In this document: positions 1 to 46,343 of the stretch, piece by piece | Numbering within the stretch: the first letter of the stretch is position 1 | Layout of the letters: each line of letters begins with the position of its first letter | IMG/VR virus record: IMGVR_UViG_3300033816_000679 | Location: 1 to 46,343 of that record | Length of the DNA stretch: 46,343 nucleotides | Origin: a virus | Strand: one strand, 5' to 3' | Translations under genes and position numbers: made by a program | Notes under the pieces: generated by a model | Databases searched by the model: none | The model's input: the letters and a program-made list of their open reading frames with translations, nothing else | Told to the model about the DNA's origin: nothing

Positions 1-127
1 CCCCGGGGCAGGAGAGCCAATATGGCAACAGGAAATGTAATCAGCTGTAAGCAGTTCGCTTCCTTCCTCGTCTCGCAGGAACCTGTGTATGACAAGGAAG
101 TTCTCAAAGATGTCCGTCCGTTTGACG
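1..127. repeat. Left copy of a 127-bp terminal direct repeat
   Basis: Bases 1-127 are identical to 46217-46343. The repeat contains the Shine-Dalgarno sequence and the first 35 codons or so of the capsid gene. A length of exactly 127 matches a common assembler k-mer size, so this is most simply the overlap left when a circular or circularly permuted genome is written as a linear contig. A genuine short terminal redundancy of that length is possible but less likely. Confidence 0.95.
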
Positions 128-1638
128 GATTGATCGGATACTACAACACCGGATCGTTCGACGCGTACTCCGGCACCACCCATCGTTTCGACCGCTTCAA
201 CAGCGTGTTCCCGAACGTGACTGGCGCCTGGGAAAACTCGACTGGCGACAGTTGCGTTGGTCAGCCGTGCGACCCGTCTGAAAACAAGATCGGTTGGGGC
301 TACACCCGCAGCACCTACTCGCTTGAAAAGCAGGCGTGGGGTTCTGACATCCTGTGCTTCGACCAGATCATGACGAAGACGAAGGCCAAGGAGCACTTCC
401 GTCAGATCATCGACGACGTTCTTCGCCCTGCGACGAACTGGATCACCACCTACTACCTCCAGCGCAAGGCGATGGAATTGTCTGGTTACACCCCTAGCGG
501 CATCAGCGGCGGCGCTTTTGCTTGTAAGGCTGGTCTCCCGGCGATTTCGTTTTCCTGGGTTGGCGCTGGTTACACCACCCTGCGAGTTCTCGACAGCGCC
601 AGCGCGCCGATCGTGTACACCACGCTTGGCTTGCTGACTCCGGACATCCTCCGCAGTCGCGTGACACGCCAGTACTTCCTGGGTGCTATCCAGGCCGGCA
701 AGGAAGGTTACGACAGCCTTCAGTTGCACACCGACAAGGAAACCTTCCGTTACCTCGCTAAGTCCAACAGCCAGCTGACTGACTCCTGGCGCTTCGGTGA
801 GTTCGCTCCCGCTGCGAAGGAGTTCTACAAGTACGGCTTCATGGGCTTCGTCGGCGACTTCATGGTGAAGGTGCTCCAGTTCCCGCTGCGCTTCAACGCG
901 GTCTCTGGAACTCCGGGTAACTACACCTTGGTCCTGCCGTACAAGAACGTGGCTGCGAGCGAAGGCATCCGCTCTGAATTCAACGGTGATTACGATCGGG
1001 CTCAGTACCAGATCAGCTACATCAACAACCCTCGCGCTCTGCGTGTGTTGCCGTTCCGCCCCGAGGCCGTGAACCCGAATATGCCGTTCATGGTTCGGGA
1101 TTACGGTGGGCGTTGGAAGTTCGCGACCAACGACTTGGGCGCGGACTGCTCCGGCCGACCGATCGACAACAGCCGTGGAAACAAGGGCAAGTTCATCGCT
1201 GACTTCCAGTTGGCCGTGAAGCCTGAGCATCCGGAATGGCTTGAAGCGATCTTCCACAAGGTCAATGGTGCCTGCCCTGTGATTATTGCTGGCTGCGCTG
1301 AAGATCCGGGCAATCCTGCTCAAGACTACAACTCCGCGAATGGCGTCTGCAATCCGACCTTGCAGTTTACGGCGGTCGCCAATGACGCTGGCAACTTCGT
1401 TATCGGAACGACCGGTATCCTGTGTGATGGAAACATCGTCACCAACGCGGGCATCAGCGAAGCCTCCGTGGCTGCGCTCGTTGTCGCCTTGCAGGCTGTC
1501 TGGGACGCCGAGTTCGGTGCTACCTCCGGCACTTGGAGTGTTGTCTCTGGCAACGTGATCCAGCTGGCCAGCAGCGCGTTCCCGACCGCCACCGAGGTTG
1601 TGCCTTGCACCAACGTCACGTTGGAGTTCGCGATCTAA
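22..1638 (+). CDS. Major capsid protein
   Basis: A 538-residue protein assigned as the major capsid protein. Support is its size, the absence of any other capsid candidate in a genome that has portal, scaffold and terminase genes, a strong AGGAG Shine-Dalgarno site 8 nt before the ATG, and its own intrinsic terminator, as expected for the most abundant virion protein. A central segment (about residues 354-405, NPNMPF...GADCSG...NKGKFIADFQ) looks like conserved capsid sequence of metagenomic podoviruses as I remember them. The C-terminal 110 residues look like a separate Gly/Thr/Val-rich beta domain. It is odd that the gene lies on the opposite strand from portal and scaffold. No signal or membrane segment is seen. 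A different abundant head protein is the main alternative. Confidence 0.75.
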   Translation: MATGNVISCKQFASFLVSQEPVYDKEVLKDVRPFDGLIGYYNTGSFDAYSGTTHRFDRFNSVFPNVTGAWENSTGDSCVGQPCDPSENKIGWGYTRSTYSLEKQAWGSDILCFDQIMTKTKAKEHFRQIIDDVLRPATNWITTYYLQRKAMELSGYTPSGISGGAFACKAGLPAISFSWVGAGYTTLRVLDSASAPIVYTTLGLLTPDILRSRVTRQYFLGAIQAGKEGYDSLQLHTDKETFRYLAKSNSQLTDSWRFGEFAPAAKEFYKYGFMGFVGDFMVKVLQFPLRFNAVSGTPGNYTLVLPYKNVAASEGIRSEFNGDYDRAQYQISYINNPRALRVLPFRPEAVNPNMPFMVRDYGGRWKFATNDLGADCSGRPIDNSRGNKGKFIADFQLAVKPEHPEWLEAIFHKVNGACPVIIAGCAEDPGNPAQDYNSANGVCNPTLQFTAVANDAGNFVIGTTGILCDGNIVTNAGISEASVAALVVALQAVWDAEFGATSGTWSVVSGNVIQLASSAFPTATEVVPCTNVTLEFAI

Positions 1639-1651
1639 GCAATCAATCAAC

Positions 1652-1681
1652 GGGGACTCTCCTTCGGGAGGGTCCCCTTTT
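1652..1681 (+). terminator. Intrinsic terminator after the capsid gene
   Basis: An 11-bp GC-rich stem (GGGGACTCTCC / GGAGGGTCCCC, with G-T wobble pairing) closes a TTCG tetraloop and runs directly into TTTT. It starts 13 nt after the capsid stop codon and is oriented for rightward transcripts. It should partly separate highly expressed capsid mRNA from the genes downstream. Confidence 0.9.
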
Positions 1682-1748
1682 GAGGTGCTGGCAGCCGCCC
1701 GGAGCGTCCGGGATGCTGGCAGCCTCTCACCAAGGAAAGGATTTTACG

Positions 1749-2012
1749 ATGTACGGCAAAATGATGCGGAAGCGGAAGATGGACGCCATGAATCGCATGG
1801 GCGCCGAGGTTGAAACCGTTGAGTTCATGCCCCCTGAGGGAATGAAGCTCGAGGGCGAATCCGGCTCTGCCATGGTCGATTGGCGCATGACCCCGAACGG
1901 CACGGTTGAGATCGTCGCGTTCGACGGCGTCACCCTGGGCGGTGGCGAGATGGAGATGGAAGAGGCTGAAGGCCCCGAGATGGAGATGGAAGGCATGGAG
2001 GAGGAAGCCTGA
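1749..2012 (+). CDS. Small Met-rich acidic protein next to capsid
   Basis: An 87-residue protein of unknown function. The start is chosen from the AAGGA Shine-Dalgarno site upstream of ATG 1749. The first 20 residues are basic and Met-rich (MYGKMMRKRKMDAMNRMG), the middle looks like a small beta unit, and the last 20 residues are nearly all Glu, Met and Gly in EMEMEE-type repeats. It follows the capsid terminator and precedes another small virion-type gene, so a minor head or decoration role is possible but only inferred. Confidence 0.7.
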   Translation: MYGKMMRKRKMDAMNRMGAEVETVEFMPPEGMKLEGESGSAMVDWRMTPNGTVEIVAFDGVTLGGGEMEMEEAEGPEMEMEGMEEEA

Positions 2013-2013
2013 T

Positions 2014-2418
2014 ATGCCTGCATTGACGCCTCAAGAATTGGCCACCCTCGGTGGCTGCTTCGACTGCATGGAGCCGGGCTTGCAGCAGACGATGCTCCTG
2101 ACGCTGCTTCAGCAGATCCAGGCGGCTTCGCCAGGTGCGACCCTGAGCACAACCAGCCCAGGCGGGCTCCTGACTGCAACGGCTACGGCCGCTGCTAACC
2201 CCAGTCGCCGCCGGTTTGTGATCCAGAACCACAAGGCTGAACACCTCCACATAAAGTTTGGCACTGGCGCCACTGCTTCCGACTACCACTACATTTTGCA
2301 AAGCGCCGCTACCGCCGGCGTTATTGGTTCCCAACTGACCTTTGAAGGCTACACCGGTGCGATAAGTGTCGCTCCTGTCGCCGGCTCCCCCTCGTACACC
2401 TTCGCTGAATTTGTCTGA
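2014..2418 (+). CDS. Small virion-type protein with N-terminal helical motif and beta domain
   Basis: A 134-residue protein that starts 1 nt after the previous stop, behind GGAGGAAG. Residues 1-35 carry a Cys-containing helical motif (FDCMEPGLQQ followed by LLTLLQQIQ) of a type seen in phage structural neighbourhoods, often tandemly repeated. After a Ser/Thr/Pro/Ala linker, about residues 65-134 look like an all-beta domain (RRRFVIQNH...HIKFGTG...YILQ). Its place between capsid and tail spike suggests a head-decoration or spike-attachment protein. That is inference and the family was not identified. Confidence 0.65.
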   Translation: MPALTPQELATLGGCFDCMEPGLQQTMLLTLLQQIQAASPGATLSTTSPGGLLTATATAAANPSRRRFVIQNHKAEHLHIKFGTGATASDYHYILQSAATAGVIGSQLTFEGYTGAISVAPVAGSPSYTFAEFV

Positions 2419-2421
2419 CCT

Positions 2422-4374
2422 ATGGCTACCCCGGCAATTCAAACCCTACTGACTGATGCCCAACAGGTGCTGAACCTGAAGTCCGTTTCCGAGATTCACG
2501 CCACGCTCGCCGCCGTTCTTGCCAACGCAAACGTCGGCACGCCGCTCAACCCGAATCTCACCACGCAACAGCTGTGGGATGAGTTCTACGAGATCGTTCG
2601 GCAGACGCCGACCGACATCGAGTCGATCCTGGTCAACCAAATGATGATATACATTTTCAATAACAGCAGTGTTATAAATGTTAAAAACTTCGGTGCCAAG
2701 GGCGACGGCGTCACTGATGACACGGCTGCGCTACAGGCTGCGCTGAACAGCGGAAAGCCTCTCTTCTGGGCGGGTCTGACCTATCGCATCACATCTCCCC
2801 TGACGCAGACCGCAACCGGAAATGTCTTTTGGGAGGGAATGAACGCGACCATCCTCTATGACGGTGCCCACACCGAGAGGGCGGTTCGTATTGCCGCATC
2901 AGGAGTCGAAGTGGTCATCAACGACATGACCGTCGATGGGAACAAGCTCTGCAACAAGTGCTTGGAGATCTACAACGATACTGACAGTAGCTCCAACTTC
3001 ACTGCGAACAACGTCTTCGCCAAGCGAGCCAAGCGAATCAACACCTTCAATGGTGGCGAGGGAATTCAGATTCGCGGTCTCTTCAAGGTGGTGACGTTCA
3101 ATGGTGGTGGAGTAAGCGATTGTGAACTGCCTGCTGGTCAAGGAACTCCCGGTTCTGTCGGTATTTCAGGCATCACTGTCACTTGGTACACCACAACTCG
3201 TTTCGTTTCTGAATTGATCCTCAACGGAGTCAGGATCGAGAAGATCTACAGTTCTGACTTGGCCTATCAATTCGATCAGGATGGAGTCAAATACTTTGTC
3301 CCAAATGCGACTGTTGGAACGGTCAAGGTTCAAGGACTTTTCACCTGCATTGGCAGCGAGTTCATCAATTGCTACGGCAGGTCCATCAAGACCCAGTGCC
3401 GCGACACCGTTGTCACCTCAAGCAGCTTCACGCGAACTGAAGGACTTACGTCTGGAGTTGGGAATCCAGAAGTGGATGCACAGAGTGGTAACGGAAACTT
3501 CAGAGACCTGAACTTCGACTATTCCAACGGACAGCAACCCGAAGCTTGCCTGAACGTATCAGGCTCGATTGGAACACCGGGTCTTCTTGCAGATGGATGC
3601 TCTGTTGTATGTGATGCTGGAACAACGCTTTCCATCTTTGCTCAAGTGTTCCCAAGCAATGGAACATTCTCTCGTCATGTTGTTTCAAACAACAAGGTGT
3701 ATGCTACTGTAAAAAAACTTTTTGAATATCTTTGCAATGGAAACAAGAACTATGCAGAGGTCAGCAACAACTATGTTCAGTCAATAGCGTTGGGCGAGAC
3801 ATCTGAGAGAGCATTGATTTACGTTAAATCAAGCGGTCTTACAACTCCAAGATTTGCTTATGTTACAGCGTTTGGGAATGTGTATGCTGACACAAATCTG
3901 CCTTCACTTGTAAGAGACAGTATTGCAGGAGTATCAATGAATTCAAACCTGTCTGCTTGGGGAAACTACGGTTTTGAAACCAATGGTGTTACAAATCCAG
4001 TTGCCTCCGGTCTCAAATCGAATGCGATTTCAAGACTTCAAAAAGTGGGTCCGTTTGAAGGAGGGTCTTATTTGCAGTTTGAAAACCTGTCAATAGCTTC
4101 TGGTGCTACGGCCACATTCAAAACGCCCAACAACTCACAGACAGGAATTGTCTTTATCAATTCAAACTTTGGAAGCACTGGCTATGCAATCTTTGCAAAC
4201 TCTTCGACTACTAACACTGTCATTAGCAAGGGGGCTTCATTTGAAATTGGAAATGCAGCAAGCCCCGGCATTGGAACATTCAGGGTTTGGAGCAGTGCAA
4301 CGAATGAGATAAGCATTGAGAACACGAATGCTTCGACCCGATCATTCGGCATCTTTGTGATGGTCAACGGATAA
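2422..4374 (+). CDS. Tail spike with pectate-lyase-type beta-helix
   Basis: A 650-residue protein. Residues 1-75 are a helical head that probably attaches to the virion. Residues about 88-110 contain VKNFGAKGDGVTDDTAALQA, the hallmark entry of Pectate_lyase_3/right-handed beta-helix spikes. It is followed by long repetitive beta strands rich in Asn, Gly, Ser and Thr. The last 230 residues or so, starting near 3690, are visibly richer in A/T and use A/T-ending codons more than the N-terminal third, suggesting a receptor-binding region exchanged from another source. The expected role is binding, and possibly cleaving, surface polysaccharide. The start follows the upstream gene by 3 nt. Confidence 0.85.
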   Translation: MATPAIQTLLTDAQQVLNLKSVSEIHATLAAVLANANVGTPLNPNLTTQQLWDEFYEIVRQTPTDIESILVNQMMIYIFNNSSVINVKNFGAKGDGVTDDTAALQAALNSGKPLFWAGLTYRITSPLTQTATGNVFWEGMNATILYDGAHTERAVRIAASGVEVVINDMTVDGNKLCNKCLEIYNDTDSSSNFTANNVFAKRAKRINTFNGGEGIQIRGLFKVVTFNGGGVSDCELPAGQGTPGSVGISGITVTWYTTTRFVSELILNGVRIEKIYSSDLAYQFDQDGVKYFVPNATVGTVKVQGLFTCIGSEFINCYGRSIKTQCRDTVVTSSSFTRTEGLTSGVGNPEVDAQSGNGNFRDLNFDYSNGQQPEACLNVSGSIGTPGLLADGCSVVCDAGTTLSIFAQVFPSNGTFSRHVVSNNKVYATVKKLFEYLCNGNKNYAEVSNNYVQSIALGETSERALIYVKSSGLTTPRFAYVTAFGNVYADTNLPSLVRDSIAGVSMNSNLSAWGNYGFETNGVTNPVASGLKSNAISRLQKVGPFEGGSYLQFENLSIASGATATFKTPNNSQTGIVFINSNFGSTGYAIFANSSTTNTVISKGASFEIGNAASPGIGTFRVWSSATNEISIENTNASTRSFGIFVMVNG

Positions 4375-4378
4375 CCCC

Positions 4379-4567
4379 ATGCCCCACCTCCACGACACCC
4401 TTCGCGATCTCGGCATCGGCGTCGGCGGCCCCGCTGGCGGTCTCTTCATCGCCAACATTGTCCCCGACCCTATCATGGCCAACCTGAGCGTCACCCTCGG
4501 CTCTCTGGCCGCGTTGACCGTGATCGTCAAGAACGTCATCGACATCTGGAACAATCGAAACAAATGA
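4379..4567 (+). CDS. Small membrane protein of the lysis cassette
   Basis: A 62-residue protein with a hydrophobic segment (about residues 11-30), a second one (about 35-53) and a short basic tail ending NNRNK. Two helices and small size fit a holin or holin partner. Its stop overlaps the start of the next small membrane gene by 4 bp (ATGA), so the two are translationally coupled. Which of the pair forms the membrane lesion cannot be told from sequence. Confidence 0.65.
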   Translation: MPHLHDTLRDLGIGVGGPAGGLFIANIVPDPIMANLSVTLGSLAALTVIVKNVIDIWNNRNK

Positions 4568-4746
4568 ACGACTCCATCAAATCAATCGTCCGCCACGGCC
4601 TCTCTTTCGGAGGCGGGTTCCTTGTCGCCAAGGGTCTCGTGACTGTTGACCAGGCCAACGAATTGGCAGGTGCCGTGATCACCCTTCTCAGCGTCGGCTG
4701 GTCCGTGTGGAAGAACCGCAAGGCCGCGACTCCGCCGGCCCCTTGA
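4564..4746 (+). CDS. Putative holin, Pam3-gp28-like
   Basis: A 60-residue protein. A short basic N-terminus is followed by a Gly-rich hydrophobic helix (SFGGGFLVAKGLVT), a turn with acidic residues, a second hydrophobic helix (AGAVITLLSVGWSVW) and a KNRK tail. This pattern resembles the small holin-like family typified by Pam3 gp28, recalled from memory and not searched. It overlaps its neighbours by 4 bp on both sides, in a cassette with a lipoprotein. The expected role is permeabilising the inner membrane so that endolysin can reach peptidoglycan. Confidence 0.65.
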   Translation: MNDSIKSIVRHGLSFGGGFLVAKGLVTVDQANELAGAVITLLSVGWSVWKNRKAATPPAP

Positions 4747-4913
4747 ACTGGATCTACCAACTGGTGAAGGCGTTCCTGGACTGGCTCCGGGAAACGCCTG
4801 CGCCAACGGTTGAAGATGGAAATGCACCCAAACCTCTCAAGAACGATCTGGCTGCTCGTATTGCCGATTTGCCTGGGCTGCCGGACGAAGGTGGTCCTGG
4901 TCCCTTCCGGTGA
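4743..4913 (+). CDS. Short amphipathic protein of the lysis cassette (TTG start)
   Basis: A 56-residue reading frame beginning at TTG 4743 inside the stop codon of the holin-like gene (TTGA overlap). The N-terminal 16 residues form an aromatic amphipathic helix (WIYQLVKAFLDWLRE), then an acidic linker, KPLKNDLAARIAD and a Gly/Pro tail. Small proteins of this shape recur between holin-like and lipoprotein genes in phages. Its second half overlaps the lipoprotein gene in another frame. A role in lysis, perhaps with the lipoprotein, is inferred from position. An upstream ATG at 4707 would create a long overlap and is less likely. Confidence 0.55.
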   Translation: MNWIYQLVKAFLDWLRETPAPTVEDGNAPKPLKNDLAARIADLPGLPDEGGPGPFR

Positions 4914-5037
4914 TCCGATCATGCTAGCAGAGCCGACGCGGGCCAGCGTGTACGCGTTTGACCGCGACGGTAAGCTCGTCGGTCCTTCGACTGTGAAGAT
5001 TCCAGCTGGGTGGTACGCTCTGCCCAAGACCAAATGA
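4816..5037 (+). CDS. Outer-membrane lipoprotein, o-spanin-like
   Basis: About 73 residues, starting at ATG 4816 (ATG 4822 is an equally good alternative) within the previous gene in a different frame. The N-terminus is a short polar stretch, then a hydrophobic run (TIWLLVLPICLG) ending at Cys, consistent with signal peptidase II processing although the -3 position is not a perfect lipobox. The mature part is a compact beta unit (VVLVPSGDPIMLAEP...KIPAGWYALP). The overlap with a small upstream gene recalls nested Rz/Rz1 spanins, but no inner-membrane partner with a transmembrane helix is seen. Outer-membrane disruption at lysis is inferred. Confidence 0.6.
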   Translation: MEMHPNLSRTIWLLVLPICLGCRTKVVLVPSGDPIMLAEPTRASVYAFDRDGKLVGPSTVKIPAGWYALPKTK

Positions 5038-5279
5038 TCACCTACCGAGGCCAGAAGTTCGCCGGCTACAACAAGCCCAAGGCTACGCCGGGTGCGTCCA
5101 AGAAGTCTGCCGTACTGGCCAAGGAAGATGGCAAGGTCGCTCTCGTGCGCTTCGGCGACCCCAAGATGCCGATCAAGAAGCACATTCCGAAGAATCGGAA
5201 GAGCTTCCGTGCGCGGTTTAACTGCGATACCCCGGTAACGAAGCTGTCTGCCAAGTATTGGTCCTGTCGGGCCTGGTGA
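5034..5279 (+). CDS. Small basic protein, resembles DUF6321
   Basis: An 81-residue lysine-rich protein starting at ATG 5034, overlapping the lipoprotein stop by 4 bp. The pattern YRGQKFAGYNKPKATPG, then KSAVLAKEDGKVALVRFGD, a basic stretch and a C-terminal SAKYWSCRAW matches my memory of the DUF6321 family of tailed phages, which has no established function. Its position between lysis and head genes does not reveal a role. Confidence 0.65.
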   Translation: MITYRGQKFAGYNKPKATPGASKKSAVLAKEDGKVALVRFGDPKMPIKKHIPKNRKSFRARFNCDTPVTKLSAKYWSCRAW

Positions 5280-5283
5280 CTCT

Positions 5284-5436
5284 ATGCAAACCAAATACGC
5301 CAAACTGGTCCGCAAGCTGAAGAATCAAGGTGCGGACGATCCTCGCGCTCTCGCGGCATTCATCGGCAGAAAAAAGCTCGGCGCGGAAGAGTTCCAACGC
5401 CGAGCCGCTGCTGGTAGGCGCAAGGCCGCCCGTTAG
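5284..5436 (+). CDS. 50-residue basic protein
   Basis: A short gene beginning 4 nt after the previous stop. The protein is basic and helical, with the sequence DDPRALAAFIGRKKLGAEEF followed by a run of Ala and Arg residues. Similar short 'PRALAA-IGRKK-GA-F' proteins occur in other phages as far as I recall. Its stop overlaps the stop of the convergent scaffold gene by a few bases, so it closes the rightward gene block. Function unknown. Confidence 0.6.
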   Translation: MQTKYAKLVRKLKNQGADDPRALAAFIGRKKLGAEEFQRRAAAGRRKAAR

Positions 5437-6686
5437 TACGCTGACGGAAGTTCGTCGATCGCGTCTTCGGCGTTCTTCGGCGCCACCCGGGTAGCGGTCG
5501 AAGTGCCTTCACCTTGGCCGGGTTCAGAGGACCGGACCTTGCCAACCTTCTTCTCGAGTTCGGCCACCTTCTGCTGGAGCCGGATCACCCGCAGGCGCTC
5601 GCGCCCGTAGGCCCGCGCACGTAGCGCCACCTGAGCCTGAGCCTTGGTGATCAGGTCCACCTTGTCGTCGTAACCCATGTCGGCATCGACGCCTTCGCCC
5701 TTCAGAGCGATCTTGATCAGGCGATCGCTTTCATCCAGCAGGCGGTTTCCATCTTCATCGCCTTCCTCACGGCCGAACAGCTGAGCGTGGGTCTTCTCGT
5801 AGTCGGCAAACTGCGACTCGAACAACTCGCGTGACCGGGACTGACGGGTTTCAACGAGCTTGGACTTCTCGATCTCGCGTTGGGCGCCCTTCTCTTTCCA
5901 CTCAGCGATGGACTTGTCTCGAGACTGAGTGAGTTCGAGGATCTTCCGGCGGTGAGCCATCATCTCGGGCGCAGCTGGGCCGAACGTCTCCTGGGCGATG
6001 ATAGCAGCCTTGGCTACCGGCACGTTCAAGAGAGTCATGATGTCTTGATGATTGGCATCGCGCTCGGTGCCGTCTTCATCAGTGACGCGGATACCGTCGA
6101 TGTCCCCAAGGGCAGTCTGCCACGCTTCACGCAGCGGCGCTTCGTACTTCTGCTTGTACTCGCCAGATCGCGTGTAGTTGAGATACCGGACTTCAGTGTC
6201 CAGTTCCTCGGCGTTTTTGCGGATCGAATCCATCTCAGCCTTCAGGGCCTTGGTGGCTTCTTCGACTTCCTTGCGGGTGCCTTCAGACTTGGCGCGTTCG
6301 AGTTCAGTGACCTTGGCGGCGAAATCATCGCGCTCCTTCTTGGTCATCTCGTACTGCTCGCGGAACTGCTTGATCGAAGTCGGTTCCGGCTTGGCGGGTT
6401 CCGTCTTCGCAGCAGGTGCGGGCTCTTCCTTCTTCGGAGTGAACCGATCCAGGTTGAACAGGTCTTCAACCTTCGGCTTCGGAGCTTCGGCAGCCGGGGT
6501 ATTGGTGGCAGCAACTGGGGCCGGCTCAGGAGCGGGAGCGGGAGTTGGTGCAGCAACAGGCGCAGGCATGGCTGAACCCATCGGGTTGTCCAGACCTTGC
6601 CCTTCGATAGCGTCGATGCCGGAAAATGCTTCGGAATAATCTGCGCCCCGTTCGGTTGGGGCATCTGGTGATAGCAGCGGGTTCAT
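5433..6686 (-). CDS. Scaffold-like head protein
   Basis: A 417-residue protein. About residues 38-110 are an Ala/Pro linker with scattered Lys and Glu. Residues 110-200 are strongly charged coiled coil (KKERDDFAAKVTELERAKSE). A mixed central part is followed by further charged helices (RLRVIRLQQKVAELEKKVG) and a short acidic tail ending DELPSAY. This composition and the location just downstream of the portal gene are typical of internal scaffolds of tailed phages, which direct capsid assembly and leave before DNA packaging. The start overlaps the preceding small gene by 4 bp. The C-terminal tail probably contacts the capsid protein. Confidence 0.75.
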   Translation of the reverse strand: MNPLLSPDAPTERGADYSEAFSGIDAIEGQGLDNPMGSAMPAPVAAPTPAPAPEPAPVAATNTPAAEAPKPKVEDLFNLDRFTPKKEEPAPAAKTEPAKPEPTSIKQFREQYEMTKKERDDFAAKVTELERAKSEGTRKEVEEATKALKAEMDSIRKNAEELDTEVRYLNYTRSGEYKQKYEAPLREAWQTALGDIDGIRVTDEDGTERDANHQDIMTLLNVPVAKAAIIAQETFGPAAPEMMAHRRKILELTQSRDKSIAEWKEKGAQREIEKSKLVETRQSRSRELFESQFADYEKTHAQLFGREEGDEDGNRLLDESDRLIKIALKGEGVDADMGYDDKVDLITKAQAQVALRARAYGRERLRVIRLQQKVAELEKKVGKVRSSEPGQGEGTSTATRVAPKNAEDAIDELPSAY

Positions 6687-6946
6687 TCGAGGTTCTGATT
6701 AAGAGTCGTTTTTTCTTTTCGCATTTCCACCAGACCATTTAGTTCCTCGATGAACGCACGCGCACCGGCGCGCTTGCAGTTGGCATTCCAGCCATGCTGC
6801 GGGTTCTCAGAGGGCGGAAGGTTCCAGCAGAAATTATTGAAGGCCGCCAAGAGCGCGGCTTGGAGTTCGGGCGTTTCAAGCATTCGCTCGACTGATTGAA
6901 GGCGCTGCTTGTCGCGCTGAAACTCTTGCTTGGGGGATTGTATCAT
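6683..6946 (-). CDS. Small protein between portal and scaffold
   Basis: An 87-residue helical protein coupled at both ends (4-bp overlaps with portal stop and scaffold start). The recognisable part is LETPELQAALLAAFNNFCWN, then a Pro/His/Gly loop and a helix AGARAFIEELNGL. Proteins of this length and pattern often lie between portal and scaffold in podovirus-type genomes. The constant position suggests a role in head morphogenesis, but no function is known to me. Confidence 0.65.
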   Translation of the reverse strand: MIQSPKQEFQRDKQRLQSVERMLETPELQAALLAAFNNFCWNLPPSENPQHGWNANCKRAGARAFIEELNGLVEMRKEKTTLNQNLE

Positions 6947-9216
6947 TGGTTAAGGATGTCGGCCTGAGTCTTAAGATCCATGGCGGCAATGTCCGCCCGA
7001 GTGAGCGCACCCTTGCGCTGAGCCTCGGCGATCGTGTTGGCGTTCTTGCGCTGTTGATCTTGCTCGAAGGCCACCTGCTTCTGGACGCGCTTCTGCTCGG
7101 AGTTCGCGGCAGCGATCTGAGCCTTGGACTGCGCGGTGATGAGCATCGACTGGATCTTCGCAGCGGTCTCGGCATCCATTCCATTTCCAGCTGCGCCTGC
7201 TTCGGCCTGAGCCTGAGCTTGCTGCTGAAGACGCTGCACGTAGCCCTTAATGTAGTTCGAGGCCTGAGCGATGCCGTCGTTGTAGAGCTTCATGTTCTGC
7301 TCCTGGCCGGGGTCCTGGGAGATCAACTGCATCTGCTCCTGGATGTGCTGAATGACGTTGGCCAAGCCAAGCACGCGTTCCATGGTCGGCATACCGTTCT
7401 GCTCCTTCTCGATGCGCCCGATGGCGCCACCAAGCATCTGGAGAAGCGTCTGGATGTACTCGGGCCGATTGATCGAAGTCGCGATAACCACCGGCTGACC
7501 GTCGATGAGCGTGCCCCACGCCATCGTAGCGCGCTCGACGGCCGGCGAGACGGGTTTGTTGTCTACCGGTGCGAGACGATTCGCCAGGAGGGGGTCGTCG
7601 GTGTTGGCTTCGACGTACATGTGAACCACCTCGGCTTGCGAATCCGGTGCTAGCAACGGGCGGATGGCCATGAGGCGGTCAGCCTGCGCGATCTCGAGCA
7701 TCTTGTTGCCGGAGCCCATGACGCGCTCAGGCATGATGTCCCAGCTGTCGAGGTTGTTGAACACGGACGGATCGACGCCTTCGGCTTCGCACTTGCGCCG
7801 GAACTGAACGCAGTCGGGATGGTCGATCGTGCAGAACCGGCGAGCGATCTCGCGGTACTGGAAGGTCTGTTGGGTGTAGGCGCGAGTCAGCATCGAGCCC
7901 ATGAGCGCATTGGCGTTGTTCACGCGGGCCATCACCTCGGTCGCCGTGAGTTCCTTCGATGAACCGTCGTTCACGTCCTGCGTGTAGGCCGCGCTGGACT
8001 CGGCCATGATCTGTCGGTGCATCGCCATGGCGCCCGAGAGCATCGGGTAGTCCAGCACGTGACGTTCAGACTGCGGAACCCATGAGAGTCCTTCGGGGAT
8101 CACGCCCATGTTGAACAGGTCGATCTTCTCCATGCGCTCAGCGTCACCGTCAGCGACGTTGCGGAAAAGCCACAGCATCTGCTCGAACACCGAATCGGTG
8201 AATTTGCAACGCATCCGATTCTGGAGATGGCAGACGGAGTACAGCAGGTATCCGAGTGACCGCACGGAATGCCAGCGGAACGGAGGCACTACAGCGCCGT
8301 CGGCAAACTGGACGTGCATCAGTTCAAAGATGTCGCGGCCGTAACACCGATCTCCCGCATCAAAGAGCCACTGTCCAGCGGTCTGCATATTGCCGATGCC
8401 GCTGTTGTACTGGTCAACGATGATCCGGCGGCGCCAGGAGGGGTCGTCACTGGTCGTGTCCAGAAAGTAGAAGTCGTAGCAACGCAGCACCGGTGTCGCG
8501 TCGGAACCCCAGTAGCCGGAGTTCTCCTTAAAATCTTCCTCAATCTTCTCAGGGAAGTATTGGCCGGACCAGTCGTTGACCTGGAGACTGGTAGCCTCGC
8601 GTTCGATCATCGCTGCCAGCAGCTGGTTCACCAGCGTCAGATTCCAGCCGGGGTCCACGTTCTCACCACGGGTCATGCGGATCAGGTCCTGAGCCGTAAA
8701 GGACGTGTAGATCGCGAAGTGCGACAGGTTCTCCATCGTGGTCAACGTGTTGGTCGGGACCAAGATGTCCTCAGTGCCGCGAGCCGATGGGCACCAGTCG
8801 CGATCACGAAGCCAAGTGACTGGCCCGATGCCGTGAAGCACCGTGGCCGCAAACTGAGACTCCAAGACCGTGGAGTATTTCGGAGACCGCTTCATCACGC
8901 GGTTCAGCTGCTTCGTGATGATGTTGCCCCACTGGGTGCGCTTGTCGCGGGGTCCGATGTCGAGACCAACCGAGAAGTAATTCTGCGGCTTCAGGAACGC
9001 GTTCGTGAACTGCTGGCGAGAGGCATGGATGATCCGGGTGCCTTCCAGGAAGTTGACGTTCGTCTGGATGCGGTTGTCGCGTGCTTCCTCCTGGGTGTAT
9101 GGAGGGTTGCCGTTGAAGCAGGAGTTGATGCGCGCTCGGTTGCGGGAGCGCGGCTGTTCCGCTTCGAGCATGGCGCTAACGACGTTCCAGACTCTGCTGG
9201 GTTCCTTGAAGCTCAT
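6943..9216 (-). CDS. Portal protein
   Basis: 757 residues from ATG 9216 (MSFKEPSRVWN). A longer frame reaches 9282 but would run into the upstream gene; the chosen start lies 7 nt after that gene's stop. Portals form the dodecameric DNA channel at one capsid vertex and seat the terminase and tail. The N-terminal third has a conserved stretch (NVNFLEGTRIIHASRQQF, QLNRVMKRSPKYSTVLESQF) expected of large podovirus portals. The C-terminal 150 residues are Gln/Ala-rich coiled coil (QRLQQQAQAQAEAGAAG and AQIAAANSEQKRVQ), like an extended barrel. Downstream of terminase and upstream of scaffold is the usual context. Confidence 0.85.
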   Translation of the reverse strand: MSFKEPSRVWNVVSAMLEAEQPRSRNRARINSCFNGNPPYTQEEARDNRIQTNVNFLEGTRIIHASRQQFTNAFLKPQNYFSVGLDIGPRDKRTQWGNIITKQLNRVMKRSPKYSTVLESQFAATVLHGIGPVTWLRDRDWCPSARGTEDILVPTNTLTTMENLSHFAIYTSFTAQDLIRMTRGENVDPGWNLTLVNQLLAAMIEREATSLQVNDWSGQYFPEKIEEDFKENSGYWGSDATPVLRCYDFYFLDTTSDDPSWRRRIIVDQYNSGIGNMQTAGQWLFDAGDRCYGRDIFELMHVQFADGAVVPPFRWHSVRSLGYLLYSVCHLQNRMRCKFTDSVFEQMLWLFRNVADGDAERMEKIDLFNMGVIPEGLSWVPQSERHVLDYPMLSGAMAMHRQIMAESSAAYTQDVNDGSSKELTATEVMARVNNANALMGSMLTRAYTQQTFQYREIARRFCTIDHPDCVQFRRKCEAEGVDPSVFNNLDSWDIMPERVMGSGNKMLEIAQADRLMAIRPLLAPDSQAEVVHMYVEANTDDPLLANRLAPVDNKPVSPAVERATMAWGTLIDGQPVVIATSINRPEYIQTLLQMLGGAIGRIEKEQNGMPTMERVLGLANVIQHIQEQMQLISQDPGQEQNMKLYNDGIAQASNYIKGYVQRLQQQAQAQAEAGAAGNGMDAETAAKIQSMLITAQSKAQIAAANSEQKRVQKQVAFEQDQQRKNANTIAEAQRKGALTRADIAAMDLKTQADILNQ

Positions 9217-9223
9217 ATCGGTG

Positions 9224-9616
9224 TCAGATTGCTTTCCGTTCGTGCGAAATCCAGCAATTATCGGGCATTTCGGTCTTGCCAAGATACGAAAGAGGGACCC
9301 AGACCTTCAGCTTCAGGTAGCACCCGCAGACTTCGCAGGTGCCAGCAAGCCCCTCCCCTTGCAGAAACATCGCCATGTCATTGCGCGCCTGTTCCTGCTC
9401 AAGAATAGCCTCGGCCACGGTCTTGGTAACCGACCGTGCATCCGTGGGTTTGTTGTGAATACAGCGGTTGCAGGTATCAATGCGATCCTGCGCCTGCCGG
9501 CGATCGACAGGCGTTCCACCATCACCAAGCCATTCGGCTAGGATGCGCGCTCCTTGAGCCGTCTGGCGCAATTTAGCGGCCGCACGTGCGACAGCCTGAA
9601 ACCCTTGGTTGTACAT
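9224..9616 (-). CDS. Small zinc-ribbon protein upstream of portal
   Basis: A 130-residue protein. The N-terminal half is helical. It contains CNRCIHNKP and, after about 45 residues, CEVCGCYLKLK and then EMPDNCW, together a four-cysteine (C-x2-C...C-x2-C) zinc site with extra cysteines. Cys-rich proteins of this kind occur beside terminase and portal genes of some environmental phages. DNA or protein binding in packaging is a guess. The start overlaps the upstream 91-residue gene by 44 bp, which is unusually long here, so an internal start is possible. Confidence 0.6.
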   Translation of the reverse strand: MYNQGFQAVARAAAKLRQTAQGARILAEWLGDGGTPVDRRQAQDRIDTCNRCIHNKPTDARSVTKTVAEAILEQEQARNDMAMFLQGEGLAGTCEVCGCYLKLKVWVPLSYLGKTEMPDNCWISHERKAI

Positions 9617-9848
9617 TGGATCCTGGTGTTGAGTACGTGGACGGAAAGCGGGCCTTGGTGTAGTTCTCTAGGTCCAGTTGAGCCTTCTCGAGCGAAGCCG
9701 GGAGACCGTTGGCGGCCCGATGCTGCGCGATGATTCTGGCCGTTTCGTAGAAATCATCGTTCATCGGGTTGGGTTTATTCCACTTGGTTTCGGGCTGGTA
9801 ATACTGCCATCCACCGTTGGGGAACGAAGTCAGATTCATGTTGCTCAT
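9573..9848 (-). CDS. Small protein of the packaging operon
   Basis: A 91-residue protein starting MSNMNLTSFPNGGWQYYQPE. It then has a Pro/Asn segment (KWNKPNPMNDDF), a helix with ETARIIAQHRAANG, LEKAQLDLENYTKAR and a Cys-containing tail (CRTCGR). The 'FPNGGW-YYQPET-W--PNP' beginning is shared with other phage proteins in this position as far as I remember. It lies between SSB and the zinc-ribbon gene. No enzymatic motif is visible and the function is unknown. Confidence 0.6.
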   Translation of the reverse strand: MSNMNLTSFPNGGWQYYQPETKWNKPNPMNDDFYETARIIAQHRAANGLPASLEKAQLDLENYTKARFPSTYSTPGSNVQPRVSGCRTCGR

Positions 9849-9857
9849 ACGGCAGCA

Positions 9858-10280
9858 TTAAAACGGAAGATCGTCTGAATCGTCCAGATCAGGCTTGGGA
9901 GCGGCTGGGGCAGACTCACGGCGCGGAGCCGGCGCAGCGCCTTCATCGCGACCCTTCAGGAATTGGAAGGTCTCAATCATGATCCGAGTGGTGGACCGCT
10001 TCTCGCCGGTCTTCTTGTCGTCCCACTCTTCCCGAGTCAGACGCCCCTCAACCAACAACGGATGCCCCTTCTTGACGTACTGGGCGATCGTTTCAGCCTG
10101 CTTTCCAAAGGCCTTGCACTCAGCATAGTAGACGTCTTCCTTGTCTTCACCGGACTCAGTCTTCCAGCGGCGATTGACTGCCATACTCAGGTTGCAGACG
10201 GCGGTTCCCTTCGGCAGGTGCTTGAGTTCTACGTCGCGGGTGAGGTTTCCGACTAGGATGACTTTGTTGAATGAGGCCAT
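9858..10280 (-). CDS. ssb: Single-stranded DNA-binding protein
   Basis: A 140-residue SSB of bacterial type. An OB-fold spans residues 1-108 (FNKVILVGNLTRDVELKHLP, then AVNRRWKT...YYAECKAFGKQAE, LLVEGRLTREEW). A Pro/Ala linker leads to the acidic tip DDSDDLPF, which in bacterial SSBs recruits replication and repair partners. Presence of the tip suggests it can engage host proteins. It sits 4 nt downstream of the terminase gene in a packaging operon and not with the replication genes, so its expression is probably late as well as, or instead of, early. Confidence 0.95.
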   Translation of the reverse strand: MASFNKVILVGNLTRDVELKHLPKGTAVCNLSMAVNRRWKTESGEDKEDVYYAECKAFGKQAETIAQYVKKGHPLLVEGRLTREEWDDKKTGEKRSTTRIMIETFQFLKGRDEGAAPAPRRESAPAAPKPDLDDSDDLPF

Positions 10281-10284
10281 AAGA

Positions 10285-12057
10285 TTAGGAGTAGGTTAGC
10301 GAATGTTGAGACTCCACTGACCGGCGCTTGTCAGACATACGCGTCAGCCACTTTGGTGTCTGTCGCTTGACAATACCAACACCGTGGCCGCCTGCAATCT
10401 CAAAACCGTTTCGGCGCGCCATTTCGAGCGCAACCACGAACGAATCCCACAAGTCAGGCGATCGGCCCATGCGTTCCTTGGTCTTGTGCTTCGGCTCTAC
10501 GTCGATCAATCCAGTGCGGGCGATACCCCACTCGCGCATCGCACCTTCCTCGGCGACTTCACGCGGCAGTTTCCGCAACTGCTTGGACTCGATGAGTAGG
10601 CGAGACGAATACCAGAGCGCAGTCACCATCTTGCCGTAGGCCTCGCGCTCGGTCTTCGCATCCCCCTGGCGCACCGGACGATCCAGTGGCTTGCCTCCGA
10701 ACTCAATCGGAACCACCTGCGGAGACCACAGACGAGCGAACGCAGACATCAGTGTGCCGCGTCCAGTGGAGTCAAACCCCACCTGCTCCGGGTTGATATT
10801 GCGCTGCTTGCAGTACAGCAACACGTACTCGGCAATTTGCTCTTCGGCCTGCTGTGCCTTGACGGCCGTGACCGGAATCACGATGGGCGGTTCCGCGAAT
10901 GCTAGCACCGTGCGACCGGACGCATCTGGTCCGAACTTGAGGTCTGTCATAACGCATCGGTCACCGCCGACGCCTGAGTACGCAGCGTCGATGCCGATCA
11001 CTCGGATGATCTTGTCAGCGCGGTCCCACGCGACATCGTCGAACGCTTGGTTCTGCTCGCACAACGACATCGTGACCACGCGCCTAGTGCCACCGTCCCG
11101 AGGCAGCAGACCGAGGTTCATCATCGAGAACTGCAACGAGTCCCGGCCGTAGTAATCGAGGTCCGCCTGAATCTGCTCCGGCGTGATGATGCCTCGATAC
11201 GGATTTGTGCCCTTGGGGAATTTTGCATTTGGCGTGTCGTATCCACACAGCTGGACAGCCAATCCACCGGGTGCCCGCGTTCTCCAGGTGCGCGTTTTCT
11301 CCAAGTATTCGAGACCCTCCCAGCCGCCGAATGTCGGATGCGGTTCGCACACTACGCCAAGCGCATCATTGCGGTCCTTGGGGTTGCCCATCGCGATCAG
11401 CTTGAACTCGGGGTTCTTGCGAAGGTTGGCCACCGAGTCCAAGAAACCGCGCCCCATCAGCGAGGCTTCGTCCGCGATCAACATCACGCGGTCGTTCTTC
11501 AATCCGACGTAGTTCGAGAGGCCGACAAAGGTGCCGCCCACCTTGCACGCTACACCGATGATGCCGTCTCGAAAGTCTTGCGCTTCGGCGTCTTCATCTG
11601 AACTGGTCAGGATGAACCGGCTTTCAATCACGCGGCCCGGGAGCCACTCGCGGCGTTCCTTGGCTTTGTTGTGAAGCTCTTTGATCGAGCCCCAGATTCG
11701 CAGCTGGAGACCCTCACGCGTCGTTGACGACATGATGATCGAGGTACCCTTCGGCCAGATGTAGAACGAGCACAGCCCAAACGCTGCGGAGTTGTACGTC
11801 TTGCCAGATGAACCCGGCCCCATGATGCCGACCTCTTGGTTCTCGACGAATGCTTGGATCAGAAGCTCCGACCATTCATGCCAGTCGAAGTGCGGCCACA
11901 GCGCCGTCATGGCAGCGCGGAAGTGGTAATACTTGCCCTGACCGTACTTCACGCCGGCGTTGTGAATGTACCCGCCACGACGCACCATCTCAGCCTCGAT
12001 CAAGAAGCGGTCTTTTGTACGCCACGGTATGGACAGGTAATCGGGGCTTTCATTCAT
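10285..12057 (-). CDS. Terminase large subunit
   Basis: 590 residues from ATG 12057 (MNESPDYLS). The motor ATPase shows Walker A GPGSSGKT at 80-87, Walker B VMLIADEA at 191-198 and a coupling motif IAMGNP at 221-226. The RNase H-like nuclease has candidate acidic residues in IGIDAAYSG (D357), GFDSTG (D429) and SPDLWDS (D535/D538). It pumps DNA into procapsids and cuts it. ATG 12102 would add 15 residues, and a frame reaching 12141 more. I prefer 12057 because a -35/-10 pair ends 9 nt upstream with the geometry seen at other operon heads. No small subunit was recognised. Confidence 0.9.
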   Translation of the reverse strand: MNESPDYLSIPWRTKDRFLIEAEMVRRGGYIHNAGVKYGQGKYYHFRAAMTALWPHFDWHEWSELLIQAFVENQEVGIMGPGSSGKTYNSAAFGLCSFYIWPKGTSIIMSSTTREGLQLRIWGSIKELHNKAKERREWLPGRVIESRFILTSSDEDAEAQDFRDGIIGVACKVGGTFVGLSNYVGLKNDRVMLIADEASLMGRGFLDSVANLRKNPEFKLIAMGNPKDRNDALGVVCEPHPTFGGWEGLEYLEKTRTWRTRAPGGLAVQLCGYDTPNAKFPKGTNPYRGIITPEQIQADLDYYGRDSLQFSMMNLGLLPRDGGTRRVVTMSLCEQNQAFDDVAWDRADKIIRVIGIDAAYSGVGGDRCVMTDLKFGPDASGRTVLAFAEPPIVIPVTAVKAQQAEEQIAEYVLLYCKQRNINPEQVGFDSTGRGTLMSAFARLWSPQVVPIEFGGKPLDRPVRQGDAKTEREAYGKMVTALWYSSRLLIESKQLRKLPREVAEEGAMREWGIARTGLIDVEPKHKTKERMGRSPDLWDSFVVALEMARRNGFEIAGGHGVGIVKRQTPKWLTRMSDKRRSVESQHSLTYS

Positions 12058-12066
12058 CTTGCGGGA

Positions 12067-12095
12067 ATCCTGCGATGGCCTTTCAATGGGTTCAA
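12067..12095 (-). promoter_or_regulatory. Predicted promoter of the terminase-portal-scaffold operon
   Basis: On the minus strand TTGAAC (12095-12090) is followed after exactly 17 nt by CAGGAT (12072-12067), then 9 nt and ATG 12057. The spacing equals that of the promoter at 39781-39809 (TTGACA, 17 nt, CAGGCT, 9 nt, ATG). There is no Shine-Dalgarno sequence between the -10 box and the ATG. Confidence 0.5.
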
Positions 12096-12100
12096 GCGTC

Positions 12101-14140
12101 ATGGTCGCCGAAAAGAATCGCGTGGTTGACGGCCTGCTCACCTCTGAAGGGGGTGTAGATAGCGGGTTCTCTCCGTCATTGATTCAACCCAACCAACTGG
12201 CTTGGGCGGTGAACACGACTGTCCGTGGAGGTTTTCCCAAGGCGCGGCCAGGGATCTGGTTGAAAGGGTTGACGTTCCCGGACGTCACCGAGGTTTACCA
12301 GAACGGGTACTACAACGCGGCCGTTAAAAAAGCGTTCACGGAGGGCTTCTTTCAGGGCTGCGGGACCTACATTTCCGACAGCGAAAAACCCTACCTGATG
12401 GCCGCAATCGGTGGGAAAATTTTCCAGATAGACATATCCGCTGGATTTCTGGTTCAGGACCTGACTCCGATTGGATTCCAATTCACGGTCAACACCAGAG
12501 GCCGGGTCTCAAACGTCGCTACCTACGTTTGCGCTGCACCCCACGGGCTTGCTGCCGGGATGGTCGTGCGACTCCCAGAGCCTGTTGGTGCATCGTTTCC
12601 TGAAGGATTCTTTGGGGACTTCGTAGTCGATAGCGTGCCTTCGCCGACGACTTTCACGGTGTACAATCCCGGAGTGGATGCAGGACCACTGCTTGGACCT
12701 TTGTTCTTCGGGTACAAAATGGAGACGGAAAGCCCAACGGCTGACCACGTGTTTTTCCAGCAGGCCGAAAACTGGTTGGTTGTCCAAGACCAGCAGAGCC
12801 CACCGTACCTTTACAACGGCGGGTCCTTGAGGCGCGCAACTGGAGAAGAGGTTCCAATCGGAGGCCCGATGGCTTACGGAAAGGGACGCCTCTGGGTTGC
12901 AAATGGATCAGAATACTACGGCGGCGATCTGGTGTATGGCGATCCGGCCTATGGGCGCGACAGCGTCATTCGATTCACCGAGAACACATTCCTCAATGAA
13001 GGTGGCGCCTTTGCTGTCTCCAATGGCCCGATCACCGGATTGGCGTTCGGCGCCAACTTGGACACGTCACTGGGAGATGGCGACCTGCTGGTATTCACCC
13101 CGACTGCGACCTACGCGTTCAACGCTCCAGTGGACCGCGACGTTTGGAAGGATCTCGATTATCCGATCCAGCGATTCGCGCTGTTGAACTTCGGCTCGTT
13201 TAACCATGAGTCGATTGTCCCGGTCAACGGTGACCTATTTTTCCGAGCGCAGGACGGCATTCGGTCGTTGATCTACGCCAGGCGCGATTTCACCGAATGG
13301 GGAAACACTCCTATTAGCCGGCAGGTTGTGAGGGCCTTGGCCTACGACACGGAATTTTATCTCAAGGCTGCTAGCTCCGTGAACTTCGACAACCGGATGC
13401 TGATGACCATACAGCCGCAGAAGGTAAACGGTCGCGGCATCGTTCATCGCGGGTTGGTTGTCATGGATTTTGACTTGGTTTCCGGAATGGGCCGGAAGCT
13501 GCCTCCCGCTTGGGAAGGCGTCTGGACGGGTGCTGACATTCTCCAGATGGTGACGGTTCGGGTTCAGAAATCCGAACGCTGCTTCTTTTTCGGGCTCAAT
13601 CAGGGAAAGATCGGCCTCTACGAGGTCACCCGCACTGGCCAGTTTGATTTTGATGGGTTCGATGATTCGCCGATCGAGTGGATCGTTGAAACACGCTCAC
13701 TCACGTTTGCCGAACCTGCCAACAAGAAGCGCCTGATGAGCGCCGAACAGTGGTACGATCAGGTCATGGGCAGCATCGAGGCCAAGGTCTACTTCAAGGC
13801 CAACGAGGGCGAGTGCTGGCATCCGTGGGCCGAGATCAAAGACTGCGCGAAATACCGCAACTGCGAGCCCGGTGAGGTTTCGTGCCCGCCGGCGGTGATC
13901 AACTGCCAAGAGGTCAAATACTACCAGCCGCCCGCCCGATCGCGCATCGCCCTGCCACAGCCGCCTGACAAGTGCGACGTGCAGACCGGCGGTTTCACTC
14001 GCGATGGCTACGAATTCCAGCTGCGTTATGTGAACACCGGCAGGTTTCGCTTGAAGCGAATTGCCATGGTTGCCCAACGTCTCCAGGAGGACATCTACGG
14101 CGATCTCAGCCGAGTGGCCTGCCCGTTACTCTCTGCCTAG
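12101..14140 (+). CDS. Large beta-rich tail protein (tail tube/nozzle candidate)
   Basis: 679 residues from ATG 12101 (MVAEKNRVVDGL). A beta-rich fold with repeated aromatic strands (ENWLVVQDQQSPPYLYNG, KGRLWVANGS) suggests a propeller as in podovirus tail nozzle proteins. The N-terminal DGLLTSEGGVDSG...AWAVNTTVRGGFPKARPG looks like a family signature. Residues about 127-198 hold a module (NVATYVCAAPHGLAAGMVV...TTFTVYNPG) that recurs in the next gene. The C-terminal part is Cys/Pro-rich. It opens the long tail operon, 43 bp from the divergent terminase start. I see neither a Shine-Dalgarno site nor a clear promoter, so the start is provisional. Confidence 0.7.
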   Translation: MVAEKNRVVDGLLTSEGGVDSGFSPSLIQPNQLAWAVNTTVRGGFPKARPGIWLKGLTFPDVTEVYQNGYYNAAVKKAFTEGFFQGCGTYISDSEKPYLMAAIGGKIFQIDISAGFLVQDLTPIGFQFTVNTRGRVSNVATYVCAAPHGLAAGMVVRLPEPVGASFPEGFFGDFVVDSVPSPTTFTVYNPGVDAGPLLGPLFFGYKMETESPTADHVFFQQAENWLVVQDQQSPPYLYNGGSLRRATGEEVPIGGPMAYGKGRLWVANGSEYYGGDLVYGDPAYGRDSVIRFTENTFLNEGGAFAVSNGPITGLAFGANLDTSLGDGDLLVFTPTATYAFNAPVDRDVWKDLDYPIQRFALLNFGSFNHESIVPVNGDLFFRAQDGIRSLIYARRDFTEWGNTPISRQVVRALAYDTEFYLKAASSVNFDNRMLMTIQPQKVNGRGIVHRGLVVMDFDLVSGMGRKLPPAWEGVWTGADILQMVTVRVQKSERCFFFGLNQGKIGLYEVTRTGQFDFDGFDDSPIEWIVETRSLTFAEPANKKRLMSAEQWYDQVMGSIEAKVYFKANEGECWHPWAEIKDCAKYRNCEPGEVSCPPAVINCQEVKYYQPPARSRIALPQPPDKCDVQTGGFTRDGYEFQLRYVNTGRFRLKRIAMVAQRLQEDIYGDLSRVACPLLSA

Positions 14141-14141
14141 T

Positions 14142-17075
14142 ATGCCCTCTTCAAACCCAGTTGATTACGGAGCAGATCCCTGCGGGCTACGAAACAGCGC
14201 GTGGGCGATCAACGAATGCTTGCTCACAGCTGGTCGATGCGATTTCCCGGCAGGCACGTTTCTGCTGGGGTCGAGTCCGGGGGCTAACATCACTCAGAGT
14301 CAAAGGACCGGTGGCTACACAACCTTTACAACTGCTACCCCGCACGGTCTTGTTCTTGGCGAAAAAATCACGTTGTACGGCATTTCGGTGGTTTACATCG
14401 ACCCGGCAACAACATTGCCGAGCAATCTCGGTCCAGGCCAATTTGGATTTCAGGTAACTGCGATTTACAGCCCAACTTCATTTCAGGTGTTGATGCCAGG
14501 AGCAAACACTCCGCTGGCAGCAGAGAATGGTTGGATCAACCTAATCGGAGGCGGATACACATCTTCGTTGGTCCTCGGATACGGACTTGCAACCGACAAC
14601 GTAGAGTTTGTCGGAAAAGGCATCGGGCAAACGACGCTGAAGTTCGCAAACCATACGTCAACCAAGCGACTCGATACCTATGGATTCAACATCCAGATGA
14701 TCAAGACGCTGGGGAATTATTCCGGAAGCGGCGTGGTTGGAGGTGCTGGAGCGTATCCGGGCCGCCCCGTGGATGCGACGAATTGCAAGAACACGCTGAT
14801 TCAAGGCATCACGTTCGACGGCAACTATGCCAACAACTCGGTTGCTGACATCGCAATTACATCCGTTTCAAGGACCGCTGGAGTAAACACGTACACGACC
14901 GCCTACCCGCATTTCATAACTGCGGTGGCAACTCCATCGTATGTCCCTCCCGTCGTTCCGTCCCCGTACACTAATGTCAGTGAAATTAATCAGTACATTT
15001 CAAATGTAAATATTGGCGGAGTCAGTGACATAAGTTTTAATGGGTACGGTTATGTTCAAAACATAACACAACAAACATTCCAGAGAGATTTTCGAGCGGT
15101 AATCATCGGCGGAAGGAACAACGGTTTTGCTGACATCTACACCAAGCACCCGCAATGGAACTTTGGTTTCACGCTTGGTGATAGCGTTGTCATTACGGGG
15201 ATGACCGACCCGGCCTTCAATGGCACAAAAACGGTCGATGGATTCCTTCCGGGCGGACAGGAGTTTTATTGTTTCCGCGCAACGGCGCCGATAACGCTGC
15301 CCGCTCAAAACGGACGCGTCTACTCTCCGACCTACTACCCGGACGTTCCAGCCACCGCGCAATCGACCGCAGGGGTCAACTCCTCCTACACGGTCGCTGG
15401 CATCAATCATCGCGGTGAAAACGCGGTGTTTCGCGACAACCAGTTCTACGACTTCGGCGTTGGTATCGCAGACGCTGAGACGTTCATCGCCCTCTCGTTC
15501 CTGCCCATGACGGTGGATACCGAGACGCAGGGGGTGAGGGTGATCAACAACAAATTCGGATACCAGGGGCGAAACTCGATTCAGAGCGTTCTCTATCCCG
15601 GCAACGCAGAAGCCAACACCCAGTGCGCGATCGGTGGATTTTCGAGCCTTGTGAATCCGATCAACGTGGTTTCCAGATCCGCTGGTGTGGCTACGTACAC
15701 CTGCGTCATGAAGCACACGCTGCGGGTTGGGGACGTGGTTGCCGTTTCTGGATTTTCAGCGGATCCGACATTCAACGGAACCGTTACGGTAATCAGCGTT
15801 CCGGACAATTATCGGTTCACTGCCGCAAATGCTGGGGTCAACGTGGTTCCGGGCAAATACATCGACGGAAGCGTCGAAATGCTTCGCAGCCAGCGGATCC
15901 TTGCAGCTGGATGCACCTTCGAGCGCAACGAGGTTCGCGGAGGACCAAACAAGGTCAACCAGCAGAGCCCAGTTCATGCTATCACCGTTCGAGAGACGTT
16001 AAACGCCGAGGTTCGCTACAACAATTTCGACGGGTTTACTGGAACCTGTTTCTACGTTGATTCGTACCAGCACTTTGGAACGCGTATTCACAACAACTCA
16101 GCGTTGGAGATTTGCGCGTTCATAGCGTTAAACGTGCAGGATTGGTATGAGTTGATCGGGCCGTTGACAGCGAATCCGAATCCGTATTCCACATTGATTT
16201 CAGCACACCGCGACATGGTTGTTGAAAACAATGACGTGTTACTTCAAGGCCCGGGAACTTGGTATTACCAGACGGCTTTCGATCCTCTCGACGCTGCGTT
16301 TATCGTCCTGAATCACGACGTTGATCGCAGCAAGTGGTACTACCCGACGGACTACCAGATTCCGATCAACCCCCCGTTGGCGTCTCCGGCAGGTGCGTCA
16401 AGAGATGGGAGCGGCATTTCAACATTTACAACGCAATCGGCGCACGAACTTCAAGTTGGAATGGAAGTTTCTGTGGTTGGAGTTGCTGACGGAACATTCA
16501 ATGGCGTTTTTACGGTTCTTACCGTACCAGCTGCAAATCAGTTCACGGTTACCAATCCCGGCGCCGTCGTTTCTTCCAGCGGCGGCTTCGTTGGCATCAA
16601 CCTCCCGGTGAAATTCCCCTGGGAAATGCTGCCCATCGCCTACCAGCGGACATCAAACGTCGCGACGTTCACCACGAACAAGGCGCATCACCTGTCCATC
16701 GGTGATCACGTGACGACCGAGGGTTTCATCAACACCAGCTTCAACGACGAAAACATCGTTACTGGAACGCCGACTCCAACCACGTTCACCTGCGCAAATG
16801 TCGGCCCGGACGTGGCGTTTACATCGGCAACCGGCAACTTTTTCCGGTACGTCAGCAACGTCCAGATCACGTGCAACACTGTGCGTCGTTTGAGCGGGCA
16901 GGATCTTGTTCGCAACAACGGCGGCCGGTTTGGAGCAACGTTCCTGGCTGGACGGCCAGACCGGTGCGTTGCGCCGCTAGATCAATTTTTCTATTTCGAT
17001 TGCCCGGGAGGGTGTCTCGATCTTCAATGCGACCCCGGCCCGTGTAAGCCAGACGATTACAGCTACCGAATCTAG
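14142..17075 (+). CDS. Modular beta-helix tail spike
   Basis: 977 residues from ATG 14142, one base after the previous stop. The N-terminus has a spike signature (VDYGADPCGLRNSAWAINEC, then GRCDFPAGTFLLG) of pectate-lyase-like helices. Inserted in it are several copies of a 65-75-residue module of the form '(V)ATYTT--AH-L-VGD-V-V-G----FNG---V--V----FT--N-G'. Clear copies lie near residues 317-390, 506-573, 747-813 and 829-900, with divergent ones near 47-125 and 238-265. The body contains beta-helix turns with Asn-rich corners (NAVFRDNQFYDFG, RVINNKFGY). The C-terminus ends in CPGGCLDLQCDPGPCKP, a Cys/Pro-rich cap. The expected role is receptor binding. Confidence 0.8.
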   Translation: MPSSNPVDYGADPCGLRNSAWAINECLLTAGRCDFPAGTFLLGSSPGANITQSQRTGGYTTFTTATPHGLVLGEKITLYGISVVYIDPATTLPSNLGPGQFGFQVTAIYSPTSFQVLMPGANTPLAAENGWINLIGGGYTSSLVLGYGLATDNVEFVGKGIGQTTLKFANHTSTKRLDTYGFNIQMIKTLGNYSGSGVVGGAGAYPGRPVDATNCKNTLIQGITFDGNYANNSVADIAITSVSRTAGVNTYTTAYPHFITAVATPSYVPPVVPSPYTNVSEINQYISNVNIGGVSDISFNGYGYVQNITQQTFQRDFRAVIIGGRNNGFADIYTKHPQWNFGFTLGDSVVITGMTDPAFNGTKTVDGFLPGGQEFYCFRATAPITLPAQNGRVYSPTYYPDVPATAQSTAGVNSSYTVAGINHRGENAVFRDNQFYDFGVGIADAETFIALSFLPMTVDTETQGVRVINNKFGYQGRNSIQSVLYPGNAEANTQCAIGGFSSLVNPINVVSRSAGVATYTCVMKHTLRVGDVVAVSGFSADPTFNGTVTVISVPDNYRFTAANAGVNVVPGKYIDGSVEMLRSQRILAAGCTFERNEVRGGPNKVNQQSPVHAITVRETLNAEVRYNNFDGFTGTCFYVDSYQHFGTRIHNNSALEICAFIALNVQDWYELIGPLTANPNPYSTLISAHRDMVVENNDVLLQGPGTWYYQTAFDPLDAAFIVLNHDVDRSKWYYPTDYQIPINPPLASPAGASRDGSGISTFTTQSAHELQVGMEVSVVGVADGTFNGVFTVLTVPAANQFTVTNPGAVVSSSGGFVGINLPVKFPWEMLPIAYQRTSNVATFTTNKAHHLSIGDHVTTEGFINTSFNDENIVTGTPTPTTFTCANVGPDVAFTSATGNFFRYVSNVQITCNTVRRLSGQDLVRNNGGRFGATFLAGRPDRCVAPLDQFFYFDCPGGCLDLQCDPGPCKPDDYSYRI

Positions 17076-17077
17076 CC

Positions 17078-18046
17078 ATGCCAACGATTGACATCACAGC
17101 TGGAGAGCTTCCACCTCCCCAGTGCTACGCCAGCGAACAAGATCGGCTGGAGGCGTATGCGGCCGCATTGATTGCCCAGCAGACGGTCGCGCCGGAGTGG
17201 GAGGCTAACGCAGTCTCCCCGCCCGCAGGATCCCCGCTTTATTGGCTCAGACTTGATGCCAACGCAAACCCCATCGAGATCCTGAAGTACAGCACCACGG
17301 CCCCGGCCGGGTGGGCGCGGGTTCAGACGCAGTTTACATACGGCGTCGGTGGCGGTGCAGCCAACGCCTACACGGTGACGCTGAGTCCCACTTCTCCAGG
17401 TGTGAATCAGGCTTATCGCACCGGTGTCTGCTACGCGTTTGTTGCGAACGCTCCGAACACGGGCGCCACTACGGTCGCTGTCGATGGGCTCGCGGCGAAG
17501 GCGGTTACCAAGTTTGGCACCATTCCGCTGGTCGCCAACGACATCGTGGCCAACCAGATGTGCGTCGTCGTGTACGACGGCACGCGTTTCCAGCTGTTGA
17601 ACCCCGGCTTGAACATTGGTCCGGCAAACTTTTCACCCGGAACTGATCGCCAGTTCCTTCGGACTAACTCGACGCCAGGCACGGTCTGGGAGTCTGGATA
17701 CATCACGCCAGTGGCGAATTATCAGGCGATTCCGGCGGCAGGTTCTGCGGTTACGTTCACACACGGCCTCGGAGTTGATCCGTTGACTTGGGACATCGGG
17801 ATTATCTGCACGGATGCCGGTGGTGATGCGACGTATGCCTTGAATGACTACATACCGGTTGGAAGCATTCTGCGCACAGACCTTTCTCAAAGCGAACTGC
17901 GCATTACCTCGTATTCCAATGCCACGGTTATCGGCATGGTTCGCAACAACTTCGTTTCAGGGATTTACGTGAACGGAAAAACCACCGGAGTTTTGACCGC
18001 GATCGACGTAGCCAAATGGAAAGTCATGGCCCGCGCCATCCGCTAA
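17078..18046 (+). CDS. Tail fibre-like protein
   Basis: 322 residues. The first 50 residues contain LEAYAAALIAQQTVAPEWEANAV-type helix and may attach to the tail. Residues about 88-178 form a fibre module (ANAYTVTLSP, NTGATTVAVDG, LVANDIVANQMCVVVYDG, FQLLNPG) common in phage fibres that carry a trimeric beta structure. The C-terminal 120 residues are a different beta domain ending VAKWKVMARAIR, perhaps the tip. It starts 2 nt after the spike gene and precedes the adaptor-like gene by 1 nt. Host contact is inferred. Confidence 0.75.
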   Translation: MPTIDITAGELPPPQCYASEQDRLEAYAAALIAQQTVAPEWEANAVSPPAGSPLYWLRLDANANPIEILKYSTTAPAGWARVQTQFTYGVGGGAANAYTVTLSPTSPGVNQAYRTGVCYAFVANAPNTGATTVAVDGLAAKAVTKFGTIPLVANDIVANQMCVVVYDGTRFQLLNPGLNIGPANFSPGTDRQFLRTNSTPGTVWESGYITPVANYQAIPAAGSAVTFTHGLGVDPLTWDIGIICTDAGGDATYALNDYIPVGSILRTDLSQSELRITSYSNATVIGMVRNNFVSGIYVNGKTTGVLTAIDVAKWKVMARAIR

Positions 18047-18047
18047 C

Positions 18048-19139
18048 ATGAGAAAAACCCTCGCCCAAGCCAAGAACTCCACGATCGCACAGGCTGTTGG
18101 TCTGGCCACCTGCGACGAGCGTTTCGTCCAGCTGCTGAACGAGGCTCAAGCGCGGCTTGCTGACATGGGCAAGTGGTGGGGCACGTACAAGAAGCTCCGC
18201 ATCTGCGTTACCGCCGGCTGCATCACTTGGCCTCGCGAGGTTAAGACGATCGAGGCGATGAACGTCTGCGGGTACAACATCCCGATCCAGAACCAGTGGT
18301 ACGAGTTCCAGACGGACGAGCGGGCGCCGCGCACCGGTTGCGGTCGTGAGGGCTGCGAGCAAGACCAGCTGCTGGATCGCGGTATGGTCACGCAGTATCG
18401 GGACTCAGTAGGCAGCTGCAAGTTCCGGGTGTACCCGTCTCTGACGGCCGATGCCGGCAAACGTATCCTGCTTCAGGGCATAGATCCCGTGACCAACGAG
18501 GAGATCCGCACGCTGGATACGGTGAGCGGCGAGTACGTCTGGGGCGAGTACGTCACGTTGCCGAACCCTGCTATCACGCCGTTCGTTGAGACTACGAACC
18601 TGTTTAAGCAGCCTGGTCTCAATGGTGCCCAGAAGCCGCTGACTCAAGGACGCGTCACGATCGTGGCCTACAACCCTACCACGACGATTTCTACACAGGT
18701 GGCCGTCTGGGGTCCCAGCGAAGAAAACCCCGAGTACCGCCGGACCTACCTGATCGGGATGCCCGAGGTCTGCGGTGGAACCTCCGGATGCAACGCGCAA
18801 GCGGAGAATGATTGCATCGACCACGGCGACGGATGCGTGCCTCCAGATGAGGAATGCACCAACACGGTAGTCGAGGCGATCGTGCGTCTGGAGTTCATTC
18901 CGGCCATCGTTGACTCCGATTGGCTGTTCATCGGCAATCTCCAGGCGATCAAGCACATGATGAAGGCCATCCAGAAGGAGGACCGGAATCAATACACCGA
19001 GGCTGAACGCGAGATCCAGTTGTCTCTGCGATCCCTCAGAAACGAACTCGAGGCCTACAGCCCCAACGAGCGCAGCGTGATCAACGTGCAGCCGTTCGGA
19101 TCGGCCAAGACTGAATTCATCTTCGGTGGATTTATCTGA
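18048..19139 (+). CDS. Adaptor/tail tubular A-like protein
   Basis: 363 residues. Helical N-terminus (AQAVGLATCDERFVQLLNEA, ARLADMGKWWG), then beta segments (VKTIEAMNVCGYNIPIQNQWYEF) and a helical C-terminus (LFIGNLQAIKHMMKAIQKE and EREIQLSLRSLRNELEAY). This two-sided helical layout resembles podovirus adaptor or gp11-like tail proteins that bind below the portal, as recalled from metagenomic relatives. It has many cysteines (about residues 93-104 and 243-267). Its stop overlaps the next start by 1 bp. Confidence 0.65.
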   Translation: MRKTLAQAKNSTIAQAVGLATCDERFVQLLNEAQARLADMGKWWGTYKKLRICVTAGCITWPREVKTIEAMNVCGYNIPIQNQWYEFQTDERAPRTGCGREGCEQDQLLDRGMVTQYRDSVGSCKFRVYPSLTADAGKRILLQGIDPVTNEEIRTLDTVSGEYVWGEYVTLPNPAITPFVETTNLFKQPGLNGAQKPLTQGRVTIVAYNPTTTISTQVAVWGPSEENPEYRRTYLIGMPEVCGGTSGCNAQAENDCIDHGDGCVPPDEECTNTVVEAIVRLEFIPAIVDSDWLFIGNLQAIKHMMKAIQKEDRNQYTEAEREIQLSLRSLRNELEAYSPNERSVINVQPFGSAKTEFIFGGFI

Positions 19140-19603
19140 TGACCGAAGAGCTTCCAGTTGTAGTGCAGCCGGTGACGTGGTTGGAATTTCTGACTGACGC
19201 AGACGTTCCGCTCGACGATCGACTGGATCGTTGGGAAGCGTTTGTCTCGGACAAGCCCCAGATCGAGTGCCCGCTCAACCATACCTATCCAGAGGGGTTG
19301 TACGTGCGGGAAATCTTTGCGCCAGCTGGATCAATCATCACCAGTCGGATTCACAAGTTCGATCACCCGTTTTTCCTGCTTCAAGGAAAGCTCACGGTGA
19401 TCAGTGAAACCGAGGGACTGGTTACGTACACGGCGCCGATGTACGGAATCACCCTACCGCAGACGCGGAGGGCAATTTTGATTCAAGAGGATACGGTCTG
19501 GGTGACAGTCCATCCCAATCCTCAGAACAAGAAAGATCACGAAGAGATACGCAACGACCTCACTTACGTGAGGGATAACAAATATTTACTATGTCTTGGG
19601 TAG
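19139..19603 (+). CDS. Cupin-fold virion-associated protein
   Basis: 154 residues. A central beta-barrel signature spans about residues 57-125: YVREIFAPAGSIITSRIHK, HPFFLLQGKLTVIS, PMYGITLPQTRRAI and DTVWVTVHPN. This resembles the small cupin proteins found in tail operons of many podovirus-type phages, where no reaction has been shown to my knowledge. Candidate metal ligands are the His residues in RIHKFDHP and VTVHPN. The C-terminal helix (KKDHEEIRNDLTYVRDNKYL) may pack on the tail. It overlaps the adaptor-like gene and the next gene (13 bp). Confidence 0.75.
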   Translation: MTEELPVVVQPVTWLEFLTDADVPLDDRLDRWEAFVSDKPQIECPLNHTYPEGLYVREIFAPAGSIITSRIHKFDHPFFLLQGKLTVISETEGLVTYTAPMYGITLPQTRRAILIQEDTVWVTVHPNPQNKKDHEEIRNDLTYVRDNKYLLCLG

Positions 19604-20373
19604 GAACAGCAATAGGAGTTGGGCTCGTCGGATCAGCGGCGGGCGCAGCAGTCAGTGGCAATCAAGCCAGCAAAGATCGCGCTGGCGCTCGCGGCGCGGC
19701 AAATTTGCCTGGCCTCGACATTCCCGCCGCTGTCGGCGAGGCGGAGCAGCTGACGCCACGCACGCGTGAGCTTGAGGCGCAGAGAAACGCATTCAACCGG
19801 GCGCAGCTTCTTGAGTCTTTGGGGATTCAAGTCCCCGGATACCAAGAGGGACAAACTCAGCGGACACAAAATGCCATGGCACTCCTTCGAGGAGAGCTTC
19901 CGCCTGATGTGTTAGCGCAGGTTCAAAGACGTGCAGCTACAAAAGCGGTTGGAGGAGGTTACGCAGGAGACCGCCAGATGATCAGCCAAGCAGGCCGAAA
20001 TCTTGAAGCTAGAGATATTGCTACCACCTCGATAGGTCTACAGCAGGCAGGCAACCAACAGTTTGCCAACATCCTTGGCACGACGCCGCTAGCTCCGCTG
20101 TCAAACTACGAGTTCACCCCACAGATGATCGCAAGCATCCGCGCTGACGAGCGGGCTAAAAAACAAGCCGCGCTACTCGGCTCATACAACATGGCCAGCG
20201 CAGGTGGAGTTGCCGGCCAAGGCCTTAGCTCACTTGGATCCGGTTTAACCAACCTTGGTTTCAGTGCGCTTGGACAGGGTGGTTTTGGTGGTGCCGGTGG
20301 TGCCGGTGGCGGCGGAAATTGGAACTATTCAACCGGAATGCCGACCGGCTACGGCCGCGAGGGACTACTCTAA
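19591..20373 (+). CDS. Internal virion protein candidate, Ala/Gly-rich
   Basis: 260 residues. The N-terminal 25 residues (VGTAIGVGLVGSAAGAAVSG) are a Gly/Ala hydrophobic helix, the middle is helical and basic (RTRELEAQRNAFNRAQLLE, QVQRRAATKAVGGGYAGDRQ), and the C-terminal 60 residues are Gly-rich with GGAGGAGGGGNW. Small hydrophobic, Gly/Ala-rich proteins before the large ejected protein resemble the podovirus proteins that leave the capsid to build the trans-envelope channel. That role is inferred from composition and order. Confidence 0.6.
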   Translation: MSWVGTAIGVGLVGSAAGAAVSGNQASKDRAGARGAANLPGLDIPAAVGEAEQLTPRTRELEAQRNAFNRAQLLESLGIQVPGYQEGQTQRTQNAMALLRGELPPDVLAQVQRRAATKAVGGGYAGDRQMISQAGRNLEARDIATTSIGLQQAGNQQFANILGTTPLAPLSNYEFTPQMIASIRADERAKKQAALLGSYNMASAGGVAGQGLSSLGSGLTNLGFSALGQGGFGGAGGAGGGGNWNYSTGMPTGYGREGLL

Positions 20374-20379
20374 ACGATT

Positions 20380-21258
20380 ATGGCAAACCCCTTCTCAGGA
20401 CTCGAAAACATCGGGCAGTCGTACCTTCAAGGCGTGCAGCTGGCGAATCAGCGCCAGGCGCGTGAGGAAGCCATTGCGCAGCGCCAGGAAGAGGCGCGGG
20501 TGCGCGAGAGGTATTATCAGGATCTCGTTGACCAGCGGCGTGAGGCGGCAAAGCTTGCGGCACAGAATCGGACTGACCTCCTCAAGGAAAAGTTTGGCGA
20601 GGGCCTGGTTTACGAAGCGGATGGGGTAACCATCGACTTGGTTAATTCAGCCAAGGGCGCCAAGAGCATCAAGGATCTGGACGCATTGGCGGCCGCTGCC
20701 GGCAAGGCCGTCGTTCTCCAGCAGGCATCAGGCTTTGGCGACAAACTGGAGATTCCAGAAGAGCTAATGAAGCGGCCAGCATTCAACCAGGGGCGCGCCG
20801 AAGGTTTGGTATCCGTGTCCGATACCCGCCTGAAGATGCCTGGCATTATGGCGTCGCAGGGGTGGGCGCCTATTTCTGATGACCTTGAATCCACCATTAC
20901 AGGAACCGGGGCTAACGATTCAGAAATGCTCGCCGAGTTGGAGGCCGCTGGGAAGCCAGCTGCAAACCGGAAAGCCTACCAAGGCAACGCGGACATGGAC
21001 ATTCGTACCGTCTTTGGCCAGCGGTACGGGAAGCCGAAGAAGGTTGTGGAGCAGAAGGCCCCAAAGACTGAGTACCCGGGCACGATGAAAATCCAAACCG
21101 ATGAAGGTGACCTGACGGTTAAACTCACTCCGCAGCAGCTTGCGGAACGGCTTTCAAGGCTCGGGGCGCCCGCTGCAGCCAGCGCTACCAACGCAGCACC
21201 CACGCTTCCGAACTTCACCTTTGATAAATCGACACTGAACTGGATACCGTCTCGGTAA
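20380..21258 (+). CDS. Internal virion protein candidate, coiled-coil
   Basis: 292 residues. Residues 15-70 are a highly charged coiled coil (LANQRQAREEAIAQRQEE, RYYQDLVDQRREAAKLAAQ), followed by an alpha/beta region and a Pro/Ala-rich C-terminal linker ending TFDKSTLNWIPSR. It lies 6 nt from the previous gene and 5 nt from the giant gene. Together the three look like a set of ejected or core proteins. No catalytic motif is seen. Confidence 0.6.
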   Translation: MANPFSGLENIGQSYLQGVQLANQRQAREEAIAQRQEEARVRERYYQDLVDQRREAAKLAAQNRTDLLKEKFGEGLVYEADGVTIDLVNSAKGAKSIKDLDALAAAAGKAVVLQQASGFGDKLEIPEELMKRPAFNQGRAEGLVSVSDTRLKMPGIMASQGWAPISDDLESTITGTGANDSEMLAELEAAGKPAANRKAYQGNADMDIRTVFGQRYGKPKKVVEQKAPKTEYPGTMKIQTDEGDLTVKLTPQQLAERLSRLGAPAAASATNAAPTLPNFTFDKSTLNWIPSR

Positions 21259-21263
21259 CGCTT

Positions 21264-24200
21264 ATGCCACGCATCGTTGAGATTCCAGATGTAGCTCGCC
21301 TCTCGTTTCCGGACGACCTCAGTGACGATGCGGTCCTGGAAGCAACGAGGAATTTCTACGAGCAGTCTAAGCAGGGTGCTTTAGGGGCCGCTGGCGCAGC
21401 GACAGTGCGTGAGCCTCCACGTACAATCGGCAAAGCCATGAAAGCGGCGGCGCGCCTCACCGATTGGCTTCAGCCTCCCGATGTAAACCCTGAAACGGGA
21501 ATTCCAATTTGGCAGCAAGCCGAATCGACTTTCCTTGGTCCAGAAACTGTTACGCCAGTCGAGAAACCTGCACCTGTTCCAGTTGAGCAGACAGGTCTGT
21601 ATCAGGCGGGCGAGTCCCTTCAACGCGGCGCCGAGAAGATGTTTCCGGTCAGCCCATTGCGTGAGCAGGATTTTCTTACTCAGGTGGGTTCCGGAATCGG
21701 ATCGTCGGCAACCTCGTTCATCCCTTATCTCGGACCAGCAATCTACGCAGGTAGCACTGCTGAGGATGCTGCGGAAAAAGCGGGGCGTTTCTACGACAAC
21801 AAGATCGCGGAGGCGATGGCAGCTGGAAATGGCGCTGAGGCAAGCCGGTTGCAGGAGGAGAAGAAGTACCAACAGGCGCTTCAGTTCGGACTCAACGCGC
21901 CGTTAGGCTATGCAACCGAGCGATTCTTAGGCGTAGTCCCTGGCCTCAAACAAATCACCGAGGGCGGCGGAAAACTCATTCCCAAGCTCGCCCCTGGACA
22001 GACCATTGAGAACACTAAGAAGCTCGCCGGGTATTTCGCTAAGCAGGGCGTCAAGCCGACAATCGGAGAATTCGCCCAAGAGGGATTGGAGCAGGCTGGC
22101 GGCAACCTGAGTGAGATGGCTTACAATCCAGAGGCTGAATTTTTGGATGGAGTCATTGACGCATCTGGTGTTGGCGGAACAGTTGGGGCCATCACCTCGA
22201 TCCCGCTGAGCCTGCTTGGGTCAAAACTGCGGAAGAATCGGTTGGATAGAATCAAGGATTTCCGGGACACAAGGCTGGCCGAGGGGCCGCTTTCGGATCA
22301 GCAGATCAAGGAAATCAATGACAGGATAGTCGCAGGCCAGCCGCTTTCAGAACCGGAGCCAGGAAGTCTGTTAAATCTTCTCAGCGAAGACCCAGCCGCT
22401 CGCTCCTCAGTCGGAGGAAACAACGCTGAACTCCTCCCCAACGCCACCGCCACTCTGGCGGGAATCAACTCCGGCGGCGCGCCTTCTGGGCCGATTCGCA
22501 TCACGCCGCCGCCTGTGACTGGTGGCGCTCCTGGGGAAGAAGCCAAGATTCCAGACATGGCTCTGGAGACGGATGTTGTTGATGAGGAGACTCCGATCGA
22601 GGTTGCTGCTGTTGCGCCTGAGACTGTCGCTGTCGCCGAGACGTCAACTCCCGCCGCTCCCGCCGAAGTCCAGCTGCTGACGATCGAGGAGACGCAGGAG
22701 TACAACGCGGGCGTCGATCTCGGAACGGATTCCATGTCGGATGAGGAACTGATTCGCTTCGAGGAACTCGCCGGCCGCGTTCGACAACTGGAGCAGGCTG
22801 GGTTTGAGTTCGATGAAACGACTGGATGGGCTAAACCAGGGGTGGCTGCTACGCCGGCTGAGGTTCCAGCTACGCCGGCAGAAACGCCAGCTGTGGCACA
22901 GGAGCCCACACCGTTCAAAGTGGCGCCTGATTTCCGGTACACGATCACGGAAGCTCCAAATTACGGATTAAGCCCGCTCTCATACAAAGACGCAGACTTC
23001 GACTTGGAGGCCCTTCAGTTCCAAGCAGAGCGGGGCCGCCTAACTCCAGAAAGGTTTGCTCAATCTGAAATCGGAAGGCGGATGGATAGTGGCCAGATGA
23101 GCGGTGTTAACAGCGGTTTAAAGGTAGATCCCGTTGGAACCATCAAAGCCTTGCGAGCCGCGCTGGTTCCTGCGCCGGCCGCTGCGCCAGCTGCACCCAA
23201 ACCAACCCCCGCACCTCGGCCCGCGCCCGCCCCGTCACCTCAAAACCCGCTCGCCAACCAAACCGTTGGATTCGGAAAACATTCCAACCTCCTGGTCAAA
23301 GACCTCCTTGCGCAGCAGCCAGACTACGCCGCATGGCTGGTCAGAAGTACCAGGAGCGCCGCGCCAGGATCACGCACGCGCCAGGTTGGCGACTACATCA
23401 GCTCGCTGCCGGAATACCAAAACGCAGTCACAGAAGAGAAAGCGAAAGCCGAAGCAATCCTTACCGATGAAAACAAAACTTTCCTTACCGGCCTCAAAAT
23501 CACCGCTCAGCAGAACCCGGACGGCAGCATCACCCTCCGGGGCAAAACTTACGACCGCCAGGACGACCTCCGTGCCGCTGGTGGACGGTATTCCAAAGAC
23601 AGCCGCACCTACACCATCTCTGCCGCCGGTCTTGGGCAGTTTATCGAGCGATCAAGAACTGATCCAGGGACTACTGGCGGACAAAGAAGTGGTAGCCCGG
23701 CTTATTCCCGTGATGTTGAACTCCGAAAACTCCGAGAGGATGCGGACAACCGGCCCGACCGAAGCGGATTGGATGGAGGCGTTGACAACTATCTTAGCGT
23801 AGAAACCCAGGAGCTTATCCGACAGGGTGAAGACTTTGGGATCCCAAGGGAAGTTGGGGATGAGCAGATTGAAGATGCAGCCCTCATGGTCCAAGCGTTT
23901 GCAACCAAGCGCCCATTCTTCATGCTTTCCAGCGCACCTGGAACCGGAAAGACCTTCGTGCTTGGGGCTGGTATTCGCGAGATGCAGGACCGTTTCGCCC
24001 GCAAGATCATCTACGTTACCCTCAACCGGGGTCTGATCAAACAGATCCAGCAGGATCTCAAGGCCTACAATCTCGGACCCGTAAAGTTCATCACCTACTC
24101 GGAGATGAAAGACCTCGCGCCGGAAGAATCAGACGTGCTGATCTTCGATGAAGCGCACGCGATTAAGAATCTGGCAGGAGCAGGGTCTGACCAAGCCAAG

Positions 24201-27200
24201 AAGGCTCAGGAATGGATCCAGCAAACCAAGTTCCCAATCTTCTCGACTGCAACGCCGTTCGAGAACCCGACTCAGACAGCCTACCTGCTGAACACTGGAA
24301 TCTTTGATTCGTTCAACGGTGACTACAAACAGTTCGCTGCGGCATACGGAGCGACCCCGATCAAAAAAGACGGTCAGGTAGTGAGAACGGTTTGGCTCCC
24401 GACTAAGACCAACGAGCAGGATCAAATTGCGGCGAGAAACTTCTTCCGAAAAGAGGGCATCTTCACGGCCCGAAAGACCCGGCTGCCGGCGGATAAAGTT
24501 GATTCGCGTCTGGTGGCTATCAAGGGTAACCAGAAATGGACCGACATCTACAACGCGTTCTCCGACGAAGCGGAAAACCAAAAGGGCTCGCTAGACGGTA
24601 CGGACAAGATGTGGGTGATCAACTACAAGAAGCGCCTGCTGGAAGCGTCGAAGGTTGGAAACGCGATCAACGAGGCATGGCGAGCTTTGAATGCTGGCCG
24701 TTGGCCGATCATCTTCGTTGAGACCAAGGCGGAGAGAACCATCGACATCAACGAACAGCGCCGTCTCCAGCAGGAATTTAAGCGCGCCAAGGCGCTGGCT
24801 AAAATGATGGGCGGTGAATCGCCTAGGAGAAGCGATTACCCTGGTTTGCTGTCAGACGGACTGATCAACCTTCTGGAGTCCACGATGGACAAGGTTGGCG
24901 TCTCGGCTATCGAGATACCGTCTGCTGAAGATGTCATTAAACGCGAGATTGGGGCACAGAACGTCGCGATCTTCACTGGCTCCATTCCAGATTCCCAAGC
25001 CCAGAAGAACCTCGAAGAATGGCGCGGAAAGCAACCTATGGTCCTGGTCGCAACCATGGCTAAGGGAGGCACCGGCTTGTCACTGCACGACAAGACCGGC
25101 ACTCATCCGACAACCCAGATCAATGTCAACCTGCCGTGGACTGCCACCCAGGTTGAGCAGGTATCACTGCGTTCCGCCCGATACGGCCTCAAGAGCAAAG
25201 CTCAGATGATGTGGCTCTTTGCTGACAACATTCCGTTCGAGCGGGAATTGGCGCAGCGGGTTGGTGGCCGCATGAGGGACATGGGCGCGCTGGTTCAAGG
25301 AGAAGCCGGAGCTACTGCTGCCAACATCAAGAACTTCAATTTCGAGGATGAATCATTCTCGGAGGCTAACGCTGCCGAGGCAGCTAAGAAGGATCTGACG
25401 AAGGAGGAGCCTAAGGTTACGCCACCACCTGCCACTCCCGCTCCAGCAGCCGCACCGAAGGCCAAGAAGGCCCGCGAATGGACGTTCCGAGGCGACATCC
25501 TGGATGACATCATCAATCTGGGCGGCGTCATGTCCAGGTCGCAGGCCAAGAAGGAGGGCCGACTGGATGCGATCAAGAGCCTCTATGATGACGCTCCGAG
25601 GCTGAAGCCGTTCTTCAACAAAATCTTCGCAGGCAGGTCGCGTGGAACCGCCAGCCGGAACCAGCCCGACGTGTTGCTTCAGGAACTCGCCATGGAAAAT
25701 CCTGGCAAGTACGGAGATATGACGGTTGCGGAGTTCTGGGCCGAGATAGAGAAGGCAGCACGCGGGCGTGAAGGCGACACTGCCGAGGCGCGCAAAGAAG
25801 CCAAAGCAGCAGCCGCTGGAGCCGAAGAAGCGATGGGCTTGGACGCGTTCTTGCAGGCGCAGGATGAAGCGTTCGCCGACGCGCAGACCGAGGCCATGCA
25901 ACGCAAAGGCGAGCCGGATGGCCCCGTCGAGGTATCGGTTGGAAGTCTGTCGCTTGGGGACAAGTTCTCGATCCAAGGCGAGCAGTTCGAGGTGACCGGG
26001 ATCACGCCGGATGGCGACTACACGATCAGGGATGGCCAGAAGTTTGGCGTCCAGAGTCTGACCGAATACGACACGATCTTCGTGGACTCAGCGCCAGTGG
26101 CCAAGGAAGAGGGGGTCCCACGGACGCCGCGCCTTGGAGCCATGCAGCAGCAGGGCGACCTATTGGCAGGACAGGCAGAATCATTCGCACTGGTTGGCGA
26201 AAAGGGTGTCGATTACGAGAAGCGCCAGCGCGAAGCGGAGGCGAAGGCTCGCGCCGCTGCTGAAGCCAAGGCCGCCCAGGAGAAGGCGCAGACTCAGATG
26301 GATCTTGGCGACGCCGTCGCCGAAGCCTCCGACGCGATCGCCCAGTTCGTCGAGTCCATCACTCCCAAGGCCGGCATCACCGACGGGCCGACGCCCGAGG
26401 AGTCTGCGCGCCGGGTTCTCGAAGCTCTTACCAAGCTCGCCTCCGCCGCGATCCGTTCCGGCATTCAGAGCGCATCCCGGTGGGCGGCTGGCTTACAGCT
26501 GAAGCTCAGTCCAGCATTGCAGTACGCCTGGGACCGCGCTCAAGGATCGACAGCTGAACCCACGCCGGAGGTTATCGCCGATGTAGCCACCATTCCGGAG
26601 CGTGCGGCTACCGACTTCGGTATGATCTACACTACGCCCGGCCAACCTGTGACCACCAAACGTGGCGCATACGAGGATACGGTTGCTGGGCGCCGGTCCC
26701 GGACTCCCGAGGTGCAGAACGCTGGCTTCCAGCTGGCAGTCGATGCGTTCAATGAGGCAGGGGTGAAGTTCCGCCAAGTGGGCGACGCCTTGTTCGCGCC
26801 TGTCGATGGGGTTGACCAGGAGGATGCTGGAAGAAAGCTGATCGAGGTCGCCAAAAAGAAGATCGCCAAAGCCAAGGCTGATGGTCGCAGCGATACCATC
26901 GCAGAGTTGATCCAGTCGCTCCGCAACCACTTCGGCGCATCCGAGGCATTCAGCCCTGATACCCGAGATGAACTCTACCTGATCGGTCAGTCTGAGGCGT
27001 CCCAGTTTGGTATTAACCTGGCGAGCCTGAGGGCGTCCGTGAAGGACTTCGTGGCCATGGCCCGTAACGTGCGTGGATTCCTCACCTCTGCCATCTACGA
27101 CAACTTCAACGGCGAGAGCGTCAAGGGCGTGATGGACAAGATCATGGCTGAGTTCCGTGGACAGTTCACCGAAACCGAGATTCAGAAGATCGTTGGCGAG

Positions 27201-30200
27201 AAGCCTGACCTACAGGAGATGCTGAATCGGTTTGGAGTCTTGGCACTGGCCGACACCGGCGGTCGCGTGTACCGCGCTGTCCAGGCGCGCCTGAAGACCA
27301 AGAAGGCACCCACCCAGAAGGCTAAGCAGAAGCGCAGCATTGAGGATGAAGCCATTGACCAGATCATCGAGAATGCTCTAGCCCTCGGGGTTACCGAGCC
27401 TCCCCAGCCCACGAATCGAAAGCTCACGTCCGACGAGCGCCTCGCGCTGATGACCAAGCCTTCGACCCAAGCCAAGGTGCAGAAGGCTACCGAGGATGCC
27501 GTCAAGCAAGCCGAGTTCAATGCGGGCTGGAACATCATGATGGCCCGAGCGGCTGGCAACGAAGAGCTTCGCGCTCAGTACCAGGAAGCCATGGATGCCA
27601 AAGAAGATCCGGATCCAGAGGCGATCGAGGAGGGTCTCGACCTACCGCAGTACGCCCACTGGCGCACAATCCGCGACGGGTTCCTGAACTACTCGCCGAC
27701 CACCTTGAAGCTCGCCCAGGACGTGATTCGCGGCCGGTTCAAGGGAACGCAGTTCGGGCCGAAAAAGGTAGCACCGCCGGCGCCCGCCAAGATCGACCTC
27801 GTTCGCCTGGTGCAGCAACCCAACGCCGAGATGAGCCGCGTGATCGGCAGCCAGCTGGCTTCCATCGAACGCATCATGGATCTGGCCGGAGCATCACCAG
27901 AGGCCAAGGCCCGCGTGATGCAGATGATCACGGCCAACGTGGGGTCTCAGGTGCAGCTGGCCCGCCAGCGCGTGCTAAATAACTTCTTGTACGTGAAGGC
28001 CAAGATGGGCCCAACAACCGCCAGTGACCGCCTCCAGCGGCTGATCAACGCCGGCATCACCGAGGATCCGCGCTACCGGTCTGAGCCGACACGTAAACTC
28101 CTGAAGCGCGTCGCCAAGACCTACCTGACAGCCGATGAGCTTTCAGGCATGGCGACCAGGACTCGGGCCGAGAAGCTCGCGTTCCTGACCGGCAAACTGA
28201 ACCAGATCGTCGCAGCTGAGAATCTGGCCAATGAGTGGATGCAGGGCGCTGTCTGGACCTACCTCACCGAGCGGATGATGGAGGCCGAGAACGCCGTAGT
28301 CTCCCAGATCGTGGGCGCCAAGGACGTTAGCTTCGATCCGGCTCAACCGAAGACTGAAGCGCAGCTGGAAGCTGATCGTGCCAAGGCTCGCGATCGCCTC
28401 GTTGGTGGTATCCGCGCTGGCCTGCTGGACCAGCGTATCGCAGAGAGTGTCGCCAAGAACCCCGCGTTGCAGCGGTTGGTTCCCAAGATGAGCGACCTGG
28501 TGAAGCGGGTCCTCAACACCCCGCAGGCCGGGCAAGCCAAGCTAGCTCAGGCGTTTTCGGAGGCGTTGCTGTCAGAACTGGCGATCGACCAGGCGCTGGC
28601 CGACAAGACTGGAGTTGCGCTGGCCAAAGCGTTCGAGGCGAAGTTTGAGCGGGCACGCATCCAGGCACTGGATAAGGCGGTCCAGAAGCTCACCGGTAAA
28701 CAGCGCGAGGAGGCTGGCCCAGGCACTCCGCTCTGGCAGAAGATCGAGCAGTTCGTGAACGCGGGCGGCATGAACTCAGCGGCGCTCCTGCAAAGCATCG
28801 CCAAGAAATCGGGCTGGCAGGTGCCTACCGACGAAGAGGTATCCCGCTTCCGAGACCTGGCGCGCCTGGAGCAGGAGCTTAGCACGGCTACCGAAGAGGA
28901 GCTTAGCAAGGGCATCACGGATGACATCAAGGCTGCGATGAACGAGGGCAAGCGCATGGACGTTATGCGTGAACTCCAGATGCGTTGGGCGCGGATGACC
29001 ATGCCGATCCGTGGCAATAAGCAGAACCTGGCAAGGGCGGCCAAGGAATACGGGTCAGCGAACACGTTGTTCAAGTTCGGCTTCATCACCAAGCAGCTGA
29101 TCGACGTGGCTACGCAGATGTTTGTTTACACGCCGTCACGTGCAGGTGCGACGGCGATCCAAAGATTCGTATCCAGTCGGGACCCGAATCGCACACTCCG
29201 CCTTTGGAAGGATACAGCGACTACCCTTGAGGATGCTTACAGAGCGCGCTTCAACGCGCTGAACATGGCGTATAAATCTGCGCTCCAAGCCGCCAAAGGC
29301 CGCGCTGAAAAGGATACCATCATGGGTCTCCAGAGTGGAATGCGTGCGCTGGATCGCATCAACGCGCAGGCAACGGAGTATTACAAGAGCGGCAAATACG
29401 CGCAGGCTACGGTGCTTCGTATTCTTGGACTCGCGCAGCTGTCCTACCGCTTCGCCTCATCCCTCGACGCATTCCAAGGTGTCCTGGCCGAGCAGCAGGA
29501 GATCGGTGCTTGGGTTGAATCACAGCTGCGCCTCCAGGGCATGGGTCAGGCCGAGGCACGAAAGACTGCAAAGACAATCATTGGAGATTCCATTGCCGAG
29601 TACGCGTTGGCCCAGGCGTTGGTTGGAGACAACCCCAACGTCGCGCCCAAGGATCGTAGCGCCGCTGCATGGAACGTCGTGCGCGCACGGCAATACCAAC
29701 GCATCGCGGCAGCTGGTTTGGACGCGGGAGATATCAAGAGTATCACGCAAAACCTGCGGTCCACCATTGGATGGAACGTCGAAGAAGAAGGAGGACCCGG
29801 TGGGGTTATCGGGCAAGCGATGAAATCCACCGGCAAAATCCTGTCGCGCATCGGGATTCCGGATCTTCTGGGAATGTTCTCAAACGCCGTTGCAATCGGA
29901 GTCAACCGTGGACTTACGTTTGCTGGCGGAGGTTTCGTTCCCGATGCGTTCGAGGGGTCCGCCTGGTACAAGACCGAGACCGACAAGGTGCAGCGCAAGA
30001 TTGAGGCTGCGGCGGGACTGGGGCTTTCCGGGTTGTTCGTTGGATTAGTCCTCTCAGGCGCGCTGCGAGTCTTTACCAGATGGCCCGACGACAAGGAAGA
30101 GGCTGACCGATTGGAGCGTGAAGGCCACAAGCCCAACACGATGGAGTTGGATCTTCCTGATGGGAAGATGCTGCGTGTTTCGCTGAACACTGGACCGTTC

Positions 30201-30944
30201 CAGTACATTCGCCCAGCGCTGGCCGCTGTCGGCGAGCTTCAGTACACCATTGCCAAGCGCAATCGCCTCAACGAAAAGGCCGCTGCTGCTGCCAAGAAGA
30301 AGGGGCTCACCTTTGAGCCTCGCGAACTCACTGCGAAGGATGTTGGCTGGGCGTTGGTCTGGGGCGCCTACTCAGCTATCGCCCAGGGGCGCACCGCATC
30401 TGGAATGATCGGCGCCGGCACATATCGTGGAGCGCCGGATGTGGGTAAGATCGCCGCTGCTACTGTGAGCCCCCTGATTCCGTTTCAACCCCTCCTGCGC
30501 GAAGGGACCGCCATGTCCGGCGCGCAGTTCAACCCCAAGGACCAGACGTTCATCAACCTCCTGGTCCCGACACCCTGGAGCGGCAAAGTTGACCGTAACT
30601 TCCTTGGGGACCCAGTTGGTACACCGCGTGCCCAGGAGCGCATCATGTCAGTCCTGACTGGCGGCACCGCGATCGTTGGAGGCGAAGATCCTGACCGCGC
30701 CTACCAGGTGCTGGCCAAGACTGGATGGACGCCGGCCACCCCTCAGAGCAACAAGTTCTTCCAGTTCGGCCGCGTGCAACGGCAGGCTACCCCGGAGGAG
30801 TTGACCAGGATGCAGGAGGTTCGCGCAGTCGAACTCAAGACCCGTATTTCGCAACTGGATCCTCAGACCGCCACCAAACGGCAACTGGACCGCATCGAAG
30901 ACATCGCGAACGCAAAAGCGAAAAAAGCTGTGGGAATTCGATAA
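21264..30944 (+). CDS. 3,226-residue polyvalent virion protein with SNF2-like helicase
   Basis: One uninterrupted 9.7-kb gene. Domains in order: residues 1-35, an IVEIPDVARLSFPDDLSDDA head common in large ejected proteins; 140-240, hydrophobic helices; 430-520, Ala/Pro/Val/Glu linker; about 665-715, FGKHSNLLVKDLL...YAAWLV, like the exonuclease X C-terminal fold; about 740-795, RGKTYDRQDDLRAAGGRY; 870-1350, superfamily 2 helicase with SAPGTGKT near 888-895, DEAH near 961-964, ATPFENP, and a motif VI-like QVEQVSLRSARYG near 1295; about 1405-1500, DILDDIINLGGVMSRSQAKK; about 1555-1610, SLGDKFSIQGEQFEVTGI; long helical region; 2580-3100, helical C-terminus resembling LPD38. No methyltransferase motif (D/N-P-P-Y) is visible. 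It probably rides in the virion and enters with the DNA. Confidence 0.85.
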   Translation: MPRIVEIPDVARLSFPDDLSDDAVLEATRNFYEQSKQGALGAAGAATVREPPRTIGKAMKAAARLTDWLQPPDVNPETGIPIWQQAESTFLGPETVTPVEKPAPVPVEQTGLYQAGESLQRGAEKMFPVSPLREQDFLTQVGSGIGSSATSFIPYLGPAIYAGSTAEDAAEKAGRFYDNKIAEAMAAGNGAEASRLQEEKKYQQALQFGLNAPLGYATERFLGVVPGLKQITEGGGKLIPKLAPGQTIENTKKLAGYFAKQGVKPTIGEFAQEGLEQAGGNLSEMAYNPEAEFLDGVIDASGVGGTVGAITSIPLSLLGSKLRKNRLDRIKDFRDTRLAEGPLSDQQIKEINDRIVAGQPLSEPEPGSLLNLLSEDPAARSSVGGNNAELLPNATATLAGINSGGAPSGPIRITPPPVTGGAPGEEAKIPDMALETDVVDEETPIEVAAVAPETVAVAETSTPAAPAEVQLLTIEETQEYNAGVDLGTDSMSDEELIRFEELAGRVRQLEQAGFEFDETTGWAKPGVAATPAEVPATPAETPAVAQEPTPFKVAPDFRYTITEAPNYGLSPLSYKDADFDLEALQFQAERGRLTPERFAQSEIGRRMDSGQMSGVNSGLKVDPVGTIKALRAALVPAPAAAPAAPKPTPAPRPAPAPSPQNPLANQTVGFGKHSNLLVKDLLAQQPDYAAWLVRSTRSAAPGSRTRQVGDYISSLPEYQNAVTEEKAKAEAILTDENKTFLTGLKITAQQNPDGSITLRGKTYDRQDDLRAAGGRYSKDSRTYTISAAGLGQFIERSRTDPGTTGGQRSGSPAYSRDVELRKLREDADNRPDRSGLDGGVDNYLSVETQELIRQGEDFGIPREVGDEQIEDAALMVQAFATKRPFFMLSSAPGTGKTFVLGAGIREMQDRFARKIIYVTLNRGLIKQIQQDLKAYNLGPVKFITYSEMKDLAPEESDVLIFDEAHAIKNLAGAGSDQAKKAQEWIQQTKFPIFSTATPFENPTQTAYLLNTGIFDSFNGDYKQFAAAYGATPIKKDGQVVRTVWLPTKTNEQDQIAARNFFRKEGIFTARKTRLPADKVDSRLVAIKGNQKWTDIYNAFSDEAENQKGSLDGTDKMWVINYKKRLLEASKVGNAINEAWRALNAGRWPIIFVETKAERTIDINEQRRLQQEFKRAKALAKMMGGESPRRSDYPGLLSDGLINLLESTMDKVGVSAIEIPSAEDVIKREIGAQNVAIFTGSIPDSQAQKNLEEWRGKQPMVLVATMAKGGTGLSLHDKTGTHPTTQINVNLPWTATQVEQVSLRSARYGLKSKAQMMWLFADNIPFERELAQRVGGRMRDMGALVQGEAGATAANIKNFNFEDESFSEANAAEAAKKDLTKEEPKVTPPPATPAPAAAPKAKKAREWTFRGDILDDIINLGGVMSRSQAKKEGRLDAIKSLYDDAPRLKPFFNKIFAGRSRGTASRNQPDVLLQELAMENPGKYGDMTVAEFWAEIEKAARGREGDTAEARKEAKAAAAGAEEAMGLDAFLQAQDEAFADAQTEAMQRKGEPDGPVEVSVGSLSLGDKFSIQGEQFEVTGITPDGDYTIRDGQKFGVQSLTEYDTIFVDSAPVAKEEGVPRTPRLGAMQQQGDLLAGQAESFALVGEKGVDYEKRQREAEAKARAAAEAKAAQEKAQTQMDLGDAVAEASDAIAQFVESITPKAGITDGPTPEESARRVLEALTKLASAAIRSGIQSASRWAAGLQLKLSPALQYAWDRAQGSTAEPTPEVIADVATIPERAATDFGMIYTTPGQPVTTKRGAYEDTVAGRRSRTPEVQNAGFQLAVDAFNEAGVKFRQVGDALFAPVDGVDQEDAGRKLIEVAKKKIAKAKADGRSDTIAELIQSLRNHFGASEAFSPDTRDELYLIGQSEASQFGINLASLRASVKDFVAMARNVRGFLTSAIYDNFNGESVKGVMDKIMAEFRGQFTETEIQKIVGEKPDLQEMLNRFGVLALADTGGRVYRAVQARLKTKKAPTQKAKQKRSIEDEAIDQIIENALALGVTEPPQPTNRKLTSDERLALMTKPSTQAKVQKATEDAVKQAEFNAGWNIMMARAAGNEELRAQYQEAMDAKEDPDPEAIEEGLDLPQYAHWRTIRDGFLNYSPTTLKLAQDVIRGRFKGTQFGPKKVAPPAPAKIDLVRLVQQPNAEMSRVIGSQLASIERIMDLAGASPEAKARVMQMITANVGSQVQLARQRVLNNFLYVKAKMGPTTASDRLQRLINAGITEDPRYRSEPTRKLLKRVAKTYLTADELSGMATRTRAEKLAFLTGKLNQIVAAENLANEWMQGAVWTYLTERMMEAENAVVSQIVGAKDVSFDPAQPKTEAQLEADRAKARDRLVGGIRAGLLDQRIAESVAKNPALQRLVPKMSDLVKRVLNTPQAGQAKLAQAFSEALLSELAIDQALADKTGVALAKAFEAKFERARIQALDKAVQKLTGKQREEAGPGTPLWQKIEQFVNAGGMNSAALLQSIAKKSGWQVPTDEEVSRFRDLARLEQELSTATEEELSKGITDDIKAAMNEGKRMDVMRELQMRWARMTMPIRGNKQNLARAAKEYGSANTLFKFGFITKQLIDVATQMFVYTPSRAGATAIQRFVSSRDPNRTLRLWKDTATTLEDAYRARFNALNMAYKSALQAAKGRAEKDTIMGLQSGMRALDRINAQATEYYKSGKYAQATVLRILGLAQLSYRFASSLDAFQGVLAEQQEIGAWVESQLRLQGMGQAEARKTAKTIIGDSIAEYALAQALVGDNPNVAPKDRSAAAWNVVRARQYQRIAAAGLDAGDIKSITQNLRSTIGWNVEEEGGPGGVIGQAMKSTGKILSRIGIPDLLGMFSNAVAIGVNRGLTFAGGGFVPDAFEGSAWYKTETDKVQRKIEAAAGLGLSGLFVGLVLSGALRVFTRWPDDKEEADRLEREGHKPNTMELDLPDGKMLRVSLNTGPFQYIRPALAAVGELQYTIAKRNRLNEKAAAAAKKKGLTFEPRELTAKDVGWALVWGAYSAIAQGRTASGMIGAGTYRGAPDVGKIAAATVSPLIPFQPLLREGTAMSGAQFNPKDQTFINLLVPTPWSGKVDRNFLGDPVGTPRAQERIMSVLTGGTAIVGGEDPDRAYQVLAKTGWTPATPQSNKFFQFGRVQRQATPEELTRMQEVRAVELKTRISQLDPQTATKRQLDRIEDIANAKAKKAVGIR

Positions 30945-30951
30945 TCCTGTA

Positions 30952-30980
30952 TTGACGGCGCACGTCAGTTGCTATACGGT
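30952..30980 (+). promoter_or_regulatory. Predicted promoter of the recT operon
   Basis: TTGACG (30952-30957), a 17-nt spacer and TACGGT (30975-30980) lie upstream of ATG 30990. The first base of the -35 box is 38 nt before the A of ATG. An overlapping TATACG at 30973 is an alternative -10 with 15-nt spacing. No Shine-Dalgarno sequence separates it from the start codon, while internal genes of the same operon have strong ones. Confidence 0.55.
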
Positions 30981-30989
30981 GACTGACGT
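30962..30989. promoter_or_regulatory. Palindromic operator candidate over the recT promoter
   Basis: A perfect inverted repeat, ACGTCAGT (30962-30969) and ACTGACGT (30982-30989), with a 12-nt centre spans the -10 box and ends at the start codon. The -35 box itself (TTGACG) supplies a third TGACG half-site 5 nt before the left arm. Such geometry suits a dimeric repressor that blocks RNA polymerase. The protein that binds is unknown; the HTH proteins of this operon and the ribbon-helix-helix protein at 45835 are candidates. Confidence 0.5.
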
Positions 30990-31997
30990 ATGAGCAACCT
31001 TGCGCTACAGCAAACCACTCCCACGCAATCCCAAGCACTGAGCGCGTTCTCTTCGGAGAGCGCGTTCGTTTCTGTGCAACGCATGGCCAAGGCCCTTGCG
31101 TCCAGCACCCTCGTTCCCGATTCCTATCGCGGCGAGGCAAACCTCGGAAACTGCATCATCGCGCTGGAACTCAGTCAGCGCATCGGCGCCTCGGTCATGG
31201 CCGTCATGCAGTCGATGGTCCCAATCCACGGCAAGCCAACGTGGTCTGCATCGTTTCTGATTGCCACCGTCAACTCCTGTGGCCGGTTCTCCCCGATGCG
31301 TTTCCGTTGGGTCGGACAAGAGGGGACAGATGACTGGGGCTGCCGCGCTTTCGCTGTCGAGCGCGAGGGCAACCTCGAGCTTGTCGGCGCTCTGGTGACG
31401 ATCGCCATGGCCAAGGCCGAGGGTTGGTATGGCAAGTCTGGCAGTAAATGGAAGACCATGCCGGAGCAGATGCTTCAGTACCGCGCAGCTGCGTTCTGGT
31501 GCCGCGCCTATGCGCCGGAGATTGCGTTGGGTATGCACACCTCGGAAGAGATCCACGACACTCAGGTAGCCCAACAGGTCGTGCAGCCGTCTGTCGCTAC
31601 CACCGTGACCAGTTCCGTTGTAGACGTGACCCCGACGCCGCCTGAGCCCAAGCCGCGCAAGAAGAAGGTCGAGCCCGAAGCCATCGCGGTCGCCGAGCCT
31701 GTGCCTGTGCCTGAACCTGAACCTGCGCCGGCTCCCGAGCCTGAGCCCGCACCGGTCGAGGCTACTGCCACCCCGGCACCGCTGCCCGAGTTGGTTGAAG
31801 AAACCGTCGAGTCCACACTGGCCTCGGTTGGTGCGACCTACGAGCAGCTGGTGAAACTCGCCACCGAACTGAACTGGTGGCCGACGCCCGAGGCGTACCC
31901 GACGGCGAATGATCTGACTGAAGACCTGAAGAAGTGGGTGATCCGCAACAAGCGCGGTATCGGTCGGGCAATGATGAAGGCAGGAGGTGCCCTGTGA
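30990..31997 (+). CDS. recT: RecT-family single-strand annealing protein
   Basis: 335 residues. Residues 25-190 carry the RecT signature: MAKALASSTLVPDSYRGEA, NCIIALELSQRIGASVMAVM, VPIHGKPTWSASFLIATVNS and QYRAAAFWCRAYAPEIALG. It anneals complementary single strands during phage recombination. Residues 210-275 are a Pro/Glu/Ala/Val linker with PEPEP repeats. The last 50 residues form a helical tail (TYEQLVKLATELNWW, KKWVIRNKRGIGRAMM). It heads an operon with a RecE-like nuclease. Its stop overlaps the next start (GTGA). Confidence 0.9.
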   Translation: MSNLALQQTTPTQSQALSAFSSESAFVSVQRMAKALASSTLVPDSYRGEANLGNCIIALELSQRIGASVMAVMQSMVPIHGKPTWSASFLIATVNSCGRFSPMRFRWVGQEGTDDWGCRAFAVEREGNLELVGALVTIAMAKAEGWYGKSGSKWKTMPEQMLQYRAAAFWCRAYAPEIALGMHTSEEIHDTQVAQQVVQPSVATTVTSSVVDVTPTPPEPKPRKKKVEPEAIAVAEPVPVPEPEPAPAPEPEPAPVEATATPAPLPELVEETVESTLASVGATYEQLVKLATELNWWPTPEAYPTANDLTEDLKKWVIRNKRGIGRAMMKAGGAL

Positions 31998-32242
31998 ATC
32001 AAATATCACTGCTAGGGCAATGTTTTCACACGTTTTCCGAAAATGGCAAATTGGAGTGGCAAGGAGTTGTCATTGGGAACCCGGAACCAGGGTGGTATCT
32101 GGTTCAACTTTGTGAATGGTTGTTTGGAAATGCGAGTAATCGGCGCATCGTCAGGATTGAAGAAATGAGTAAATGGGTTTTTTACAAGGATAGTGAGCAG
32201 ATGAATGAGGCTTACGACCGTAAGTATTCAGGAGAATTGTAA
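31994..32242 (+). CDS. Small protein between recT and the exonuclease
   Basis: 82 residues from GTG 31994, behind AGGAGGT and overlapping the recT stop by 4 bp. It looks like a small beta/alpha unit (GVVIGNPEPGWYLVQLCEW, RRIVRIEEMSKWVFYKD). Its DNA is visibly richer in A/T than recT or the exonuclease, which may mean recent acquisition. Location suggests a link to recombination, but there is no recognisable motif. Confidence 0.7.
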   Translation: MNQISLLGQCFHTFSENGKLEWQGVVIGNPEPGWYLVQLCEWLFGNASNRRIVRIEEMSKWVFYKDSEQMNEAYDRKYSGEL

Positions 32243-32243
32243 C

Positions 32244-33038
32244 ATGAAACTTATCCACCCCATCGACGTACACACGTATCGCCAACACCCGGCGATCAAC
32301 ATCTCCAGTCTCAAGGCATTCTCCCGCTCACCGGCGCACGCCATGGTCGGCTTTGAGGAAGAGAAGGAAACCACGGACGCCATGAACATCGGCAGCCTGC
32401 TGGACCACAAGGTTCTCGGCACGCCGTACCTCTGGACCACGTCGCCATTCGATGACTACCGGACCAAGGAGGCACGCAGCTGGAGAGACGAGCAGGAGGC
32501 CCGAGGCGTCACCGTGTTCAAGCAGGACGCAATCGAAACCGTCGAGCGCATGGTCGAGGCCGTTCGCGAACACCCAGTTGCGGGACGCCTGTTTGCGGAA
32601 CCGGGCAAAGCGCAGGTCGGGATGTTCGGTGAGTTCGAGTCCTGCGAACGCAAGGGCCTGATCGACTGGTTGCCTAACACGACCCCGGTAATCGTGGACC
32701 TGAAGAAATGCCGCGATGCTAGCAAGGCCGGGTTCCGGCGCCAGATTGGCCAGCTGCGCTATGACGTGCAGGCTGCCTACTACCGTGACCTGTACCGGGA
32801 CATCACCGGCGAGACACGCGCATGGCAGTGGATCTGCGTCGAAGACCAGGCGCCCTATGCGGTCGCTGTGTACCAGCTGGACACCGAATCCTTGGACAAG
32901 GGTTCTAGCACGTGGCAGTCGTGGATCCGCCAGTGGATGATCTGCGAAGACACCGACAGCTGGCCCGGGTACAACGGCGACTCCATCCAGATCATTCAAT
33001 CCCCCGGATGGATCCTCAAAGATGAAACTCTCCCGTGA
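32244..33038 (+). CDS. Exonuclease VIII-like (RecE/PDDEXK) nuclease
   Basis: 264 residues from ATG 32244 behind AGGAGA. N-terminal INISSLKAFSRSPAHA, then NIGSLLDHKVL with the His found before the core. The PDDEXK core is D141 in RKGLIDWLP, D152 and K154 in VIVDLKK, and a Q-x3-Y-type helix (RRQIGQLRYDVQAAYY). This is the pattern of RecE/exodeoxyribonuclease VIII-type phage nucleases (DUF3799-like). It would resect double-strand ends to make 3' single strands for RecT. Its last 17 bp overlap the next gene. Confidence 0.88.
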   Translation: MKLIHPIDVHTYRQHPAINISSLKAFSRSPAHAMVGFEEEKETTDAMNIGSLLDHKVLGTPYLWTTSPFDDYRTKEARSWRDEQEARGVTVFKQDAIETVERMVEAVREHPVAGRLFAEPGKAQVGMFGEFESCERKGLIDWLPNTTPVIVDLKKCRDASKAGFRRQIGQLRYDVQAAYYRDLYRDITGETRAWQWICVEDQAPYAVAVYQLDTESLDKGSSTWQSWIRQWMICEDTDSWPGYNGDSIQIIQSPGWILKDETLP

Positions 33039-33249
33039 ATCCATCGAACGTGTGCTCGGGAAGCAGCCACCGGTGCCGATTATCGAAGAGCAACCCAGCG
33101 GCACCTGGAGACAGATGACCGATGCCGAATGCAAAGCGATCATCGAGGCCAAGCGCAAGAATCCGACGTACACCTATCGTGAGTTAGCGAAGAAATTCAA
33201 ACGGTCGCACAGTGTAATCTGGAACGTAATCAATGGAGGTAAATCGTGA
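33022..33249 (+). CDS. Small HTH protein 1
   Basis: 75 residues. The C-terminal 45 residues form a helix-turn-helix: MTDAECKAIIEAKRKNP, then TYRELAKKFKRSHSVIWNVI. The N-terminal 25 residues are a Pro-rich extension. The start overlaps the nuclease end by 17 bp. Together with the next gene it makes a tandem pair of similar small HTH proteins, which could control this operon or bind the origin. Target unknown. Confidence 0.7.
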   Translation: MKLSRESIERVLGKQPPVPIIEEQPSGTWRQMTDAECKAIIEAKRKNPTYTYRELAKKFKRSHSVIWNVINGGKS

Positions 33250-33455
33250 ACGCACTCATCTCAAACGCAGTCGCCCGTGGGTGGATCAGTTTCCCCGATC
33301 CAGTTGCGGTGCCAGCACGGGCACCGGTTCCGGTATTCAATGCCAGACGCGCCTGGAAATTGTGGAACGAAGGTCAGAGCTTGGCCTACGTGGCGAAGGC
33401 TATCGGCGTGAAGAAGCGCGCCGTTTGGGCGATCATTAAGGAGGGACGGCCGTGA
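33246..33455 (+). CDS. Small HTH protein 2
   Basis: 69 residues from GTG 33246, behind GGAGG and overlapping the previous stop by 4 bp. The C-terminal half has a second HTH (RAWKLWNEGQSLAYVAKAIG, VKKRAVWAIIKEG) with the same 'LA/VA-K---V-KR---W-II-G' pattern as its neighbour, so the two are probably paralogues. It is a resolvase/sigma-type HTH without a catalytic domain. A regulatory role is inferred. Confidence 0.7.
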   Translation: MNALISNAVARGWISFPDPVAVPARAPVPVFNARRAWKLWNEGQSLAYVAKAIGVKKRAVWAIIKEGRP

Positions 33456-33892
33456 GCGATACACCGAGGACGGACATACTGCTAGTCGTTTATGATTTGG
33501 ACCCGAAACCAGATACAATCATCAATCACGCCCGCCAACTCGAACGCGAACTCCATGCGGCAAACTCAATCATCCGGCAGCAGCAATTGTTGGATGAGGA
33601 GAACCTGCGGCTTCAAGACCGCATCAAGCGGCTGGAGGAGGATCTAATGGATGCGAAGAACAAACACGCCGCGCTGGTTGCGGACGTTGCGTTGTACGAG
33701 GACAGGGGCGAGCGCATCAAGCGGCTGGAGGAATGCACTCAAATAGCATGGGGAATCATCGCAAATGTAGACAGTGGAAGCTGGGGAGAACAACGATCCG
33801 ATTGGCGTGAAGCGGCGATTCGTTGGCGTGACGAACAGTTCCACCCTGCATTCAGATTGTCGGAACACCAATCCAAGGAGGCCAAGCTGTGA
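33452..33892 (+). CDS. Coiled-coil protein
   Basis: 146 residues from GTG 33452 with AGGAGGG upstream. Residues 25-100 form a coiled coil (HARQLERELHAANSIIRQQQ, LRLQDRIKRLEEDLMDAKNK, and RIKRLEE repeated). N-terminal SDTPRTDIL is a common opening of phage coiled-coil proteins. The C-terminus is Trp/Glu/Arg-rich (WREAAIRWRDEQFHP). Function unknown; it may oligomerise with the next, shorter coiled-coil protein. Confidence 0.65.
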   Translation: MSDTPRTDILLVVYDLDPKPDTIINHARQLERELHAANSIIRQQQLLDEENLRLQDRIKRLEEDLMDAKNKHAALVADVALYEDRGERIKRLEECTQIAWGIIANVDSGSWGEQRSDWREAAIRWRDEQFHPAFRLSEHQSKEAKL

Positions 33893-34071
33893 GCATTGAA
33901 GAGCGAATCCTAGAATTTGTTAGTCAGGTTGGCTGGTTTGGTGGACAAGAACTCCGCGCAATCGCTCTCGAAGTCCGCAAGCTGGAGGATCGGGTGAAAC
34001 AACTGGAGCAGGAGAACGACGCATTGCGCGCCGATCTGCTGCTGTGGGAAGAGAAGGAGGTGAAACCATGA
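33889..34071 (+). CDS. Short coiled-coil protein
   Basis: 60 residues from GTG 33889, with AAGGAGG upstream and a 4-bp overlap. After a helical N-terminus (SIEERILEFVSQVGWFGG), residues 25-55 form a leucine-zipper-like helix (VRKLEDRVKQLEQENDALRA). It may pair with the coiled coil in the upstream protein. Nothing points to a specific function. Confidence 0.6.
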   Translation: MSIEERILEFVSQVGWFGGQELRAIALEVRKLEDRVKQLEQENDALRADLLLWEEKEVKP

Positions 34072-34271
34072 ACCCCGCATTCATCTACAAGCACACAATG
34101 ACCAGCGAGGTGCTGGTGGTGGACATTGAGCGAGCGAAGGAACTAGACGCAGCAAGACCGTACTGGAAACTGAGTCACTCAATCAATGCGGTCGAGGTGC
34201 TGAACTACATCGTCAAACTAACACCACGGCAGAGAAACCGATACATCAAGTCACTTACGGAAAAACCATGA
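34068..34271 (+). CDS. Small hypothetical protein
   Basis: 67 residues from ATG 34068, with AAGGAGGTG upstream and a 4-bp overlap. The sequence (FIYKHTMTSEVLVVDIERAK, SINAVEVLNYIVKLTPRQRN) predicts a small alpha/beta fold with a basic C-terminal helix. I do not recognise the family. Position is in the operon for recombination and small regulators. Confidence 0.6.
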   Translation: MNPAFIYKHTMTSEVLVVDIERAKELDAARPYWKLSHSINAVEVLNYIVKLTPRQRNRYIKSLTEKP

Positions 34272-34810
34272 CCTTCTCCCAATCTGGTCAGCTGCCACAC
34301 CACCAATACTGCTACGTCGATGCCTCGTTCATCTCCGACAAAATCGGCCTTATCCCCTGCGTCTGGTTCGGGCTGGTCTCGATTCCTGGACGCGCATGGG
34401 GTTGCACGGTCATGCTGGAATGCGGGGCCGTCTACCGGGCGGTGCCACCGCACGCGCTAGCATTCAATGAGAACCCGGAACCTGACTGGCGTATCGAGCA
34501 CGCTCAACGCTGGGACTGCTACGGCCGGGAGTTCACGACCATCGAGTACGCCTATCTGCGCGGCGTCACCGCCGAGGCGAAGGCTGGTAGCCTGCTTCGC
34601 AAAGGCCAGTACCTCTTTACCGCCGCACCCATCGACGATGGATTCTCCCGGTATCCCGAACAGGCCAAGGAGTTCTGCTTTATCCAGCTGGACAACGGCC
34701 GGCTCACGATCCAGCCGACGGACAAAGTCCTATTCCACGACCTCTCCTTCGTCACCCCCGAGTGGCCGACGGATCTCAAAACCACAACCGAAATCTACAG
34801 CTGCGAATGA
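34268..34810 (+). CDS. Hypothetical protein, 180 residues
   Basis: A beta-rich protein: QYCYVDASFISDKIGLIPCV, WFGLVSIPGRAWGCTVMLEC, AVYRAVPPHALAF, then HAQRWDCYGREFTTIEYAYL. It starts in a 4-bp overlap with its neighbour. Many aromatic and Cys residues and small beta strands suggest a compact enzyme-like or binding domain, but no catalytic motif is clear. Proteins like it, to my recollection, exist in other environmental phages without a function. Confidence 0.7.
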   Translation: MTFSQSGQLPHHQYCYVDASFISDKIGLIPCVWFGLVSIPGRAWGCTVMLECGAVYRAVPPHALAFNENPEPDWRIEHAQRWDCYGREFTTIEYAYLRGVTAEAKAGSLLRKGQYLFTAAPIDDGFSRYPEQAKEFCFIQLDNGRLTIQPTDKVLFHDLSFVTPEWPTDLKTTTEIYSCE

Positions 34811-35049
34811 ACCTCATCCACCGCATCAAAAAGCTCCTCGGAATCATCAAGCCATCAGGCCGACCGCGCATACCGATGGAGAAGCGACTGGCAATCAAAG
34901 GCGCCCCGCCGCACGTGACCGACATCGAGCTAGCACGTATCCTCGATGTCTCCTACACAACCATCAACCGCTACCGCCACCACGATGGACTCCAACCACG
35001 AAAACGACGAACTCTCCAGATTCAAAGCGATAGCCCACCAGCTGCATGA
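34807..35049 (+). CDS. Small basic HTH protein 3
   Basis: 80 residues from ATG 34807 in a 4-bp overlap. Basic N-terminus (LIHRIKKLLGIIKPSGRPRI), then a helix-turn-helix (VTDIELARILDVSYTTINRY) with a basic tail (RKRRTL). This is the third small HTH gene in the operon. DNA binding is supported by the motif; the target is unknown. Confidence 0.65.
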   Translation: MNLIHRIKKLLGIIKPSGRPRIPMEKRLAIKGAPPHVTDIELARILDVSYTTINRYRHHDGLQPRKRRTLQIQSDSPPAA

Positions 35050-35188
35050 GCGGATCGCCTGTGGCTGTCATCCAAGCCCATGCTGGACCTGCCAGCAGGT
35101 ATCGAAGCGTTACCTCGCCATGACCCGTGAAGACGCCCGCATCATCGAAGCAATCCACCGGCATCCATCGGATCGCGTTATCCGGTAA
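34985..35188 (+). CDS. Small Cys-rich protein
   Basis: 67 residues from ATG 34985, overlapping the HTH gene by 65 bp in another frame. It holds a helix (LSRFKAIAHQLHERI) and a Cys cluster CGCHPSPCWTC that could bind zinc, then KRYLAMTREDARIIEAI. The overlap is much longer than elsewhere, so confidence is reduced, but the composition is protein-like and there is no better use for this stretch. Confidence 0.5.
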   Translation: MDSNHENDELSRFKAIAHQLHERIACGCHPSPCWTCQQVSKRYLAMTREDARIIEAIHRHPSDRVIR

Positions 35189-35336
35189 CCGGGTGGTCGT
35201 GATCGACGCCAAGGATCTCAGTGACCGCGCTCGCAAGGATCTCATTGGCATCTGCGTGACCAACTCGCAGAATCCAGACACGCTCCTGGCGAACCTCCGC
35301 AAGGTTCCAGGCGTGCTATCAGCCAATTTTGGGTAA
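35127..35336 (+). CDS. Small hypothetical protein closing the recT operon
   Basis: 69 residues if started at GTG 35127, which overlaps the previous gene by 62 bp; GTG 35193, 4 nt after that gene's stop, gives 47 residues. The protein-like portion is HRIALSGNRVVVIDAKDLSD and DTLLANLRKVPGVL, suggesting one beta-alpha unit. No Shine-Dalgarno site precedes either start. It is the last rightward gene before the convergence zone. Confidence 0.45.
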   Translation: MKTPASSKQSTGIHRIALSGNRVVVIDAKDLSDRARKDLIGICVTNSQNPDTLLANLRKVPGVLSANFG

Positions 35337-35431
35337 CCGACGTGGCCGGGGTGGTTTTATAGTTTTTCCCACCCATCGGTCTGGTATCGGCTTGTGCCCC
35401 TCTCGGTCGGACGCCGGGAGGGGTGACCAAC
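35337..35431. other. Non-coding convergence zone with stem-loops
   Basis: This stretch separates the rightward recT operon from the leftward HU operon. It has GGGTGG and CCACCC around a T-rich loop (35350-35373) and a 10-bp stem with one wobble, CCCCTCTCGG (35397-35406) and CCGGGAGGGG (35414-35423), around a 7-nt loop. Neither is followed by a T tract, so they may be RNA structures or weak terminators for rightward mRNA. Confidence 0.4.
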
Positions 35432-35464
35432 AAAAACCCCCTAGGACCTCTCAATCCTAGGGGG
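35432..35464 (-). terminator. Intrinsic terminator of the leftward HU operon
   Basis: A perfect 10-bp inverted repeat, CCCCCTAGGA (35437-35446) and TCCTAGGGGG (35455-35464), with an 8-nt loop. On the minus strand it is followed by TTTTT (35436-35432). It lies 37 nt beyond the HU stop codon. Confidence 0.9.
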
Positions 35465-35501
35465 CTCGACAACTATGAACAGCACTACAAGCGGTGGTAT
35501 C

Positions 35502-35804
35502 CTACTTTTTACGACCCCCAACCGCAAGTGTTTTGATCGCCCGATCTCGGAACTCTTTCGACGGACGGAATACGACCTTCGGCCGGGGCGGAATCACGAT
35601 CTCAACATCGGGCTTCAAGGGGTTCCGTCCGATCATCGGCTTGGTCATTCGAGTCTCCAGCGCGCCGAATCCGCGCACCTCAAACCCACCTGCCAATGTA
35701 GCGTCCATTATCAGGTCGAACATCCGATCGACAATCTGCCGAGCGTGAGGAACCAGCAGGCCGCACTCTTCAGCAAGCGCATGGATCAGGTCAGTTTTTG
35801 TCAT
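35502..35804 (-). CDS. HU/IHF-family DNA-binding protein
   Basis: 100 residues. The fold is recognised from the N-terminal helices (MTKTDLIHALAEECGL, ARQIVDRMFDLIMDA), GFEVRGFGALETR, the GRNP motif at the beta-arm start (MIGRNPLKP), IPPRPKVVFRPSKEF and a basic tail. It bends and wraps DNA as a dimer, so roles in nucleoprotein structure, replication or packaging are likely. It is the last gene before the operon terminator and has GGAGGAG upstream. Confidence 0.92.
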   Translation of the reverse strand: MTKTDLIHALAEECGLLVPHARQIVDRMFDLIMDATLAGGFEVRGFGALETRMTKPMIGRNPLKPDVEIVIPPRPKVVFRPSKEFRDRAIKTLAVGGRKK

Positions 35805-36000
35805 CGGCTTTCTCCTCCACGGGCTTTTCCTCCCCCGCTTCCACGAACGCCTGAATCGCCCGATGCACGACCATCGCGCAGAGCAGCGCCGGTGTAGGCT
35901 GAGTCTCGTTCATATCCGCAGGTAGCGGGGGCTCGACGTACATCTGGCGGCTGAATCCTTCTTCGGAATCCTCCAGCACGATCACGACCTTGCGCTTCAT
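35791..36000 (-). CDS. Small acidic hypothetical protein
   Basis: 69 residues. The N-terminus is a beta strand (KRKVVIVLEDSEEGFSRQMY), then Pro-rich (PPLPADMNETQPTPA), a helix (LLCAMVVHRAIQAFVEAGE) and an acidic tail (KPVEEKADDKN). Its start overlaps the upstream stop by 4 bp and its end overlaps the HU start by 14 bp, so all are co-translated. Function unknown. Confidence 0.6.
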   Translation of the reverse strand: MKRKVVIVLEDSEEGFSRQMYVEPPLPADMNETQPTPALLCAMVVHRAIQAFVEAGEEKPVEEKADDKN

Positions 36001-36302
36001 TGCACGATCCTCCCCTGTGAACGCACGGTGCGCCCGATCGCCGCGACGACTCGGGGGTCAGTGACGGGCTCGATCTTCTTCACAATCTGATTCACCTGCG
36101 TGTTACCGCCCGGGCTGTTCACGACTACGCCCTGAACTCGGATCGTCCGGCGCTTCTCGTTGATCTCCTTCATCTGGTCGGAACGCCGCTGGCGATCTTC
36201 GTCAGTGATGGTTTTGCGTTTGCCGCGAGCGCGACGGCCAAGCGTCGATGCTGCAAGCTGGACCTCTGAGGTCGGCTGAACTGGTGTTTCGTTTTCTTCC
36301 AT
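35997..36302 (-). CDS. Small basic hypothetical protein
   Basis: 101 residues. The sequence has a basic helix (STLGRRARGKRKTITDEDRQ, RRSDQMKEINEKRRTIRVQG) and a C-terminal VVNSPGGNTQVNQIVKKI. High charge suggests nucleic-acid binding, but there is no recognisable domain. It lies 12 nt downstream of the endolysin gene in the same operon. Confidence 0.6.
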   Translation of the reverse strand: MEENETPVQPTSEVQLAASTLGRRARGKRKTITDEDRQRRSDQMKEINEKRRTIRVQGVVVNSPGGNTQVNQIVKKIEPVTDPRVVAAIGRTVRSQGRIVQ

Positions 36303-36314
36303 AGTAATGCCGCG

Positions 36315-36689
36315 TTACTGGCGCGGATCGGTGCCGCCTGCCAAGGAAGCACTCATCCGAGTCTGCACACGTTTCCAATACGCTGCCGTCTTGCGCCGCT
36401 TCCATCCGCTCGGGCCACCGTGCCACACACGCGCCAGGTCCTGGTTGGTTGCCGGCCGACCGAGCCGGGACTCGGTGCAATAGTGCCCGGTGTAGATTCT
36501 GAACACCCCCAACGCGGCCCATCGGTTGGTCATCTCGGCCCATCGGTAGTGCGTGCCTGCCACTCGGTTCACGTCTGCCACGACACAGGGACGCACCTGG
36601 AGAGCGCCAAGCTCACCGTGTCGGCCTCGAGCCAGGTCGTTCCCTCCGGATTCCACAGCGATCAGCGCGGCGAGTAGTTCAGCATTCAT
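36315..36689 (-). CDS. Lytic transglycosylase/lysozyme-like endolysin
   Basis: 124 residues. LLAALIAVESGGND has the catalytic glutamate (E14) of the lysozyme superfamily, followed by GELGALQVRP, a metal-independent SLT-like GALQ motif, then VNRVAGTHYRWAEM and DLARVWHGGPSGW. It probably cleaves peptidoglycan between N-acetylmuramic acid and N-acetylglucosamine. No signal peptide is present, so export through the holin made at 4379-4746 is expected. A terminator-like hairpin ends 2 nt upstream of the ATG and there is no Shine-Dalgarno site. Confidence 0.85.
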   Translation of the reverse strand: MNAELLAALIAVESGGNDLARGRHGELGALQVRPCVVADVNRVAGTHYRWAEMTNRWAALGVFRIYTGHYCTESRLGRPATNQDLARVWHGGPSGWKRRKTAAYWKRVQTRMSASLAGGTDPRQ

Positions 36690-36691
36690 AC

Positions 36692-36715
36692 AAAAAGGCC
36701 CCGGTCGCCCGGGGC
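36692..36715 (-). terminator. Terminator-like hairpin just upstream of the endolysin
   Basis: A GCCCCGG (36698-36704) / CCGGGGC (36709-36715) stem with a 4-nt loop, followed on the minus strand by TTTTT (36696-36692). It lies between a small upstream gene and the endolysin start at 36689. It looks like a strong intrinsic terminator that leftward transcripts must pass to reach endolysin. Confidence 0.8.
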
Positions 36716-36751
36716 TGTGGTTCTACGTGAAGCGGTTCGCGCCGTCAATAC

Positions 36752-37027
36752 TCATCGTGAGGCACGGGCCTTGGCGATGGCTGCACGCACCTTCGATCGG
36801 CAGTCCCACTCCTGCGGTACGTCAACGGCGTCGAGGCTTTCCAGCGCCATCTCCAGCGCGGCCAGCAACTCAGGCGCGGCCGCGATTAGACGAGCATTAG
36901 CCTCGTCGTGGATTATGTGCTGGCGAACATACGCGATAGATTCTCCGCGTGCGGACAGGACGATCCATCCGCCCCTTCCAAATTCAGCCTTCCACGGAGC
37001 GTGGCTTGTGGCTTTCATGATGTTCAT
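36752..37027 (-). CDS. Small protein with phage AAPELLAALE motif (copy 1)
   Basis: 91 residues from ATG 37027 (MNIMKATSHAPW), preceded by GGAGGTG. After a short beta unit (AEFGRGGWIVLSARGESIAYVR), it has ANARLIAAAPELLAALEMAL and ends VRAAIAKARASR. The motif with two flanking helices is widespread in phage proteins of unknown function. The next upstream gene encodes a similar protein, so the pair is a tandem duplication. Confidence 0.75.
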   Translation of the reverse strand: MNIMKATSHAPWKAEFGRGGWIVLSARGESIAYVRQHIIHDEANARLIAAAPELLAALEMALESLDAVDVPQEWDCRSKVRAAIAKARASR

Positions 37028-37383
37028 CGGGCACCTCCCTTGGCCTTGGCGATGGCTGCACCAGACATTTCCCAGAGTTGATCGGCATCGCATGAACACG
37101 GGAACGCCTGAGGTGCTCGACAGGTTGCCCCGTGTCGGATGCTGCCCCGCAGATTCTCCAGCGCAGCCAGCAACTCCGGCGCAGCTGCAACCAGGTGAGC
37201 GTCTCGCGGATCGCCGTCCCGCATCTGGCAAATGATTGATCCGCTGGCCAGTCGCCAGTCTTCCGGAACGTGATCGGACATTTCAACCTCGGCGTCTGCG
37301 GTCATCACCCACCGGGCATCGTGGCACGGATGTTTTCCGTGATGGATGGGGCACGGGACGACCTTCCATGATTCAGTCGACAT
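37024..37383 (-). CDS. Small protein with phage AAPELLAALE motif (copy 2)
   Basis: 119 residues from ATG 37383. N-terminal STESWKVVPCPIHHGKHPCH, which could bind metal through Cys and His, then RLASGSIICQMRDGD, DAHLVAAAPELLAALENLRG, a Cys-rich insertion and AAIAKAKGGAR. The common motif and the common C-terminal 'AAIAKA' show paralogy with the downstream gene. A 4-bp overlap couples the two. Function unknown. Confidence 0.75.
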   Translation of the reverse strand: MSTESWKVVPCPIHHGKHPCHDARWVMTADAEVEMSDHVPEDWRLASGSIICQMRDGDPRDAHLVAAAPELLAALENLRGSIRHGATCRAPQAFPCSCDADQLWEMSGAAIAKAKGGAR

Positions 37384-37975
37384 GGACCACCTCCACGCTC
37401 TGAACCGGAACCTCAACCACCCGTCCGTCAATAAACCGGACCTCGATCCACCCATCACCTACTGCCACCACCATTCCGGTCAGGCCAGACGCCACCGTCA
37501 CAAAATCCCCCAGGGTGGGCGCTGCCACCGCCTGGCGCGGCCCATCGTTTGGCCAGTCGGCCGGCGTGGACCCGACTGCGGCTAGCTCGGCCATCCCGCG
37601 TTCCTCCTGGGCGTCCAGGGCCATCTGGCGCAGGCCATCGGGGGTCATCGGGTAGGCTCGGGCCTTCGGTGGTTCCACCTGGCAACCACTGCGAAGCCAA
37701 GTCACCTCAGGCAAGTCTTGGCCGTCGTGGTCCGTCCATTCGCCACCGACCAGGAACGCCCGGCCAGCGATCATCTGGCGACGGTTGAGCGTCCAGGGCT
37801 TGTGGTTCTCCAGGAGGAAACCCTCCTCGTTCACCCAGAGTTCGCCATTGTCCAGGCGGACGCGTTCCAGGAGGTCGCAGCCAATCCAAGCCTTGGCGCT
37901 TTCCCAGGTGTGAGCCTGGGCGGTTATGGTTCGGGTAAATGGGTCGATCGCCCATCCGGTTGCCTTGTTGTTCAT
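37373..37975 (-). CDS. DUF3846-like hypothetical protein
   Basis: 200 residues from ATG 37975. The N-terminal 70 residues (GWAIDPFTRTITAQAHTWES, LLERVRLDNGELWVNEEG, FLLEN, IAGRAFLVGG) look like DUF3846 as recalled. The C-terminal 60 residues are a separate beta unit with PTLGDFVTVASGLTGMVVA and WIEVRFIDGRVVEVPVQSVE, an SH3-like barrel in appearance. The 3' end overlaps the next gene by 11 bp. Function unknown; similar DUF3846 proteins occur in phages and plasmids. Confidence 0.65.
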   Translation of the reverse strand: MNNKATGWAIDPFTRTITAQAHTWESAKAWIGCDLLERVRLDNGELWVNEEGFLLENHKPWTLNRRQMIAGRAFLVGGEWTDHDGQDLPEVTWLRSGCQVEPPKARAYPMTPDGLRQMALDAQEERGMAELAAVGSTPADWPNDGPRQAVAAPTLGDFVTVASGLTGMVVAVGDGWIEVRFIDGRVVEVPVQSVEVVHVD

Positions 37976-38037
37976 AGTTTTGATTCCGGCTCTACTGGCC
38001 AGAGAGGACCCACCCCGCAGGGTGAGTCGTGCTCTGA

Positions 38038-38448
38038 TCAGCGGAACCATCGGCTGGCGATGCCTCGCCCCAGGTTCTGACGTGCGGCTGCTCGGATCTG
38101 GTCGGCGGTGTATCGGCCACCGTCCCGCCAGTAAGCCCAGAGGGCCGACGCCAGCGCCCGGCACGCGGCCGCTCGGTATTCGGTGGGGAAATACTGCCCG
38201 GCGCAGTAGTCCAGGCGCTTTCCGTCCCAGGTCAACCGGCCAGACTTCAGGACGTCGGCCAGGATCGAGTCAGGAAGGCACGTCGAGAGTTCCACGATTC
38301 GGAGCATGGCGCGGGCATCCCGACCGTCTCTCAAGATCCGGCGGTAATCCCCCAGGAACGCCTCCCGGCTTCCGCCGTAGTTCCGGCCGTCGATTCCGGA
38401 GCGCTGCGCTACGAACCGCGCCAAGGCTTCGAGTATCTCGGTTCTCAT
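38038..38448 (-). CDS. Conserved-looking phage protein
   Basis: 136 residues. An alpha-helical protein with GIDGRNYGGSREAFLGDYRR, ARAMLRIVELSTCLPDSIL and a conserved-looking C-terminal stretch DYCAGQYFPTEYRAAACRAL, then ALWAYWRDG. I recognise the 'DYC-GQYFPTEYR-A-C--LASALW-YW' pattern from other phage proteins without a known role. No nucleic-acid motif is evident. Confidence 0.7.
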   Translation of the reverse strand: MRTEILEALARFVAQRSGIDGRNYGGSREAFLGDYRRILRDGRDARAMLRIVELSTCLPDSILADVLKSGRLTWDGKRLDYCAGQYFPTEYRAAACRALASALWAYWRDGGRYTADQIRAAARQNLGRGIASRWFR

Positions 38449-38768
38449 CGGGCCACCTCAACCCCGCAGTTAATGCGGTTCGCCGGGTTCAATTCGATCT
38501 GCTCAGCCAGTGCGGCCTCGGCCTCTGCGCGGGTCGCATAGGTTCCCAGGCGCATTCCGTGGAAGTAGTTTCGGAGCTCGAAGCCTCGGCGCTCCTGGGT
38601 CCGGAGGATCTCGGCTGCGATCTCGATGTCCTGCGGGTCGATCGGCTCGCCTGTGCTGGTGATCGTGCTGCACTGGTCAAGCGCCCCCTGGGCTTCGACT
38701 GCGCGCAGCAGTGTGCGGTGCCGGCTGAGTTCGGTGCCGTGTTGGTCGCTGAGGATGAACCAATTCAC
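38445..38768 (-). CDS. Small hypothetical protein
   Basis: 107 residues in a 4-bp overlap with its neighbours. The first 30 residues suggest a beta-beta-alpha unit (NWFILSDQHGTELSRHRTLL). The middle contains GEPIDPQDIEIAAEILRTQE and the end LGTYATRAEAEAALAEQIEL, a short helix-rich repeat as in small DNA- or protein-binding modules. Family not recognised. Confidence 0.6.
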   Translation of the reverse strand: MNWFILSDQHGTELSRHRTLLRAVEAQGALDQCSTITSTGEPIDPQDIEIAAEILRTQERRGFELRNYFHGMRLGTYATRAEAEAALAEQIELNPANRINCGVEVAR

Positions 38769-38974
38769 TTGGCCACCTCCACGCTTAGCAGGCCACCGTT
38801 CCGGGCGCAGCCAGGGTGCGAGCCGTCAAACCGGCTGTCTCCGTCGGAGGAAACGCGGCCGGGTTCGTGGAAGGGCCCAATGCGCTCGGCCATGCGTTCG
38901 CGTGCGGTCTCTCGGTCGGACCACTGGGTTCGGAGGGTGACGCCGTTTCGGCGGTATTCGTAGCGGTATCTCAT
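38765..38974 (-). CDS. Small basic hypothetical protein
   Basis: 69 residues starting MRYRYEYRRNGVTLRTQW, then SDRETARERMAERIGPFHE and a Gly/Ser-rich end with one Cys. The start lies directly after two hairpins (38979-39022) and has no Shine-Dalgarno site, so translation may be controlled by RNA structure. Function unknown. Confidence 0.55.
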   Translation of the reverse strand: MRYRYEYRRNGVTLRTQWSDRETARERMAERIGPFHEPGRVSSDGDSRFDGSHPGCARNGGLLSVEVAK

Positions 38975-38978
38975 AGAT

Positions 38979-39022
38979 GGATCGACTGATCCGCAGGCGC
39001 TCCGTCTGTCACGCAGAGCGCC
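38979..39022 (-). other. Two stacked hairpins between small genes
   Basis: The 54-bp gap between two leftward genes holds GGATC-GACT-GATCC (38979-38992) and GGCGCTC (38996-39002) with GAGCGCC (39016-39022). The first stem ends 4 nt before the ATG at 38974. No T tract follows, so a terminator is unlikely. An RNA structure affecting translation or mRNA processing is the simplest idea. Confidence 0.5.
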
Positions 39023-39028
39023 GCCGGG

Positions 39029-39229
39029 TCATTCGGTGCAGCCTCGGTGGCACGCCAGGGAACAAACCAGGACAGGTGACCAGTGCACCCGGGCGCCGAT
39101 TCCGTCGAACTCGGTGCCGTATTGGAAGCGCGCCCGCCTGGCGCAGCCGGCGCATTCCACGTCCACGCGGACGATGCGGCGGACCGTTTCGCACCTGGCG
39201 AATGGATCGCGGGAAACGATGGTCTTCAT
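39029..39229 (-). CDS. Small Cys-containing protein
   Basis: 66 residues from ATG 39229 (MKTIVSRDPFARCETVRR), with RVDVECAGCARRARFQYGTE and WSPVLVCSLACHRGC. A C-x2-C pair followed by C-x3-C and a final Cys suggest a zinc-binding knuckle. The start overlaps the upstream stop by 4 bp. Function unknown. Confidence 0.6.
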   Translation of the reverse strand: MKTIVSRDPFARCETVRRIVRVDVECAGCARRARFQYGTEFDGIGARVHWSPVLVCSLACHRGCTE

Positions 39230-39444
39230 CGAGCCACCTCGTCGCATCGGATGGAAACCTCTCGGCCGGCGGCTGTCAGAATCCACAGGCTCGAAGACCT
39301 GGTCAGCGCTTCGACGATCTCGGAGCCTGTCAGGTGCTGCGGGCCCGTGCCGTTCAGGCGGTGGATAACGTCGACGGCTGCGGCTGCGCGGCCGCCGTGG
39401 TAGGTCGTGGGACCTTGGGAATCGAGGATGGTGTAGAGTTTCAT
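39226..39444 (-). CDS. Small hypothetical protein
   Basis: 72 residues from ATG 39444 (MKLYTILDSQG). A helical middle (GGRAAAAVDVIHRLNGTG, HLTGSEIVEALTRSS) and a beta strand at the end (LWILTAAGREVSIRCDE) suggest a small alpha/beta domain. It begins 1 nt after the stop of the short membrane gene. No motif is recognised. Confidence 0.6.
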   Translation of the reverse strand: MKLYTILDSQGPTTYHGGRAAAAVDVIHRLNGTGPQHLTGSEIVEALTRSSSLWILTAAGREVSIRCDEVAR

Positions 39445-39445
39445 G

Positions 39446-39550
39446 TCAGTGGTTCGGGTTGATTTCAAGGAGGCCTTGGGCAATGACCAGGGCGAGAAGG
39501 ACCAGGGCGAGGAGCGCCTGGGCGATTCGTTTTCGGGTGGTGGGTTTCAT
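39446..39550 (-). CDS. 34-residue single-pass membrane peptide
   Basis: A short gene whose ATG 39550 overlaps the previous stop by 4 bp. The protein has a basic N-terminus (MKPTTRKR), one clear hydrophobic helix (IAQALLALVLLALVIAQG) and a short tail, so its N-terminus should stay in the cytoplasm. Its size and early-operon position would suit a small inhibitor or membrane effector, but there is no direct evidence. Confidence 0.55.
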   Translation of the reverse strand: MKPTTRKRIAQALLALVLLALVIAQGLLEINPNH

Positions 39551-39771
39551 TCGTTCAGTGGCTTGAGAGCTTGGCAAACTCGGGCGAACTGTTGCGCCTG
39601 ATCCGGCCGGGGATGCACGGCCCAGATGTGATTCCGGTTGGCCCGAACAAACCGGGACGGCTTCGCCTGGCCACAACGCACCCACTGACCGCGTTGGAGT
39701 TTCAATGCGCCGGAGTAGAGAGCTTCTGTCATGCCAGGATTCCAGAGATCGATCGTTGGTAAGTATTTCAT
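39547..39771 (-). CDS. First gene of the leftward small-gene operon
   Basis: 74 residues (MKYLPTIDLWNPGMTEALYS, then WVRCGQAKPSRFVRANRNHI). Basic, with a short aromatic N-terminal motif and a C-terminal helix. ATG 39771 lies only 9 nt after the predicted -10 box and has no Shine-Dalgarno site, so it may be translated from a leaderless or nearly leaderless mRNA. Function unknown. Confidence 0.6.
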   Translation of the reverse strand: MKYLPTIDLWNPGMTEALYSGALKLQRGQWVRCGQAKPSRFVRANRNHIWAVHPRPDQAQQFARVCQALKPLNE

Positions 39772-39780
39772 ACGGTGGAC

Positions 39781-39809
39781 AGCCTGTCATAAACCGCTTT
39801 CCGTGTCAA
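39781..39809 (-). promoter_or_regulatory. Predicted promoter of the leftward small-gene operon
   Basis: On the minus strand TTGACA (39809-39804), 17 nt, CAGGCT (39786-39781), 9 nt, ATG 39771. The -35 box lies in GTGCTTGACACG, identical over 12 bases with the box ahead of the replication operon (45815-45804). Confidence 0.6.
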
Positions 39810-39852
39810 GCACTGCCACGCAGATTTTACGGAATCCCCAATGTTTACGGGC

Positions 39853-39880
39853 TTGAAATCGGTGTGGTTTTTTGTATGGC
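39853..39880 (+). promoter_or_regulatory. Predicted promoter of the small rightward gene
   Basis: TTGAAA (39853-39858), a 16-nt spacer including a T tract, and TATGGC (39875-39880), followed 6 nt later by ATG 39887. It is divergent from the promoter at 39781-39809. There is no Shine-Dalgarno site. Confidence 0.45.
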
Positions 39881-39886
39881 TACGTC

Positions 39887-40225
39887 ATGCCGAGACTTGA
39901 AAGCGTAGCACCAAGCGCCAGCCCGCAGAGCCTGGCCAGGAGAGAGGCGAGGAATGAGACGATCCTGGCAGCAGCGCGGCTGACTTTGCCTGGTCGCATG
40001 GTCCTGAGTTGCAAGCGTGAGTTGGACACAGTCCACGCCGAGGCTGTCGCACCTGGTCTCGATCCGGCCCACCGCGCCTCCCTGGTCGGCGCTGCCGTCA
40101 AACTCCGCGAACAACTGATGGACCTCCTGGGAACACCCAAGCGCCCGGCCGCGTCACCTGGTAACAAACGCGCCCAGGTCCTGGTCGATGTCTCCCCCTC
40201 CGGTCCGCCGGACTTGGATCCCTAA
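39887..40225 (+). CDS. Small hypothetical protein next to the origin candidate
   Basis: 112 residues from ATG 39887 (MPRLESVAPSASPQSLARRE). Mostly helical: NETILAAARLTLPGRMVLSC, DPAHRASLVGAAVKLREQLM, then a Pro/Ser/Lys linker and an acidic end. It is the only rightward gene in this neighbourhood, with its own promoter and no operon partner of certain status. A small terminase subunit or a regulator would fit the size, but I see no specific motif for either. Confidence 0.55.
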   Translation: MPRLESVAPSASPQSLARREARNETILAAARLTLPGRMVLSCKRELDTVHAEAVAPGLDPAHRASLVGAAVKLREQLMDLLGTPKRPAASPGNKRAQVLVDVSPSGPPDLDP

Positions 40226-40418
40226 CGCTGCGAGGTATGCCGACCAGGACGCCGCGCAGGATGCCTGCGGGTGGTTGCGCACCTGGACAAGGATGGAGCC
40301 CGGCCGCCCAGGGACTCCAAAGGGATTCCTTTACGGCCCAGACCGTCCCCACCCCCTGCCCCTGGTAGGGACCGCCCCGGCACCGGATCGCTATCGGGAC
40401 CCCCTCCACAATACCTAG
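40188..40418 (+). CDS. Possible small gene, low confidence
   Basis: 76 residues. It overlaps the end of the previous gene by 38 bp in another frame. The first 40 residues look plausible (AARYADQDAAQDACGWLRTW), but the rest is Pro/Arg/Gly-rich with no predicted fold, and there is no Shine-Dalgarno site. It may be a non-coding frame in GC-rich DNA. Confidence 0.25.
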   Translation: MSPPPVRRTWIPNAARYADQDAAQDACGWLRTWTRMEPGRPGTPKGFLYGPDRPHPLPLVGTAPAPDRYRDPLHNT

Positions 40419-40781
40419 GACACTTTCCAAACCGACATAGAACGCTTTACCAAATAGGGGTCTACTAGGGCCGCATTAGGGGTATCGCTTGATCCTCACC
40501 CTTCGTTTGACCCATACATTCTCAGTGCTTTTCTGCTTCAAAGTAGTAGGGTCCAATAGGGGTATAGGGCTAAAGTAAAGGTTAATGGTTCTACAGAATG
40601 CTGTCCTGATGGACTGATTCCGACGCTCCAAGAAATTCTCCAGCCGCCCCGCCATGAATGTATTGGGTGACTCCCTTAGCCTCATACCACCCCCCTACTT
40701 TGGCTTTATAAGACACTGAAAGTGAAGGGGTCAAACGGAGGGTGAGACCCCACCGGAATCCTCACAGGAAATTTCGGAGTC
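40419..40781. other. Repeat-rich non-coding region, origin candidate
   Basis: About 360 bp without a convincing gene and visibly less GC-rich than its surroundings. It has several TAGGG(G) repeats (40455, 40466, 40477, 40547, 40557, 40565), two of them as TAGGGGTAT 80 bp apart, and copies of CTCACCCTNCGTTT in both orientations. It lies between a divergently transcribed small gene and the end of the replication operon. Iterated motifs plus A/T enrichment suggest a replication origin, but this is inference. Confidence 0.4.
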
Positions 40782-40794
40782 TCACCCTGCGTTT
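40495..40794. repeat. Three copies of CTCACCCTNCGTTT
   Basis: Copy A is 40495-40513 (plus, CTCACCCTTCGTTTGACCC). Copy B is 40746-40728 (minus, identical except C for T at position 9). Copy C is 40781-40794 (plus, CTCACCCTGCGTTT, then diverging). A and B form an 18/19 inverted repeat about 214 bp apart. B and C overlap a 10-bp inverted repeat AGGGTGAGAC (40739-40748) / GTCTCACCCT (40779-40788) that brackets the stop codon at 40782. Confidence 0.75.
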
Positions 40795-41168
40795 TCCAGG
40801 ATCAGCCACTTCACGTATCCGTTGGACTTCTTTTTCTTCACCAGGCTCGGATTGCGCTTTGCGTACAATCCAAACGTCGAGGCGAACGAGAAAAACTCGC
40901 TGCGCGGCTCTGGTTGATGCATCCAGAGTTCGTGGAGTGTGTATCTACCAGGTGCAGGTAGAACGATTTCCGATTCCTTGGACGAGACGACGAGTTTGAA
41001 CTCCTCAAGCTCTTCCTTCACGCGGATGCGGTTGCCGTTAACTTCCAGGCGCGGCATGAGCTTCGCGATGGCTACGGCTTCATCCCAGACCTTGGGAAGG
41101 TTGGCGGTGCGATGGACGGCCTGGCCTTTGCGAAGACGCAGGAGATAGGTGTGGAGGTAACTGTTCAC
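40782..41168 (-). CDS. Small protein resembling the primase-helicase C-terminus
   Basis: 128 residues from GTG 41168, chosen because GAGGG lies 7 nt upstream; a TTG at 41207 overlapping the primase stop would add 13 residues. The C-terminus (EFFSFASTFGLYAKRN, KKKKSNGYVKWLI) parallels the last 40 residues of the preceding primase-helicase (RLFRFNTACGVYLARL, KKTKSSGKVKWAI). The N-terminal half is helical. It may be a free-standing copy of that C-terminal domain, binding DNA or competing for the primase partner. Confidence 0.65.
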   Translation of the reverse strand: MNSYLHTYLLRLRKGQAVHRTANLPKVWDEAVAIAKLMPRLEVNGNRIRVKEELEEFKLVVSSKESEIVLPAPGRYTLHELWMHQPEPRSEFFSFASTFGLYAKRNPSLVKKKKSNGYVKWLILENAG

Positions 41169-41199
41169 AAGCGAACCCTCGCACCCTCGCCCTGTGCCG

Positions 41200-43413
41200 T
41201 CAATCAAAGGCTGCAGATTTTTGAGGCGGCGAGATGGCCCACTTCACCTTGCCGGAGGATTTGGTTTTCTTGAACCGATGAGGATCCTGCTCATGCAGTC
41301 GAGCGAGGTAGACTCCGCAGGCGGTGTTGAAGCGGAAGAGGCGGTCGGCTTCCCGGGCGTACTTGGAATCGCGCAGGATGGTTTCGAGGTCGGCGGCCGT
41401 ACCTCTCCAGGTGAGGAATTCGTTCTCGAAGATCACGGTGTCGATGAGTCCGATGAGTTGGTGCTCTGGCGACAGCTGCATGAGTTCGTCGAGGATGGCT
41501 GGGTGCTGGTAGGCCTTGAGGCCGCAGCGGGGTTCGACGAGGTGGTCTGGGACGGTGAGGCCGTCGAGGTAGTGGGAGAACTGGGAGAGTTCGGTGTCGA
41601 TGATCTCGCGGAGGACTTCGATTTCGGGGCCGGGCCACGGGAGCGGATTGCGGACGCAGCGGAGGATAATGAGCTTGTCCATGAGGGACGGGTCGAGCGG
41701 GGGGAGGACTTGGAGGTTCTCAGGCTCGTCGTTGAGGGAGATGGACATGGCCCAGATGGGGCGCAGGGTGACGGCTTGGCGATTCTTGGGGTGGCAGGAC
41801 TGGTCGATGTCGAACAGCATGGATTTGATGTGGGAGCCGAGGGAGCGCCGGGAGTGGATATCGCGGCCGGGGGCCTCGTCGGAGATGCAGAGGTGTTCAG
41901 AGGCGAAGAGGTCGCCGTTGAACTCGGTGGCGCCACTCATATAGCGGTAGGGCTTGGCGATGCGGCCTCCGAGGAGTTTGGTGATGACCTGAGCCTGGAC
42001 GAAGGACTTGCCGCACGCGGCTGGACCGACGAGGGCAAGGGCCTGCGAAGCTCTCCAGGTGTTGGTGAGGACGGCGCGGCGGCGGAGCGCGAGCCAGTAG
42101 ATAAGACGCCAGTACTGGTCGTCGTTCTGGTCCAGGAGGTTATGGAGGTAGGTCTGGAGACGGGCGCAGTCGCCGGGGACGGATTCCAGTGGCGCGACGG
42201 ATTCGGTGACGAGAACCTTGCCGTAGAGGCCAGCGCGGTGACCGGCGACGGAACCGGCATAGCGGATCCGGGTGTCCCGGGTGCGGCGGAGGAGTTCGCG
42301 ATCGACGTCGGAGGCGCCGGTTTGGTCCTTGGTGGGGGAGACGCCGGACTCAGTGAAGAGGGTCCGGACGCGCTCGCCGTTGATCTGGGCGTAATCGCCC
42401 CAGGCGTTACGGGTCCACCACTGGCCGGAATTGGGGTCGTAATGGAGGTCGTCAAGCGGATTAGGTGACGCGGGCTGCGGCGCAGCGGGAACCGGCCGTG
42501 GTGGATCGCCAGCTGCGTCGAGGAGGCCCTGGATGGATACGTCAGCGGGGATTGGGTCGGCGAGGTCCCAGCCGTCGGGGAGTGTGGCTGGGAGGGAAAC
42601 GAGGCGGGCGGCCGGTAGGCGGGCTTTCAGGTAGACCATGGCGTCCCGGCCGGGTTTGTCGTTGTCGGGCCACAGGACGATAGGTGTGGCGCGTGTCAGC
42701 AGGGGGTCGATAGCAGCACGTCCGACGCGCTTGGAGCCGCCCTGCCAGGTGAGGACGACGTGGGACGGGAAGAGCTTGGATGCTGCGACGGCGGTTTTCT
42801 CGCCTTCTACGATGAGGACCGGGTCGTTCGGACGCCGGGCGAGGAGGTGGAGGTTGAAAATGGGGACGTCTTCGGGGGCGGTCCAGCCCTTCCAGCGCCA
42901 GTGGCGGGGGTTGAGGAGGTCCGGCGGCTGGTTGTCAGGCGGTAGGAACCGGAGGGGGCGGACGTCTTTGGAGCCGTCGGGGAGGTCGAATCGGACGACG
43001 TAGGCGCGGATCGTGCCGTCGGCGTCGGGATACGGCCACGCTGCGGAGCCGTAGCGGTACGGCTGGGAGGCGTCGTTACGGTGGCCGTGCTTGAGGGGGT
43101 CGAACGTGCGGGGTGCGGGCTGGTAATCGTCGCGGATACCGAGGAATTCGCGGGACCACTGGGCGGCCTGGGCCTTGGAATAGACGTGATGCTGGCCAAC
43201 GAGTTCGAGGAGATCGCCGCCCTGACCAGCGGCGTGGTCGTACCACAGACCCTGCTTGGGGCCTTGGAGTTCGACGTAACAGGAGTCGCCCGGGTCGCCG
43301 AAGACGTTGCCGACGATCCACTGGGGGCCGACCTGACGGCCGGCTGGGAGGAGTTGAGCGCAGAGTTCTGCGACACGGACGGAGAGTGCGTCCGAGAGTT
43401 CGGTGAGGGTCAT
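41200..43413 (-). CDS. TOPRIM primase-helicase (D5-like/SF3)
   Basis: 737 residues. The N-terminal segment has VELQGPKQGLWYDHAAGQGG, typical of phage primases. The TOPRIM core has VLIVEGEKTAVAA (E203) and LWPDNDKPG (near 247-255). A Pro-rich linker follows. The C-terminal ATPase has Walker A GPAACGKS (about 460) and a Walker B-like HLCISDEAPG, then DPSLMDKLIILRCV. This is the bifunctional primase-helicase of many phages, which unwinds and primes at the fork. No DNA polymerase gene is present, so it must serve a host or unknown polymerase. Confidence 0.9.
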   Translation of the reverse strand: MTLTELSDALSVRVAELCAQLLPAGRQVGPQWIVGNVFGDPGDSCYVELQGPKQGLWYDHAAGQGGDLLELVGQHHVYSKAQAAQWSREFLGIRDDYQPAPRTFDPLKHGHRNDASQPYRYGSAAWPYPDADGTIRAYVVRFDLPDGSKDVRPLRFLPPDNQPPDLLNPRHWRWKGWTAPEDVPIFNLHLLARRPNDPVLIVEGEKTAVAASKLFPSHVVLTWQGGSKRVGRAAIDPLLTRATPIVLWPDNDKPGRDAMVYLKARLPAARLVSLPATLPDGWDLADPIPADVSIQGLLDAAGDPPRPVPAAPQPASPNPLDDLHYDPNSGQWWTRNAWGDYAQINGERVRTLFTESGVSPTKDQTGASDVDRELLRRTRDTRIRYAGSVAGHRAGLYGKVLVTESVAPLESVPGDCARLQTYLHNLLDQNDDQYWRLIYWLALRRRAVLTNTWRASQALALVGPAACGKSFVQAQVITKLLGGRIAKPYRYMSGATEFNGDLFASEHLCISDEAPGRDIHSRRSLGSHIKSMLFDIDQSCHPKNRQAVTLRPIWAMSISLNDEPENLQVLPPLDPSLMDKLIILRCVRNPLPWPGPEIEVLREIIDTELSQFSHYLDGLTVPDHLVEPRCGLKAYQHPAILDELMQLSPEHQLIGLIDTVIFENEFLTWRGTAADLETILRDSKYAREADRLFRFNTACGVYLARLHEQDPHRFKKTKSSGKVKWAISPPQKSAAFD

Positions 43414-43436
43414 GCTTGTAGTTGCTGAGAGGTGAG

Positions 43437-43685
43437 TTAGAGAGAGGTTGTCATAAAGGCTGGCGTGTGGTCCCCCACATAGGCGCCGAGTTGGTTGAAT
43501 TCGTGGTATTCGACGGCTTCTTCGTAGGTCATGCCGTAGGATTCCAGCTGAGCGATGACTTTGTCGTAGTCGTAGATCACGAATTGCTCACTGCCGAATC
43601 GAGTTCCGATCCCGAGGATGCAGTCGTCGAAGCCATCCATGACAACGAGGTCCGGATTGATGTCTGCGATTTGATCACGGGTCAT
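43437..43685 (-). CDS. Small hypothetical protein upstream of primase
   Basis: 82 residues from ATG 43685. The pattern DQIADINPDLVVMDGFDDCI, GIGTRFGSEQFVIYDYDKVI, then YGMTYEEAVEYHEFNQLGAY and GDHTPAF is one I remember from many phage proteins of unknown function in replication neighbourhoods. It is alpha/beta in appearance. Copy 1 of a 17-bp repeat lies 4 nt upstream of its start. Confidence 0.75.
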   Translation of the reverse strand: MTRDQIADINPDLVVMDGFDDCILGIGTRFGSEQFVIYDYDKVIAQLESYGMTYEEAVEYHEFNQLGAYVGDHTPAFMTTSL

Positions 43686-43689
43686 AGGA

Positions 43690-43780
43690 AAAAGAGGGGA
43701 CACTTTGGGCGAAAAGAGGGGACACTTTCAACTGCCCGGAAATGGGTGCATTAACTTGCAGTCAAAAGAGGGGACACTTT
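43690..43780. repeat. Three identical 17-bp direct repeats
   Basis: AAAAGAGGGGACACTTT occurs at 43690-43706, 43712-43728 and 43764-43780, all in the same orientation, with start-to-start spacing of 22 and 52 bp. They fill the only sizeable gap (94 bp) inside the replication operon. The last copy ends on the first base of the stop codon of the next gene. A shorter GGACACTTT occurs at 40419-40427. Confidence 0.9.
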
Positions 43781-43962
43781 CAGTCGTTGTTGAGATCGTA
43801 CTCGACCGCTTCCAGCTGCGCGATCCGGAGTTGTTCAGGTGTTGCTACCGCGTTGCCACACAGGATTCCGAGGCGTTCGTAGAAACGGTACTTGGCTTCG
43901 GCTGAGAGGTTTTCGGGTGCTGTTTGGAGTAGGGCTTGGGTTGTGATTGCTGTGTCGCTCAT
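43780..43962 (-). CDS. Small hypothetical protein
   Basis: 60 residues (MSDTAITTQALLQTAPENLS, AEAKYRFYERLGILCGN, then LRIAQLEAVEYDLNND). Helical and acidic. It is coupled to the VRR-NUC gene by a 4-bp overlap (ATGA). Similar short phage proteins exist without a function. Its stop codon begins in the third 17-bp repeat. Confidence 0.65.
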   Translation of the reverse strand: MSDTAITTQALLQTAPENLSAEAKYRFYERLGILCGNAVATPEQLRIAQLEAVEYDLNND

Positions 43963-44330
43963 AGGTTGTCTGTATCGCTAACGGATCGTGCAATGATGGC
44001 GAGACCGCCGGAAATGTTGACCTGCTCAAGCCAGTTGGATTGATCGGGCCGGACTTTACCGGTGGGGGTTTTGACTTCAATGGAGAGAAACTGGGCGATG
44101 GGTTTGCCGACCATGTCGGGCGTGACTGTAACCGTGCGCCAGCCGATCAGGTCACCAGAGCCCGGGAATAATCCCATGCGGACGTGGCGGGCATCGGTCA
44201 GGAAGACGCCTTCGGGATCGCGCAGGGCCTTGCCAACGTATCCCTCGCCCACTTGGTTACGGAAGACTCGGACGTGCGGTTTCGATCCAGCTGCGCGCAG
44301 GATCAGGGCTTGGAGTTCGGATTCGGTCAT
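43959..44330 (-). CDS. VRR-NUC domain nuclease
   Basis: 123 residues from ATG 44330, 2 nt after the helicase stop; a longer frame reaching 44453 would lie over the helicase gene. TESELQALILRAAGSKPHV, VRVFRNQVGEGYVG, DLIGWRTV and FLSIEVKTPTGKVRPDQ, then WLEQVNISGGLAIIARSV, are the VRR-NUC pattern of the PDDEXK superfamily, with catalytic D (in DLIGW), E and K (IEVK). It would cut branched DNA, such as a recombination or replication intermediate. It lies between helicase and primase. Confidence 0.9.
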   Translation of the reverse strand: MTESELQALILRAAGSKPHVRVFRNQVGEGYVGKALRDPEGVFLTDARHVRMGLFPGSGDLIGWRTVTVTPDMVGKPIAQFLSIEVKTPTGKVRPDQSNWLEQVNISGGLAIIARSVSDTDNL

Positions 44331-44332
44331 GG

Positions 44333-45715
44333 TTACAGGATGGAGGTGATGAGACTGGTCTTCCGTGAGCGTGCTTTCCAGCGGAAGTATGCCCATCCCG
44401 GTTTGTAGCCACGTTTCGCTGCGAGGGAACGAAAATCGTCCAAGGTTTTGCACATTCCTTCCTCGCGGCGTTCATCTCGTTTCTTTGCGATGTCCTCGAT
44501 GGACAGGCGCTGAAGCTCGCCATCGACCTCTTCGATCTCCCGAGGAGCGATCTCACGTGCGGATCCGCACTGCGGGCAGGCGGTGCCGGCGAAGATCGCG
44601 AAACACTTCGAGCACTGCTTGGTTTCGACCGGGCGTGACTTGGCCTTGCGTTTCTCGCGCCCATCGAGGTCCCACTCGCGCTCCTGCTCGGCCAGACCGT
44701 GACGCAGGCAGTTCCCTACGTGATCGAGGATCACGGCGTGAGTCTTGCCTGGGTACGGCCGGAGAGCGCGGCCTACCTGTTGCAGGTGCATGGACAACGA
44801 CTGCGTGGGCCGGAGTAGGATCGCCGCGTTGACGGTTGGGAGATCGAACCCCTCGGAGATCAGTTCGCAGGAAGTCAGGACGAGGATCTTACCAGCTGTG
44901 AGATCATCGACGCGCTGCTTGCGGACATCTGGTTCCAGTGTCCCGTCGATGCTAGCAGCCGGGATTCCGCAGGAGTTAAACGTATCAGCTACCTGCTGCG
45001 CGTGCGCCACTGAGATGCAGAACGCTACGGCCCGCTGCCGATTGCAAAACCGGACGTAATGGGTGACGGCATCGCCTGTGATGCGCGGCGTGTTGACGAC
45101 TTCCTCGGCCTCGGAGCGATCGAAATCGCCGGCGATCGTGTGGACCTGACTGAGATCGACGGTTTCGCGAGGAGCGTAGTACACCGGCCGGGCCAGGAAT
45201 CCGTTGTCGATGAGCCACTGGACTGACGGCCCCATGACCATACGGTCGAACATCACGCCGAGGCCCTTGCCATCGAGGCGCTCTGGGGTTGCCGTGACGC
45301 CGATGAACTTGGCGTTGGGCCATGCGGCGAACATCTGGACGTAGGACTTGGAGACCGAGTGGTGCGCTTCGTCGATGATAACGAGGTCTGGAGGAGTGAC
45401 CGTATCCAGCCGGCGCGCAAGGGTCTGAATCGAGGCGACCATGGCAGATTGTTGAGCCATGAATTTGCCCGACTGGATGAATCCATGCGGTACGCCGACG
45501 CGCTTCAGTGTGGCACTGATCTGCTCGAGGATTTCTTTCCGGTGCGCGACGACGATCACCCGGGTCCCGCGCTTCAGGACCTGCTGGGTGATGTACGAGA
45601 AGAGCACCGTCTTACCGGATCCAGTGGGGCTGACGGCGATCGGGCGCTTGGCGCCGGACGCGAACGCGGATCGGATGTCGTTAGACAGCTGGTTTTGGTA
45701 GGGGCGCAGTTCCAT
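44333..45715 (-). CDS. DEAD/DEAH-box (superfamily 2) helicase
   Basis: 460 residues from ATG 45715 (MELRPYQNQL), the start expected for this family. Motif Q-like RPYQ, Walker A SPTGSGKT (29-36), DEAH (115-118), GVTATPERLDG, and motif VI QQVGRALRP. A four-cysteine zinc ribbon (CSKCFAIFAGTACPQC) follows the ATPase core, then a basic C-terminus. It resembles phage SSL2-type helicases that unwind DNA in replication or recombination. ATG 45772 would add 19 Arg-rich residues and would lie 10 nt after the predicted -10 box, so the start is unresolved. Confidence 0.92.
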   Translation of the reverse strand: MELRPYQNQLSNDIRSAFASGAKRPIAVSPTGSGKTVLFSYITQQVLKRGTRVIVVAHRKEILEQISATLKRVGVPHGFIQSGKFMAQQSAMVASIQTLARRLDTVTPPDLVIIDEAHHSVSKSYVQMFAAWPNAKFIGVTATPERLDGKGLGVMFDRMVMGPSVQWLIDNGFLARPVYYAPRETVDLSQVHTIAGDFDRSEAEEVVNTPRITGDAVTHYVRFCNRQRAVAFCISVAHAQQVADTFNSCGIPAASIDGTLEPDVRKQRVDDLTAGKILVLTSCELISEGFDLPTVNAAILLRPTQSLSMHLQQVGRALRPYPGKTHAVILDHVGNCLRHGLAEQEREWDLDGREKRKAKSRPVETKQCSKCFAIFAGTACPQCGSAREIAPREIEEVDGELQRLSIEDIAKKRDERREEGMCKTLDDFRSLAAKRGYKPGWAYFRWKARSRKTSLITSIL

Positions 45716-45782
45716 GAGATTGGGATGATCCCGAAACGGATTTCGGTATGATCGGCCGAAGTGACGGCCCATCGTGAGCCGT

Positions 45783-45811
45783 AGGCTGCGTTCTGCGGCT
45801 TGACGTGTCAA
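45783..45811 (-). promoter_or_regulatory. Predicted promoter of the leftward replication operon
   Basis: On the minus strand TTGACA (45811-45806), 17 nt, CAGCCT (45788-45783), 10 nt to ATG 45772. It shares GTGCTTGACACG with the promoter at 39781-39809. Confidence 0.55.
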
Positions 45812-45813
45812 GC
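45798..45813. promoter_or_regulatory. Palindromic operator in the divergent RHH/helicase region
   Basis: A perfect palindrome GCTTGAC-GT-GTCAAGC contains the -35 boxes of both divergent promoters. It is well placed as a binding site for the ribbon-helix-helix protein encoded 22 nt to the right, giving autoregulation and control of the replication operon. Confidence 0.6.
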
Positions 45814-45827
45814 ACAAGCTGCACACT
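45800..45827 (+). promoter_or_regulatory. Predicted promoter of the RHH gene
   Basis: TTGACG (45800-45805), 16 nt, CACACT (45822-45827), 7 nt to ATG 45835. No Shine-Dalgarno site precedes the ATG. The -35 box is shared with the palindromic operator. Confidence 0.45.
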
Positions 45828-45834
45828 CGCCGGC

Positions 45835-46026
45835 ATGAGTAACACGATTCGAGTGAGCTACCGGCTGCCGATTGAGGTCGCCCAGATGCTGGAAGATGAG
45901 GCGATTCGATCCCGGCGCACGAAGACGGCGGTGTTGATCATCGCGATTGAGGACCATGTCCTGCGGGGCGAAGACGATCTTCCAGAGGTGATCAAGAAAC
46001 CCGTTGACACTCGGAAGTCGCGCTAG
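45835..46026 (+). CDS. Ribbon-helix-helix regulator
   Basis: 63 residues from ATG 45835. SNTIRVSYRLPIEVAQMLED, then EAIRSRRTKTAVLIIAIED, is an Arc/MetJ-like ribbon-helix-helix: a beta strand followed by two helices that dimerise on DNA. The C-terminal 20 residues (DDLPEVIKKPVDTRKSR) are a basic tail. It faces the helicase operon across a perfect palindrome. Expected roles are autoregulation and timing of replication genes. A toxin partner is absent, so it is not a usual antitoxin. Confidence 0.8.
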   Translation: MSNTIRVSYRLPIEVAQMLEDEAIRSRRTKTAVLIIAIEDHVLRGEDDLPEVIKKPVDTRKSR

Positions 46027-46216
46027 CAGGATTCCGCCACGACGCATAGCTTGGTTTCGTCAACCAAGCGCGAACTGGGCGCGTTAATCCAGTTGGCCAA
46101 GAGTGCCGAAGGGCATTCGCCGGTTCCACGGCTCGGGCTCGCCACCGAGGTTGGATTGATGGTCTTAACAGACCTGCAATCTGCCTCGTTGTCTCGGAGG
46201 GGTAGGTGAAGAAAAC
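46027..46216 (+). other. Structured non-coding region before the capsid gene
   Basis: 190 bp with no convincing gene. It has a perfect 8-bp hairpin GCTTGGTT-TCGTC-AACCAAGC (46049-46069), AACTGG (46072-46077) with CCAGTT (46088-46093) and a 5-bp hairpin GGTCT-TAAC-AGACC (46161-46174). The first lies 22 nt after the RHH stop codon but has no T tract. The region must hold the capsid promoter, since the capsid gene has a Shine-Dalgarno site and a leader, but I see no clear -35/-10 pair. Confidence 0.5.
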
Positions 46217-46343
46217 CCCCGGGGCAGGAGAGCCAATATGGCAACAGGAAATGTAATCAGCTGTAAGCAGTTCGCTTCCTTCCTCGTCTCGCAGGAACCT
46301 GTGTATGACAAGGAAGTTCTCAAAGATGTCCGTCCGTTTGACG
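46217..46343. repeat. Right copy of the 127-bp terminal repeat
   Basis: Identical to bases 1-127. Includes the start of the capsid gene again (ATG at 46238); the truncated copy is not a second gene. Confidence 0.95.

Follow-up and report, generated by a model that had tools for sequence, protein, structure and literature searches.

The barrel type described in this study, and its insertion in beta-helix tailspikes, are already known. The endosialidases of phages K1F (1v0e, 3ju4) and phi92 (4hiz) carry one copy of such a barrel (PF12195) in a catalytic tailspike, where it interrupts a propeller. K1F binds polysialic acid at three sites, one of which is the barrel; the loop changes S460R, S468D and G504V there discriminate between hosts and alter which of them are infected (PMC12632334). 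In KP34gp57, LKA1gp49 and the GTA tailspike TspA a right-handed beta-helix is interrupted by one six-stranded barrel, to which TspA adds a C-terminal barrel (PMC10653864, PMC13420450). According to PMC10653864, the barrel in KP34gp57 and similar tailspikes completes the active-site groove or catalytic pocket. The GH110 alpha-galactosidases (PdGH110B, 7jw4) are bacterial dimeric enzymes that combine a beta-helix with two small barrel domains, which serve dimer contacts (PMC7939477). The same fold is found in the FCCH domain of the E1 enzymes UBA1 and UBA6 (PF16190). Smug et al. 2023 (PMC10684548) describe domain shuffling that is centred on tail spikes, on fibres and on receptor-binding proteins. 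Ig-like domains are a familiar example of promiscuous domains in phage virions.

Here we describe a locus whose arrangement is new: the barrels are present in several copies, can be nested, and are replaced one slot at a time in a pair of virion proteins. The locus lies in a stretch of viral DNA of 46,343 nucleotides (IMG/VR record IMGVR_UViG_3300033816_000679), which was analysed as a whole and is called the window below (Table 1).

Table 1. Features of the window discussed in the text, with their positions
Feature	Position	Strand	Evidence or remark
Tail protein, 679 aa	12101..14140	+	beta-propeller-like; model confident only at residues 56-250
T1 barrel module, tail residues 124-207	12470..12721	+	between propeller blades 84-120 and 218-245
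Spike, 977 aa	14142..17075	+	right-handed beta-helix with six barrel modules (predicted)
S1 module, spike residues 49-138	14286..14555	+	profile
S2a module, residues 237-322, long insert inside, least certain	14850..15107	+	weak profile matches; strand pattern with short helical turn in L002 model
S2b module, residues about 330-401	15129..15344	+	55.5 bits, refined profile
Slot A, around residues 380-383, empty in the window	15279..15290	+	relatives with one or two extra modules there
S3 module, residues 508-580	15663..15881	+	profile
Slot B, S3 loop between strands 3 and 4, residues 534-546, plain in the window	15741..15779	+	alignment, L002 model
S4 module, residues 750-821	16389..16604	+	profile
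S5 module, residues 832-904; sole spike module not exchanged among close relatives	16635..16853	+	profile, pair comparison
RecT-like ssDNA-annealing protein	30990..31997	+	phrog_561 8.3e-70; PF03837 1.7e-5
Exonuclease VIII-like (RecE-type) partner of RecT	32205..33038	+	phrog_412 7.3e-65

Results

A module shared by the tail protein and the spike

The tail protein contains one copy (T1), and the spike six (S1, S2a, S2b, S3, S4 and S5), of a unit some 70 residues long that follows the pattern R..gvATYtT..pHgl..Gd.V.i.G..d.sFNGtftV...pspt.Ft..n.G. BLASTP aligns the two proteins at 38.8% over 67 columns (E 8e-6). A profile made from S1, S3, S4 and S5 only gives the T1 segment of the tail protein 42.6 bits, whereas the highest score among 2000 shuffled versions of that protein is 5.1 bits. 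In leave-one-out profiles, each real copy was compared with the best of 2000 shuffles: 25.1 against 10.4 bits for S1, 45.3 against 14.0 for S3, 54.2 against 16.3 for S4, 50.6 against 13.9 for S5 and 49.0 against 9.8 for T1. S2, which was entered as a single piece of 165 residues, scored 16.7 and 15.6 bits in two parts against 10.6 for the best shuffle. Profile, BLASTP and leave-one-out comparison agree on one homologous beta module in both proteins, as a previous sequence-only reading of this DNA had claimed; the background-level score on the tail segment that was to count against that claim did not occur. The same reading had allowed four to six copies in the spike, of which the upper end is right, and had placed T1 at tail residues of about 127–198, where it is indeed present, with boundaries that we find at about 124–207.

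The copy that we trust least is S2a. It is degenerate, with weak scores of 14.1 and 7.4 bits, and S2a and S2b at first looked like one split copy. In a six-frame translation of the whole window, the profile refined on relatives matched no further frame (next best E 0.85, 654 fragments); an early module profile had given 17048–18043 at E 0.013.

The copies have diverged, as had been noticed before, and recent tandem slippage can be rejected as their source. There is no module-length tandem array, no DNA repeat longer than 22 nt was reported within the two genes, and no pair of modules in one phage is more than 56% identical.

Predicted fold of the module and of its frames

We modelled the tail protein of the window and the spike of a relative, L002, with AlphaFold2. 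The L002 spike carries a nested module and is 92% identical to the window spike. As a whole both models are poor, with a mean pLDDT of 57.7 for the L002 spike and 39.9 for the tail protein, but the modules are confident, mostly at 70–93 and 80–92. The best match of the T1 model is the phi92 endosialidase (4hiz; Z 9.7, 2.1 A, 81 residues, 24% identity), and it also matches residues 424–507 of the K1F endosialidase (Z 8.6–8.7) and the FCCH domain of UBA6/UBA1 (Z 7.6–9.3). Spike modules from the L002 model match the UBA6/UBA1 FCCH domain with Z of about 9–10.2 (1.9–2.8 A), and the nested module matches 4hiz with Z 9.8 (2.3 A, 77 residues). When the module profile was compared with the PDB, the top five matches were all endosialidases (E 0.0011–0.0017).

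From the model matches to phi92, K1F and UBA6/UBA1, the assignment of the module to a six-stranded small beta-barrel of the endosialidase/FCCH type is well supported as a predicted fold, but its sequence does not reach membership in the Pfam families. For PF12195 (End_beta_barrel, cut-off 35 bits) S3 alone scores 16.9 bits (E 0.0063). Out of 25 modules, five have a match with E no higher than 1, the best being 1.1e-5, and a search across the window at E up to 10 gave no match. For PF16190 (E1_FCCH, cut-off 29.5 bits) S3 in the spike scores 17 bits (E 0.0063), and three of the 25 modules have matches within the same E limit of 1. It had been suggested that a predicted structure could decide between an Ig-like and a carbohydrate-binding fold. 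The models point to the endosialidase/FCCH barrel instead of an Ig-like fold: the barrel matches account for the modules, and the best match is not Ig-like. Ig entries are absent among the matches listed, which by itself is no proof.

In the tail protein, the two blades that flank T1 align jointly, with T1 left out, to residues 56–146 of chain Y of the Pa223 tail (C6) with Z 9.3 over 84 residues, and for this reason T1 appears to interrupt a propeller. The tail protein is a candidate for the tail nozzle or for a protein adjoining the nozzle.

The spike model shows a right-handed parallel beta-helix frame, with pLDDT low in parts. With the modules left out, the frame of the L002 model aligns to HK620 (4xqf; Z 11.6, 3.7 A, 243 residues) and to the tailspikes of Sf6, KP32gp38 and KP34gp57 (Z 10.4–11.4); for these tailspikes and the GH110 enzymes together, Z is 10–11.6 over about 220–300 residues. 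The best Foldseek match of the spike model is PdGH110B of GH110 (7jw4, E 2.7e-7). The alignments to HK620, Sf6 and KP32gp38 over about 245 residues (Z about 11) bear out the suggestion that modules interrupt a beta-helix.

Some features of these and other proteins of the window deserve mention in their own right. Both proteins have cysteine-rich C-terminal stretches (13840–14010 and 16950–17060) that are nearly invariant in relatives and are possibly disulfide or metal sites. A second beta-helix spike of 650 aa (2422–4374, plus strand), with matches to Pect-lyase_RHGA_epim and to the endosialidase N-terminal extension, has no barrel module. Just downstream of the spike cluster, a 154-aa protein (19139–19603, plus strand) resembles short tail fibres and tail fibre adhesins (phrog_12032, 2.1e-27).

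Module number varies among relatives

As relatives we used 80 listed loci in IMG/VR, with tail proteins 82–100% identical to that of the window. T1 is present exactly once in all 80 of these tail proteins. Among 84 tail proteins including the window, 79 are accompanied by a spike start and 77 by a spike of more than 900 aa; the rest were dropped. The 77 full spikes, again including the window, correspond to 59 distinct ones. Loci L085–L158 are mostly longer stretches of contigs that were already included and entered no count. Further viral scans for more distant relatives of the tail protein, in which the best 80 of 97 and of 106 confirmed loci were listed, returned the same group, and none was found in genome contigs, PHROGs or PDB profiles. 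In INPHARED neither the tail protein nor the spike has a match at 1e-5, and at E up to 10 there are weak matches to the module only.

The spikes from loci with a T1-bearing tail protein vary in module number, in whole-module steps at two fixed slots. Across the 77 spikes, slot A, which follows S2b, is 178–186, 248–262 or 330–342 residues long, corresponding to zero, one or two extra modules. Slot B, which lies inside S3, is 76–81 or 144–152 residues long, corresponding to zero or one. All six combinations of slot states occur (A0B0 14, A0B1 13, A1B0 26, A1B1 14, A2B0 2, A2B1 8), and the window spike is A0B0. Hence, one spike chain carries six to nine barrels across the group.

In 35 of the 77 spikes slot B is occupied: a complete nested module with spacers stands in place of the S3 loop that joins strands 3 and 4. 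In the L002 model, the S3 strands at 496–530 and 614–648 enclose a full six-stranded module at 533–608, with pLDDT mostly 80–93. At the DNA level, replacement of the slot B type can be seen in pairs such as L027/L028 and L004/L006, with flanking DNA 96.8–98.5% identical. Nested alleles recur in contigs of different metagenomes (L002–L005 and others), which speaks against single misassemblies.

The slots have changed repeatedly. On the tail-gene tree, the minimum is 11 changes for slot A and 16 for slot B; on five spike-flank trees it is 10–13 and 13–16. When branches with support below 95 are collapsed (three trees), still 9–10 and 10–13 changes are needed, counts that do not separate new gain or loss from exchange between lineages, to which part of the slot changes is due. 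A turnover of modules between relatives is well supported.

Exchange and selection

Whether modules are replaced independently of the protein that carries them can be seen in 103 pairs with at least 93% DNA identity in the spike backbone. These pairs involve 43 of the 59 distinct spikes and are not independent of each other. In every one of the 103 pairs, all six backbone segments that were compared keep at least 75% DNA identity. The modules drop below this level in 27 (S1), 11 (S2a), 23 (S2b), 51 (S3), 36 (S4) and 0 pairs (S5). The figure for S3 is due to nesting, as it mixes nested with plain modules; among pairs in which both are plain, 0 of 22 fall below even 85%. In the tail gene of the same 103 pairs, T1 falls below 75% in 45, residues 56–123 in 29, residues 208–300 in one and the other five segments in none, so T1 is the segment of the tail gene that is most often replaced. 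Among 58 rows with a complete tail protein there are 41 combinations of alleles (at 85% protein identity) and slot states.

The pN/pS ratio within alleles amounts to 0.045 in T1 and to 0.08–0.13 in the spike modules, and hence the modules are maintained. To judge from these sequence comparisons, the alleles appear to be old, functional and replaced whole. One could argue that a promiscuous phage domain has simply accumulated by drift and plays no selected part, as may be so for other domains that are widespread in virions; the module does occur in several kinds of virion protein in other phages (see below). The low pN/pS within alleles, the presence of T1 in all 80 tail proteins and the confinement of whole-module steps to two slots make this explanation quite improbable to us. 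Variable module alleles within a conserved frame could also be the work of a diversity-generating retroelement or a site-specific invertase. Neither a reverse transcriptase (PF00078) nor a serine recombinase (PF00239) is present in the 46 kb record, which may be incomplete. Moreover, alleles differ by replacement of whole segments, and pN/pS within alleles is far below 1. Given these two families searched in this record and the pattern of the alleles, targeted diversification of this kind seems extremely unlikely.

We did not see modules moving between slots: T1, S1, S2b, S4 and S5 each form one group in the module tree. B copies intermix with S3, and A1 with A2; a few of the copies labelled B may be pieces of S3, the module that hosts them.

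Origin of the module

The sequence-only reading had taken the shared module as proof of its spread between two neighbouring virion genes. The shared homologous module stands, and the spread itself is no more than possible, because unrelated phages carry the module in diverse virion proteins: outside the group, phages of Klebsiella, Pantoea, Microbacterium, Actinomycetia and cyanobacteria have copies in major and minor tail proteins, in fibres and in head-region proteins. With such a wide pool, separate acquisition explains the data equally well. Fifteen INPHARED records hold a module of the slot A type, and a search for the S4 type at E up to 0.1 found nothing there.

T1 and the spike modules could conceivably go back to a single module that was copied from one of the two genes into the other, and some observations lean that way. 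T1 stands beside S4 in the module tree, with weak support (80). Its mean identity to the spike copies is 26–37% by position (best 49%), against 30% (best 42%) for outside copies, so it is slightly closer to S4 and S5 (mean 37%) than to the latter. However, resolution is poor: over 72 columns with long branches, a tree that unites all modules of the phage group in a single clade, apart from 19 copies of other origin, is compatible with the data but not required by them (p-AU 0.565). The barrel module is also common in other phages. We regard copying between the neighbours as possible, with the balance tilting somewhat against it.

Three outside proteins that contain or match the module are worth recording. 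In Pantoea phage PdC23 a protein of 291 residues beside the major capsid gene (UGC97718.1, L160:3500–4372) is annotated as 'endosialidase'; since the barrel module is the sole match that we saw in it, this is probably an annotation artefact, and it calls for caution where a barrel alone gives a protein its name. In Actinomycetia phage DSL-LC01 from lake water (L162:1305–9866) a 2853-aa 'ALK tyrosine kinase receptor' carries at least nine module copies over threshold. Residues 14–96 of the head-to-tail interface protein of phage FCWL1 (PDB 9jlf, chain E) match T1 with Z 7.5 (2.5 A, 79 residues); barrels of this type may be frequent in the connectors of phages.

Discussion

What could the barrels do? 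The function best supported, by analogy, would be glycan contact. We take the modules as glycan-contacting heads from two observations, the polysialic-acid site in the K1F barrel and a shared loop. With the 1v0e chain counted from residue 245 (an inferred numbering, chosen because a serine then falls at both 460 and 468), S460 and S468 of K1F map to the two ends of the stretch that aligns with the loop joining strands 3 and 4. This loop is the site of nesting in slot B, and it is also longer in S1 and T1. The swapping, adding and nesting of barrels on otherwise near-constant proteins suggests a system for changing which bacterial surface is recognised.

The barrels could instead be mainly structural, serving inter-subunit contacts, the shaping of a depolymerase groove or the spacing of the spike, with their variation merely tolerated. 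In KP34gp57 and tailspikes like it, barrel insertions finish the catalytic pocket (PMC10653864), and in GH110 enzymes, which are among the best whole-spike matches, they give dimer contacts (PMC7939477). S5 is conserved among close relatives. That S5 is never exchanged and T1 sits inside a propeller means that some copies may be structural, and both facts, together with the missed Pfam cut-offs, count against reading the modules as recognition heads. Nevertheless, it is unlikely that the barrels are mainly structural. First, module segments alone are replaced between phages with near-identical backbones. Second, a whole barrel can be added inside another barrel. Third, the alleles remain under purifying selection. 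Within this alternative, a role in the active-site groove, by analogy with KP34gp57, would be a serious rival to glycan contact.

On balance, we consider it rather probable that endosialidase-type barrels are exchangeable host-recognition cassettes on a conserved tail and spike frame. The barrel would be a surface ornament on two virion proteins, sitting once between propeller blades and six times as an interruption of the beta-helix spike. The barrels would be in contact with the surface polysaccharide of the host and govern binding or specificity; attachment, trimer shape and perhaps catalysis would come from propeller and beta-helix. Comparison among relatives indicates that alleles at T1, S1, S2, S3 and S4 are replaced whole and that the spike gains or loses modules at the two slots. 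The exchange would most likely occur by recombination between the conserved flanks during co-infection. RecT/exonuclease annealing pairs are of a type known to recombine diverged DNA, and the phage's own pair (Table 1) may be an agent that helps the exchange. The outcome would be a conserved virion frame with shuffled recognition heads. More tentatively, and at somewhat less than even chances, the two proteins may carry a combinatorial set of glycan-reading barrels that are swapped, added and stacked at fixed slots by recombination alone, without retroelement or invertase.

Upstream of the RecT gene lies a frame of 3226 aa (21264–30944, plus strand) with a superfamily 2 helicase region (ResIII, Helicase_C and a Strawberry-notch-type C-terminal domain). 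Its product could be a giant protein that is injected, with a helicase or antirestriction role.

The host range of phages is usually thought to change by swaps of whole fibre tips or by point mutations there. Here the unit of change would be a barrel of 70 residues, with six to nine places per spike chain and one in the tail protein, and one of the spike places can itself hold another barrel. On the more tentative, combinatorial reading, the barrels would form a modular array for recognition that follows the surface polysaccharides of the hosts. Should the barrels read surface sugars, the natural variants, which share the same frame and differ in their barrels, would be a ready-made test of how many sugar contacts a tailspike needs and of which loop sets specificity.

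In the open-licence literature we found no description of a nested, countable or exchangeable barrel array, and the papers listed there for the FCCH domain together with phage concern ubiquitin enzymes, judged by title; the End_beta_barrel family appears in work on the prediction of receptor-binding proteins. Among known systems, the endosialidases of K1F and phi92 are alike in the barrel fold, in being the top PDB profile matches and in inserting the barrel in a propeller protein, as T1 is. In contrast to their one copy in a catalytic tailspike, the present phages combine one barrel in a propeller protein of the tail with six to nine on a beta-helix spike; barrels are also nested and exchanged here, and the PF12195 cut-off is unreached. 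The E1 FCCH domain is alike in fold (Z about 8–10, 2–2.6 A, 75–81 residues) and in the weak match of S3 at 17 bits, but there is no E1 enzyme context here, identity is 10–20%, and scores are below the Pfam cut-off of 29.5 bits.

KP34gp57, LKA1gp49 and TspA come closest in their interrupted beta-helix. Unlike their one insertion, the spike here holds six and up to nine barrels, one of them inside another, and whole modules vary among relatives. GH110 enzymes share the beta-helix with small barrels, but they are bacterial dimers that use the barrels for contact between subunits. The domain shuffling of Smug et al. 2023 is likewise concentrated in receptor-binding proteins, while the words FCCH, endosialidase and nested do not occur in its main text. 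What sets this locus apart from known tail mosaicism is that, among phages of a single group, barrels of one type are replaced at individual slots and added as whole modules.

Follow-up and report, generated by a model that had tools for sequence, protein, structure and literature searches.

The large ejection proteins of T7 (gp16) and of N4-like phages (the virion RNA polymerase, vRNAP) pass through the inner membrane and present a functional domain on the cytoplasmic side (PMC8954989, PMC12633501, PMC10925440). The vRNAPs of N4 and DEV are themselves ejection proteins, and their RNA polymerase has been proposed to pull DNA in (PMC12633501, PMC10925440). The Dar proteins of phage P1 are co-ejected and antirestrictive (PMC12810830), and the protective mechanism of DarB itself is undefined (PMC11109961). 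DarB-like giants also occur in the Bcep22 group of podoviruses, where JC1 gp69 (4,515 aa) takes up 22.1% of the genome and was detected in virions (PMC9144972).

The window analyzed here, a stretch of 46,343 bases, has exactly the length of its IMG/VR virus record. The phage is uncultured, and its largest gene is a single ATG-started, stop-free ORF of 9,681 bases encoding 3,226 residues, or 20.9% of the window, as the sequence-only reading had stated (21%). Relatives of the protein were found at 15 IMG/VR loci and are mostly full-length, and since 13 additional IMG/VR loci hold full-length homologues, a chance ORF is ruled out. The dN/dS ratio is about 0.05‒0.28 across the globular parts and well under 1 in every part, which together with the family alignment indicates a real protein under selection. 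In the annotated phage collection, no isolate matched the giant gene at the DNA level, and tblastn against this collection at 1e-5 returned nothing for either the helicase or the C-terminal third; the phage's terminase had no match there either. Scans of cellular genomes found no relative. We consider, with a probability of about 0.6, that this protein is a podovirus large ejection protein with exchangeable cargo, here a helicase, which would act on the entering genome.

Table 1 Features of the giant gene and its upstream neighbors in the window.
Feature	Residues	Coordinates	Strand	Basis and remarks
Candidate first ejection protein, 260 aa		19591..20373	+	Present in 25/25 loci of both main cargo types
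Candidate second ejection protein, 292 aa		20380..21258	+	Present in 25/25 loci; function suggested by position only
Giant, putative ejection-type protein, 3,226 aa		21264..30944	+	ORF; conserved in IMG/VR
Head common to all cargo types	1-450	21264..22613	+	Alignment; PHROG 2206, 10089
Ala/Pro-rich linker, module boundary	621-660	23124..23243	+	Composition; identity and length vary nearby
ExoX-like_C resemblance, sub-threshold	668-694	23265..23345	+	Pfam; missing in L002, L006, L007
SF2 helicase/translocase cargo	830-1365	23751..25358	+	Pfam ResIII; family alignment; missing in L010, L011
Walker A, APGTGKTF		23934..23957	+	Alignment
Motif II, FDEAHAIKN		24144..24170	+	Alignment
Motif VI, VEQVSLRSARYG		25152..25187	+	Alignment
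Insertion hot spot	~1640-1690	26181..26331	+	Distinct extra domains in L005, L012
Part homologous to podovirus internal virion protein D	2591-3197	29034..30854	+	hhalign
Hydrophobic segment, 310 aa before C end	2916-2934	30009..30065	+	Hydrophobicity

The N-terminal 450 residues were confirmed, at the level of sequence similarity, as an ejection-type head, in agreement with the ejection-protein head first proposed. PHROG 2206 (N4-type virion RNA polymerase) matched 17 of the 20 family members (best 2.8e-8), and PHROG 10089 (DarB-like) matched 13 of 20 (best 2.1e-5). In both main cargo types described below, the PHROG 2206 matches of the heads fall in the N-terminal part of the PHROG. Since the window head alone matches PHROG 2206 weakly (0.068), the assignment runs via its aligned relatives. 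Like the N4-type vRNAPs (~3,400 aa), the giant has a similar N-terminal part and an enzyme between two non-catalytic ends; unlike them, its enzyme is a helicase rather than an RNA polymerase. Two methyltransferase-type giants (L066 and L069) differ in their N-terminal 100 residues, which read approximately IEVDFG.ELG...FP.D.T.EQA, and carry another head allele.

The C-terminal part was compared by hhalign with a set of podovirus internal virion protein D sequences. The family profile aligned end to end with scores of 43‒45 (45.2 corresponding to P = 2.6e-4), and when the distant giant L110 was added, the score rose to 65‒67 (P = 2.9e-7 over 514 columns). The maximum in 100 shuffles was 28.5, the reversed profile scored 25.2, and seven other regions or proteins scored at most 21.5. 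The homology is remote, the profiles were assembled for this analysis, and divergent members were needed: the window part was not significantly similar to the sister giant L062 alone, or to the L062 clade plus podovirus ctQWt234. The C-terminal part of L062 matches a 1,121-aa protein of ctQWt234 (27%, E 5e-26), which in turn is similar to the internal virion protein D found in T7-like podoviruses (E down to 8e-12; PHROG 6651, 2.1e-24). The ctQWt234 protein also starts with a similar N-terminal motif, so that both ends are present within 1,121 helicase-free residues. In the public record it is ‘hypothetical’ (UOF82117.1 in MW202801.1, our L063), and its relationship to internal virion protein D comes from tblastn and PHROG.

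Judged by these profiles, the C-terminal region of the giant has its homologue in internal virion protein D, which occupies the T7 gp16 position, and an N-terminal part shared with ejected proteins accompanies it, as would be expected of a podovirus large ejection protein. The likeness to internal virion protein D extends to an alignable C-terminal 600 aa and to the position as the third and largest in a three-gene row, whereas the compared examples of that protein, UOF82117.1 included, have 586‒1,415 aa and carry no helicase. The two upstream neighbors showed no detectable similarity to known T7-like internal or ejection proteins. The LPD38-like end (PF18857) initially proposed for this region had no match and gives way to the internal virion protein D homology. 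The proposed hydrophobic helices are reduced to one, since the window giant has a single strong hydrophobic segment; in the methyltransferase-type giants, such a segment lies 314‒315 aa before the C end.

The helicase module contains the complete set of SF2 motifs, invariant in all 12 aligned helicase-bearing proteins (the window counted), and the intact helicase of the sequence-only reading was thus found as described. Walker A (APGTGKT) spans residues 891‒897, DEAH 962‒965, and STATP 994‒998; motif V, ATMAKGGTGLSLHD, starts at residue 1263, and motif VI (QVSLRSAR) spans 1299‒1306. The window protein matched Pfam ResIII with 30.4 bits (cut-off 22.5) and SLFN-g3 with 25.6 bits (cut-off 24), and the Strawberry-notch families AAA_34 and Helicase_C_4 below cut-off. 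With a helicase dN/dS of 0.08‒0.20, the module is intact and under purifying selection. Its membership in the SNF2 clade, claimed earlier, is no more than plausible: the motif V/VI pattern and the stretch after motif IV look SNF2-type by eye, while no SNF2 Pfam family matched the window protein and, among solved structures, the Snf2/Rad54 ATPase 1z63 was matched only at E = 0.81.

The nearest helicase outside the group is the Thermus plasmid DEAD/DEAH helicase WP_014510995.1 (26%, E 3e-30), which, unlike the giant, is a stand-alone protein of 621 aa encoded on a plasmid with no methyltransferase annotated nearby. The closest phage helicase found is that of the PLxRFG protein (3,867 aa) of Klebsiella phage vB_KpnP_ZX1 (24%, E 4e-5; profile 2e-10), which likewise places a related helicase in one giant late gene but has an NPPFG methyltransferase motif after it. 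P1 DarB also has a helicase; in direct profile comparison, it gave only short local matches, weak ones in motifs II‒III and V‒VI, and whole-domain homology was not significant. A separate, strong DEAD-type helicase (PHROG 16, 347 bits) is encoded on the minus strand at 44333‒45826, so the helicase of the giant is not the only one of this phage.

The window giant carries a helicase without a detectable methyltransferase, as had been claimed. Of the two enzymes of the DarB-like dyad, an SF2 helicase and an N6-adenine methyltransferase with NPP(Y/F), the former is present; for the latter, the profile of the sister-type methyltransferase gave E = 0.57 on the window protein, which is no match, and no [ND]PP[YFW] motif occurs in it. 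The unassigned middle, where a methyltransferase fold would have contradicted the earlier claim, is predicted to be almost wholly helical. Secondary structure alone was used for this region, since the structure model of the middle part (pLDDT 49), like that of the C-terminal part (pLDDT 42), was too poor for a fold search. On these three grounds, a hidden methyltransferase is rejected for the window protein. This feature separates the giant from P1 DarB and from the Bcep22-group giants, the latter of which it otherwise resembles in devoting about one-fifth of the genome to one gene with a helicase-like part and, through the PHROG 10089 matches of its family's heads, in DarB-like character.

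Other proposed domains fared less well. Large-polyvalent-protein (LPD) families, of which at least two had been suggested and which polyvalent proteins often but not always contain, gave no hit at E<1 when the window protein was searched whole and in pieces. Across 14 members there was likewise none at E<0.1, and a search of 13 genomes, run without a positive control, also gave none. The exonuclease X C-terminal-like fold survives as a weak resemblance, with 13.0‒15.3 bits against a cut-off of 26.5 and E<0.1 in 4 of 14 members. Polyvalent proteins unite two or more domains with unlike activities in one chain (Iyer et al. 2017); in the giant, the helicase is the one certain enzyme, the ExoX-like part being sub-threshold, and extra domains occur in L005 and L012. 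The L005 insert (14870‒16207) contains a Rossmann-like stretch, LDIGAGKFDLG, and matches the unannotated PHROG 14016 (2.7e-7) with no Pfam or PDB match; we do not call it a methyltransferase, since this PHROG is its sole match. The L012 insert (14804‒16084) matches PHROG 30118, of unknown function (6.6e-25).

A census of 36 IMG/VR contigs sharing the head gave 16 with the window-type helicase and 15 with an adenine methyltransferase and a Strawberry-notch helicase; the remainder comprises two helicase-free contigs, one distant type (L110), and two incomplete ones. The window helicase and the sister methyltransferase occur together in none of the 36. The sister giant L062 (10001‒19639) follows the same two upstream genes and has the same head, but its cargo differs and pairs a Strawberry-notch helicase (Helicase_C_4, 4.8e-19; AAA_34, 3.9e-8) with an NPPF-bearing adenine methyltransferase (N6_Mtase below cut-off at 0.0078). 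L062 matches the DarB-like PHROG (1.3e-20) and, partially, isolate proteins annotated as DarB-like or N-6 DNA methylase. These same-head dyad sisters strengthen the core of the sequence-only reading, namely a polyvalent, DarB-type and probably virion protein with a methyltransferase-free helicase. In one methyltransferase-type giant (L070), a single in-frame TAG (10640‒10642) could reflect either a genuine split or faulty sequencing.

In L010 and L011, the helicase module is wholly missing, and the remainder is in frame with both ends kept. At the DNA level, the two giants share 96% identity, and since their flanks diverge by as much as 19%, L010 and L011 represent two strains rather than one assembly. 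Identity along the family alignment jumps at module borders. Between the window and L009, dS rises from 0.06 in the helicase to 0.53 in residues 2010‒2570; between the window and L015, it falls from 0.92 to 0.16 over the same two parts. Such several-fold differences between modules of one pair are a sign of module exchange, and the middle of the giant, as read from these alignments, is cargo exchanged between related phages. Variable domain combinations on related proteins, a trait of polyvalent proteins (Iyer et al. 2017), are thus present in this family. L008, L009, L012, and L013 have about 108 extra residues near residue 2250 that repeat neighboring sequence. The distant giant of L110 (8401‒15327, about 2,300 aa) combines a related head with a C-terminal end of the internal virion protein D kind, and has by eye an EEAAH motif that could belong to a zincin-like peptidase.

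From these relationships, we infer the virion location, ejection, and topology of the giant, and for its cargo translocation and a role in defense. The giant would occupy the place of T7 gp16 or the N4 virion RNA polymerase, with the head and the internal-virion-protein-D-like end forming a chassis packed in the capsid. JC1 gp69 is a virion protein (PMC9144972) and P1 DarB is injected with DNA; since both ends of the window giant are homologous to ejection proteins, it should be ejected and deliver its helicase to the entering DNA. The chassis would exit ahead of the DNA and settle at the inner membrane, and the part between the ends would face the cytoplasm as swappable enzymatic cargo, here a putative ATP-driven, methyltransferase-free SF2 DNA translocase. 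Most likely, the translocase loads in cis on the incoming genome and strips or blocks host proteins, such as restriction and other defense nucleases, before phage genes are expressed. Protection of the entering DNA is suggested by analogy with DarB.

The same placement between two anchoring ends, as for the RNA polymerase of N4 and DEV (PMC10925440, PMC12633501), could instead describe a genome-import motor, in which an ejectosome-anchored ATPase pulls phage DNA in, as proposed for the RNA polymerases of T7 and N4-like phages; SNF2-type ATPases have been described as moving along double-stranded DNA (PMC5512222). However, the giants of L010 and L011 keep both ends but not the helicase, which is also missing from the rest of their partial contigs, and no helicase was detected in ctQWt234 or L110 (in L110 no methyltransferase either). 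We therefore regard such a motor as unlikely. A version in which an SNF2-like translocase, built into the ejection apparatus, takes over from the RNA polymerases and winches the genome in by means of ATP, with another motor in the helicase-free relatives, is about equally unlikely. Since the helicase is lost in L010 and L011 and replaced in the sister type, it suits a defense accessory better than an obligatory motor, and an essential role in import is unlikely.

Immediately after the giant gene (30990‒33038) come a gene for a RecT-like annealing protein and an exonuclease VIII-like gene, which would fit a helicase that serves the injected genome in early replication or recombination. This role is quite improbable, since the phage separately encodes a DEAD-type helicase and a primase, and relatives swap or lose the cargo while retaining the head. 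The giant might also be an early intracellular multidomain protein outside the virion, but its gene adjoins structural genes and its head and C-terminal part are homologous to ejection proteins, making this very unlikely. That relatives live without the helicase would agree with a plain structural ejection protein in which the helicase-like part rides along without working as an ATPase; the invariant catalytic motifs and the low helicase dN/dS leave this barely credible.

If the giant is an ejection protein with exchangeable cargo, this phage group provides, on a single ejection head, an allelic series of the dyad, the helicase alone, and neither. The series would separate the contribution of the helicase from that of the methyltransferase without engineering, and offers a natural route to learning what injected enzymes do. 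It would also unite the DarB, N4 vRNAP, and gp16 types as versions of a single chassis that differ in their cargo. Elsewhere in the window, 34268‒34810 matches a PHROG annotated as ferredoxin (E 7e-24) and is a candidate auxiliary gene.

Follow-up and report, generated by a model that had tools for sequence, protein, structure and literature searches.

Three identical 17-letter repeats immediately before a small accessory gene of an uncultured lake-type phage

Conserved short repeats recur in phage genomes, among them the SAS and ESAS elements of Cluster K mycobacteriophages and the repeats of Cluster O, and the accounts cited here report no established reader for them. SAS and ESAS are short asymmetric repeats that are found in one orientation 3-7 bp upstream of start codons, lie outside the structural genes, are not matched exactly in any host that was examined and have no established function (PMC3203893, PMC12699233). 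SAS contains an AGGAG ribosome-binding core and is present in 11-19 copies per genome before many genes. The Cluster O repeats are 17 bp long and nearly invariant, consist of perfect 7-bp dyads with a 3-bp spacer, number more than 30 per genome and occur in intergenic positions as well as within coding genes, and recombination between their copies adds or removes gene-sized segments (PMC4351075). Cluster A stoperators, the L5-type repressor sites, are asymmetric 13-bp sequences in short intergenic gaps, with an orientation tied to transcription, more than twenty sites per genome and a known repressor (PMC9283540). REPs are defined by a GTAG motif together with a palindrome (PMC8266576).

The DNA analyzed in this study, referred to as the window, is a 46,343-bp stretch from an uncultured lake-type phage that ends in a 127-bp direct terminal repeat (1-127 = 46217-46343), as expected for a complete circular assembly. 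A first-pass annotation had pointed to three identical 17-bp repeats in one orientation within 91 bp, and closer examination confirmed exact copies of this repeat, designated R (AAAAGAGGGGACACTTT), at 43690-43706, 43712-43728 and 43764-43780, all on the plus strand and spaced by 22 and 52. A 17-mer occurring three times was found in none of 300 simulated sequences of the same dinucleotide composition, and a search for a fourth site with up to three mismatches yielded none elsewhere in the 46,343-bp window (shuffle expectation 0.03). The same annotation had noted GGACACTTT again at 40419-40427; the recurrence is real, but it is located one base off, at 40418-40426. Because relatives read GGCCATTTT at this site, within a conserved noncoding block, it is unrelated and does not represent a fourth copy of R. 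On the gene strand, the elements are arranged as the stop codon TGA overlapping R, followed by H, R, 5 nt, R, 4 nt and ATG. The stop codon is that of a 60-aa ORF upstream of the array (43780-43962, minus strand), which overlaps the last T of copy 3, and the ATG, 4 bp from copy 1, is that of the gene for an 82-aa accessory protein (PHROG 13182; 43437-43685, minus strand), so the statement that the copies abut gene ends on both sides was right in substance. Copies 1 and 2 are separated by a 5-bp spacer (GGGCG, 43707-43711), and copies 2 and 3 by the 35-nt element H (CAACTGCCCGGAAATGGGTGCATTAACTTGCAGTC, 43729-43763), an imperfect nested hairpin with outer CTGC/GCAG and inner AATG/CATT pairs. The R sequence forms an imperfect dyad (AAAGAG-N4-CACTTT), its hairpin energy is negligible at -0.8 kcal/mol, and the RNA fold of the whole array was unexceptional (z -1.2). 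Rfam and tRNA searches of the array region gave no match and no sigma-70-type promoter was found there.

The array resembles SAS and ESAS in the asymmetry of the repeat and in its placement: it lies outside the structural genes, R is located 4 bp (window) or, where a copy adjoins the ATG, 3-17 bp (relatives) before the start codon in one orientation, the upstream stop codon may sit inside the repeat, and an inverted repeat may be adjacent. For SAS this adjacent inverted repeat is of 17 bp; the inverted arms of H are only 5-7 bp long, and H is found in most but not all relatives. In contrast to SAS, R read on the gene strand (AAAGTGTCCCCTCTTTT) is C-rich and without AGGAG, is found in tandem before one gene only and has a copy in a tail gene of relatives, and the sequences differ. 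R shares with the Cluster O repeats its length of 17 bp, its near invariance and its occurrence both between and within genes, and the likeness may extend to recombination between copies that adds or removes gene-sized segments; however, R is an imperfect dyad present in 0-4 copies. Like stoperators, it is asymmetric, lies in short intergenic gaps and has an orientation tied to transcription, but there are only three sites, no repressor was found, and the tail copy of relatives is oriented opposite to the array relative to transcription. The REP/TnpA-REP systems (PMC8266576) also consist of short intergenic repeats beside a hairpin, with GGGGACA-like hairpins in some bacteria, whereas R has neither GTAG nor a palindromic stem, Y1 transposase or dispersal. 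Since sequence, copy number and distribution differ, R is not a member of the SAS/ESAS elements, the Cluster O repeats or the stoperators. Analogous to these three systems, its most likely function would be that of predicted sequence-specific binding sites that make up the leader of an accessory gene.

The array occupies the whole gap separating the 60-aa and 82-aa minus-strand genes. These genes belong to a minus-strand operon that also comprises a primase/helicase-like gene (41200-43413, minus strand; PHROG 239, DUF6371 and weak DUF5906), a VRR-NUC nuclease gene (43959-44366, minus strand) and a DEAD-type helicase gene, in agreement with the earlier placement of the repeats within a replication operon. 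The predicted structure of the 82-aa protein matched uncharacterized phage proteins only, with no PDB match at E <= 0.001, and many other phages encode homologues of it that are not preceded by R. In all ten array-less relatives in which the junction was read, the 82-aa gene was absent as well and the 60-aa gene, which is kept with and without the module, was followed directly by the primase gene. Two genomes that are near-identical around the site, G030 and G002, read CACGACTAACACCTCTCAGC and CACGACTGAAAGTG[array, 82-aa gene]CTCTCTAACTCACCTCTCAGC, respectively. As these two genomes and the array-less junctions differ by the whole unit, the array and the 82-aa gene are gained and lost together. 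The array belongs to a gain/loss module inserted between the 60-aa and primase genes and should be annotated as part of a gene-gain module rather than labelled an origin or a transposon remnant. Elsewhere in the family, a junction sequence (A)AGGAGGCCAAGCCGTGAG was repeated before several small accessory genes in G010 (L295-L297; oriented positions 41321-43391) and G012 (L290-L292; 46639-46875), which suggests cassette shuffling at ribosome-binding sites.

The exact 17-mer was present in 61 IMG/VR stretches. Relatives with the same gene pair were collected by a search with the 82-aa protein and junction alignment (13 contigs) and supplemented with two more phage contigs binned in bacterial assemblies (L151 and L167), giving 15 contigs in addition to the window. 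All related sequences are uncultured contigs, and no relative was matched when the array region was compared with an annotated phage collection. Three copies of R were found in the window, L066-L069, L076 and L087, two of these with one copy carrying a single mismatch, two copies in L065, L072/L073, L151 and L167, and one copy in L070, L071 and L074. In L075 (G011) both copies were degenerate and the 82-aa gene was kept. R was always located in the leader of the 82-aa gene, 3-17 nt before the ATG where a copy is adjacent, while the placement of H varied between positions before or after R pairs, and H was missing from some relatives. The spacer was exactly 5 bp in every tandem pair, corresponding to a 22-bp period, with at least eight different spacer sequences (CGCCC, CGTTC, CGTCG, CGTCC, TAGCC, CAGCC, CCACC and CGAGC). 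Fourfold-degenerate sites of the 82-aa gene differed between the window and L151, L167, L072 and L076 at 17/30, 16/30, 11/31 and 7/29 positions, respectively, and R was identical in most array lineages even though such sites of the adjacent gene differed by about 20-57%. Judged from these alignments, a recent origin does not by itself readily account for the identity of R across lineages, unless R recombines independently of its gene. In L151 the R pair is adjoined by two copies of another tandem repeat (AAAAGCGGCTCCG), as though this site could also accommodate arrays of other words. The binning of L151 as Ca. Aquidulcis frankliniae (MAG) and of L167 as Nitrospiraceae (isolate AM_1312) may represent host hints or mis-binning, both being contigs of this phage family.

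The same stretch of 16-17 bp recurs in about 45 relatives within a large tail/virion gene, as STKRGDTFGFNIQM in the codons AAA AGA GGG GAC ACT T, followed in most of them by TT, which completes R. Five genomes carry both the tail site and the array, on the same strand and at a distance of about 17.2-17.7 kb, and the tail copy of a sixth, G012, has one mismatch. Synonymous sites flanking the tail R vary freely, while the KRGDT window had a synonymous O/E of 0.14 compared with a gene mean of 0.66 (27 non-redundant sequences, chosen by protein), below every other window outside the overlapping or start region of the tail gene. Among 2228 internal windows (20 genes, 12 genomes, G011 kept), KRGDT ranked 29 for constraint; a rank of 1 of 1766 is biased, as genomes had been picked for the motif and G011 excluded. 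Exceptions to the constraint were L176 and L215 (G011). At the corresponding place, where relatives read AAA AGA GGG GAC ACT TT, the window has AAG CGA CTC GAT ACC TAT (KRLDTY; 14664-14681, plus strand), and its close relatives likewise have no R there. G001-G004 and the window carry perfect or near-perfect arrays with no tail site, and most phages with the tail site carry no array. As each exists without the other, neither array nor tail copy requires the other. The identity of the two words together with the constraint argues that R may be a word read by something. Occurrences of the 17-mer in unrelated viral proteins (e.g. L010, L016 and L011) were set aside as coincidences of KRGDT coding that a search for exact matches will pick out. 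A RecT-like gene of the window contains AAGAGGGGACA (31318-31328, plus strand), with 11 nt in common with R and 13 nt in many relatives; this R-like stretch is under no special constraint and the match is a probable chance event. Comparison of L261-L267 revealed an 18-nt tract of the RecT-like gene with two sharply distinct haplotypes, either GGAAAAGAGGGGACAGAT or GGCAAGGAAGGCGCCGAC-like, that switch within otherwise similar sequence, and G028 has the first haplotype in a G016-like left flank.

The first-pass annotation had offered iterons, regulator sites and a mobile-element remnant as possible readings. That the array is a phage replication origin or initiator-binding site appears very improbable. 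It does consist of 17-bp direct repeats in one orientation at 22-bp spacing, beside a primase-like gene and with a 5-bp tandem spacer in all paired relatives; however, the repeats are not present wherever the replication module is. Relatives without the whole array module keep the same VRR-NUC and primase genes, on which ground an iteron origin was rejected, and the copy number varies from three down to one, a variation that the annotation itself had named as an argument against iterons. A better origin candidate is found in a noncoding block of about 500 bp (40290-40790), also present in array-less relatives. This region, located between convergent genes, contains the conserved blocks GGGACCCCCTC..AATACCTAGG..TTTTCC and ACCCTCACCCTGCGTTTT as well as repeated AGGGGT, is common to relatives with and without the array, and is a plausible replication origin. 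We consider it hardly credible that R is a mobile repeat of the REP/BIME type and owes its movement to a REP-associated tyrosine (Y1) transposase. The link drawn in the annotation between GGGGACA motifs and such transposases has a basis in a few bacteria, in which the 17-mer is part of GGGGACAC hairpins and in two cases has Y1_Tnp 2.5 and 4.6 kb away, and R does adjoin a hairpin in the phages, but the link does not extend to the phage. Y1_Tnp was detected in none of 20 family phages in a search that matched the positive control genomes, and 257 Gb of bacterial and archaeal genomes yielded 29 exact matches to the 17-mer, two of them the phage contigs L151 and L167, compared with 30 expected. 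R has neither a GTAG motif nor a stable palindrome, and the array is confined to one junction rather than dispersed in many intergenic copies, coding sites in relatives aside. A REP/RAYT origin was therefore rejected for the phage on the basis of the genome scan, the Y1_Tnp search and the motif anatomy. L154 (2221-7680), from an uncultured bacterium, contains closely spaced GGGGACACC..GGTGTCCCC hairpins and a Y1 transposase 4.6 kb from an exact 17-mer on the same contig, and these hairpins look like a REP family.

Two further explanations involve processes within the phage itself. The repeats could be by-products of recombination at a cassette junction, duplicated and collapsed by slippage or RecT-assisted recombination as the accessory gene comes and goes, with no dedicated reader, an explanation that we regard as unlikely. 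Relatives differ in how many copies of R and H they have and in how these are ordered (L069, L076, L065, L071 and L151), the module is cleanly absent from a near-identical neighbor (G030 compared with G002), the phage encodes RecT and an exonuclease-VIII-like gene, other gene-junction repeats exist in the family, and indels between 17-bp repeats are found in Cluster O mycobacteriophages (PMC4351075). Drift alone, however, predicts neither an R that remains unchanged between deep lineages while flanks and spacer sequence change, nor a fixed spacer length, nor a constrained copy in the tail gene; a recombinational origin accounts for the changes in copy number and not for the conservation. It also seems improbable that RNA transcribed from the minus strand of the array (3 x AAAGUGUCCCCUCUUUU) serves as antisense or sponge against the plus-strand messages of the tail gene and RecT. 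The core AAAAGAGGGGACA is found on the tail-sense strand in 41 of 41 occurrences (19 genomes, G026 turned) with the array transcribed from the opposite strand, and predicted pairing amounts to 17 perfect pairs with the tail site (-26.9 kcal/mol) and 11 pairs with the RecT site of the window (-20.4 kcal/mol). In predicted folds the tail site is relatively unpaired (mean percentile 0.80), and in G011, with its decayed array, the two target sites have changed as well. On the other hand, arrays persist in the window and G001-G004 although these have no tail site, most tail-site phages have no array, array and target show no covariation, the RecT site is not specially constrained, and the fixed 5-bp spacer is left unexplained. 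A combined version, in which one exact 17-nt word would be used twice, with an early-transcribed array either antisense to the identical late tail-gene word under synonymous-site selection or titrating its reader, likewise seems improbable. If true, such a two-sided word would tie the accessory cassette in the replication operon to the control of tail synthesis or to replication-coupled events.

The reading of R as a recognition site is the one that we tentatively favor. From its conservation and position, R may well be the putative target of a sequence-specific binding factor in the leader or control region of the 82-aa gene, and the array probably represents putative regulator sites rather than a mobile element. 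The factor would be a protein, probably phage- or host-encoded; one to three copies of R together with the hairpin H would form the leader or control region of the accessory gene, where binding might regulate transcription, and the lone R kept in the tail gene of most relatives would be read by this factor as well. This operator-like reading is the best supported, as it agrees with a spacing of two turns in which the spacer sequence is free, with the conservation and position of R, and with its isolated copy in coding sequence. Among the three suggestions of the first-pass annotation, "sites for a regulator" accordingly fared best in view of the conservation, the 22-bp period and the leader of one gene, but the regulator itself was not found. 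Several observations count against binding sites: the region yielded no sigma-70-type promoter, the copies of R are more uniform than usual operator sets, tail sites without array and arrays without tail site indicate no strict coupling, the G011 array has decayed though the gene is kept, and the dyad is lost in the RecT match and in tail copies ending in TAC. The related, partly near-identical phages with 0, 1, 2 and 3 copies at one junction constitute natural experiments, and as a distant tail gene keeps this word under constraint at synonymous sites, what reads R and what R controls are testable questions.

No candidate repressor for R was recognized in the phage. A TraY/RHH-like gene (45835-46026, plus strand) is present in 18 of 19 genomes examined, with a palindrome (GCTTGACGTGTCAAGC, 45798-45813) directly upstream that is invariant save for one variant first base, and the two probably form an autoregulated divergent control region. 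Its product, the one evident DNA-binding protein, was demoted as a reader of R, since its own upstream invariant palindrome is unlike R. A T7/SP6-type promoter was considered too: R resembles the AGGGGACACT part of SP6/K1-5-type promoters but is without the initiation part. A PF00940 search for T7/SP6-type RNA polymerases gave no match in eight phages, and control genomes gave none either. Literature searches for the R sequence itself returned only unrelated papers. Elsewhere in the window, 21264-30944 (plus strand) encodes a protein of 3,226 aa, segments of which are helicase-like (ResIII, Strawberry-notch type), and the product of 34268-34810 (plus strand) matches PHROG 3704 (ferredoxin, auxiliary metabolic category).
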